Assembly: GCA_005772855.1 (NCBI GenBank)
Contig: SXIK01000244.1
Location: forward strand, 1 to 39,770
From: Planctomycetia bacterium
GTDB lineage: Bacteria > Planctomycetota > UBA8108 > SXIK01
Direction of reading: 5' to 3'
Length of the DNA stretch: 39,770 bases
Part shown: piece by piece, positions 1 to 39,770 of the stretch
Layout: each line of letters opens with the position of its first letter
Numbering within the stretch: position 1 is the first letter of the stretch
Made by a program: the position numbers and the translations under genes
The notes under the pieces: generated by a model
What the model was told of the DNA's origin: nothing
Seen by the model: only the letters and a program-made list of their open reading frames with translations
The model's database searches: none

Positions 1-136
1 CGCCAGCTCGCCGCAAACCCCCTCCTCGGCGCCTGATGGGCGCCGTGCGCCTCCGGCGCGAGCAGCCGCAACCTTTAGCAGGCTGCAAAAGGTCTCATCA
101 CTGCCCGCGTGCGGTATAACTTACGGTGGGCGGTAC
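1..136. other. Non-coding edge of window beyond lpxA
   Basis: No convincing gene is seen here. The stretch contains a small GC-rich palindrome, GCGCCTCCGGCGC, at about 48-60, and the same word recurs at about 22180-22192. A loose inverted repeat GCAGCC/GGCTGC lies at about 63-88. It has no T-run on the minus strand after it, so I do not call it a terminator for lpxA. Confidence 0.4.
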
Positions 137-979
137 TCACCGACCGAGTGCCCGGCCGTACTTGCCCTGGCGCTTGCGCTCGATGAAGCCGAGCAGCTCC
201 TCGGTCTCGGGGCAAATGGCAGCACGGCGCTCGAGCTCCTTTCGGGCCGCCTCGGGGCTCGAAAGGAATCCATCCTGGAGGAAGAGCACCTTGTAGGCCG
301 AGCGTAGCTTTTGAATCGTCTCGGGCGAGGCGCCGGCACGCTTCAGCCCGACCTCGTTGATGCAGGTCGGCTGCGGCTCGTGGTGCAGGCCTGTTCGGAT
401 GTCGTGCGAGATGAAGGGCTCGAGATCCTTCCGCACACCCGCGGTGCCACAGACAAACGCGAAGCGACCAATCGTGCAGAACTGGACGATCGCGCAGCCA
501 CCCGCCAGGTTGACGTTGGACTCGATCCGGCAATGCCCTGCGATCAAGACGCCGTTGGCCAGGACGACGCGGTTCTCGACGATGGAGTCATGGCCAACGT
601 GGGAGTAAGCCATGAAGAAGTTGTCGTTGCCAATCCGGGTCACACCGGAACCCTTGGTTGAGGCCCGGCTAATCGTGACGCCCTCGCGAAAGACGTTTCG
701 GTCCCCAACCTCAAGCCGCGTCGGTTGCCCTGCGTAGCTCAAGTCCTGCGGAGCGCCGCCGATCACTGCCTTCGGATGGATCTGGTTCTTCACTCCCATG
801 CGCGTCGGCCCGTAGATGACAGCTCCCGCCCCCACCCAGGGTCCCGGCCCGAGTTCCACGTCAGCCCCAATCAACGCTCCTGGCTCCAGGTGGATTTCAC
901 TTGGATCTTCCGGCAGTTGCGCTCGCAAGTGGACCCAGGCGCCCTGGAACAAGCGGTAATCATCAGGTTGCGACTGCAA
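137..979 (-). CDS. lpxA: LpxA, acyl-ACP--UDP-N-acetylglucosamine O-acyltransferase
   Basis: First enzyme of lipid A synthesis: it moves a 3-hydroxyacyl chain from acyl carrier protein to the 3-OH of UDP-GlcNAc in the cytoplasm. The 280-residue protein shows the hexapeptide-repeat pattern of a left-handed beta helix. It carries the family block YSHVGHD with the catalytic His, followed by VVLANGVLIAGHCRI. The C-terminal helical part has NEVGLKRAGASPETIQKLR, matching the LpxA signature 'GLKRRG'. The start is a TTG at 977-979 supported by GAGGAG four bases upstream; no ATG fits better. A plausible minus-strand promoter lies at 1025-1053. lpxD, fabZ and lpxB, common lpxA neighbours, are absent. 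Family call is firm. Confidence 0.95.
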   Translation of the reverse strand: MQSQPDDYRLFQGAWVHLRAQLPEDPSEIHLEPGALIGADVELGPGPWVGAGAVIYGPTRMGVKNQIHPKAVIGGAPQDLSYAGQPTRLEVGDRNVFREGVTISRASTKGSGVTRIGNDNFFMAYSHVGHDSIVENRVVLANGVLIAGHCRIESNVNLAGGCAIVQFCTIGRFAFVCGTAGVRKDLEPFISHDIRTGLHHEPQPTCINEVGLKRAGASPETIQKLRSAYKVLFLQDGFLSSPEAARKELERRAAICPETEELLGFIERKRQGKYGRALGR

Positions 980-1024
980 GGGGCTCCTCTCGCTTCACTT
1001 TTTCGGCACGTCGAGCGGCGTCGG

Positions 1025-1053
1025 AGTATACCGATGCCGAGGTGGAGGCACAA
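1025..1053 (-). promoter_or_regulatory. Putative sigma-70 promoter for lpxA
   Basis: On the minus strand TTGTGC (1048-1053) is followed after exactly 17 bases by TATACT (1025-1030). The -10 box is 5/6 to consensus and the -35 is 3/6. It lies about 45 bases upstream of the lpxA start in the gap after the glycerophosphodiesterase gene. Assigned by inspection only. Confidence 0.45.
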
Positions 1054-1074
1054 GCCAGGTCCCCGCGCCGGGGG

Positions 1075-1887
1075 TTACTCCAGTGCACCAACGATGCTGG
1101 CAAGGACATCGGGGCGGTTGGTGAAGATGCCATCGACGCCCAGCTCCAGCAGCTTCACCATCTCCACCGCCTCATCGACCGTGTAGACCTTCACCCGGAG
1201 TCCAAGGGCGTGGGCCGCGACGACGATGCCAGGCCAACGCCAAAGCTCGTCCCGACCAAGGTTGAGGCCTCCAAAACCGGCCCTCCTGGCATTCACGAGG
1301 TCGACTCGCGAGGGGCCACGGTCCGGATCGCTGAAGAGTACCTCGCAGGTGGCCAGCGGCGCCAATCGGCGCACCCGTTCAAGCGCCAGCGGATCGAACG
1401 AGGAGACCGTCGCCGATCCAAGGAGGCCGTGCCAGGCAAGGGAAGACACCACCTGGGCCTCGATTCCACCTTGAGTACCTACTCCTCTCATTACGGACTC
1501 CTCCTTGATCTCAACATTCACGGGAATACGGCCAGCGCAAAGCGCAAGCGTCTCTTCGAGGGTGGGCACCCGTTCGCCTGCAAATCGCCCCTCAAACCAC
1601 GAGCCGGCGTCGAGCGCCCGGAGGTCAGCCAAGTTGAGGTCCGCCACGGGCCCGTGCCCGTTCGTCGTCCGATCAAGGAGCGCGTCGTGGATCACCACAG
1701 GCACACCGTCCCGCGTCAGCAGGACGTCGAACTCGACTCGGTCTGCAGACGAGGCGATGGCCAATCGAAACGCCTCCAAAGTGTTCTCGGGAGCGCAGGC
1801 CGAGAATCCACGATGAGCGATCACCTCGGTGGGGTATTTGCGTTGTGTCACGATCGTTTTTCGGCCATTAGCGTGTATCTTGTTCAT
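1075..1887 (-). CDS. Glycerophosphodiester phosphodiesterase (GDPD/UgpQ type)
   Basis: Predicted to hydrolyse glycerophosphodiesters from phospholipid turnover to glycerol-3-phosphate and an alcohol. The TIM-barrel GDPD signature is clear: AHRGFSACAPENTLEAF near the N-terminus with the catalytic His and the PENT loop, EFDVLLTRDGVPVVIHD with metal-binding Glu/Asp and the second His, then NVEIKEE and a C-terminal VKVYTVDE...GVDGIFTNRPD. About 269 residues from the ATG at 1885-1887; no signal peptide is obvious, so it is probably cytoplasmic. The start is uncertain. The ATG abuts the metX ATG in the palindrome CATATG, and a GTG at 1849-1851 would give about 258 residues and leave a small gap. 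It runs in the same direction as lpxA. Confidence 0.9.
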   Translation of the reverse strand: MNKIHANGRKTIVTQRKYPTEVIAHRGFSACAPENTLEAFRLAIASSADRVEFDVLLTRDGVPVVIHDALLDRTTNGHGPVADLNLADLRALDAGSWFEGRFAGERVPTLEETLALCAGRIPVNVEIKEESVMRGVGTQGGIEAQVVSSLAWHGLLGSATVSSFDPLALERVRRLAPLATCEVLFSDPDRGPSRVDLVNARRAGFGGLNLGRDELWRWPGIVVAAHALGLRVKVYTVDEAVEMVKLLELGVDGIFTNRPDVLASIVGALE

Positions 1888-2982
1888 ATGCCTGGCCACG
1901 ACATTCCGTCCCAAGCCTGGACGTGGGACAAGCCCTTTCAGCTCGAATGCGGAGGCACTCTGCCTTCGTTGCGGATCGCTTTTGAGACCTGGGGAAAGCT
2001 GGACTCACGGGGTGAAAACGCCGTGGTAGTCTTGCATGCGCTCTCGGGGTCCAGCCACGCGTTTTCATCCGACTGGAGCTCCCAGGGCGGCTGGTGGGAA
2101 GGCCTGATTGGCGACGGCTCGCCGCTGGATCCGCGCAAGCATTTCATTATCTGCTCAAATCTACTCGGAGGTTGCTACGGCACGACAGGGCCATCCTCGA
2201 TGGACCCCGGGACCGGGGCACCGTATGCGGCAAACTTTCCGCAGGTGACAACGGGTGACATGATCGAGGCTCAAAGGCTGTTGCTTCAATCGCTCGGGGT
2301 TCAACGCGGACTCACGCTCATCGGCGGCTCGCTGGGCGGCATGCTGGCCCTCCAGTGGGCCACTCGGCACCCGGCAGAGGTTCGAAACTCCATAGCGCTT
2401 GTGGCTCCTGGACGATCGGGCCCGCAAGCGATCGCGCTCCGATCCGTGCAGCGAGAAGCTATTCTCTCCGATCCTGACTGGAACACCGGCGACTGCTACA
2501 CGGGCCGCTTCCCGGCGCGAGGCCTGGCCCTTGCCCGCAAGATCGGCATGATCACCTATCGCTCGGCCGACGAGTTCGAGGAGCGGTTCAAGCGGGAGCA
2601 GCGCGATCCACGTCCGCACTTCCTCGAAGGCCAGTTCGAGGTCCAGTCGTACCTGGATCACCAGGGCCGGAAGTTCAGCGATCGCTTCGATCCAAACTCC
2701 TACCTCTACTTCTCCCGGGCCATGGACCTCTACGACCTCTCGAAAGACCATGCCTCGCTGCAAGATGCCTTCGGGGCCCTGGAGGCCCGCGTCCTTCTCC
2801 TGGCTGTCAACTCCGACTTCCTGGTCCGCCCCGTGGAGATGCTCGAAGCCCACGAGGCACTGCTCAACGCTGGAAAGCGGTCCCGCTTCGAGCTCTTACG
2901 TTCCGTTCACGGGCACGATGCGTTCCTGATCGAGTTGCCCCAGATCCGTGAGCACCTTTCACGGTTCCTTCCCGACGAATGA
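1888..2982 (+). CDS. metX: MetX, homoserine O-acetyltransferase
   Basis: Activates homoserine with an acyl-CoA (normally acetyl-CoA) for methionine synthesis. The 364-residue alpha/beta-hydrolase has the MetX nucleophile elbow GGSLGGMLALQWA, with Ser in the elbow. The third triad members are visible as VNSDFLVRP (Asp) and VHGHDAFLIE (His). Other family blocks are VLHALSGSSHA, CSNLLGGCYGTTGPSSMDP and YAANFPQVTTGDMIEAQ. An open frame extends upstream, antisense to the phosphodiesterase gene, but homology begins at the ATG at 1888, which I choose. No good ribosome-binding site is seen before it, so it may be leaderless or poorly translated. Acetyl versus succinyl specificity cannot be decided from sequence alone in this family. 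Confidence 0.93.
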   Translation: MPGHDIPSQAWTWDKPFQLECGGTLPSLRIAFETWGKLDSRGENAVVVLHALSGSSHAFSSDWSSQGGWWEGLIGDGSPLDPRKHFIICSNLLGGCYGTTGPSSMDPGTGAPYAANFPQVTTGDMIEAQRLLLQSLGVQRGLTLIGGSLGGMLALQWATRHPAEVRNSIALVAPGRSGPQAIALRSVQREAILSDPDWNTGDCYTGRFPARGLALARKIGMITYRSADEFEERFKREQRDPRPHFLEGQFEVQSYLDHQGRKFSDRFDPNSYLYFSRAMDLYDLSKDHASLQDAFGALEARVLLLAVNSDFLVRPVEMLEAHEALLNAGKRSRFELLRSVHGHDAFLIELPQIREHLSRFLPDE

Positions 2983-3017
2983 GCAAAACGGGGCCCCGGT
3001 GGCAGCAGTCCACGGCG

Positions 3018-3842
3018 CTACTTCGAGTCCATCTTCACAAAACGCACGGGCACGATCGACTCCTCCGTGTACTTTCCGTCCAGCGATTTCTTGATCAACT
3101 GAAGCTCTTGCACGAAATCACCCACGGGGATGACGAGGCGCCCCCCGGGCTTCAGCTGGTTCAAGAGCTCGACAGGAATTGAGCGAGGCGCAGCCGTCAC
3201 GATGATCGCGTCGTAAGGGGCAGCACCTGGATACCCCTTGTTTCCATCGCCAAGATGCGTTTCAAGCCGCTTGTAGTGAAGAATCCCCCTTGCCTTGAGG
3301 CCGTCGAGAATTCGCCTGGACGACTCAAAAAGCTGTGGCCGGATCTCCACCGAGTGGACTTCGGCGGCGAGTTCGCCAAGGATCGCCGCCTGGTAGCCTG
3401 ACCCTGTACCAATCTCAAGCACCTTCTCCTCCGGCTTGAGGTCGAGAAGCTGCGTCATGAGGGCGACAATGTAAGGCTGCGAGATCGTCTGATCCTCCGC
3501 GATCGGGAGCGGATTGTTGTCATAACTCCGAGGTCTCAGCTCCCGTGTAACAAACTCGTGTCGTGGCACCACCCGCATGGCGTCCAGAACCCTCGCCGAA
3601 ATGATAGGGAAATCGAAGGCCGAACTCGACAGGTGCGCCACCATTCGCTTCCTCTGGAGCTCATAGGCTGCCTCTTCCTCCACGGTGAGAGGCTGCGAAG
3701 AAGTCTCCTGAACGGACCTCTGGATCTGGGGCGCAGGGACGCCCGGAGGCTTTGGGCCTTCGCTCGGTGTGTCACCACATCCAGGGCACACGCTCATGAG
3801 AAAAGCTCCCAGGAAACTGCCAAGCTTGGTTTTGAATAACAC
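3018..3842 (-). CDS. pcm: Exported protein-L-isoaspartate O-methyltransferase
   Basis: Repairs damaged proteins by methylating L-isoaspartyl residues with S-adenosylmethionine. The 274-residue product carries the PCMT core: PLPIAEDQTISQPYIVALM, then the SAM-binding motif VLEIGTGSGYQAAIL, then AIIVTAAPRSIP and LKPGGRLVIPVG. It begins with a basic, hydrophobic segment (about residues 1-20) ending in two cysteines (SVCPGCGD), followed by a Pro/Ser-rich linker to about residue 60. This looks like an export signal, possibly a lipoprotein signal, although the lipobox is not canonical. The GTG start is supported by GGAG seven bases upstream. Typical cytoplasmic Pcm is about 210-220 residues and lacks this extension, so the enzyme probably acts in the cell envelope. 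Confidence 0.92.
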   Translation of the reverse strand: MLFKTKLGSFLGAFLMSVCPGCGDTPSEGPKPPGVPAPQIQRSVQETSSQPLTVEEEAAYELQRKRMVAHLSSSAFDFPIISARVLDAMRVVPRHEFVTRELRPRSYDNNPLPIAEDQTISQPYIVALMTQLLDLKPEEKVLEIGTGSGYQAAILGELAAEVHSVEIRPQLFESSRRILDGLKARGILHYKRLETHLGDGNKGYPGAAPYDAIIVTAAPRSIPVELLNQLKPGGRLVIPVGDFVQELQLIKKSLDGKYTEESIVPVRFVKMDSK

Positions 3843-3884
3843 TTCGTGACTCCGGAATGCTGATTTCGAAGGCCCAGAATCCGA

Positions 3885-4688
3885 TCATGGAAACAACGCG
3901 GGGTAAAGCGTGCCCGTCAATCGGCGATCGAGGATGGCGATCTTCTTCAGCAGGAATGATTCTTTCTTCGCGTCGGAAGCGCCCTTCGACTCCGGTTTTT
4001 CCTCGCTCTTGTCGCCGGAGACCTCGACTTGTGTGCCACTCTTGAGCAACTTCGCGTCACCGAGCATCTCCCGTCGGAGGACGGGCGCCGCCCTGGTAAG
4101 TACGACCTTGTAGCGTTGATTCTCATGCTTGACGTCGATCGACGGCCCCACCTTCGCGACAGTCGCCTCGAGCCACTTGACGTTGGGATCCTTCGGATCC
4201 CGGTACTTTGTGTTCACGCTCAAACCCTCTCCAGCAGCCACCGCCAGGACGTTCTGGATCTGACGATCAGTTCCACCGGCAAGCCCGCCCTGGCCAGGGA
4301 TCTCGTTTTCGACCAGACGCCCGAGCAACCAAATCGAATCCCCCTCGTTGAGGTCCGTTATCTTGATCGATCTGTCCGTGTAGAAATCGGCCCCCTCGGC
4401 GAGCTTCAGGAAGGCGCTGTGCCGGGTTGTCTTGCGGCCGTTGACCTTCGTGTAGTCGAGGGTAAAGAACTGTGTACCCTTCACTTCCTTCAAGACACCC
4501 CAGGCCTCAAGATCACGACGCTTCTGGACACCAGGCTCGTCAGCCGCCTTCGCCTTCTTCTTCGCGCCGTCCCTGCCTGGCTTCTTCTTGTCCACCTGCG
4601 AAGGCTCGCGGCCGTCCGGGGGAGCAGCACTCACGGAAGTGAATGTCGCCAACGCAATGAAGCAAGAAACCAACCCGAGGTGCCTCAT
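3885..4688 (-). CDS. Exported hypothetical protein
   Basis: I do not recognise the family. The 267-residue protein starts with a classical signal peptide (about residues 1-21, ending SVSAAPP), then a Lys-rich charged linker to about residue 55. Two beta-rich segments follow: one around WGVLKEVKGTQFFTLDY and one around VKWLEATVAKVGPSIDVKH, both followed by short strands and a turn. They look like two small OB-like or beta-barrel modules, but this is shape only. The ATG has AGGAG five bases upstream, and a TATAAT box lies 47-52 bases upstream. It sits between pcm and the M42 peptidase, all on the minus strand, with separate gaps. Expected location is periplasm or outer envelope. Confidence 0.75.
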   Translation of the reverse strand: MRHLGLVSCFIALATFTSVSAAPPDGREPSQVDKKKPGRDGAKKKAKAADEPGVQKRRDLEAWGVLKEVKGTQFFTLDYTKVNGRKTTRHSAFLKLAEGADFYTDRSIKITDLNEGDSIWLLGRLVENEIPGQGGLAGGTDRQIQNVLAVAAGEGLSVNTKYRDPKDPNVKWLEATVAKVGPSIDVKHENQRYKVVLTRAAPVLRREMLGDAKLLKSGTQVEVSGDKSEEKPESKGASDAKKESFLLKKIAILDRRLTGTLYPALFP

Positions 4689-4735
4689 ACCGACTCCTGT
4701 GTTTCAGTTTGAGTTCATTCACGGAGACCGCCAGC

Positions 4736-4741
4736 ATTATA
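4736..4741 (-). promoter_or_regulatory. Perfect -10 box (TATAAT) before the exported hypothetical gene
   Basis: A perfect TATAAT on the minus strand lies about 50 bases upstream of the ATG at 4688. No good -35 hexamer is found at 16-18 bases, so only the -10 element is reported. Confidence 0.35.
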
Positions 4742-4795
4742 GGCCCGAGAAACGAAGGGTCCCAGGTGCTTGTCCGAAACATGCCGGGACGCGTA

Positions 4796-5923
4796 CTACC
4801 CGCCGAAATCGACCAGGGAGGCAACGGCCCTCGAGTCCAGCCTCTCCACCAGCCGGGTCACAAGGTCACAGGCGGCCACATAGTCCCTCCACTGGATCAA
4901 GCTCACATGGGTGTGGATGTACCTGGCCGGCACGCCGATCACAACCGTCGGCACGCCGTGCCCCTTGAGATGAATCGACTTGGCGTCAGTCCCACCACTC
5001 TTTCGCACCGCAAGCTGCACAGCAATCCCTCCTGCCCTGGCCGTCTCCTCCACGAGCCGAACGAGCCTTCGGTTCGAGAGCGCCGTCGGATCGCAAAACC
5101 GGATCTGCGGACCCTTCCCCAGCACGGCCTGACGCTCGGTGAAGCCCGGCAAGTCGTCGGCAGGAGTGCCCTCGAGGACCAGGGCGACGTCCGGTTGCGC
5201 AAGCTCCGCTGCCGTCTCGGCCCCCCGGCAACCGACCTCCTCCTGCACGGCACCGACGCCAATGACCGTATTGGGGTGCTCCACCCCTCGCAGCCGCCGC
5301 ATGGTCTCCAGCAGGACACCGACACCGGCTCGGTTGTCAAATGCCTTTGAGCTCAAGACGTCCCCGTGAAGCCGAACGAACTCCGCATGCGGCACGACGG
5401 CGTCCCCGATTCGCACGCCGAGGGACTCAACCTCTGGCCGACTCGAGGCTCCGACATCGATATACAGGTTGTCGATCTCGAGCACCTTTTCCCGCTCTGC
5501 CGGGCTCAAGAAGTGCGGGGGCTTCGAACTGATCACGCCCGGCACAAGCTGGCCCTCGCTGGTGAGTACGTCGACTCGCTGAGCCAGGAGCACGTGGCCC
5601 CACCAGCCTCCCAGCGCGATGAAGCCCAGGCGGCCTTCGTCAGTGATGCGCTGAACGAGAAATCCGACCTCGTCCATGTGGGCGTCCAGCAGCACTCGAG
5701 GCCCGCCCGTGGGGCCAGCACGCTCACAGAGTATGCTGCCGAGACGGTCGTGGCGAATTGTGCCGCAGCCTTGAAGAGTCTCGCGAACGATCGCCCGCAC
5801 CGCGTCTTCAGCGCCCGACGGCCCGGGCGCGAGAGTCAAGCGTTCGAGGAGATCCATCGAGGGAGCCTGAGGGAGCCGGCCCCCGGTCAAATTCGGCTGA
5901 GAGTTTGTGGTTTTCCTCGCCAT
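4796..5923 (-). CDS. M42-family metalloaminopeptidase
   Basis: Predicted cytoplasmic dinuclear-metal aminopeptidase of the M42 (tetrahedral TET, FrvX/YsdC) family, trimming peptides. The 375-residue protein has the ordered metal and catalytic motifs: LLDAHMDEVGFLV (His ligand and Asp), SKAFDNRAGVGVLLE (bridging Asp), GAVQEEVGCRGA (catalytic Glu pair), LVLEGTPADD (acidic ligand) and ARYIHTHVS (last His). RKSGGTDAKSIHL matches the conserved G-T-D-A loop. The ATG at 5921-5923 has AGGA five bases upstream; a shorter start at residue 23 (MDLLERL) is the usual family N-terminus. No signal peptide is seen. Older annotations call this family endoglucanase, which is generally considered wrong. Confidence 0.92.
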   Translation of the reverse strand: MARKTTNSQPNLTGGRLPQAPSMDLLERLTLAPGPSGAEDAVRAIVRETLQGCGTIRHDRLGSILCERAGPTGGPRVLLDAHMDEVGFLVQRITDEGRLGFIALGGWWGHVLLAQRVDVLTSEGQLVPGVISSKPPHFLSPAEREKVLEIDNLYIDVGASSRPEVESLGVRIGDAVVPHAEFVRLHGDVLSSKAFDNRAGVGVLLETMRRLRGVEHPNTVIGVGAVQEEVGCRGAETAAELAQPDVALVLEGTPADDLPGFTERQAVLGKGPQIRFCDPTALSNRRLVRLVEETARAGGIAVQLAVRKSGGTDAKSIHLKGHGVPTVVIGVPARYIHTHVSLIQWRDYVAACDLVTRLVERLDSRAVASLVDFGG

Positions 5924-5960
5924 GGGATCCTGAAACGGCCGCCTTTCCCCCGGGACTAGT

Positions 5961-5980
5961 GCTTGAGCGCAGGCTCAAGC
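5961..5980. other. Perfect 8-bp stem hairpin between hemL and the M42 peptidase gene
   Basis: GCTTGAGC, a four-base loop GCAG and GCTCAAGC form a perfect hairpin about 40 bases upstream of the peptidase start. No T-run follows on either strand, so it is not a canonical terminator. It could be an operator or an mRNA processing or stability element. Confidence 0.5.
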
Positions 5981-6090
5981 GGCTTCCATCTCTGTGCCTT
6001 TAGGTACTGCATTTCTCCGCTTGCATCAAGGTCACTTCTCGACGTCCACGGATCGTCAGGCTCCTCCGGGCAGACGGCGTGCAAGATGCG

Positions 6091-7374
6091 CTAGGTCGCC
6101 AGACCGGCCAACACTTCGCCTGCGGCCTGAGTAATACGGTCGAGGTCCCCCTCCGTGTGCGCCAGACTCAAGAAAAACGCCTCATACTGGGCGGGCGGGA
6201 AATAAATCCCCCGCTCGAGCATGCCATGAAAGAACCTGGCGAAGAGGTCTGTGCGTACCCCCGAGAGGTCGTCAAGGCTCTCGACGGGACCCCGGGTGAA
6301 GAAGAATGTGGCCATGGATCCGACGCGCTGGAAGCAAAGCGCAAGCTTCGTGCGCGCCATGACCTTCCTGAAGCCGTCCTCAAGTCGCTTCGATTTCGCC
6401 TCGAGCTCGGAGTAGACACCCGGCCGATCGAGCAGCTTCAAAGTCGCAATGCCCGCTGCCGTTGCTATCGGGTTCCCCGAGAGAGTGCCCGCCTGGTAGA
6501 CTGGACCTTGGGGCGAAATCTTCTCAAGTATGTCCGCTCGACCGCCGTAGGCACCGAGCGGCAACCCTCCGCCGACCACCTTGCCGAGCGTGGTGATATC
6601 GGCGCGGACTCCGTAGAGCTCCTGGGCTCCACCCCGCGCAACGCGAAAACCCGTCATGACCTCGTCCAGGATAAAGATCGCCCCGTGCTCCCTGGTAAGA
6701 TCCCGCAACTCCTGGAGAAAGCCCGGTTTCGGCGGCACGAGCCCCATGTTGCCCACGATCGGCTCAACGATGAGGGCCGCGATCTCGCGGCCATGCGTCG
6801 CGAAGATTGCGCGCACCGAGGCAATGTCATTGAATCGCGCGTTGTGCGTCAACGAGGCAAAGGCGGCGGGGACGCCTGGACTCGACGGCATCCCAAACGT
6901 GAGTGCGCCAGAGCCCGCCTTGACCAGGAAGCTGTCACCGTGACCGTGGTAGCAACCCTCGAACTTCACGATACGCTCCCTGCCCGTGAAGCCCCGCGCG
7001 AGGCGGATCGCGGAGAGGCACGCCTCGGTACCCGAGCTTACGAGACGCACCCGTTCCACCGACGGAAACCGCTCCGTGATCATCTTCGCCAGCGTCACCT
7101 CCGCCCGTGTGGGGGCGCCGAAGGAAGAGCCCTTTCTCGCGGCGGCAACGACTGCCTCGACCACCTCCGGGTGAGCGTGACCGAGAATCATCGGTCCCCA
7201 CGAGCCAACGAGGTCAAGGTATTCCTTCCCGTCGACATCTCGAAGCCTGGCTCCGCTTCCGCTCTCAAAGAAGATGGGCGTGCCCCCCACGGCGCCAAAG
7301 GCCCGTACCGGCGAGTTCACGCCGCCGGGGATGAACTGCTTTGCCTTCTCAAAAAGATCCGCGCTCTGGGTCAT
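6091..7374 (-). CDS. hemL: HemL, glutamate-1-semialdehyde 2,1-aminomutase
   Basis: Converts glutamate-1-semialdehyde to 5-aminolevulinate with PLP, the second step of the C5 route. The 427-residue length is typical. Family blocks are FIPGGVNSPVRAF at the N-terminus, DVDGKEYLDLVGSWGPMILGHAHP, VRLVSSGTEACLSAIRLARG, FEGCYHGHGDSFLVKAGSG, ILDEVMTGFRVA and the PLP-lysine motif TTLGKVVGGGLPLGAYGGR, then YQAGTLSGNPIA. The ATG has AGAGGA five bases upstream. Its start lies 18 bases beyond the hemB stop, so hemB and hemL are very likely cotranscribed on the minus strand. With hemA nearby this shows 5-aminolevulinate is made from glutamyl-tRNA, not from glycine. Confidence 0.97.
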   Translation of the reverse strand: MTQSADLFEKAKQFIPGGVNSPVRAFGAVGGTPIFFESGSGARLRDVDGKEYLDLVGSWGPMILGHAHPEVVEAVVAAARKGSSFGAPTRAEVTLAKMITERFPSVERVRLVSSGTEACLSAIRLARGFTGRERIVKFEGCYHGHGDSFLVKAGSGALTFGMPSSPGVPAAFASLTHNARFNDIASVRAIFATHGREIAALIVEPIVGNMGLVPPKPGFLQELRDLTREHGAIFILDEVMTGFRVARGGAQELYGVRADITTLGKVVGGGLPLGAYGGRADILEKISPQGPVYQAGTLSGNPIATAAGIATLKLLDRPGVYSELEAKSKRLEDGFRKVMARTKLALCFQRVGSMATFFFTRGPVESLDDLSGVRTDLFARFFHGMLERGIYFPPAQYEAFFLSLAHTEGDLDRITQAAGEVLAGLAT

Positions 7375-7392
7375 GGAGGTCCTCTGGGCCTT

Positions 7393-8382
7393 TCATAGTT
7401 TGGAGAGAGCCCGAGCAACTTCCCGGGCATGGTAGGTGAGGATCACATCAGCTCCCGCGCGCCGGATCGAAAGCAGGATCTCCATCGCGATCCGATCACC
7501 GTCGATCCAGCCGCGCTCTGCGGCTGCCTTCACCATGGCGTATTCGCCGGAGACATTGTAGGCGGCGACTGGCACTGGCGAACGCTCTGCCACTCGACGC
7601 AGCACGTCGAGGAAGCTCAGGGCTGGCTTCACCATCACGAGGTCGGCACCCTCCTCGATGTCCAGATCGACCTCCCGGAGGGCCTCGCGCACGTTCGCCG
7701 GATCCATCTGATATTCTCGCCGGTCCCCGAACTTCGGCGCTGACTGCGCAGCATCGCGGAACGGAGCGTAGAAGGCCGAGGCGTACTTGGCCGCATAGCT
7801 CAGGATAGGGATCGAGTCAAATCCCCTCGAGTCGAGCGCCTTTCGTATCGCCTGCACCTGCCCGTCCATCATGGCCGAGGGCGCCACCATGTCAGCTCCA
7901 CTCGCAGCGTGAACGACGCTCTGCTGGCCCAGCAAGTCTATGGTCGGATCATTCATCACGGAACCCTGGGTGGCCTTGCCGGGAAGAATACCGCAGTGAC
8001 CGTGATCGGTGTATTCGCAGAGGCAAACGTCGGTGATCACGTAGAGGTCCGGAATGACCTTCTTGAGCTCTCGAATCGCCCTCGGGACGATCCCGTCCTC
8101 GGCGTAGCCTTCCCCTCCCCGCGGATCCTTGGCCCCGGGAAGCCCAAAAAGAATTACAGCTCCAATGCCAAGCGCGTTCGAGACCTTGCACTCCTCGACG
8201 AGCGTGTCGATCGAGAGCTGGAAAATCCCAGGCATGGACGGGATCGGATCCCGGCGGCGTGTCCCTTCCTTCACGAAGAAGGGTTCAATCAACTGCGAGG
8301 GGTGGAGACGAGTTTCGCGCACCATCGCCCGGGCCCAGGACTGCCCGCGCAATCGACGCATTCGGTGGAGTGGGAAGGGCAT
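7393..8382 (-). CDS. hemB: HemB, delta-aminolevulinic acid dehydratase (porphobilinogen synthase)
   Basis: Condenses two 5-aminolevulinate molecules to porphobilinogen. The 329-residue protein has the Schiff-base lysines in LSYAAKYASAFYAPFRDA and DLVMVKPALSFLD. The triple-cysteine site in DVCLCEYTDHGHCG indicates a zinc-dependent active site rather than the magnesium-only Asp-rich type. The N-terminal RMRRLRGQSWARAMVRET and the SIPSMPG-like PIPSMPGIFQLS blocks are standard. The ATG at 8380-8382 has GAGGA upstream. It lies between hemE and hemL on the same strand. Confidence 0.97.
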   Translation of the reverse strand: MPFPLHRMRRLRGQSWARAMVRETRLHPSQLIEPFFVKEGTRRRDPIPSMPGIFQLSIDTLVEECKVSNALGIGAVILFGLPGAKDPRGGEGYAEDGIVPRAIRELKKVIPDLYVITDVCLCEYTDHGHCGILPGKATQGSVMNDPTIDLLGQQSVVHAASGADMVAPSAMMDGQVQAIRKALDSRGFDSIPILSYAAKYASAFYAPFRDAAQSAPKFGDRREYQMDPANVREALREVDLDIEEGADLVMVKPALSFLDVLRRVAERSPVPVAAYNVSGEYAMVKAAAERGWIDGDRIAMEILLSIRRAGADVILTYHAREVARALSKL

Positions 8383-8480
8383 GAAGAATCGTCCTCGTGG
8401 CTCGGGTGAGTTGGAGAAATCCTCGGGATCGTAAGGATCTCAAAGCCTGGAAGCAATACCGGGCAAGCAGCCGCGACGAC

Positions 8481-9512
8481 TTACGGCCTCCACGCTCTCA
8501 CCGTCTCGACGATCGCCTCGACCGACTCGACGGGCGTCTCGGGCAGGATTCCGTGACCGAGGTTGAAGACGTACCCCCGATCGCCCCGAAGGCTCTCGAG
8601 CACGGAAGCGACCTGCGTGCGAACTTGAGCAGGAGGAGCAAAAAGCGCATAAGGGTCCAGGTTTCCTTGCAGCCCGACGCGCTCCTTCACGATCGAGCGA
8701 GCCGTGGGAAGCGGCATTCGCCAATCGATCGAGAGCACGCTCGCCCCCGAAAGCGCCATCTCCCCCAGGAGATGAGGCCCGCCGTTCACGTAGAGGATCG
8801 ACGGAGCGCCAGTGCTTGCGACTCGAGCAAGGACGGCGCGCTCGTAAGGCTGCGCAAATTCATGGTAATCAGCCGGCCCGAGCAAGCCTGCCCATGTGTC
8901 GAATAGCTGGACCGAATCAGCGCCCGCTTCCACTTGGGCGGCGAGGTACTCACCGGTGCACTCGGTGAGCTGCTCGAGGAGCCTGTGGACCGTCCGGGGC
9001 TCCTCGTACATTGCTCGTTTCATGCGATCTCCGCTCCTCTTGAAGCCGCCCTCGATCAGGTAGGCAGCCACAGTGAATGGGGCTCCGGCAAAACCAAGGA
9101 GGGCTGTGTCGGGAGGAACGTCAGCCCGAAGCCGCCGCAGCGTCTCGAGGATCGCTCCGGTGCCCTTGCGCGGATCAAGGGCATGGAGATCCGGCGGGTG
9201 AAGACCATCGACATCGGCGAGTGACCGAACGGGCCGCTTGAAAACAGGTCCCTCCTCCGTGAACTCAAGTGGCGCCCCCATGGCCTCCGGGAGAAAGAGG
9301 ATGTCGTAAAAAACGATTACCGCATCGAACCCAAATCGACGAAGAGGCTGAAGCGAAACCTCGACAGCCAGCTCGGGTGTTGTGCACAGCTCGACAAAAG
9401 AGTACGTTTCGCGGAGCTGCCGGTACTCGGGTAGGTAGCGTCCCGCCTGCCGCATGATCCATGCCGGCGGGCGGGAGTGATTCTGGAAACGACACGCGTC
9501 AAGAAACAACAT
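8481..9512 (-). CDS. hemE: HemE, uroporphyrinogen decarboxylase
   Basis: Decarboxylates the four acetate side chains of uroporphyrinogen III to give coproporphyrinogen III. The 343-residue protein carries the signature PPAWIMRQAGRYLPEYR with the conserved Arg, then FAGAPFTVAAYLIEGG, QLFDTWAGLLGP and FNLGHGILPETP. It is the first minus-strand gene of the hem cluster and diverges from hemA across a 166-base gap. The chosen ATG is at 9510-9512. The ribosome-binding signal is weak (GGAG rather far upstream), and the next codon is TTG, so the start could shift by one codon. Confidence 0.97.
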   Translation of the reverse strand: MLFLDACRFQNHSRPPAWIMRQAGRYLPEYRQLRETYSFVELCTTPELAVEVSLQPLRRFGFDAVIVFYDILFLPEAMGAPLEFTEEGPVFKRPVRSLADVDGLHPPDLHALDPRKGTGAILETLRRLRADVPPDTALLGFAGAPFTVAAYLIEGGFKRSGDRMKRAMYEEPRTVHRLLEQLTECTGEYLAAQVEAGADSVQLFDTWAGLLGPADYHEFAQPYERAVLARVASTGAPSILYVNGGPHLLGEMALSGASVLSIDWRMPLPTARSIVKERVGLQGNLDPYALFAPPAQVRTQVASVLESLRGDRGYVFNLGHGILPETPVESVEAIVETVRAWRP

Positions 9513-9597
9513 CAGGGTTCAAATCTCCAGGATGGCTTTGTACAATACGCGCCTTCGTTACGGAACTCCAGCGCCCAGGAGCGTCACCGGCCGGGAA

Positions 9598-9612
9598 TGG
9601 CACTTTTTTTGC
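9598..9612 (+). promoter_or_regulatory. Putative sigma-54 (-24/-12) promoter for hemA
   Basis: TGGCAC, five bases and TTGC match the core of the sigma-54 consensus (TGGCAC-N5-TTGC) exactly, with GG at 9599-9600 and GC at 9611-9612. It lies in the hemE-hemA divergent gap, 66 bases before the hemA ATG and in its orientation. The spacer is a T-run. A sigma-54 activator gene is present about 14 kb downstream, but nothing shows that it acts here. Confidence 0.5.
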
Positions 9613-9678
9613 CTTGTCGTAGTATCCTTGCAGGGAGTATGCAGCGAGTCACCGGTCATTCGTGAATCCTGACAACCC

Positions 9679-11001
9679 ATGAAATTTGTAGTCTTTGGGC
9701 TAAATCACCGCACAGCGCCCCTGGAGGTGCGCGAGGGTTGGGCACTGTCCTTCAAGGAGACGCCCTGTGCCTTGGAGCACCTCTCGGGGGCCGTCATCCC
9801 ATCGGAGCACTTCGTGCTCTCGACGTGCAATCGCACGGAATTTTATAGCCACCTGCCCAAGAAGTTCGTACCTGCTTCGCTCTGCGAGCCGGAATTGGAC
9901 GTGGACCCGGTGATTGCCTACGCGGATTTTTACCGGCAAGCTTACGGCGAATTCCTCAAGGCTCGCCCGTCGATCATGGGCACGCTGGATGCGTCACACT
10001 ACTACGTCCACATCGAGGACAATGCGGTCGAACACTTCTTCCGCCTCGCAAGCGGCCTCGACAGCATGATTCTTGGAGAGTCCCAGATCCTGAAACAGAT
10101 CAAGGACGCCTTTCAAGTTGCGAAGGAAGCCAATACGACCGGGAAATTTCTCCACAGGCTTATTCCTTCCGCCCTCCGTACGGGCAAGCGCGTTCGCACC
10201 ACGACGGCCATTTCAACCGGGTGCATCACGCCGGGCCAGGCGGCTCTCAATCTGGCACGAGCGACGCTGAGTGACCTTTCTGGAAAATCGTTTCTCGTGG
10301 TCGGGTCGGGCAAGATCGCGACCTCGACCGCCCGGGCATTCCGCGACTCCAGCCAGAGCAAGTTCCTCATGGTGAACCGCACGGCCGCGCACGCCAGGGA
10401 GCTTGTCGAAAAGATCGGCTGTGGCACCGTGGCGCCCTGGGAAACCCTCCTCGCTTGCCTGGAGAGAGCCGACGTGGTCGTCTCCTCAACGGGAGCGGTG
10501 GAACCCATCGTGACGCGCGAGGCCATCTCAAGGATACAGGCGGCGCGAGGTCATCGGCCCTTGGTCATTGTCGACCTGGCAATTCCAAGGGATTTCGAGC
10601 CCGGGTGCGGCGATGTCGAGGGCGTCAGCCTCTTTAACATCGATGACTTGAACCGCATCATTCAAGAGAACGTCGCCGAACGTCTTCAGCACCTGCCGCT
10701 GGCCGAAAGAATCGTCCGGGAGGAGATGTCCGTCTTCCAGCAGGCGCAAATGTACCTCCAGATCGATCCTGTGCTGCGTCACATGATGGAACGCTTCGAG
10801 CAAATCCGCCTGGGGGAACTGCAAAGCTGCATCAGCCAGTTCCCGGTGGAGTACCACGACCTTCTCAAGCAGATGACCTCCTCACTCGTCAAAAAGCTCC
10901 TCCATTTTCCCATCGAGAAGCTGAAGAGCCTCAGAGACTTTCGCGGGCTCGATGAGCGAGAGGTCTCATTCCTCAAGCGTCTCTTTCTCACGGACGTCTG
11001 A
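9679..11001 (+). CDS. hemA: HemA, glutamyl-tRNA reductase
   Basis: First committed step of C5-pathway tetrapyrrole synthesis: reduces Glu-tRNA to glutamate-1-semialdehyde with NADPH. The 440-residue protein has the N-terminal GLNHRTAPLEVRE and the catalytic Cys50 in LSTCNRTEFY, then GLDSMILGESQILKQIKDAF, the NADPH-binding segment VVGSGKIATSTARAF and the C-terminal dimerisation helices. An insertion around residues 70-95 between the Cys motif and the YVHIEDNAVEHFFRL block makes it slightly longer than average. It heads the plus-strand arm hemA-hemC-hemD; hemC starts seven bases after its stop. Confidence 0.97.
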   Translation: MKFVVFGLNHRTAPLEVREGWALSFKETPCALEHLSGAVIPSEHFVLSTCNRTEFYSHLPKKFVPASLCEPELDVDPVIAYADFYRQAYGEFLKARPSIMGTLDASHYYVHIEDNAVEHFFRLASGLDSMILGESQILKQIKDAFQVAKEANTTGKFLHRLIPSALRTGKRVRTTTAISTGCITPGQAALNLARATLSDLSGKSFLVVGSGKIATSTARAFRDSSQSKFLMVNRTAAHARELVEKIGCGTVAPWETLLACLERADVVVSSTGAVEPIVTREAISRIQAARGHRPLVIVDLAIPRDFEPGCGDVEGVSLFNIDDLNRIIQENVAERLQHLPLAERIVREEMSVFQQAQMYLQIDPVLRHMMERFEQIRLGELQSCISQFPVEYHDLLKQMTSSLVKKLLHFPIEKLKSLRDFRGLDEREVSFLKRLFLTDV

Positions 11002-11007
11002 ACCCAA

Positions 11008-11943
11008 ATGCGCTGCCCGAGCGAGCGATGGAGGCTGGGGACACGCGGCAGCCCGCTCGCGCTCTGGCAGGCCGAATGGGTCGCCAGGCAGCTCAAGGCG
11101 GAAGATTCAGGCCTCGAGATCGAGATCGTAAAAGTTCGCACTCTTGCGGAGAAATTTCCGGAGAGCGAGGTCGCCGAGATTGGAGTGGGGATTTTCACAC
11201 GGGAACTCGACGAGGCGCTCTTGCGAGGCGACATCGACTTTGCCGTCCACAGCCTCAAGGACATACCCACCGAGGTCGACCCCAGGCTCGAGATCACCGC
11301 CGTGCCGACCCGGGAGAGCCCGTTCGATGCCTTCATCTCCGCAGATGGCACCACTCTGGCCCACCTTCCCAGGGGCGCGCGCATCGGCACGGGGAGTCCG
11401 CGACGCAGGGCACAGCTCCTCTGTGCGCGTCCGGATCTCGAGATCATGCCACTGAGGGGCAACGTTGCGACCAGGCTCCGCAAGATGGAGGAGGAACGGC
11501 TTGCGGGGACCATCCTTGCACATGCCGGGTTGAAACGGCTCGATGAGGAGCGACGGATCACGGAGGTGCTCTCCTGCAGTATCATCCTGCCGGCCGTGAG
11601 CCAGGGAGCGCTTGCCGTGGTAGCGTGTCGCGACGCCCCCCGGCTGATTTCCAGCCTGAAGCGCCTGGATCATCCACCGAGCCGCACCTGCGTCATGAGT
11701 GAGCGAGCCTTTCTGCGCAGGCTTCGAGGCGGTTGCCAGGTACCGGCGGGGGCTCTGGGAACACTCCGCGCTGGCCAGACGCTTCACCTGCAGGGCATCG
11801 TGGCTGCGCTCGACGGATCCACCCGGGTGCGAGGCGAATTGACAGGGCCGGTTGAAGCCGCGGAGGAGTTGGGGATTCGATTGGCGAACGACTTGCTCGA
11901 GCGAGGCGGACGAGAGATTCTTGCAGCTCTCGGGAGGACTTGA
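11008..11943 (+). CDS. hemC: HemC, porphobilinogen deaminase (hydroxymethylbilane synthase)
   Basis: Polymerises four porphobilinogen units to hydroxymethylbilane. The 311-residue protein begins with RLGTRGSPLALWQA, carries DFAVHSLKDIPTE with the catalytic Asp, GTGSPRRRAQL, and LRGGCQVPAGAL with Cys243, the attachment site of the dipyrromethane cofactor. It is translated just after hemA and its stop overlaps the hemD start, so the three genes look like one operon. Confidence 0.97.
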   Translation: MRCPSERWRLGTRGSPLALWQAEWVARQLKAEDSGLEIEIVKVRTLAEKFPESEVAEIGVGIFTRELDEALLRGDIDFAVHSLKDIPTEVDPRLEITAVPTRESPFDAFISADGTTLAHLPRGARIGTGSPRRRAQLLCARPDLEIMPLRGNVATRLRKMEEERLAGTILAHAGLKRLDEERRITEVLSCSIILPAVSQGALAVVACRDAPRLISSLKRLDHPPSRTCVMSERAFLRRLRGGCQVPAGALGTLRAGQTLHLQGIVAALDGSTRVRGELTGPVEAAEELGIRLANDLLERGGREILAALGRT

Positions 11944-12779
11944 CCGTGCAGCAATCCTCACTCAACGGCCGCTGGGTGGTACTCACCCGGAGTGAAGAGA
12001 AGTCGGAAGAGCTCCGCCGTTCGCTCGAGAACCGAGGGGCCAAGGTCCTCGTTGTTCCTGTCATCCGCCATGTGCCTGCCTGGAACGATACGGAGGTCGA
12101 AAGAGTCGTTGAGGCACGCCTCACGTTTTCACACCTCGCGTTCGCGAGTCAAACCGCGGTGAGTTTCTTCTTTGAGGCCTCGCGCCGGCACAGGACCGAT
12201 GCTCGTGCCTGGAGCACCGTGCGGATCGCTGCGGTGGGTCCAAGGACGGCCAGGGAGATCCAGCGGGAAGGCCTCGACCCTTTTCTGGTGTCCGACGGCG
12301 GTGGCGCGACACTGGCGCAGGGAATGATCGCGAAGGAAGGTCCGGAGCGGCTGAAGCGCGTTCTCCTGCCGCAGTCCAACCTCGCCCGGCTCGACCTGAA
12401 AGCCGGGCTCGAGGGGCGCGGCGTGAACGTGGAGTCACTCACCGTCTACAAGACCTTGCCGGAAGACTCAAGCAGCATGGAGCCGCTGCTTACCCGCCTG
12501 CGCGCAGGCCAGGAGCCTGCGGCCGTGCACTTTGCGAGCCCTTCGGCCGTGAGCGGCTTCCTCGAGCTTTGCGGAGAAGCCGGCCGCCGCTGGATCCTCT
12601 CCAGAGAGACCCGCGTGATCGCGATTGGCCCCACCACCGCGCAAGCACTTTGCGAGGCTGGAATCACGGTCGACGGGGAGACCGGAACAGGCTCGGCAGA
12701 TGAAACGGCTCAAAGGTTCGAGGAGATCCTCCGGTCGACGCTCGCGCCACTCAGGTCTGCATTCCGCGATAAAGAGTGA
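11940..12779 (+). CDS. hemD: HemD, uroporphyrinogen-III synthase
   Basis: Closes hydroxymethylbilane with inversion of ring D to give uroporphyrinogen III. The family is poorly conserved, but the 279-residue protein has the two-lobed pattern: WVVLTRSEEKSEELRRSLENRG at the N-terminus, LAFASQTAVSFFFEA, AAVGPRTAREIQREGL, VESLTVYKT, VHFASPSAVSGFLEL and AIGPTTAQALCEAGI. The TTG at 11940 is preceded by GGGAGGA and overlaps the hemC stop by four bases (TTGA), which implies translational coupling. Its 3' end overlaps the convergent permease gene by 29 bases. Confidence 0.93.
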   Translation: MTVQQSSLNGRWVVLTRSEEKSEELRRSLENRGAKVLVVPVIRHVPAWNDTEVERVVEARLTFSHLAFASQTAVSFFFEASRRHRTDARAWSTVRIAAVGPRTAREIQREGLDPFLVSDGGGATLAQGMIAKEGPERLKRVLLPQSNLARLDLKAGLEGRGVNVESLTVYKTLPEDSSSMEPLLTRLRAGQEPAAVHFASPSAVSGFLELCGEAGRRWILSRETRVIAIGPTTAQALCEAGITVDGETGTGSADETAQRFEEILRSTLAPLRSAFRDKE

Positions 12780-13893
12780 GCCCCAAGGAGGTGAAAAGAA
12801 TCGGCGCAAGGCCTGCCCCCACGCGAACGGGGAGCGTTCCCTGGATCCCAAGGTCCTGGAAGACGGAGTTGAGCACGAAATAGGCGGTGCTAATTGCGAC
12901 GGCAAGGATCGCGCCAGAAAAGATGTTTTTGTTCCCGAAGTGGACAATCACGGGGAGACCAAGAAGCACGAGGACGAAGTTGGTCAGCGGGTAAGCAAAG
13001 CGGGAGAAGTACTTCATGTACCAGCCGCTCTGGTCGGAAGCGCCCTCGGCCTTGCGTCGCAAGTCGGTGAGCGTCATGTAAACCGCCTCATCCTTGCGCA
13101 TCTCGATATCGGCCGGGATCAAGTCCGTCTCGAGACGATACTGCTCGAAGGGCCTGTCGAGCAGGCATCGGCCGTCTTCGCCCGCTCGGGGCTGCTGAAT
13201 TATGAGGCGTCGGCCGTCGGGCTCGTACACCTGGACATTGCCATTCTCCAGAATCCAACTCCCCCTCGAAGAGGCCGGCTCCGTCAGATCTTCCGGCTCC
13301 CACCTTGCGCTCGCCGCTCGAATCACCTGCTGGCTTTTCCTCCCCGGCGCGATCGGAAACACGTCGATTCCCTTTGCCCTGCGCTCGTTGCGGTTGTATT
13401 CGTTAATGACGATCAAGGTCTGTCGGCCGCTGTCCAGGTGATTAAAGCCCTTCACGACGCGACTTCGGCCACGGCTCGTGGCCGTCTCTCGCATGGTGGT
13501 AACGGTCCGCGGGATCCAGAGCTCCTGGATAAAAAAGACGCCCGCCGAGACCACGAGGCTGGCGGCGATCACGGGGAGAAACGTCCGCTGATAGCTCTGC
13601 CCCGCCGCCAGGATCGGTGTGAACTCGTTGCTTCGCTGGAAGGTCGTCACGGCGAAGAGAGCCGCGCTGACAGAGGCCACTGGCCCCAGTACCTGGCAGA
13701 AAATGAGCGGAGTCAGTGCGGAGTAGTAGCGCACGCAGACTCCCAAGAACTCGCGCGGACCCGACGTGGTCTTCGCGAAGTCCTCGATGTGCGAGATGGC
13801 GTCGATCAGCACGAAAAGCACAGCAAAGGAGACGAGGCACGCGGCATAAATCGTGAGGAATCGCCCGAGGACGTATCGATCCAGCGTGCGCAT
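12751..13893 (-). CDS. LptF/LptG-family LPS export permease (YjgP/YjgQ)
   Basis: Inner-membrane permease subunit of the Lpt transporter that extracts LPS from the inner membrane. From the ATG at 13891-13893 it has about 380 residues: MRTLDRYVLGRFLTIYAAC, three N-terminal membrane helices, a periplasmic beta-jellyroll-like middle region (roughly residues 120-270) and three C-terminal helices including FAYPLTNFVLVLLGLPVIV. FNHLDSGRQTLIVINEYN and WILENGNVQVYEPDGRR fit the jellyroll strands. An upstream in-frame extension of 33 codons is non-homologous in look and is excluded. Sequence alone does not firmly separate LptF from LptG. Only one copy is in the window. The gene is convergent with and overlaps hemD. 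Confidence 0.88.
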   Translation of the reverse strand: MRTLDRYVLGRFLTIYAACLVSFAVLFVLIDAISHIEDFAKTTSGPREFLGVCVRYYSALTPLIFCQVLGPVASVSAALFAVTTFQRSNEFTPILAAGQSYQRTFLPVIAASLVVSAGVFFIQELWIPRTVTTMRETATSRGRSRVVKGFNHLDSGRQTLIVINEYNRNERRAKGIDVFPIAPGRKSQQVIRAASARWEPEDLTEPASSRGSWILENGNVQVYEPDGRRLIIQQPRAGEDGRCLLDRPFEQYRLETDLIPADIEMRKDEAVYMTLTDLRRKAEGASDQSGWYMKYFSRFAYPLTNFVLVLLGLPVIVHFGNKNIFSGAILAVAISTAYFVLNSVFQDLGIQGTLPVRVGAGLAPILFTSLGLTLYRGMQT

Positions 13894-14378
13894 GCGAGGG
13901 AATGTAACAGTCTTCACGGTGCGTTGCTCCGGAGCCGAAGAGGCGGGGACGCGTTCCTTTGTAACCAGGCTTCTACCCGCATGGCAACTCAAGACTACCT
14001 TGCAAGGACAAATCGAAAGCCTGCCAGGGCCAGCCCGAAAGCCGAGTCAGCGGTGCGAACATCGAAAATGTTCCCGGCTTCGACACACGGTCCAGAGGGC
14101 TTGATCGGCCCCATGCCCCGCCGCTGCCCGAGCTCGCGTTCCGACGCAACCAGGGCAAGAGCTGCAACTCCGTCAAGGCGCCCCGACTTTGCGGACTGGG
14201 CGCACACGAGTCGAAGCCGGGTTTGCCTCCGGGTTGTAGAGCGCCGCGCGGCCCGCGTGGCCGCAAGGAACGATATTGCAAGGCAACCCGGTGAAATCGG
14301 GTTCGAAAGTCTGTGCCGGGCACTGTATACTGCGCGGTTTTCGAGGCCAACCATGGAGTTGCAAGGACCGGAGTCGCC
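13894..14378. other. Intergenic region between the LPS permease gene and ilvE
   Basis: About 485 bases with no convincing gene. Open frames on both strands here are compositionally biased and match nothing I recognise. The last 80 bases carry the probable ilvE promoter (14303-14331). The rest is C/G-rich with several CGAAAG-type words and no clear terminator. Confidence 0.4.
14303..14331 (+). promoter_or_regulatory. Putative sigma-70 promoter for ilvE
   Basis: TCGAAA (14303-14308), 17 bases and TATACT (14326-14331). The -35 is 4/6 and the -10 is 5/6 to consensus. Transcription would begin near 14338, about 40 bases before the ilvE ATG. Confidence 0.5.
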
Positions 14379-15428
14379 ATGACAGCAACAGCTGGAAGTC
14401 TCATGCAAAAGTCGCTTCCAAACTGGGATAATTTATCCTTCGCCTTCACCGAGACGGACTTCATGTACCGTTCGTATGGAGACAAACGTAACGTGCCCAT
14501 TTGGGACCGTGGAGAGTTCGCTCCGCTGGCGGATATCAAGGTTTCGCCAGCGGCTGCCTTCATGAGCTACGGGCTCGGGATCTTCGAGGGCCTCAAGGCC
14601 CAGCGATCGGCAGATGGACGAATTCTCCTCTTCCGGCCGGACAAGAACGCGGAGCGTTTCAAGCGTTCGGCGGTGCGCCTGAGCCTGCCCGAGTTCCCCG
14701 CGCATCAGTTCGTCGAAGCCTGTGTCGAGATGGTCCGCCGCAACGAGCGGTTCGTGCCGCCTGTCGGCAAGGGCTCGTTCTACCTGCGCCCGCTCGAGCT
14801 TGCGGTGGAGCCGAAGCTCGGCTTGGGTCCCTCGAATCTCTTTCTGGTCCTCATTTACGGGTGCCCCGTTGGTTCCTACTTCACAGGGGGGGCACCGAAG
14901 GGCGTGCGCCTTCAGGTACTGGAGCAGGGCCGCGTCGCCCCCGGCGGAACGGGATATGCGAAGTGCATGAGCAACTACGCTGGCGGCATCTACGTGGCCT
15001 CCCAGTGGAAGGAGAAGGGCTTCGATGACGTCCTCTACCTCGATGCGCGTCATCTGAAGTACGTGACGGAGACGAGCGGCTCCAACGTGTTTTTGAAGCG
15101 CAAGGACGGCGTGATCGTGACCCCGTCGCTCGATGACCAGATCCTTCCCGGTGTGACCCGAGACTCGACTATTCAAGTCGCACGGAGTCTCCTCGGCATG
15201 AAGGTGGAAGAGCGGCCGCTAGCGATCGACGAGGTCATCGAGGAGGGTGAGGAGCTCTTCTGCACCGGCACCGCGTGGACTCTCCAGAGCGTGCGGGAGA
15301 TCGTTCACCATGGCATCACGGTAAAGTTCCCGGTGGAAGACGCCAGGAAGGCGATCCTGGACGTGGTGCGCGGGATACAGACCGGCTCACGTGAGGATAC
15401 TTTCGGCTGGACGGTCAAAGTTCGATAG
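14379..15428 (+). CDS. ilvE: IlvE-type branched-chain amino-acid aminotransferase
   Basis: PLP enzyme that makes or degrades Leu, Ile and Val by transamination with glutamate/2-oxoglutarate. From the ATG at 14379 it is 349 residues, the usual length of the class IV subgroup that includes eukaryote-like BCATs. Visible blocks are SYGLGIFEGLKAQRSADG, FYLRPLELAVEPKLGL, the PLP-lysine region GTGYAKCMSNYAGGIYVA, VTETSGSNVFLKRKDG and ILPGVTRDSTIQVARSLLGM, then ELFCTGTAW. A frame extending 22 codons upstream overlaps the promoter and is excluded. It precedes the aromatic fusion gene by 70 bases and may be cotranscribed with it. Confidence 0.93.
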   Translation: MTATAGSLMQKSLPNWDNLSFAFTETDFMYRSYGDKRNVPIWDRGEFAPLADIKVSPAAAFMSYGLGIFEGLKAQRSADGRILLFRPDKNAERFKRSAVRLSLPEFPAHQFVEACVEMVRRNERFVPPVGKGSFYLRPLELAVEPKLGLGPSNLFLVLIYGCPVGSYFTGGAPKGVRLQVLEQGRVAPGGTGYAKCMSNYAGGIYVASQWKEKGFDDVLYLDARHLKYVTETSGSNVFLKRKDGVIVTPSLDDQILPGVTRDSTIQVARSLLGMKVEERPLAIDEVIEEGEELFCTGTAWTLQSVREIVHHGITVKFPVEDARKAILDVVRGIQTGSREDTFGWTVKVR

Positions 15429-15498
15429 GCACCAGCCCTGTCGGTTGGACATCGTTCCCGGACAGGACAAGCCTTGTTTTCGGCCTGATGGATTCACG

Positions 15499-17541
15499 AT
15501 GGACGAGCTCGAGCGAATACGTCAAGACATCAATGCAACGGATGAGCAGATCCTCGTCGTCTTGGCGAGGCGTCGTGAGCTCACGAACGAGGTGGTCCGG
15601 AGGAAGGCAGAAGCCGGCCTCCAACTCAGAGATCCACGCCGTGAGGAGGAAATCCTGGCGCGACTGATCGAAAAGGGTCGAGAGCTCGGCCTCGACTCAC
15701 ACTTTGTGACAAGGATCTTTCACGAGATCATTGACGACTCCGTCCGCGCGCAGCAGCTCTTCCTCCTGAAGAGCTCAAACCGTTCGGAAGAGGGAATGAA
15801 ACGCATCGCGTTCCAGGGCATCCATGGCGCCTATAGCCACCTTGCAGCCCGAAAGCACTTCGCTCGCACGCTCGAACAGACCACATTCATTGGCTACCCG
15901 AGCTTCGAAGAGGTCATTGTTGCTGTCGAGAAGGGTACAGTGGATCTTGCGTTTCTCCCGATCGAAAATACCACCGCCGGGAGCATTAACGAGGTCTTTG
16001 ACCTCCTGGCACAGACCACGGGGCTCTTCATTGTGGGCGAAGAGGTCTTTCGGGTAGAGCACTGCCTCCTGGCAACGGACGATGTCCCGATCGAAAATAT
16101 CCGCCGGGTCTACTCGCACCCCCAGGCGCTCAAGCAGTGCATGAAGTTCCTCTCGACGCTCTCAAATTGCGAGCCGGAGTACTACACCGACACCGCCATG
16201 GCCGCGCGAAAAATCAAGGAGGATCAGGACCCGACACAAGGCGCAATCGCCAGCGAGGCCGCCGCCCGACAGTTTGGTCTCGTGATCCTGAGGCGTGACT
16301 GTGCGGACCAGAAGGAGAACTACACACGATTCCTGGTAATAGCCCGGGAGCCGATCAAGGTGGACCCGAGGATCCCCTCGAAAACTTCCCTCGTGCTAGC
16401 CGTGCCACACGAGGAAGGCTCACTCCTGAAGGCCCTCATGGTCTTTCACCGCAACAAGATCAACCTGACGAAACTTGACGGCAGCCGGCCCCGCCCGGGC
16501 GCGCCTTTTCAGTACATCTTCAACGTCGACTTCGAGGGCAATATCGCAAGTGAGAACGTCCGTAACGCCCTCAATGAGCTTCGCACCGCCACAAGCTTCC
16601 TGAAAATTCTCGGAACCTACCCCGTTGAGAACCGGGGCAAGACAGCACCATCGATTCAGTCGGTAGTCCCCAAGAGGAAGCCATCGGGAGAGGAGACGGC
16701 TGCCCACTCGAAAGCTTTGGCAGCAGCCGTCAGCGAGCCGGAAGCTCCAACCCACCGCCTGGCGAGTCGGAGTGCGAAACCCGCCGGCACTGTGATTGAT
16801 GTGCGCACCGTAAAAATTGGCGGCCCGGAACTCGTCGTCATCGCCGGCCCCACGACAGTTGAATCCAGGGAGCAGATCCTCTCCTGCGCCCGGCACATCC
16901 GGGAGTGTGGTGGAAAGGCTCTTTTTGGCGGTCAGTTCAGGCCGGGCACCTCGCCAAGTGGAAGTTCGTTTTTGGGCCCCGAGTCACTCGAGCTATTGAT
17001 CGAGGCGGGGAGGGTCTATGACCTGCCCATCGTTGCCGAGGTAACCCACCCCGCGGATGTTGATCCCCTTGCCCGGAAAGTCGATATTTTGCGCCTGGGC
17101 GCTTCGAACATGCAGGACACCGCGCTTCTTGTCGCCGTCGGAAAGGTGAACCGTCCAGTGATCTTGGAGCGAGGATCCAGCGCCTCGCTGGACGCGCTCC
17201 TCACGGCAGCTGAGTTGGTCATGAGTCACGGCAACCAACAGGTGATCCTCTGCGAGCAAGGCGTGCGCACCCTCGAGACTGGCTCGAGAAGCCTCCTGGA
17301 TCTGGCTGCAATTCCAACCCTCAAGAGGCTCACTCACCTCCCGGTTTTCGTCAACCCCTCGCACGCTGCGGGCCATCGGGAGCTGGTCCTGCCGCTGGCC
17401 ACCGCCGCCACCGTTTTCGGGCCGCACGGGTTCGTCATTGAACTCGAGCCCGGCGCAAAGCCCGGAGCGACCTCGCCACCGCAAACCCTGTGCTTCCCGG
17501 AATTCGCGATCCTCATGCACGCGCTGTACGCGAAGCACTAG
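15499..17541 (+). CDS. Chorismate mutase-prephenate dehydratase-ACT fused to a DAHP-synthase-like domain
   Basis: A 680-residue fusion. Residues 1-90 are an AroQ chorismate mutase very like the E. coli P-protein (IRQDINATDEQIL, RRELTNEV, DPRREEEIL, HFVTRIFHEIIDDSV), with the active-site Arg, Lys, Glu and Gln residues in place. Residues 100-285 are prephenate dehydratase (PIENTTAGSINEV and KENYTRF with the catalytic Thr). Residues 295-375 are an ACT domain (EEGSLLKALMVFHRNKINLTKLDGSRP) for Phe feedback. After a linker, residues 440-680 follow type I-beta DAHP synthase (VVIAGPTTVES, LFGGQFRPGTSP, LRLGASNMQD, ILCEQGVRTLE, VNPSHAAG). That domain has Thr452 for the metal Cys and lacks the usual Lys/Arg phosphoenolpyruvate ligands, so it is probably inactive. 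The first two activities convert chorismate to phenylpyruvate. The start is set by homology at the ATG at 15499; the frame is open further upstream. Confidence 0.9.
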   Translation: MDELERIRQDINATDEQILVVLARRRELTNEVVRRKAEAGLQLRDPRREEEILARLIEKGRELGLDSHFVTRIFHEIIDDSVRAQQLFLLKSSNRSEEGMKRIAFQGIHGAYSHLAARKHFARTLEQTTFIGYPSFEEVIVAVEKGTVDLAFLPIENTTAGSINEVFDLLAQTTGLFIVGEEVFRVEHCLLATDDVPIENIRRVYSHPQALKQCMKFLSTLSNCEPEYYTDTAMAARKIKEDQDPTQGAIASEAAARQFGLVILRRDCADQKENYTRFLVIAREPIKVDPRIPSKTSLVLAVPHEEGSLLKALMVFHRNKINLTKLDGSRPRPGAPFQYIFNVDFEGNIASENVRNALNELRTATSFLKILGTYPVENRGKTAPSIQSVVPKRKPSGEETAAHSKALAAAVSEPEAPTHRLASRSAKPAGTVIDVRTVKIGGPELVVIAGPTTVESREQILSCARHIRECGGKALFGGQFRPGTSPSGSSFLGPESLELLIEAGRVYDLPIVAEVTHPADVDPLARKVDILRLGASNMQDTALLVAVGKVNRPVILERGSSASLDALLTAAELVMSHGNQQVILCEQGVRTLETGSRSLLDLAAIPTLKRLTHLPVFVNPSHAAGHRELVLPLATAATVFGPHGFVIELEPGAKPGATSPPQTLCFPEFAILMHALYAKH

Positions 17542-17657
17542 TAGCCTCCCTTCAACTTCGCCGCCGGTGAAACGGGCTGCGTGATCTGACAGCTGGCCTG
17601 GCTTCCCCCCAACACTGCCAAGACGCTCCGGAGGGACTCCCAAGGGGAAAAATCGCT
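17542..17657. other. Gap between the aromatic fusion gene and the leuA promoter
   Basis: No gene or convincing terminator is seen. A small CTCCGGAG palindrome is present near 17626. It separates the fusion gene from the leuA regulatory leader. Confidence 0.3.
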
Positions 17658-17686
17658 TTGACAAGCCATTTCCCAAGACCTACACT
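17658..17686 (+). promoter_or_regulatory. Near-consensus sigma-70 promoter of the leuA-cimA leader
   Basis: TTGACA (17658-17663, perfect), a 17-base spacer and TACACT (17681-17686, 4/6). Transcription would start near 17693, leaving a leader of about 300 bases before leuA. This is the best sigma-70 promoter in the window. Confidence 0.7.
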
Positions 17687-17813
17687 TCCGGCTCCTCAGG
17701 AGCGTTTTCGTTTCGAATCTCAGCCGCAGGAATTCTCTTCTCGGAGGCCGCCAGGCACCCTTCAGCCGCTGAGGTGACGAACAACTTTTCTTGTTATATC
17801 CACTTACTATTCC

Positions 17814-17891
17814 GTGAAATCTCCACACTCCCTGATTTCGATTGAGCTCCTTGGCATCCTTGTCCTTCCCCGGGAGGCGGATGGTTTCTAG
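17814..17891 (+). CDS. Putative leuA leader peptide, rich in Leu/Ile/Val
   Basis: A 25-codon reading frame from the GTG at 17814 to the TAG at 17889-17891, too short for standard gene calling. Its centre reads SLISIELLGILVLP, with nine branched-chain residues in 25 and seven of the eight codons from CTC (17847) to CTT (17867) reading Leu, Leu, Gly, Ile, Leu, Val, Leu. It lies between a strong promoter and a terminator placed just before leuA. This is the arrangement of a transcription-attenuation control peptide. Weak point: no Shine-Dalgarno sequence is visible before the GTG, and GTG is the only reasonable start after the in-frame stop at 17775. Confidence 0.6.
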   Translation: MKSPHSLISIELLGILVLPREADGF

Positions 17892-17950
17892 CGAGCCACA
17901 AGCGTTTGCAAGCTACCCGCCACCGACGAGGTGCGCGGGTTTTTTTTTAT
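17876..17950 (+). terminator. Attenuator: terminator hairpin with alternative antiterminator before leuA
   Basis: Terminator stem: 17915-17924 (ACCCGCCACC) pairs with 17930-17940 (GGTG, one bulged C, GCGGGT), loop GACGA, followed by nine Ts at 17940-17948. A competing pairing joins 17876-17885 (GGCGGATGGT) with 17912-17921 (GCTACCCGCC): seven Watson-Crick pairs, two G-U wobbles and one mismatch. The upstream strand of this antiterminator covers the last codons of the leader peptide. A ribosome finishing the peptide would block it and allow termination, while one stalled at the Leu/Ile/Val codons would leave it free. The terminator is clear; the switch is inferred. Confidence 0.7.
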
Positions 17951-17995
17951 CCGCATCTTTTCTTCAAAGGGCTCACATACAGTGAGACGCAAGCC

Positions 17996-19585
17996 ATGAG
18001 AAGGATCAAGATTTTCGACACAACCCTGAGGGATGGAGAGCAGAGTCCAGGCGCCAGCTTGAATGTTGGCCAGAAGCTTGTGATCGCACGGCAGCTCGAC
18101 CGTCTGGGTGTCGACGTTATTGAGGCGGGTTTTCCCATCACTTCTTCTGGTGATTTCGAAAGCGTAAAGCTCATCGCTGCTGAAGTAACCCGACCCGTGA
18201 TTTGCAGCCTGGCTCGAACACGCCCCGAAGACATCGATGCCGCGGCGCGCGCCCTCGAAGGCGCCAAGCGCAAACGCATCCACGTGTTTATCGCCACAAG
18301 CGACATCCACATGGACAAGAAGCTGCGCATGTCGGCCGATCAAGTCGTCGAGACAGCCATCCGGGGCGTCAAGCTGGCTCGCAACCATACGGACGACGTC
18401 GAGTTCTCGCCAGAAGACTGCTCCAGGACCGACCTGGACTTCATGTGTCGGGTCGTCGAGGCAGCGATTGACGCCGGGGCCACGACCATCAATATCCCCG
18501 ACACTGTGGGGTACGGAATTCCCACGGAGGTCTCCCGCCGCATCACTTACCTGCGCGCCAAGGTCCCAGGCGTCTCGAAGATCACGCTCAGCATTCATTG
18601 CCACAACGACCTTGGCTTGGCCGTCGCAAACTCGCTGGCGGCAATGGAGGCGGGTTGTGAACAAATCGAGTGCACCATCAATGGTCTCGGCGAGCGGGCC
18701 GGCAACGCCTCGCTCGAGGAGATCGTGATGGCGCTGTGGTGCCGCCGGGAGAGCTTTCAGGCGGAGACGGGCATCAACACCCATGAGATCTTCAAGACGA
18801 GCCGCCTCGTGAGCGAGCTCACGGGTATCTCCGTCCAGAGGAACAAGGCAATCGTTGGCGAAAACGCCTTCGCGCACGAGGCCGGCATACACCAGCACGG
18901 GGTCATGGCGCACAGGAACACCTATGAAATCATCCACGCTGAAGATGTGGGGTGGGAGGGCCAACAGATCGTCGTCGGCAAGCACTCCGGTATCCACGCA
19001 ATTGAGCAGGTGCTCTCGAAACACCGCTACAACCTGGACAAGGACCAACTCCGTGACGTCACGAACCGCGTGAAACAACTGGCGGACTCCAAGAAGACCA
19101 TTGAGGAGGACGACATTGTGGCGATCGCTCTCAACGTGCTCGACCAGTTGGCCCCCAACGAGCAACTCCTGGAGTTAAAGGAGGTCTCGGTCATGACCGG
19201 AAACGGATTTACACCGAGCGCCACAGTCAAACTCCTCATCGGCGGGCGCGAGGTGATCGGTATGGGAACGGGCGTCGGCCCCGTCGACGCTGCAGCTCAC
19301 GCCCTGCAATCCGTCATTCACCAGGAGTTTGGCCCCTCCCTCGAGCTCAAGGAGTACGGGCTCAAGGCCATCACGGGAGGTACGGATGCCCTGGCGAACG
19401 CCCAGATCCGCTTCAGCGACCAGGAGTCCAACTCGTTTCGTGGCGAGGCGATCAACAAGGACATCATCATGGCGTCGGTGCTCGCCATGGTGGAGGGGGC
19501 AAACCGCGCCGTGAACTTTCAGAAGAGGTCTCGCTCCCAGAGCAAAGCCCCGCCAGCTCCACAACCGAGCCGAAACGCCCTGTGA
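17996..19585 (+). CDS. leuA: LeuA, 2-isopropylmalate synthase
   Basis: Condenses acetyl-CoA with 2-oxoisovalerate, the first step of leucine synthesis. From the ATG at 17996 it is 529 residues. The HMGL-like TIM barrel begins [19 protein letters not shown] with the metal-binding Asp, continues [26 protein letters not shown] and [18 protein letters not shown] (metal His pair) and [15 protein letters not shown]. The C-terminal LeuA dimer/regulatory domain spans about residues 395-510 ([18 protein letters not shown]...[16 protein letters not shown]), where leucine feedback acts in the family. The frame is open to 17906 through the terminator, but homology begins at this ATG. It is followed after 30 bases by cimA and preceded by the attenuator. 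Confidence 0.96.
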
Positions 19586-19615
19586 GCTTCAAGTCCATAC
19601 CCCCGAGGTAAAACC

Positions 19616-21226
19616 ATGTCCAAAGTAGAGATTTACGACACAACTCTTCGTGACGGCTGCCAGGGCGAGGGCATTTCGTTCTCGCGGGACGACAAGCTCA
19701 AGATCCTCAAGTGCCTCGACGGATTTCGGGTCGATTACGTCGAAGGCGGCTGGCCCGGCTCGAATCCGAAAGACATTGATTTTTTTCAGGCCGCGAAGGA
19801 TGTACCCCTGGCGCACGCGAAACTGGTCGCCTTCGCGAGCACTTGCCGGCCGGGCAAGGCGCCAGAGGACGACGCGAGCCTACAGGCCCTTGTGAAGGCA
19901 GAAACCGAAGTTGTCACGATCTTTGGGAAGGCCTGGAAGCTGCACGTCACGGAGGTGTTCCGCACGACCATTGAGGAGAACCTCCGCATGATCGAGGAGT
20001 CCGCAAGATTCCTCCACTCTGAAGGACGGGAAGTCATCTATGACGCCGAACATTTCTTCGACGGCTACAGGGACGATCCGTCGTACGCCATGGAGACTCT
20101 CGCCGCGGCTTCGAGGGGAGGCGCCAGTAGGCTCGTGCTTTGCGACACGAACGGTGGGATGCTGCCGGGTGCTGTGGGAAATATCGTCTCGGAGATCAAG
20201 GCTCGTTTCCCGGGGATCGACCTTGGCATCCACACCCACAACGACAGCGGCCTGGCGACGGCAAACTCGCTCCAGGCGATTGAGCGGGGCGCAGTGCATG
20301 TCCAGGGTACTTTCAACGGATTCGGCGAGCGCTGCGGCAACGCGGACCTCTCAAACATCATTCCCAATTTGATCCTGAAGATGGGCCGAGAGCTTTCCAT
20401 TACAAGGAAAGACCTCGGCCAACTTACACACGTCGCCCGCTACATTTGTGCGATCGCCAACCAGACTTTCCCCGAGAACCTGCCCTACGTGGGTCAGATG
20501 GCCTTTGCGCACAAGGGCGGCGTGCACGTCAACAGTGTCCTCAAACAATCAGCGACGTACGAACACGTTGAGCCGGACCTCGTGGGCAACTCGAGGCGAA
20601 TCCTCATCAGCGAGCTTTCGGGCAAGGCGAACTTGCAGCACCTCGCGCACGCAGAAGGAATCGACCTGGAGAAAAATCCTCAAGCGGCGCAGCAGGCCGT
20701 TGCCGAGATCAAGCAACTGGAAAACGAAGGCTACGTCTTCGAGGGAGCCGAAGCCTCCTCGACTCTCATCATCCTGAAACACCTGGGCATTCTGCCCGAA
20801 TTCTTTGAGCTGGTTCGCTACCGTGTGGCGGTCGAACACAGGACGACGGGTGGCACGTTCTCCGAGGCGACGGTCAAGATCCAAGTTCGAGGTGAGGAGC
20901 ACCTCGCCGTGGGCGAAGGAGTCGGCCCCGTCGATGCGTTGGATGCAGCCCTGCGCTCGGCGATCCGGCAGTTTTACCCGGAGCTTGACCACATTGTTCT
21001 GAATGACTACCGAGTCAGGATCATCAACGCTGTTGCCGGCACGCACGCGAGGGTCTGTGTCTTCATCGAAACGAAGGACAAGGAGCAAGACAGTACTTGG
21101 GGAACGGTCGGCGCCGGGGAAAATATCATCGAGGCATCCTGGAGCGCCCTCAAGGACAGCATCCTGTACGGCCTCTGGCGCAAGGCACAGCCGACAGGAG
21201 ACGGTTGCCTCACCGAACGCGGGTGA
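19616..21226 (+). CDS. cimA: CimA, (R)-citramalate synthase
   Basis: Condenses acetyl-CoA with pyruvate to citramalate, the threonine-independent route to 2-oxobutyrate and isoleucine. The 536-residue protein is a LeuA paralogue with CimA-specific sequence: EIYDTTLRDGCQGEGISFS, VDYVEGGWPGSNPKD, EVIYDAEHFFDGYRDDPSYA, LCDTNGGMLPG, IHTHNDSGLATANSL, GTFNGFGERCGNADLSNIIPNL and FAHKGGVHVNSVLK. A C-terminal regulatory domain (about residues 385-510) ends in the GVGPVDALDAALRSAI block. GAGGT precedes the ATG. It is the second gene of the leuA operon, and its end overlaps the convergent glycosyltransferase gene by 17 bases. Confidence 0.95.
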   Translation: MSKVEIYDTTLRDGCQGEGISFSRDDKLKILKCLDGFRVDYVEGGWPGSNPKDIDFFQAAKDVPLAHAKLVAFASTCRPGKAPEDDASLQALVKAETEVVTIFGKAWKLHVTEVFRTTIEENLRMIEESARFLHSEGREVIYDAEHFFDGYRDDPSYAMETLAAASRGGASRLVLCDTNGGMLPGAVGNIVSEIKARFPGIDLGIHTHNDSGLATANSLQAIERGAVHVQGTFNGFGERCGNADLSNIIPNLILKMGRELSITRKDLGQLTHVARYICAIANQTFPENLPYVGQMAFAHKGGVHVNSVLKQSATYEHVEPDLVGNSRRILISELSGKANLQHLAHAEGIDLEKNPQAAQQAVAEIKQLENEGYVFEGAEASSTLIILKHLGILPEFFELVRYRVAVEHRTTGGTFSEATVKIQVRGEEHLAVGEGVGPVDALDAALRSAIRQFYPELDHIVLNDYRVRIINAVAGTHARVCVFIETKDKEQDSTWGTVGAGENIIEASWSALKDSILYGLWRKAQPTGDGCLTERG

Positions 21227-21908
21227 GATCCCGCGCTCTCTTCGCTTCGCTGTCGAGCCGTCGGCCTCTCGACAACATGAATAGAAGCGTCAGCCTCCAG
21301 TGGGCTAGCATCGTCCGTAAGATTCCACGCTTCTCCCAACGGCGGACAGACGCGCGCACGACCCCGGAAAGGATCTGAAAGCCCCCCAGACGCTTGATGC
21401 GCTGGACGAGATGGAGATCCGCCAGAAAGGCATCGGGCTCGAAGCCGCCAAGGAGTCTAAAGACTTCGGTCCGAACGAAGATTGTTTGGTCCCCAAAGGG
21501 CCCGATTCCGAATCTATTCCTCACGTTGGCGCCGGCGGCAATCACGTGATAAGTGATCCGTCGGGAGTCAAAACCAAGCCGAAAAGCTCCGCCGACGACC
21601 GAAGGATCTACCAGTTGCCGCTCAATGGCGATCCGTCCGCTCCGTGGAAAACGCACATCGGCGTAGTGGAAGAGGAGCACGTCGCCCGTGGCTGCCTCGG
21701 CGGCGCGGTTAAGCTGCTGGAACAGACCGCCGTCCGACCGGAGCAAACGATCAGCAAGAGGCTGGACCCGCTCAAGCGTGCGGTCGGAGCTGCCACCATC
21801 AACCACGATCACCTCGTCAAGCCCGGCAAGGCGCAGGTCCCACAAGGCCTGGGCCGCGGTTCCCTCCTCGTTGAGCACGGGGACAAGCGCTGAGATTTTC
21901 AGTGGCAT
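21210..21908 (-). CDS. Family 2 glycosyltransferase (TIGR04283-like)
   Basis: A GT-A fold glycosyltransferase of about 232 residues from the ATG at 21906-21908. It begins KISALVPVLNEEGTAAQ, has VIVVDGGSSDRTLERV, DGGLFQQLNRAAEAATGDVLLFHYADVRFP (DXD-like) and VGGAFRLGFDSRR, then FGIGPFGDQTIFVRTEVFRLLGGF and RRWEKRGILRTMLAHW. This order of blocks is typical of the small bacterial 'rSAM/selenodomain-associated transferase 2' group. The substrate is unknown and no partner of that group is next to it. An in-frame GTG at 21923 would add five residues. Convergent overlap with cimA. Confidence 0.85.
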   Translation of the reverse strand: MPLKISALVPVLNEEGTAAQALWDLRLAGLDEVIVVDGGSSDRTLERVQPLADRLLRSDGGLFQQLNRAAEAATGDVLLFHYADVRFPRSGRIAIERQLVDPSVVGGAFRLGFDSRRITYHVIAAGANVRNRFGIGPFGDQTIFVRTEVFRLLGGFEPDAFLADLHLVQRIKRLGGFQILSGVVRASVRRWEKRGILRTMLAHWRLTLLFMLSRGRRLDSEAKRARDLTRVR

Positions 21909-22263
21909 GGCATATTGGACCACTTCGCACCCGAGAGCAAGGGCCCCAGGTAACCGGGAACGACGCAGGGGCGATCAAAAAGGATCCCGCACTTGCGGTA
22001 AGCTACCACGTCACCCAGCCCCGTCCCAGCCCCCCGTGAGCCTGCTCGGGGCCAGGGCTTCGCGATTGTTCCCGAACTGCGAGAGGACGGAGGTACATTC
22101 TGTTTGATTTTCATTCAATGCCCTCGGTTGCCGATAGGCTATACTCCTAACGGGGGAGGAAGACCTCCCCCGCACCGGGCGCCTCCGGCGCGGCAGAATC
22201 GCTGGTGCCCTCAGCGGGCAGGCTTCAAAGTGTCCTATTCGTGGCCGCGTTAGGTACAAGTGG
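21909..22263. other. Divergent intergenic region before the Ser/Thr kinase gene
   Basis: About 355 bases with no gene. It holds a TATACT -10-like box (22140-22145) with no matching -35, then two hairpins described separately. The kinase ATG at 22264 has only a weak ribosome-binding signal. Confidence 0.4.
22151..22192. repeat. Two adjacent GC-rich hairpins in the kinase leader
   Basis: CGGGGGAGG-AAGA-CCTCCCCCG (22151-22172) is a perfect 9-bp stem. It is followed by GCGCC-TCC-GGCGC at about 22180-22192. The second palindrome with its flanking G recurs at positions 47-60. They lie between the TATACT box and the kinase gene and could be a 5'-UTR structure or part of a dispersed palindromic repeat. 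Confidence 0.5.
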
Positions 22264-24069
22264 ATGTCCGCGATCGACGAAACCCTTCCTCCCCAAAAAC
22301 CTTTCCCCTCGTGCACAGAGGAGCCGCATTTCCCTGCTAATGTGGGAAGAAACCTCGACGATCCAGGCGAGGAAGCCCTCAGCACGATGGGGCCTTACCG
22401 TGTGGTGGAGAAGCTTGGATCCGGCGGCATGGGCGTGGTCTACAAGTGCGATGACCCAGGGCTCAAGCGATTCGTCGCGGTGAAAGTTCTGCGCAAGAAG
22501 TACTCGAACGACGAGAGCTACCAGCGCCGCTTCCGCCGTGAGGCGCAGACAATCGCAAGCCTCTCGCATGCCTCCGTCGCGCACATTTACGGAATCGGTG
22601 AGGTCGGCACCTCCACGGGATCGTTCCTTTACATTGTAATGGAGTACCTTGACGGTCCTTCGATCGAAAAACTTCTTGCAATCGAGAAAAAGCTGCCCAT
22701 CAAGCTGGCGACAGAGCTCGCGCGCGATACTGCCCTGGGCCTGAAGGCCGCCTTCGCAAAGGGCATCGTACACCGTGACATCAAACCCTCGAACCTGCTC
22801 GTGAGCCCGTCGAGCGGCCTGAAGATTGTCGACTTCGGCCTGGCGAAGGAACTTCGCGGCGAAAACTCGCTCACCGACGATGGCATCGTCATGGGCACGC
22901 CGCACTATATTTCTCCCGAGCAGGGTCGGGGCCACCCGGTCGATCATCGCTCCGACATCTACTCTCTCGGCGCCACACTCTATCACATGCTGACGGGACA
23001 ACCCCCTTTCGAGGGTCCGAACCAAGTCTCGGTGATTGTCTCGCACGTTAACGACACTCCAAGACCACCGCACGACATCGAACCCTCCGTTCCCGAGTCA
23101 GCCTCTCGCGTGGTGCTCAAGATGATGGCGAAGGCCGCCGAGGATCGCTACCAGAGCTATGATGAGGTGCTAACTGACCTGGATGAGATCTTGAACGGCG
23201 TCTCATCCACCCCGGGAACGCTGCGCAGGGCCGAAACACGGCTTATCGAGGCTCCCGAACCGCGAAAAGGCCGGATGTGGGCGCTCGCCGCGCTCTCTCT
23301 GATCACGCTCATCGCTGCGACGCTGGCCTTCCTTCTGGCCCCGCCGGCACCCGCGATTGACGCGGCGCAAAGGGAAGCCTACGCCGGCTGGATCAAGGAC
23401 CGCGACGATGGCGGAATCCTCCTCACGATGGACTTCTCCGCACCTCCACCCGAGCGGGCCGGGCGAGAGACATGGCGTAGTCTGCTCGTGCCTGTGAGCA
23501 ATGCGCCAGAGACCGGACCTCGCCCCCAAATTCAAGGCGGCACGCTTCGCTGGGAGAGCTTTGAGAATCCAGTTGCCTGCGGGTTCAGGTTTGAGGCCAT
23601 TGACGAGGTGCAAATTGGCATCGGCCAGGGAGCCGGCTCCTGCGATCTTGGCTTTTCGGTCCTCGACTCCAAAGCCCCCAGGGGGAGGCACCTCCTCGTG
23701 CGCCTTCGGCCATCGGAGGTGACCCTGGAGCCCCTCGTGGCCGAGCGAGGGGGCGAGCGGGCGAAGCTCCTTGGGCCCGACCTCGCACCGGTGCCGAGAC
23801 TGCTCGGCCAGGGCCCTTTCGTGGTCTTTCTCGGGCTGAAAACATTGGCTCAGAACACGCACCTGTCGCTGAGGATCCACCGAAAAAAGGATGGGAGCCA
23901 GCACTACGAAGCTCAGTGCGAGCTGGAAGGAACCGACTGGCGCCAGGGCATCTTGGTTCTTCAGATGCAATCCCCCGTCAAACCCTTCTCGGCCTCGATC
24001 GACCAAGTCGTCATCTCGGGCAAGGTGGCTCGGCCTGCCGTCATGGAGGATTTCTCTTGGCGAAGTTAG
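22264..24069 (+). CDS. Membrane Ser/Thr protein kinase (Hanks/PknB type) with extracytoplasmic domain
   Basis: A 601-residue transmembrane kinase. The catalytic domain spans about residues 44-310: LGSGGMGVVYK glycine loop, AVKVL with Lys74, HRDIKPSN (170-177), DFGLA (190-194), GTPHYISPEQ and SDIYSLGATLYHMLTGQPPF. All catalytic residues are present. A single membrane helix lies at 338-359, then about 240 residues outside the cytoplasm with beta-strand-rich sequence (GGTLRWESFENPVACGFRF, LSLRIHRKKDGSQHYEA) that looks like a jellyroll sensor module; no family is recognised. The next gene starts inside its last codons and encodes an FHA protein, a natural reader of phospho-Thr, so the two probably form a signalling pair. 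A shorter start at residue 42 is possible. Confidence 0.93.
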   Translation: MSAIDETLPPQKPFPSCTEEPHFPANVGRNLDDPGEEALSTMGPYRVVEKLGSGGMGVVYKCDDPGLKRFVAVKVLRKKYSNDESYQRRFRREAQTIASLSHASVAHIYGIGEVGTSTGSFLYIVMEYLDGPSIEKLLAIEKKLPIKLATELARDTALGLKAAFAKGIVHRDIKPSNLLVSPSSGLKIVDFGLAKELRGENSLTDDGIVMGTPHYISPEQGRGHPVDHRSDIYSLGATLYHMLTGQPPFEGPNQVSVIVSHVNDTPRPPHDIEPSVPESASRVVLKMMAKAAEDRYQSYDEVLTDLDEILNGVSSTPGTLRRAETRLIEAPEPRKGRMWALAALSLITLIAATLAFLLAPPAPAIDAAQREAYAGWIKDRDDGGILLTMDFSAPPPERAGRETWRSLLVPVSNAPETGPRPQIQGGTLRWESFENPVACGFRFEAIDEVQIGIGQGAGSCDLGFSVLDSKAPRGRHLLVRLRPSEVTLEPLVAERGGERAKLLGPDLAPVPRLLGQGPFVVFLGLKTLAQNTHLSLRIHRKKDGSQHYEAQCELEGTDWRQGILVLQMQSPVKPFSASIDQVVISGKVARPAVMEDFSWRS

Positions 24070-25970
24070 TTGTGATCGAAGGGCCCGACGCCGGCAACGA
24101 GCACGACCTTGATGTTGCCGCGGCCAAGGGCCGCGCGAGCCTCATCGCAGGTCGCGACCCTCGCAATGAGCTCCCCGTGAACGATACGGCCGTCTCCCGA
24201 AGGCATTTCTCGCTGGAGTGGTCGCCAAGAGGCTGGCGGCTCGTGGATCAGGGCAGCCGAAACCAGACGTTTCTCAATGGTCGGCCGGTCAAGGAAGCAC
24301 TGCTCGTCGCCGGCGACGTGATTCGGGCCGGCGACACCGAGTTTCGCTACGAGAACCAGGGCGAGGCTCTCAACGTCGTCGGCGTCCAGTCCACGATTCT
24401 GAAGGAGCTGCCGGTGGGCCGACGGCACGACACCATCCTCGAGCGAATTCAGAGCCTCGAGGCCGCGGTTCAAACCGCTGGAGCGCAGCCGCCCGAGCCG
24501 AGAGTGGCAGCTCATGAAGCGGTCGTGAGAGTCTCGAAGCTGTTCGAAGCCTGTGGTCAGCTCACGGCGACGATTTCTGCGACCGACCTCTTCGCCAGGC
24601 TGGTCGAGGAGGCGTTGCCCGTGCTCGAGGCTGACGGGTGCACCGTCGTGCTGCGGGAGGCAGGACGCTGGGTGCTCAAGGCCTCGCAGTCAAGCCCTGA
24701 CTCGCCCGGTGGCGTCAATGTCTCCGAATCGATCCTCGAACGCGTCGCTCAGGAGAAGAGGGCCACGCTCACTGCCAGCACAAGGAAGGAGAATGGCTCC
24801 ACAGCTTCAGCGGAGAGCTTGAGCGTGATTGCCGCGCCCCTCGTCTCGAGCGGAGAGACCCGGGCGGTGCTTTACGCCGAGCGCAGGGCAACGCACCGAC
24901 CTTTCACCGAGGCAGACCTCGAGCTTCTCGCGGCCATCGCAGAGCCAGTGGGGTCGCTCTTCGCAAAGTTCGAAGCAGCCGAGAACCTGCGGCAAGAGAA
25001 CCGAAACCTCTACCGTAGCATCACGGAAACAAAGCGCATCGTCGGCCGCTCCAGGGCGACCGAGGAGCTGCTCGAGTTCATCCGCAGAGCCTCTCCAACG
25101 CCAATGACCGTGTTGATCCAGGGTGAGACGGGCACCGGCAAGGAGCTCGTGGCCGCTGCGATCCACTACGCGAGCCCTCGCCGGGGCCGCCCCTTCGTGG
25201 CGATCAACTGCGCTGCCTTGCCCGAGAATCTGGTCGAAAGCGAGCTTTTCGGTCACGAGCGCGGCGCATTCACCGGGGCAGCGACCCGCAGGAAGGGCCG
25301 GTTCGAGCTGGCAGACTCGGGCACGGTATTCCTGGACGAGGTCGGAGAACTGACGCTTGCCTGCCAGGCCAAACTGCTACGGCTGCTCGAGGAGCGGCAG
25401 TTCGAGCGAGTGGGCGGCGTGGAGTCAGTGAAAATCGACGTCAGGATCATCGCGGCCACGAACCGTGACCTCCTCGCCGCCGTGAACGAGGGCGCCTTCA
25501 GGGAGGACCTTTACTACCGGCTGAGCGTGCTCAACGTCCAAATCCCACCTCTCCGACAGCGCCCGGAGGACGTCCCGCTCCTTGCCCAGCACTTCCTCGA
25601 TGCCCTGGGGGGCACGTCGAAGCTCTCGAAGGCTACTCTCAAGAAACTCGGCGAGTACTCGTGGCCGGGCAATGTGCGACAGCTTCGCAATGTGATCGAG
25701 AGCGCCGTCGTGCTTGGCAAAGGACCCGAGATCAGTCCCGAGGACTTGATCCTGCCCCCCCCGAAGCGGCTGGACGGCCCCAGGGAGAAGGAGGCGTGGG
25801 AGCCGATAACACTTGAAAGCCTCGAGAGGTTTCACATCGAGCGAGTTCTCGGCCACACCAGTGGTAACAAGAAGCGGGCCGCTGAGCTCCTCGGGATCGA
25901 GCGATGCACGCTCTACGCGAAGTTGAAGTCTTATGACCTTGGCAGCCCGAAGGGAGAGCTGGATGAATGA
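24057..25970 (+). CDS. FHA-GAF-AAA+ sigma-54-dependent transcriptional activator
   Basis: A 637-residue enhancer-binding protein from the TTG at 24057. That TTG has GGAGGA six bases upstream and lies inside the kinase's last codons (13-base overlap). The frame is open further upstream but that part is a kinase-gene shadow. Residues 1-105 form an FHA domain (GR at 32-33, SRRH at 47-50, N69). Residues about 155-305 form a GAF-like domain, followed by a coiled linker. Residues 327-560 form the AAA+ domain with Walker A GETGTGKE (356-363), GAFTGA (403-408, the sigma-54 contact loop) and VFLDEVGE (424-431). Residues 585-626 form a Fis-type helix-turn-helix (KKRAAELLGIERCTLYAKLK). Likely phosphorylated or recruited through FHA by the upstream kinase. 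Its probable target is the -24/-12 promoter before gspD. Confidence 0.94.
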   Translation: MAKLVVIEGPDAGNEHDLDVAAAKGRASLIAGRDPRNELPVNDTAVSRRHFSLEWSPRGWRLVDQGSRNQTFLNGRPVKEALLVAGDVIRAGDTEFRYENQGEALNVVGVQSTILKELPVGRRHDTILERIQSLEAAVQTAGAQPPEPRVAAHEAVVRVSKLFEACGQLTATISATDLFARLVEEALPVLEADGCTVVLREAGRWVLKASQSSPDSPGGVNVSESILERVAQEKRATLTASTRKENGSTASAESLSVIAAPLVSSGETRAVLYAERRATHRPFTEADLELLAAIAEPVGSLFAKFEAAENLRQENRNLYRSITETKRIVGRSRATEELLEFIRRASPTPMTVLIQGETGTGKELVAAAIHYASPRRGRPFVAINCAALPENLVESELFGHERGAFTGAATRRKGRFELADSGTVFLDEVGELTLACQAKLLRLLEERQFERVGGVESVKIDVRIIAATNRDLLAAVNEGAFREDLYYRLSVLNVQIPPLRQRPEDVPLLAQHFLDALGGTSKLSKATLKKLGEYSWPGNVRQLRNVIESAVVLGKGPEISPEDLILPPPKRLDGPREKEAWEPITLESLERFHIERVLGHTSGNKKRAAELLGIERCTLYAKLKSYDLGSPKGELDE

Positions 25971-26850
25971 TTTCCGGAGGCTCGCGATGGCGACCTTGGT
26001 GACGCTCCCTGCGCTCTGGGGGTTCCTCCTGGCAGACGATCCCCCGGTGAAGAAATCTCCCGAGGAGCCCGGTACGTCTCCTCCACCACTAAACCCAAGA
26101 ATCGTCATTCGCCAGCGGAAGACACCCCTCCCCGAGAAGGTAGCACTGCCAGGGAAGGCGGGGGAATACCCGGCTCCGCAGGTGCTGTCTCTCGCAGGTG
26201 TGCTCACGGGCCGCCCCGTACGCCTCGATGGCAATCGAGTGCGTGAGACCAAGGTGACGATCAACGAGGGCTCCGCCGGGGAAGAGGTCACGCTCGAGGA
26301 GCTGAAGGTGATCCTCGCTTCGCACAAGCTCTTCCTGTTTCCGATAACGGACCCACAGGAAGGCGAGATCCTCGTGGCAAGTCGCAACCCGGAGTGGAAG
26401 GAGGAGCCGCCAAGGTTCACGAAGGTTCTGGAGGTCCGCGAGGGGAGCTTCAAGCAGGCCTGGGAAAAGATCGAGAAGGCGGTCAAGGAGCGAAATTCAA
26501 GGCTCTCCGGGGGAGAAGCGCCCATCGTCGCGATCATGAGCGAGCGATCGGGCAAGATCATCCTGGGGGCCGGAAAAGAGGAGCACCTCACGCAACTCGC
26601 GAAAGAGCTCGAGCAAGAGCTTGCGACAAAGGCCGCTGACCGACCCCACCTTTACACCTACACGGGCCTCCACCGTTCAGTTGCCGCACTCGAGAAAGGC
26701 CTTCGCGAAAAGCTAAGCGAGGCCGATTTGAACCAGGTGCATGTGGTGATTGCAACGAAGGGCAACCGTCTCTTCTTCCGCGCCCCGGCAGATGTCTGGG
26801 AGAAGGTCCAAGTCGCCTTGAAAGAGCTGGACACCGACCGCGAGGAATAG
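25963..26850 (+). CDS. Exported protein resembling secretin N-terminal (N0/STN) domains
   Basis: A 295-residue product from the ATG at 25963, which overlaps the activator stop by eight bases and has GGGAG upstream. Residues 1-25 form a signal peptide (ATLVTLPALWGFLLADD), then a Pro-rich linker. The part around VLTGRPVRLDGNRVRETKVTI...LEELKVILASHKLFLFPI has the pattern of the secretin N0/STN domain (a two-strand beta unit, a helix, then LVAS). Two more alpha/beta units of about 80 residues follow, ending VHVVIATKGNRLFFRAPADVWEKV. No secretin barrel is present. It sits directly before gspD, so a secretin-associated periplasmic adaptor is the best guess. Not firmly identified. Confidence 0.65.
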   Translation: MNDFRRLAMATLVTLPALWGFLLADDPPVKKSPEEPGTSPPPLNPRIVIRQRKTPLPEKVALPGKAGEYPAPQVLSLAGVLTGRPVRLDGNRVRETKVTINEGSAGEEVTLEELKVILASHKLFLFPITDPQEGEILVASRNPEWKEEPPRFTKVLEVREGSFKQAWEKIEKAVKERNSRLSGGEAPIVAIMSERSGKIILGAGKEEHLTQLAKELEQELATKAADRPHLYTYTGLHRSVAALEKGLREKLSEADLNQVHVVIATKGNRLFFRAPADVWEKVQVALKELDTDREE

Positions 26851-27028
26851 GCCGACTCGGCTCGGCGATTCATTTCCCGCTGCCCCCTCGTCTCCCCTCC
26901 TCTACTTCCCTGGTCGCCGGAGCCCGCCACAGAACTGGAGGCACTTGTCCAACGGGATGTCAAGCCCTCCCCGAAAACGGCCGAAAACTATGGGGCCGAT
27001 TCACTTTGTGTTTCCTTTTCAAACCCTC

Positions 27029-27060
27029 GGCCTCACCCAACCTCGGTTTGGGGCTCGGCC
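27029..27060. promoter_or_regulatory. Imperfect inverted repeat, possible activator site
   Basis: GGCC...CCCAA...TTGGG...GGCC forms a loose dyad centred near 27044. It lies about 75-105 bases upstream of the -24 element, a usual distance for binding sites of Fis-type activators. The arms are offset by one base, so this is only a candidate operator. Confidence 0.3.
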
Positions 27061-27132
27061 AGCAATGACCCTCGGACTCCTAAATGAACAGCCAACAAAG
27101 TCTTGCGAAACGCGACGCCGCGACTTCCTCAG

Positions 27133-27149
27133 TTGGCCAGGGCTTTGCA
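27133..27149 (+). promoter_or_regulatory. Sigma-54 (-24/-12) promoter of the T2SS operon
   Basis: TTGGCCAGGGCTTTGCA matches the long sigma-54 consensus (YTGGCACGRNNNTTGCW) at every defined position except two (A and C of GCAC). The GG (27135-27136) and GC (27147-27148) are at the required 12-base spacing. Transcription would start near 27160, about 70 bases before the gspD ATG. The nearest upstream regulator gene encodes a GAFTGA-type sigma-54 activator. Confidence 0.6.
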
Positions 27150-27230
27150 TTGGAGGCTACTTCGCCCCCCCCAGGCCGGGAAACAAGGTCTCCGAGAGGA
27201 AAAGAGTCTGCCGAGGAGTGGAACGTTTCG

Positions 27231-30191
27231 ATGATTTCGCACTGTAAACGCACGATGCTGACTTGCATTCTCGGAGGATTCTTCTGCCTCTGCATCTCCC
27301 CGGACGTCCACCCACAGGGTGCCGAACCAGCGCCCGGGAACGATCCGCCCCCGACCAGTGAAGACAGCGGAACGACCGCGGAAGCAGAGCCTGAAGACGC
27401 TCCTGCGCCTCTTCCTGCCGACGCCAAGGCTCCTGCCGGCGGCATGGGAGCGCCTCCCGCAGGCGGCACCCGGCCCAATGAACCGTCGGAGACTCTGCCC
27501 GGTACCGGTAACGGAGCCCCCACGCCCCAAGCCACCTCCCCGGATCCCACCGAGGAGGGCAAGAAACAGAAAATTCTGCCTCGATCCCCGGAATGGAAGG
27601 CGGGCCGCGTCGACATCTCGGCCGGAGAGATCGAGGTGCTCGAGTTTATCCGCTTCCTCGCCGACTACACCGGGTTGCCTGTAATCATCGATTCAACCAA
27701 CCAGCAGGCACAGCAGCAAAAAATCCTGATCGCCGCCCCCATGAAAGGCGTGACGGCCGAAATCGTGATCGCCCTCCTCCAGGCGAATCGTTACCTCGTG
27801 ACAAGGCAGGTCTTGCCAAGCGGCGAGGAGATTTTGAACGTCGTCTCACAGCAAGGCGCCGTTCAGGGTCCCGACGAGCCGAAGCAAAACCCACTCCTGC
27901 GCGTCGACGGCGCGAAGGTCGAGGAGTTCGCCGACGTCTTGACCTCGGAAGTGACGTCAGTACGTCCCGACGAAATTGCCACCATGGTCTTCACGCTCAA
28001 GTACACACAGCCCACGGATGCCATCCAGTCGCTCAACAGCCTCATTGGCGGGCAAAAAGGGGCCAAGTCACAAGCCTTCAGCATTGTCGACGTCAAGAAC
28101 TCCATGCTAGTGATCATCACGGCGAAGTTCGGACTCCTCAACTACCTGGCCAAGCTTCTCTCGATCATCGACGTGCCCCTCAAGGAGCCCGAGCGAATCA
28201 TTCAGATCATCGATATCGAGAACGCCGACGCCGATGAGATGATGCAGCTTATACAGACCTTTCTTCAAGGGCGAGGCTCGGGCGGCCGGTTCGGCGGTCG
28301 AGGGCTCGGCGGCACTCCAAGCCCGGCGCCAGGAGTACCGGGTGCCGGCGGCGGTGGCCGCCAATTAACCGAGCTGCAGACGAATCTCATAGCTGACTGG
28401 CGCACCCAAAAGATCATTGTGGAGACCTACTCGGAGCGTGATCTGGAGGACATCCACATGCTCATCAGGGAGCTGGACGCCCGCTTCGACATCCGACGCC
28501 TGAAAACGCGAATCTACCAGGTTCGCTATCTCAAGGCCGACGAGGTCGCCGGCGACTTGCAGACGCTCATCGGCGGTGCGGGCGGAGGTTTGTCAGGCCA
28601 GCGTGGCCTCGGGGGCGGCGGACGCGGCGGCGGCGCAGGCGGTGCTGCAGGAGGACGCCGTGGTCGATCGGGGGGAGTTTCCCGGGTTGGGGGCCGAGGA
28701 GCGGGAGGGGGCATTGCTGGTCCGACACCTGGAATCCCGGGCGGCGCGGGAGGAGGTGGCACGAATGCTCCGATGCCAGCCTTGATTGTGCCCCACGTGC
28801 AGACGAACTCGCTCATTATCCAGGCCGAGCCCGAGGAGTACGCCGAAATCATCAATATCCTCGAACAGATTGACGTGAAGCGCCGCCAGGTCTTTCTCGA
28901 GGCAGCTCTCGTCGAGGTCACCAGCGGCAGCCAGCTCAATTACACGATCGAACTCCTCGCCGGCGAGCCGAACGATACGGCCACCCGGGCGCTTTTTGAG
29001 TCGTCCTTTGGCCTCTCGGGCATCGACTTCCAGGAGTTCAACCGAACGATTCCGGATCTCTCGGGCCCGGCCAGCGTGCCTCCTGGCGCCCTGGTCGCGA
29101 TCATGAGCCGAGGCAAGTTCCCGGCCCTGGTCAGATTCTTCAAGACCAACACCGACACACAAGTCCTCGCAACTCCCTTTATTATCGCTGATGACAACCA
29201 GTCCAACACACTCGACATCACCGAGACACGCTATGTGCAGAACACCAACGTCGCAGGCGGCGCCGCCGGTGTGACCACAACGAGCAATGAGGGCGAGGAC
29301 GCCGGGATCACGCTCGACATCACTCCCACGATCAGCTCCCAAAGCGCTGTGTTTCTCGAGATGTCCCTCGAAGTATCGCAGTTCCAGCAGGGCGGAACGG
29401 CGCAGGTGCTGCCCCCGAAGACCACCAACTCGGTAACGTCGGCGGTGACCATTCCCGATGGTGAGATTTTTGTAATCGGTGGCCTGACCCGGGAGAACCA
29501 GGCGAAGGCTGTCTCGAAAGTGCCAATCCTCGGTGACATACCGCTCCTCGGCAAACTCTTCCGGTCGGAGACAACGTCCCGGTCGATATCCAACCTCTAC
29601 ATCTTCCTGAGGGCTCACGTCCTGATACACCCCGAATTCAAGGATGGAATCGAGCTGGCCAAGAATGCCCAGGAACAGGTGGAAAAGTTCGCTCCCCACA
29701 TGAACATCGTCCGGTTTTCGGCCCCGCAGGTCCCCATTCCGCCCCCCAAGGAGACGGATCTCGACGCCCCCAAACGGTTTGAAACTCGCTCTCGTTCCAG
29801 GTTCCCCGAAGGCTACGAGGCACCTCTTGGCCCTTACGAAAAACAACCCCACAAGAGTGAGGAGCCTTCACCCACCCTTTACCAGGGTGATCCGGAGAGC
29901 CCAGGAAATGAAGGCGGCATGGGCGCCGCCACGCCTCCGACACAGACGCCAGGGCTGAAGGTCAGGGAGCCGCAGCCCCGCCAGGACGTGCCCGTGGAGC
30001 CCGCCACGAAACAGCCGACCCAGGTGAAGAGTGCTCCCGAGCCCGACACAGCCATGCCCCCCCTCGTGCGTCCACCCACCACGAGCGAGGAGCAGGAGCT
30101 TGACAACCCTGCGGCGCTGGAGGGCACGGGCATGGAACTCGATCCGGACGGCTCGAGCTGGCTCTTGCCGCTGAAGCCCAAGAAGCAATAA
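27231..30191 (+). CDS. gspD: GspD, type II secretion secretin
   Basis: Outer-membrane channel of the T2SS, 986 residues from the ATG at 27231 (GAGGAG 12 bases upstream). The N-terminus has a signal peptide-like CILGGFFCLCI, then about 90 Pro/Glu-rich residues. Periplasmic N-domains follow: VDISAGEIEVLEFIRFLADY, MVFTLKYTQPTDAIQSLN, RIIQIIDIENADADEMMQLI and RIYQVRYLKADEVAGDLQTL. Two of them are split by Gly/Arg-rich loops (about 28268-28360 and 28580-28760). The secretin core has QVLATPFIIADDNQSNTLDI, AVTIPDGEIFVIGGLTR and VPILGDIPLLGKLFRS, ending FLRAHVLIHPEF. A Pro-rich tail of about 180 residues follows, longer than in classical GspD. It is the first gene after the sigma-54 promoter and is followed eight bases later by gspE. 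Confidence 0.93.
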   Translation: MISHCKRTMLTCILGGFFCLCISPDVHPQGAEPAPGNDPPPTSEDSGTTAEAEPEDAPAPLPADAKAPAGGMGAPPAGGTRPNEPSETLPGTGNGAPTPQATSPDPTEEGKKQKILPRSPEWKAGRVDISAGEIEVLEFIRFLADYTGLPVIIDSTNQQAQQQKILIAAPMKGVTAEIVIALLQANRYLVTRQVLPSGEEILNVVSQQGAVQGPDEPKQNPLLRVDGAKVEEFADVLTSEVTSVRPDEIATMVFTLKYTQPTDAIQSLNSLIGGQKGAKSQAFSIVDVKNSMLVIITAKFGLLNYLAKLLSIIDVPLKEPERIIQIIDIENADADEMMQLIQTFLQGRGSGGRFGGRGLGGTPSPAPGVPGAGGGGRQLTELQTNLIADWRTQKIIVETYSERDLEDIHMLIRELDARFDIRRLKTRIYQVRYLKADEVAGDLQTLIGGAGGGLSGQRGLGGGGRGGGAGGAAGGRRGRSGGVSRVGGRGAGGGIAGPTPGIPGGAGGGGTNAPMPALIVPHVQTNSLIIQAEPEEYAEIINILEQIDVKRRQVFLEAALVEVTSGSQLNYTIELLAGEPNDTATRALFESSFGLSGIDFQEFNRTIPDLSGPASVPPGALVAIMSRGKFPALVRFFKTNTDTQVLATPFIIADDNQSNTLDITETRYVQNTNVAGGAAGVTTTSNEGEDAGITLDITPTISSQSAVFLEMSLEVSQFQQGGTAQVLPPKTTNSVTSAVTIPDGEIFVIGGLTRENQAKAVSKVPILGDIPLLGKLFRSETTSRSISNLYIFLRAHVLIHPEFKDGIELAKNAQEQVEKFAPHMNIVRFSAPQVPIPPPKETDLDAPKRFETRSRSRFPEGYEAPLGPYEKQPHKSEEPSPTLYQGDPESPGNEGGMGAATPPTQTPGLKVREPQPRQDVPVEPATKQPTQVKSAPEPDTAMPPLVRPPTTSEEQELDNPAALEGTGMELDPDGSSWLLPLKPKKQ

Positions 30192-30199
30192 TCACCTTC

Positions 30200-31903
30200 A
30201 TGAAGCTAAGCCTTGTTCAAAATCTGGTCAGCGAGGGCGTTCTCGACGAGGAGCAGCTTGCCGAGTGCCGGGGAATCGAGCTCAACACGGGTGAGCCCAT
30301 CGATCGGGTGCTTCAGCAGAAGGGTTACGTCTCTGAATCGAAGCTGCTCGAGATCCTCGGCCGTCACCTGCGGCTTCCGGTGCGCGAAGACCTGGACTCC
30401 ATCGAGGTGCCGAAAGAGTTTACTTCGAAGGTCCCCGCTCAGTTCGCTCGAACCTACAATCTGATAGCGGTCGCGAAGACGAACGCCGGATTCGAGGTCG
30501 CCACGTGCAACCCCCTCGAAATCCACCCCATGGACGATCTGGCCATGATGCTTTCGGCCAACGTCGTTCCCCTTCTTGCGCCGCGTGCCAGGATCACGTC
30601 ACTCATCAACAAGGCTTACCAGCGCTCCTCGACCGATGTGGATGAACTCCTCGACGGCATCGAGGAGGACGACATGATCAGCTTGACAAAGGTCATCGAC
30701 GAGTCCGAGGACGTCCTCGACATCGCGAACAAGCCTCCGATTATCAAGCTAATGAACACGATCCTGTTCGAGGCCCTGAAGATTCGCGCAAGCGACATTC
30801 ACTTGCAGCCCTACGACGAACGGCTTCAGGTACGGTACCGAATCGATGGGATCCTGTACGATTCGAAGGTGATACCTAAGAAGTTCCAGGACGCCATCAT
30901 CAGCCGCGTCAAGGTCATGGGCAAGATGGACATCGCCGAGCGCCGCCTTCCACAGGACGGCCGAACGACGATCAAGGTCGGCGACGGCGAGGTCGACGTG
31001 CGAATCTCGAGCGTACCGACCTCGCGGGGTGAACGCATCGTGTTTCGTCTCCTCGACAAGAGCGCCCGACTCTACAAGCTGCAGGAGATCGGCCTCACCG
31101 ACACGAACCTGAGCACAATCCGGAAGCTGATCGGTTACTCCCACGGGATCGTCCTGATCACGGGCCCCACCGGGAGCGGCAAGACGACGACGCTCTACTC
31201 CGCCCTCGCAGAGATCAATTCCGATGAGAAGAACGTGATCACGATTGAGGACCCGATCGAATACAACATCGACGGGATCAGCCAGATCCAGGTGTCCAAC
31301 AAGAAGGGCCTGACGTTCGCCTCCGGGTTGAGATCCCTCATGCGCCAGGACCCCGACGTCATGATGGTGGGCGAGATCCGCGACGGAGAGACAGCGGCCA
31401 TCGCAGTACAGGCCGCGAACACGGGACACCTTGTCTTCTCCACACTACATACCAACGACTCGGCCGGCGCCATCACGCGTCTGATCAACTTGGGCGTCGA
31501 GCCTTACCTGGTAGCCTCGGCCGTGATCGCCGTCATCGCCCAGCGTCTTGTGCGTCTCAATTGTCCCTACTGCAAGGAGGGGCATGAACCCACGGACGCG
31601 CAAATCTCGGAGCTTGGCCTGCCCCGCAGTGCTCTCCTCGAGGGGAAGCTGTGGCGAGGAAAAGGCTGCGAGAACTGCCTGGGCCGCGGGCTCTTCGACC
31701 GAACGGCGATTTATGAGATTCTCGTCCTTGACGAGTTGATGCGAGACCAAATCATCGAGCGCACGAGCGCGTCCGTCATGAAACAGTCGGCCGTGCAGCG
31801 AGGGCACCTCTTGACCCTCCGAATGGATGGCGCCAGGAAGGTCGCCGCGGGCCAGACCACCACCGAGGAGGTTTTCCGCGTCACCCAGCTCGACGTCTTC
31901 TAA
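30200..31903 (+). CDS. gspE: GspE, type II secretion ATPase
   Basis: Cytoplasmic hexameric ATPase that powers pseudopilus assembly. The 567-residue protein has an N-terminal N1E-like domain (LVQNLVSEGVLDEEQL...RHLRLPVREDL), then the ATPase core: ASDIHLQPYDERLQVRYRIDG, Walker A GPTGSGKTTTLYSAL (about residues 322-330), the DPIEY Asp box, MMVGEIRDGETAAIA (Walker B, about 388) and the His box STLHTNDSAGAITRL. The zinc-binding tetracysteine module CPYC (about 455) ... CENC (about 490) is complete. It could also be called PilB-like, but the pseudopilin genes downstream favour T2SS. Confidence 0.95.
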   Translation: MKLSLVQNLVSEGVLDEEQLAECRGIELNTGEPIDRVLQQKGYVSESKLLEILGRHLRLPVREDLDSIEVPKEFTSKVPAQFARTYNLIAVAKTNAGFEVATCNPLEIHPMDDLAMMLSANVVPLLAPRARITSLINKAYQRSSTDVDELLDGIEEDDMISLTKVIDESEDVLDIANKPPIIKLMNTILFEALKIRASDIHLQPYDERLQVRYRIDGILYDSKVIPKKFQDAIISRVKVMGKMDIAERRLPQDGRTTIKVGDGEVDVRISSVPTSRGERIVFRLLDKSARLYKLQEIGLTDTNLSTIRKLIGYSHGIVLITGPTGSGKTTTLYSALAEINSDEKNVITIEDPIEYNIDGISQIQVSNKKGLTFASGLRSLMRQDPDVMMVGEIRDGETAAIAVQAANTGHLVFSTLHTNDSAGAITRLINLGVEPYLVASAVIAVIAQRLVRLNCPYCKEGHEPTDAQISELGLPRSALLEGKLWRGKGCENCLGRGLFDRTAIYEILVLDELMRDQIIERTSASVMKQSAVQRGHLLTLRMDGARKVAAGQTTTEEVFRVTQLDVF

Positions 31904-31967
31904 TCGGGGACAGGACCCATTGGCTGTGTCGAATCACTTGACGGCGCAGAAAGCATAGATTTCTCCC

Positions 31968-33212
31968 ATGCCGATCTACGAGTACAGAGCCTTGACGGTG
32001 GCAGGCCAGGCAAGAAAGGGGATCATCGATGCCGATACGCCCCGGCTGGCCCGGGAGAAATTGCGTATCGAGAAAGTCCACGTCACGGAGATGTGGCCCG
32101 TCGACGCCCGCACGAAGGCTTTGAAAGGGGGCAAAGGTGGTCGATGGAATGCCCTCGCCATCAAGCTCCCGAAGTTCGAGCGTCGGGTCACAACCCGTGA
32201 CCTCGCCACGTTCACGAGACAGTTCTCGACACTCCTGAAAAGCGGCATCCAGCTCGCGGACGCTCTGAAGGCTCTCGTTGAGCAGTGCACGGACCGGAGC
32301 ATGGAGAGGGTCCTGCGCGTGGTAAAAGAGGAAATCACCTCGGGAAACAATCTGGCCGAGGCCCTCGCAAAGCACCCCCGCTACTTCAGCGACCTGTACG
32401 TGAACATGGTAAAAGCCGGCGAGGCGAGCGGCACGTTGGATGTGGTGCTCACGCGCATCGCCGAGTATCTGCAGAAGCAGGCCAGCCTCAAGGGAAAGGT
32501 CGTCTCGGCGATCACTTACCCGGCGATCATGGTCTCGGTGGGCACGGCCGTCGTTATCTTCCTCATGTCGTATGTAGTCCCGCAGATCACGAAGGTCTTG
32601 ACCGATCGTGGTCAGCCGCTCCCGTTCGTGACGGAGGTCTTGATACAGTTCTCGGGGCTCGTGCGAGACTTCTGGTGGATCGGCCTGATCGCGCTCCTTG
32701 CTGGCTATTTCCTCCTGAGGGCCGCGCTGGCCACCGAGGCTGGCCGGTTGAGGTTTGATACTCTACTCCTGCGCCTCCCGCTCTTCGGCAGTCTCTTTAC
32801 CAAGCAAGCGATCTCCCGCTTCGCGATGACGTTCTCGACGCTCTTGAAAAGCGGCCTCCCGGCACTCGACGCCCTGAAGATCGTCTCCCTGGTAGTCAAC
32901 AACGCCCGCCTCACCCAGGTTATCAACGACATTCACCAGCGAATCATTGAAGGAGCGGACATCGCGACGCCGATCAAGAAATCGCGGATTTTCCCCCCCA
33001 TGGTCGGCTACATGGTGGCCGTCGGCGAGCAGTCGGGACAGCTTGAGGATGTGCTCGATCGCGTGTCGGAGAGCTACGAGGAGGAGCTTGACTTCGCAAT
33101 CCAGCGACTCACAAGCATGATCGAGCCGATCATCATCATCTTCCTTGCGGTCGTTGTCGGCTTCATTATTGCCGCCGTCCTCCTGCCGCTCCTCGACTTC
33201 AAGGGCATTTGA
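31968..33212 (+). CDS. gspF: GspF, type II secretion inner-membrane platform protein
   Basis: Membrane protein of the T2SS inner-membrane platform, 414 residues. It shows two repeats of the T2SSF domain, FTRQFSTLLKSGIQLADALKAL and FAMTFSTLLKSGLPALDALKIV. Membrane helices follow the first repeat (VVIFLMSYVVPQI and WIGLIALLAGYFLLRA) and end the protein (IIIIFLAVVVGFIIAAVLLPLL). The start MPIYEYRALTVAGQARKG is the standard family N-terminus. A 64-base gap separates it from gspE. Confidence 0.95.
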   Translation: MPIYEYRALTVAGQARKGIIDADTPRLAREKLRIEKVHVTEMWPVDARTKALKGGKGGRWNALAIKLPKFERRVTTRDLATFTRQFSTLLKSGIQLADALKALVEQCTDRSMERVLRVVKEEITSGNNLAEALAKHPRYFSDLYVNMVKAGEASGTLDVVLTRIAEYLQKQASLKGKVVSAITYPAIMVSVGTAVVIFLMSYVVPQITKVLTDRGQPLPFVTEVLIQFSGLVRDFWWIGLIALLAGYFLLRAALATEAGRLRFDTLLLRLPLFGSLFTKQAISRFAMTFSTLLKSGLPALDALKIVSLVVNNARLTQVINDIHQRIIEGADIATPIKKSRIFPPMVGYMVAVGEQSGQLEDVLDRVSESYEEELDFAIQRLTSMIEPIIIIFLAVVVGFIIAAVLLPLLDFKGI

Positions 33213-33303
33213 TTGTGGAGAGTGGGCCGGCATCTTACCATCACACCTGTCTGCTGGACTCCTTGACACACACCGAACGGCTTTTCAGAGAGGGACTTTA
33301 TCC

Positions 33304-33738
33304 ATGCGTTTCAAGAAAATTGGTTGGGCTTCACTCCGCGAGAGCCAGGGCTTCACGCTCCTCGAGCTCATCGTCGTCATTACAATCATCGGCCTCCTTT
33401 CCACCCTCGTGGTCGTCAGCACAAAGAACATTGGCCCGAATGCTCGCCGGACGAAGATCATCTCGGACCTCGAGACGATTCAGAAGGTTGCCATGGGGAT
33501 TTTCACCGAAACAGGCCAGTGGCCCGAATCCATCGAGGCCATGGTCGATGCCAAGGACTCGAGCGGGAAGGGCCTCATGAACGCGCTGGACAAGTTCCCG
33601 AAGGACCCCTGGGGCCACGAGTACAAGCTCGAGATCGTCGACGGGCAGGCCAGGGTCACTTGCCTCGGCGTCGACAACGCCGAAGGCGGCGACAACGAGG
33701 CGGAAGACATGGTGCGCCCCGAGGAGAGGAACAAGTAG
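33304..33738 (+). CDS. gspG: GspG, major pseudopilin
   Basis: Major subunit of the periplasmic pseudopilus that drives secretion, 144 residues from the ATG at 33304. It has a short basic leader ending SQG and the mature start FTLLELIVVITIIGLLSTLV, with the Glu at position 5 needed for assembly. The C-terminal body has the GspG pattern ETIQKVAMGIFTETGQWP and FPKDPWGHEYKLEI. It needs the prepilin peptidase GspO/PilD, which is not in this window. A degenerate second copy of its 3' half follows immediately. Confidence 0.95.
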   Translation: MRFKKIGWASLRESQGFTLLELIVVITIIGLLSTLVVVSTKNIGPNARRTKIISDLETIQKVAMGIFTETGQWPESIEAMVDAKDSSGKGLMNALDKFPKDPWGHEYKLEIVDGQARVTCLGVDNAEGGDNEAEDMVRPEERNK

Positions 33739-33748
33739 GCGCACCCCC

Positions 33749-34201
33749 ATGCCCCTGGAGGCCAGAGCAGAGTCAGCGCCAAGAGACGAAGACCACGCCC
33801 GGGGAGCAGCTCGAGCGGGACGCGGCCCGATCGCTTCGATGGCGTGGATCCTGGCAAAAAGCGCCCCTGTCCTTGTGTCCAGCTTCGACTGCCAGCCATG
33901 CTGCTGTTCAGGCCCTGGCAAGCGTCAAACCAAAATCCTTGGGGACATCGAGACGATTCAGAAGGTTGCCTTGGGGATTTTCAGGGAGACTGATCACTGG
34001 CCCGAATCCATCGAGGCCATGGGTGATGCCAGGGACTCGAGCGGAAAGGGCCTCCTGAAGGCGTTCGACAGGATCCCGAAGGACCCCTGGCACCACGAGC
34101 ACCCCTACGGGGTGCTCAACAACCGGATCCACCTGCGCTGCTGGGGCAGCGGCGACAAGAGCCAAGCGGCTGACGTGGCTTTTCCCCGAGGCAGGTCATG
34201 A
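33749..34201 (+). CDS. Partial, leaderless gspG duplicate
   Basis: A 150-codon frame whose second half repeats GspG: ETIQKVALGIFRETDHWPES and DSSGKGLLKAFDRIPKDPW. From ETIQ to KDPW, 36 of 47 residues match the upstream copy, and the DNA has runs of 23 and 25 identical bases. The first 56 or so residues are unrelated, Arg/Ala- and Cys-rich, and contain no prepilin leader or hydrophobic helix. It therefore cannot enter the pseudopilus in the usual way. After KDPW the two copies diverge. It has no visible ribosome-binding site, yet its stop overlaps the gspH start (ATGA). It may be a decaying remnant kept for translational coupling, or a soluble new protein. Confidence 0.6.
   Translation: MPLEARAESAPRDEDHARGAARAGRGPIASMAWILAKSAPVLVSSFDCQPCCCSGPGKRQTKILGDIETIQKVALGIFRETDHWPESIEAMGDARDSSGKGLLKAFDRIPKDPWHHEHPYGVLNNRIHLRCWGSGDKSQAADVAFPRGRS
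33920..34100 (+). repeat. Second copy of a tandem partial duplication of gspG
   Basis: This stretch repeats gspG bases 33442-33622 at an offset of 478 bases. The similarity begins at the codons for R-T-K-I and stops after the PKDPW codons. The offset is not a multiple of three, so the frame was set independently after duplication. Confidence 0.75.
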
Positions 34202-34776
34202 TCCACCCGCGCCGTCTCGGCTCACACCTGCAGTGCTCCGCTGCTTTCACGTTCCTCGAGCTTATCCTGGTCCTGACCGTGGTGAGCTGCCTCCTCTTGA
34301 TAGGGATTCCCACCTTCAGGGGGCTTGCTCCCAAGTACCGTCTACGCAGCGCGGCGCGGGGAATCGGCTCAACTCTCGAGAGCACCCGCATCGCAGCCAT
34401 GTCGCGTGGCCTCTGGACTGGCATACACTACGTGCTCACGCCGACCTCCAGAGATGAAGCGGACGGCTCCTACTACCAGATCATCCCACCTCCCCCGGAG
34501 GAATTCCCCGACCAGCCCCTTGCCGACCGACAGCTCCTCGAAAGGATGTCTCTTCCCTCCGGCGTGCGAATTGCACGGGTCATCCTCTCAAGCGGCCAGG
34601 TGATCTCCCGCGGATCGATCAATTTACTCTTTTCCCCCATGGGCAACACTGGCAGTCACATCGTGGCGCTCGAAGGTGCGGATGAACGCATCATGTGCTT
34701 GAAGATGAGCTCCATTACCGGGGTCATCGAGTTCTTCGAAGGGTCCGAGCCCGCGTTCCAGCACTTCACGGAGTAA
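34198..34776 (+). CDS. gspH: GspH-like minor pseudopilin
   Basis: A 192-residue type IV pilin-like protein with a 16-residue leader and the segment AFTFLELILVLTVVSCLLLI. The residue before the cleavage site is Ala rather than the usual Gly, while Phe+1 and Glu+5 are kept. The body begins RSAARGIGSTLESTRIAAMSRG, a pattern shared by GspH and FimT. It overlaps the previous frame by four bases and is followed after two bases by gspI. The H assignment rests on operon order and this pattern. Confidence 0.8.
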   Translation: MIHPRRLGSHLQCSAAFTFLELILVLTVVSCLLLIGIPTFRGLAPKYRLRSAARGIGSTLESTRIAAMSRGLWTGIHYVLTPTSRDEADGSYYQIIPPPPEEFPDQPLADRQLLERMSLPSGVRIARVILSSGQVISRGSINLLFSPMGNTGSHIVALEGADERIMCLKMSSITGVIEFFEGSEPAFQHFTE

Positions 34777-34778
34777 CC

Positions 34779-35300
34779 ATGCGAAACCGAAGGGCTAACC
34801 GACACCTCCGAGCCTCTGGTTTCACGCTGCTCGAGATCGTCATCGCGGTGACGGTGCTCGCCGTATTTCTGTTGCCCATGATGTTGATCGTCGCGAACGC
34901 CAAGACCCGAGCGATCCGCTACACGCAGCAGCGAGAGGTCCGAGACCTCGCCCAGCGAAAGCTCTTCGACCGTATCCACTACTACGAGACGAGCGATTCA
35001 GGCACCTTCACGCTCGAAGGGCGCCCGGACTGGCAATGGCAAATCGACTCACCCGAGATGGTCGGGGGAAGCGAGCAGGTCCTTCTCGAGTACACGATCA
35101 AGGTGCGGTTGCCGCAAAAACTCGAGGGAGACGTGTCGGCCAAATCGGGGGACGACAACAAGGAGGGTTCGACCTACCAGATGAGCCTCTGGACCTTCCC
35201 GAGCAATATTTGGTACGAGGAGCAGGAGCTCATTTATGAATCGGGCGGCTACTCACCCCTCTATGGCAGCCGCTTCGACGAAGGAGACCCTTACCGATGA
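34779..35300 (+). CDS. gspI: GspI-like minor pseudopilin
   Basis: A 173-residue pseudopilin from the ATG at 34779. Leader RNRRANRHLRASG is followed by FTLLEIVIAVTVLAVFLLPM, with Gly-1 and Glu+5. The body has ALAQRKLFDRI-like sequence (RDLAQRKLFDRIHYYE) as in GspI, where the helix ends in a conserved Glu/Arg region. Its last four bases overlap the gspJ start. Assignment is by position and helix sequence. Confidence 0.8.
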   Translation: MRNRRANRHLRASGFTLLEIVIAVTVLAVFLLPMMLIVANAKTRAIRYTQQREVRDLAQRKLFDRIHYYETSDSGTFTLEGRPDWQWQIDSPEMVGGSEQVLLEYTIKVRLPQKLEGDVSAKSGDDNKEGSTYQMSLWTFPSNIWYEEQELIYESGGYSPLYGSRFDEGDPYR

Positions 35301-36538
35301 GACGCCTTGAGCGCCGCGGACTCCCCTGCCTTCGGGAGCCCTCCGGCTTCACCCTGATTGAGCTTGTGATTGTCATGGCGATCCTTGTCATGGTGCTCAC
35401 GATGACGTACCGGATGATCCTCGACTGTCTCGACGCCGAACGTACCATCGACAAGCTCACAATCCCTGAAAAGGTCGGCGAAGGTATCTTGGCCCTCTTC
35501 CGATCGGACCTCTCGGGCACGATCTGGCGCCACTCCGGCACTCGAGTCTTTTTTGTCACCGACAACGGATCCGGCAAGGCTGCTCGCGACGAGATCCGTT
35601 TTCTGAGCACCGTGGAGCCGACGCCGGTGGAGGATGCCACACAGGGTTCGACGGCTCAAGTATCGACGATTCGAACGATTACGGGCCTCGCTTACTTTCT
35701 CAAACAGGGCGGGGGAATCGACGGAGTCCCGGCGTACACGCTCTTCAGAAAGGAGATCATCGACTTCACCGACGAGAACCCCCTCGAAGCACCGGGCACG
35801 AATTACGAGGTCTACGACAAGATCGCCTACTTGAGCATTGAGTGCTTCGACAGCTACGAGTCCTTCTGGAGCCAGGTGTGGGACTCCGAGGCCATGATCA
35901 ACGAGGAGCTGGCGGACCTGGAGGCGGAGACCGAGGCGAACGCCGGGATCGCGGAGGTCGGACAGCGAGATGATGATGAGGGGAAGAATCCACGCGCCGG
36001 GACGAGCGCAAAGGGCGGCGAAAAGTCGAGGGATCCGAAAAGCGGCCCGAGAGATCCGAGTACGAGCCGACGCGCGGCGGCCCGAGAGCAGAACGCGTTG
36101 ACAAGAAACGCCCCCGGCGCCGATCCCACGCTGGGCGAGGGCCAAAATGCGGAGCTGCTCCCTCCGGCGGCGGTCCCATCGGCCGTGAGGATCGAGATTG
36201 GCATCTATGCTGGCCAGGGCGGAAAGATCGAGCGGGATGGCCAAGGGACCCCCATCGTGAGAACTTACGCAACGATCGTGCCGATCCTGGCGGCGCAGCG
36301 CGTGAAGGTCGAGCCCGAGGAGAATGACCCCTTGCTGGACGGAGGAGAAATCGCTGGCGCCACGGATCCCGAGGGTGGTCCTGGCGGTTCCAGTGGTGGC
36401 ACCCACCTTGGCGGTCGTGGGCAACCCAGGGCCGGCCAGCCGGCACGTGGAGCGGCTGGCCGGGGCGGTCGAGCAAGACCTGGACCCGGTGGGACCCCAT
36501 TGCCAAGGCTGCCCGGCCTGCCCGGAGGGGCAAGGTAG
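35297..36538 (+). CDS. gspJ: GspJ-like minor pseudopilin with low-complexity insert and tail
   Basis: A 413-residue pseudopilin, about twice the usual length. The leader ends PSG before FTLIELVIVMAILVMVLTM, and the body has LFRSDLSGTIWRHSG, FLSTVEPTP, and GLAYFLKQGG, all like GspJ. A charged low-complexity segment (about residues 205-290, Glu/Asp/Arg/Ala rich) interrupts it before the last strands (VRIEIGIYAGQGG...YATIVPI). It ends in about 55 residues of Gly/Pro/Arg (GGSSGGTHLGGRG). The tail could be an unstructured tip or partly non-functional. It is the last recognised gene of the T2SS operon; gspK is absent. Confidence 0.8.
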   Translation: MRRLERRGLPCLREPSGFTLIELVIVMAILVMVLTMTYRMILDCLDAERTIDKLTIPEKVGEGILALFRSDLSGTIWRHSGTRVFFVTDNGSGKAARDEIRFLSTVEPTPVEDATQGSTAQVSTIRTITGLAYFLKQGGGIDGVPAYTLFRKEIIDFTDENPLEAPGTNYEVYDKIAYLSIECFDSYESFWSQVWDSEAMINEELADLEAETEANAGIAEVGQRDDDEGKNPRAGTSAKGGEKSRDPKSGPRDPSTSRRAAAREQNALTRNAPGADPTLGEGQNAELLPPAAVPSAVRIEIGIYAGQGGKIERDGQGTPIVRTYATIVPILAAQRVKVEPEENDPLLDGGEIAGATDPEGGPGGSSGGTHLGGRGQPRAGQPARGAAGRGGRARPGPGGTPLPRLPGLPGGAR

Positions 36539-36633
36539 GCATTTTTTACCCCCGCTGGGCTCCGCCTCACCTGTAAGATCTGTTGGAATCTGTATCTTGG
36601 ACACCGAGCCGAGCAGATTCGCCAAAGAAGGCG

Positions 36634-36651
36634 TGAGCGACAAGTCGCTCA
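36634..36651. promoter_or_regulatory. Perfect palindrome TGAGCGACAAGTCGCTCA
   Basis: A perfect 18-base inverted repeat about 100 bases past gspJ, upstream of the terminator. It looks like an operator or a short RNA hairpin. No T-run follows. Confidence 0.45.
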
Positions 36652-36724
36652 GACCGGACTCCGGAATACCCCTCAATTCCAAGGCTTTTCATGCAATCCA
36701 CCGGAGCTGGCAATGCAAGGGACG

Positions 36725-36763
36725 GGACTGGCTCAACGGACTGTTGAGACGGTCCTGCTTTTT
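36725..36763 (+). terminator. Rho-independent terminator of the T2SS operon
   Basis: A nearly continuous 13-pair stem (36725-36737 with 36743-36755), with one G-U and one G-A mismatch, five-base loop GGACT, then TGC and five Ts. It lies about 190 bases after gspJ and in its orientation. Confidence 0.6.
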
Positions 36764-37039
36764 CGGCGCCAACGCCAAACGGCCCGTGGCGGCAAGGTAC
36801 CAGTATTGCTAAAATGGATTTCGTTACGGGTCCCGCTCAAGAAACAACACCCGAGAAGAGCACTAGCACCAAGGAATCTACTGGCGGCGCGTCCAGTGCA
36901 AGGCGCACATCTGGCCGTCTCATGAGCTTGGCCATCCACGCCGTGGCTTGTGGATAAGGATTGTCATCGAATGTTCCAACCGTAAGAAGGGTTGACCCAT
37001 CGGTCCCGACAGGTGAATCCCAAGAGGCAATGCATAGCA

Positions 37040-38920
37040 ATGAAGCAAGAACGTAAGACAAGGATAGAGCTGCGTGCCGTGAATCGCTGTCTCCTCTTTG
37101 CGAACGCCCTGATGATCCTCATCAGTTGTGGTGGAGGAAAATCCGCCCCCGGCGTGGGTATCCAGAATGTCACCGCGGCAGCCCCACGCCTCCAGGAAGT
37201 CAACTCAAGCGGCGATTACTCGCCCTACTACGCCACGGGCGACCTGCAGCGACCTCGCTATTTTCACGAGACTATTCTCGACAACAAGGGGCGACCCATC
37301 GTCATGGGCGGCACGGACGAGCGTGGTTACTCGGGACTCGACTCACTCGAAATTTTCGACCAATCCGGCTTCGAGGAGGACATCCCGCGCCCCGCGAGCC
37401 TCACGGGCTTCTGGATCGACACTGACTTCGCTGGCGATCCCATCAGCTTCAAGAGCGGCCCACGCATGCTCTTCACGACAGACCTCCTGGCTGACGGGCG
37501 GATCTTGATTGTCGGCGGCAGCTCTGACCTCCTGCGAAGCAAGCTCCTCGACGGAGCCGAGGTCTTTGATTCGGAAACACGAACGACGGAGAGCCTCGAG
37601 GCCAAGATGGTCTTGCCCCGTTTCCGGCACACTTCCGTGCTTCTGAATGACGGAAGCGTGCTCTTCATTGGAGGGCAAATTTCCATGACAGTCACCATTA
37701 TCGATGACCGTATTCCGGAAGGCTTTCCTGGCCGTGAACGCCAGGAATCTCGCTTTGTCACGACACCGCTGTGCGAGTTCTATTCGCCCAAGGAGGCGAA
37801 ATTCATCCAGATGACATTCCCCGAGAGCGACCGACCCTCGAAGCTAAATACGCCTCGCGGCCGGGCCAGTCACGCCACGACCAAGCTGGCGGGTCCCGAC
37901 GGCGACCTCGGCACCTCGGACGACGTTGTGATCATCGGAGCTGGATTTCAGAGTTTCAGCGGCCAGTTTGCTCCCGACAACAAGTTCTTGTTCAACGTCT
38001 CCCGCCAGCTTGCGGTGGGGCTTCAAGGGATGGAGTTCTTCGACCCAATTACGCGAGCTTTCACGCAGGTGAGCACCGTATCGCTCGACCGCCCAAAGCT
38101 CAACAACCCGCACATCATGAACCTGGGCCAGTTCAACAACGTTGCAATCGACGGAACCAGGGGCCTCGGCAACATGGCCTTTTTCACCGGCGGCAATGTC
38201 GACGAGGACTGCCCGGTCACGGCCTTGAACGACCTCCTCCTTGTCGCCACCTACACCGGTTTCGGGCCCGCAGGCGGAATCCAGTTCTTCCGCATCATCG
38301 AGGACCAGCGCAACAGTCACATTGAAGGCAATGAATCCATAGTGACCAATCCTGCCTTGAACTTGGTGGCGCGCTCGGCCACGAACCCAGTGGCGATGCC
38401 CAGGGCCATTCGAACCGCGCCCAGCGCAGGGAATCTATCCACATGGCTCGTCGTCACCGCAGGCGTTGACATCAAGAATAGTTTGGGAGGATGCGTCTCC
38501 AACTATGCCGACCCCACCATGTTAGCCGGATCCGTCTGGGACCCGTTCTTCAGCTTGCCGGCAATCGACGTGGGCCAGTCCGGACGCGACCTGCGCAGCC
38601 AACGCACGGTCAACAATCCCCTGGGCGTGATCGGCTGCTGGCTCACACTTGACGGCGCCATGCCATCCACCGACCGATCGTTCTACGGCTCGACACCACC
38701 GTCCCGCTGGGCAAGGCGCGTTGGCGCCACCCGAAATTGGGCAAAGCTCGTGCCCGTTGCCGGCGAGGATGGAATCGTCTACTCAACCGACGACCGCGTG
38801 CTCCTGACAGGTGGTGGCAATGAGTACGGCGACGCAATCAACGTCGGAGGCGAGCCCACCTCTCCCTCCTGCGAAATTTTGATCATGCCAGGCTCCACGT
38901 CAAAAAGTCCGGTGCCCTAG
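37040..38920 (+). CDS. Kelch-like beta-propeller lipoprotein
   Basis: A 626-residue exported protein from the ATG at 37040. The lipobox LISC at the end of its signal peptide (FANALMILISCGGG) predicts a lipoprotein. The body carries kelch-type blades: GDLQRPRYFHETILDNKGRP, MLFTTDLLADGRILIVGGSS, LPRFRHTSVLLNDGSVLFIGG and RGRASHATTKLAGPDGDLG, each with the pattern 'H-sss-L-dG-vlv-GG'. About six or seven blades are expected. No catalytic residues of galactose oxidase are evident. It follows the T2SS operon after a terminator and is likely a surface-exposed or periplasmic binding protein; the ligand is unknown. An upstream in-frame start at 36992 would move the signal and is less likely. Confidence 0.8.
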   Translation: MKQERKTRIELRAVNRCLLFANALMILISCGGGKSAPGVGIQNVTAAAPRLQEVNSSGDYSPYYATGDLQRPRYFHETILDNKGRPIVMGGTDERGYSGLDSLEIFDQSGFEEDIPRPASLTGFWIDTDFAGDPISFKSGPRMLFTTDLLADGRILIVGGSSDLLRSKLLDGAEVFDSETRTTESLEAKMVLPRFRHTSVLLNDGSVLFIGGQISMTVTIIDDRIPEGFPGRERQESRFVTTPLCEFYSPKEAKFIQMTFPESDRPSKLNTPRGRASHATTKLAGPDGDLGTSDDVVIIGAGFQSFSGQFAPDNKFLFNVSRQLAVGLQGMEFFDPITRAFTQVSTVSLDRPKLNNPHIMNLGQFNNVAIDGTRGLGNMAFFTGGNVDEDCPVTALNDLLLVATYTGFGPAGGIQFFRIIEDQRNSHIEGNESIVTNPALNLVARSATNPVAMPRAIRTAPSAGNLSTWLVVTAGVDIKNSLGGCVSNYADPTMLAGSVWDPFFSLPAIDVGQSGRDLRSQRTVNNPLGVIGCWLTLDGAMPSTDRSFYGSTPPSRWARRVGATRNWAKLVPVAGEDGIVYSTDDRVLLTGGGNEYGDAINVGGEPTSPSCEILIMPGSTSKSPVP

Positions 38921-39018
38921 ACACTCGCAATATCTCTCCCTGAACGGTTTTATCTCCCGGCACTCCACCCACGGCCCGCCCCGAGACCGAGAGACCTCGG
39001 AGGTGGGAACGAGCAACC

Positions 39019-39770
39019 ATGAGACACACCCCCGCCAATCATCTCCCAGGCACACGAGCGTCGCTGCCCACCAGATCACCTCGATCTCGCGCGATGCAAG
39101 TTGTCTTGCCGCTTACGATCTCGATCGTGCTGTTCTCGACCCTGGTCTTCATGGTGGTCCGTGAGATTGGAAAGTCGATGGAGAAGCCTGTTGCAGAGCT
39201 CACGCTGCCTCCAGCAGCACCAGCGCCCAGCACGCGCCCGACGACGATGATCCCCCAGGGCGATCCCAGCTCGCCAAACCCCTTCAAGAATCCGGCTGGC
39301 CCCACCCCTCGCGCTGGGGGGAAGTATCCTCGATGGAACCTGAAGGATTTCCCCGGATCCTGGAACGAGGGGATCGCGCAGGCACTACACTCCTTTTTCG
39401 AAGCGCTCGAGTACGACTCGAATCGGCCCATCGACATGAACCAAATCGAGAAGATCCTGGATGATCTGAAGGACTACCTGGCCCAGAGCGATCCGGATTC
39501 AATTCCAACCCTCGCCACGATCTTGAACGCCGAGACTGACTTCGTGTACCGCCGCATGATCCTGACTACAATCGGCGAGCTAGGCCCCAGGAGCGCCGCG
39601 GCGACCTTTGTACTTCGAGATTTTTTCATGGCGCGGTACTCTGATCCGCAGAACCGCTCGGAGATACTCCACGTGGTCAAGGCCATGTCTTACCTTCAGA
39701 ATGACACGTCCTACGACACGCTCACGGACTTGATCGACCGGGGCCACAGCGACCCGAGCCTGCACAAGTA
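39019..39770 (+). CDS. Membrane-anchored helical-repeat protein (truncated by window end)
   Basis: An open frame from the ATG at 39019 to the window end, about 250 codons without a stop. A signal anchor lies at about residues 26-47 (QVVLPLTISIVLFSTLVFMV), then a Pro-rich linker to about residue 105. The rest is helical repeats of about 35-40 residues (SIPTLATILNAETDFVYRRM and ILTTIGELGPRSAAATFVLR), resembling HEAT repeats. No family is named with confidence. GGAGG lies about 14 bases upstream. It follows the lipoprotein gene by about 100 bases. Confidence 0.65.
   Translation, partial: MRHTPANHLPGTRASLPTRSPRSRAMQVVLPLTISIVLFSTLVFMVVREIGKSMEKPVAELTLPPAAPAPSTRPTTMIPQGDPSSPNPFKNPAGPTPRAGGKYPRWNLKDFPGSWNEGIAQALHSFFEALEYDSNRPIDMNQIEKILDDLKDYLAQSDPDSIPTLATILNAETDFVYRRMILTTIGELGPRSAAATFVLRDFFMARYSDPQNRSEILHVVKAMSYLQNDTSYDTLTDLIDRGHSDPSLHK

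Follow-up and report, generated by a model that had tools for sequence, protein, structure and literature searches.

The window, by which we mean the whole stretch of 39,770 nt that was analysed, carries on its plus strand a 680-residue open reading frame in which an AroQ-type chorismate mutase (CM), a prephenate dehydratase (PDT) and an ACT domain, the parts of a P-protein (AroQ-PheA), are followed by a linker and a catalytically degenerate DAHP-synthase (DAHPS) domain. The features of this gene and of its neighbours are given in Table 1. The order ilvE-fusion-leuA was found in the loci examined in the window's order, as far as the contigs reach.

Table 1. Position of the fusion gene, its domains, its substituted residues and its conserved neighbours in the window
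Feature	Residues	Coordinates	Strand	Basis or remark
ilvE-like class IV aminotransferase		14334..15428	+	conserved upstream neighbour of the fusion
Fusion gene CM-PDT-ACT-(dead DAHP synthase)	680 aa	15499..17541	+	open, clean ORF
AroQ-type chorismate mutase domain	7-86	15517..15756	+	Pfam CM_2
Prephenate dehydratase domain	103-284	15805..16350	+	Pfam PDT and motifs
ACT regulatory domain	about 294-375	16378..16623	+	GSLL and GSRP motifs; model
One-residue insert in ACT ESRP motif (LDGSRP)	Gly328	16480..16482	+	motif check
Disordered linker	378-427	16630..16779	+	pLDDT <50 in model
DAHP-synthase-like (beta/alpha)8 domain, catalytically degenerate	428-680	16780..17538	+	
Replaces metal Cys	Thr452	16852..16854	+	
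Replaces PEP Arg of LRGG	Phe476	16924..16926	+	
Replace Lys and Arg of KPRT	Arg481, Gly483	16939..16947	+	
beta4-beta6 block and following helix	534-615	17098..17343	+	best kept in all dead lineages
Replaces Arg of GARN	Ser536	17104..17106	+	
Replaces Lys of LKRG	Glu557	17167..17169	+	
Replaces Arg of CERG	Gln587	17257..17259	+	
Equivalent of P. furiosus Ile181; adjoins D601	Leu602	17302..17304	+	
Replaces metal/E4P Asp	Ser659	17473..17475	+	absent from first-pass annotation
leuA-like 2-isopropylmalate synthase ORF		17906..19585	+	conserved downstream neighbour of the fusion

The Pfam DAHP_synth_1 profile (PF00793) matched residues 437-654 of the fusion with 150 bits (cut-off 25.5), and TIGR01361 gave 244 bits, below its cut-off of 267.75. 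The two halves of the protein matched the NCBIfam models for P-proteins and for type I-beta DAHP synthases, mostly below the curated cut-offs. All the mutase residues R8, R25, K36, D45, R48, E49, S81 and Q85, the equivalents of the catalytic residues of the E. coli AroQ mutase, were present, as were the ENTT, SHPQ and TRF motifs of the dehydratase. In the relatives L004-L006 the SHPQ motif, normally conserved in dehydratases, reads AQWQ or SQWQ and TRF is kept. The phenylalanine-binding motifs of the ACT domain were found as GSLL (for GALV) and as GSRP (for ESRP), the latter with a one-residue insert. The motifs of the mutase and the dehydratase were intact, in agreement with the first-pass annotation. 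The Gly328 insert was common only to the window fusion and to that of the same-family genome G295 (L040), and phenylalanine feedback may be altered in this family.

Several other clusters were recognised in the window. The leuA-like ORF is the first of two LeuA-type synthases in tandem (17906-21226), the second of which (19616-21226; HMGL and LeuA_dimer domains) may be a citramalate synthase. A haem/tetrapyrrole cluster occupies both strands between 6091 and 12779, with a class III aminotransferase (hemL-like), hemB and hemE on the minus strand and hemA and hemC on the plus strand. The region 22264-36538 comprises a Ser/Thr kinase and an FHA-GAF sigma-54 activator (22264-25970) followed by a type II secretion/type IV pilus cluster (27084-36538) with a secretin, T2SSE, T2SSF and an N-methylated pilin-like protein.

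Active-site residues and predicted fold of the DAHP-synthase domain

The domain was scored on a map of 11 residues (metal C, H, E and D; PEP/E4P R, K, R, T, R, K and R), the assignments for type I-beta enzymes being C/H/E/D for the metal, R/K/R/K/R for PEP and R/T/D for E4P (PMC6362186). The first-pass annotation had proposed that most substrate-binding positions depart from the family, and each of the residues that it named (Thr452, Phe476, Arg481, Gly483, Ser536, Glu557 and Gln587) was found at its position. With Ser659 added, eight of the 11 metal and substrate residues were replaced in the window domain, leaving Thr484, His622 and Glu648 (3/11). Two of the four metal ligands (His622 and Glu648) were therefore kept, the Cys and the Asp having been exchanged for Thr452 and Ser659, and Thr484 was the sole residue retained among the seven PEP/E4P positions. 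Phmmer alignment of the domain with the P. furiosus (1zco) and A. pernix (1vs1) enzymes had at most one gap, which was far from the active site, indicating that the residues were lost and ruling out that they were displaced.

In order to compare the active site with the rest of the domain, we took 42 DAHPS domains whose active site is kept and considered the columns with at least 90% conservation among them. The window domain retained 2 of 10 conserved active-site columns versus 65 of the 83 other conserved columns (about 78%; Fisher p = 4.5e-4), and the same test on a smaller set gave p = 3.4e-4, showing that the loss was specific to the active site. This specificity was seen in six of the seven representatives tested. 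Judging from these substitutions, the window domain very likely no longer makes DAHP.

An AlphaFold model of the window protein (seven sequences, mean pLDDT 73) was used for fold recognition alone. Its Foldseek matches were prephenate dehydratases and type I-beta DAHP synthases; the match to P. furiosus 1zco had a TM-score of 0.88 and an rmsd of 2.7, and the TM-scores against the P. furiosus and T. maritima enzymes, normalised by target, were 0.86-0.88. The C-terminal domain was thus predicted to form a DAHP-synthase barrel, in agreement with the earlier suggestion that the fold is kept. The low-confidence stretches of the modelled barrel corresponded to the former substrate loops (480-492, 589-598 and 653-659).

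DAHP synthases and prephenate dehydratase of the source genome

A search of the source genome with PF00793 gave two matches, the fusion domain and a KdsA-like gene, and no second type I DAHP synthase was found by this search. The second match was discarded as a replacement type I synthase, because its translation, from the ORF at L001, was identified by its motifs as KdsA (the match of this ORF to P0001 was only about 36 bits). One complete type II DAHP synthase was found on another contig of the genome. Its eight catalytic positions (C, R, R, K, R, H, E and D), defined by the M. tuberculosis numbering, were complete, as they were in 11 relatives. The possibility that the genome has no DAHP synthase apart from the fusion, which would have spoken against a pseudoenzyme, was thereby ruled out. 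The fusion was also the sole prephenate dehydratase of the source genome and of eight related genomes (nine in all), which explains why the fusion gene itself is kept.

Distribution of the fusion and independent losses of the active site

The fusion was present in all ten genomes searched within the window's order. Two of them, G296 (L041) and G294 (L042), bear it at the same ilvE-fusion(-leuA) locus with 11/11 active-site residues, the same-family genome G295 keeps 7/11, and the genus g3 keeps 2-3/11 with a shared pattern of its own (e.g. GPDC, LHGS and GPRN fixed). In G064 (L016), 0/11 residues and 43 of the 83 other conserved columns were left. The same fusion, for which the first-pass annotation proposed a search in related genomes, is thus found even in close relatives with all the catalytic residues, which makes the window case one of several independent losses. 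That a domain already dead was fused in a separate event is unlikely, because residue-complete fusions occupy the same locus.

Among 294 genomes of the window's phylum (its own order included) there were 11 full-length fusions and a few fragments at contig ends, and among 396 genomes of the phylum of L003, Acidobacteria by record title, there were 16 full-length ones; a single genome of 147 had the fusion in the order of G300, and further copies were found in single records titled Dadabacteria and Planctomycetes. No full-length fusion was found in the plasmid collection, and many P-proteins had no such DAHPS domain. The scatter of the fusion outside the window's order suggests horizontal transfer. 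The copy of the window's family grouped with intact Acidobacteria copies and not with those of its own order, which also suggests transfer between phyla.

Fusions were called degenerate when at least four of the 11 residues were changed and intact when all were kept or the sole change was Thr to Ser. In a tree built from the CM-PDT-ACT part alone (40 rows), well-supported branches forced at least five changes between the intact and degenerate states. The groups involved were G016 (L015), L107 with L112, G064 (L016), the window with L040, and genus g3 with the L004-L006 group, and their substitution sets differed from one to another, as expected for separate loss events.

Among the 36 full-length fusions scored for both traits, a type II synthase accompanied 11 of the 12 degenerate ones versus 2 of the 24 intact ones (Fisher p = 1.4e-6, kinship uncorrected), the absences being uncertain because most of the genomes are incomplete assemblies. 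When independent pairs were compared, about 4.5 of five agreed and on average none disagreed (sign test p = 0.0625; with only five pairs this test cannot reach 0.05). This association emerged from the window's phylum and the named relatives, and a separate phylum, the Acidobacteria, then served as a check: the 15 additional full-length fusions there included just two degenerate ones, L107 and L112, and the genomes of these two were the only ones with a type II synthase. The base rate of type II synthases in the sample of the window's phylum was 8/119. The exception was L006 (G302), a degenerate fusion with no type II match and with other type I matches. G294 and G224 had a type II synthase together with an intact fusion, a state that would fit the type II enzyme arriving first. 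Additional type I matches occurred alongside many of the intact fusions, indicating that a second synthase as such does not track the loss.

Selection on the degenerate domains and residues that they keep

Omega values were estimated by the Nei-Gojobori method. In genus g3, where the loss is older than the sampled species, omega was 0.09-0.17 for the dead DAHPS domain, 0.03-0.09 for PDT plus ACT and 0.33-0.41 for the linker; for L004/L006 the values were 0.117, 0.100 and 1.16, respectively. The dead domains are therefore under purifying selection in these two clades of relatives. Retention by selection was less clear in the window's own family: in the window/L040 pair omega was 0.26 for the DAHPS domain versus 0.12 for PDT (dS >1), and identity was 53% versus 79%, and this weak constraint together with the low identity indicates that decay may be ongoing. 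No frameshift or stop was found in any degenerate full-length fusion. The open frame, the predicted barrel, the active-site-specific loss, the purifying selection in two clades and the other complete synthase all agree with the description in the first-pass annotation of a stable pseudoenzyme rather than a broken gene.

The best kept part of all dead lineages was the beta4-beta6 block with the following helix, each of nine dead representatives retaining 23-26 of the 28 conserved columns of beta4-beta6. R558, G559, G578, V582, L584, C585, E586, G588, L600, D601, H613, L614 and P615 were kept in all nine, and none of the 11 catalytic residues was. The position of Leu602 was Leu in every dead lineage; its P. 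furiosus equivalent was changed in I181D, deposited as an interface mutant (4c1l), and the tetramer of the P. furiosus enzyme is reported to be broken by mutation (PMC4735112). Conservation of a block in the interface region, together with the lack of any shared catalytic residue, favours a structural or assembly role over conserved ligand binding, as far as can be read from the alignments.

Interpretation and alternative explanations

We propose that the ancestor was a trifunctional protein with chorismate mutase, prephenate dehydratase and DAHP-synthase activities, of the kind still found residue-complete in relatives. A separate type II DAHP synthase would have taken over the first step, and would now make DAHP in this lineage, after which the tethered type I-beta domain would have lost metal and substrate binding. 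The CM, dehydratase and ACT parts would still be used, the fusion being the sole PDT of the genome. The dead barrel would persist as a folded part, most likely as a platform that forms dimers or tetramers and keeps the assembly together, and it may also relay the phenylalanine signal of the ACT domain. We give this account as a whole, type II takeover with the tethered domain persisting as a non-catalytic and probably oligomerising part, a probability of roughly 0.7; the order of events, the loss of activity and the scaffold role are all inferred, the last from conserved residues and one published interface mutant. The P-proteins that function without any DAHPS domain in many relatives count against the scaffold.

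The same P-proteins speak for the alternative that, after the arrival of the type II enzyme, the domain is simply eroding without a role and stays only because a clean truncation is rarely available. Such passive decay would also suit the much faster evolution of the DAHPS domain than of PDT in the window and L040, as well as the state of G064, where nothing is left of the active site and little more than half of the other conserved columns. We nevertheless consider it unlikely, given that the omega of the dead domains in g3 and L004/L006 is near that of PDT and far below that of the linker, that the degenerate frames remain uninterrupted, and that the loss was specific to the active site in nearly all the representatives tested. 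It is quite unlikely that the remodelled pocket has become a sensor that binds PEP, E4P or an aromatic amino acid and controls CM and PDT. The predicted retention of the barrel and the fixation of substituted residues within clades, as in g3, would be consistent with it, but the set of substitutions differs in each dead lineage, loop 480-492 is of very low confidence in the model and phenylalanine sensing is already supplied by ACT. The ligand-binding form of the regulatory role put forward in the first-pass annotation is accordingly not favoured, no substrate-binding residue being common to all dead lineages.

The DAHP synthase of M. tuberculosis is a type II enzyme. It binds and regulates a chorismate mutase (PMC4281200), and by analogy the dead domain could dock the active type II synthase, whose presence tracks the dead state. 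This seems very unlikely, since active homologues keep the same block, which covers a known self-interface, and we found no partner-specific signature. Related KDO8P synthases that have no metal Cys exist, and with His622 and Glu648 in place the window domain might be thought to be still active by an altered mechanism, either metal-independent or with compensating residues. However, metal-independent KDO8P synthases largely keep the phosphate-binding Arg/Lys set and the Asp, which here were lost together, and the genome has a second, complete DAHP synthase; continued activity is thus extremely unlikely. Returning to the takeover by a type II enzyme, a broader form of it is possible but doubtful, namely that it is a repeatable route from enzyme to regulator, in which at each takeover the tethered type I-beta synthase would come to serve phenylalanine synthesis as a domain for control or assembly, without catalysis and possibly in contact with the type II enzyme.

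Relation to known systems

The closest described case, compared here by description, is Shewanella oneidensis aroQ-pheA, reported with a C-terminal aroAI-beta "pseudogene" (Song et al. 2005, PMC1173090), which has the same domain order of a P-protein followed by a non-functional type I-beta domain. That report devoted a single sentence to this one-species case, calling it a bizarre pseudogene of obscure origin, and, unlike the present analysis, gave no residue analysis, intact fused relatives or link to a type II enzyme. Apart from it, the literature searched, which covered few subscription journals, yielded no account of this architecture, nor any mention of trifunctional relatives with an intact active site or of the link with type II synthases. 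The new findings are that an apparently trifunctional ancestor gave rise to at least five independent losses, the window fusion being one of them, that these losses go with the presence of a type II synthase, and that selection has retained the fold in at least two clades.

The intact CM-PDT-ACT-DAHPS fusions of Acidobacteria, Dadabacteria and the window's phylum (L003, L007, L008, L041, L042, L097-L106 and others) have the same architecture and about 45-58% identity, L041 and L042 also sharing the order and the locus, and differ in keeping 10-11 of the 11 active-site residues instead of three. The type I-beta DAHP synthases of T. maritima, P. furiosus and A. pernix have the same barrel and, at 37-44% identity, most of the structural residues in common, the difference again lying in the eight replaced residues. 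The bifunctional DAH7PS-CM enzymes of Bacillus, Bacteroides and P. gingivalis, for which interdomain crosstalk is reported (PMC12202928), likewise have a DAHP synthase and an AroQ mutase in one chain, but with another domain set and order, no PDT or ACT, and an active DAHPS. The M. tuberculosis complex of DAHP synthase and chorismate mutase also couples the first and branch-point enzymes (PMC4281200), in this case non-covalently and with both partners active.

Pseudoenzyme domains have mostly been studied as single historical events. In the fusion described here one and the same covalently tethered enzyme was stripped of its catalytic residues on at least five occasions, the losses track the presence of a replacement enzyme of another type, and intact relatives survive, some of them at the same locus, so that the purpose of the dead domain is directly testable with matched intact and dead pairs. 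The family thus constitutes a natural experiment in which an enzyme was turned into a non-catalytic part. Annotation of a P-protein/DAHP synthase fusion is in consequence no guarantee that a genome has DAHP-synthase activity.
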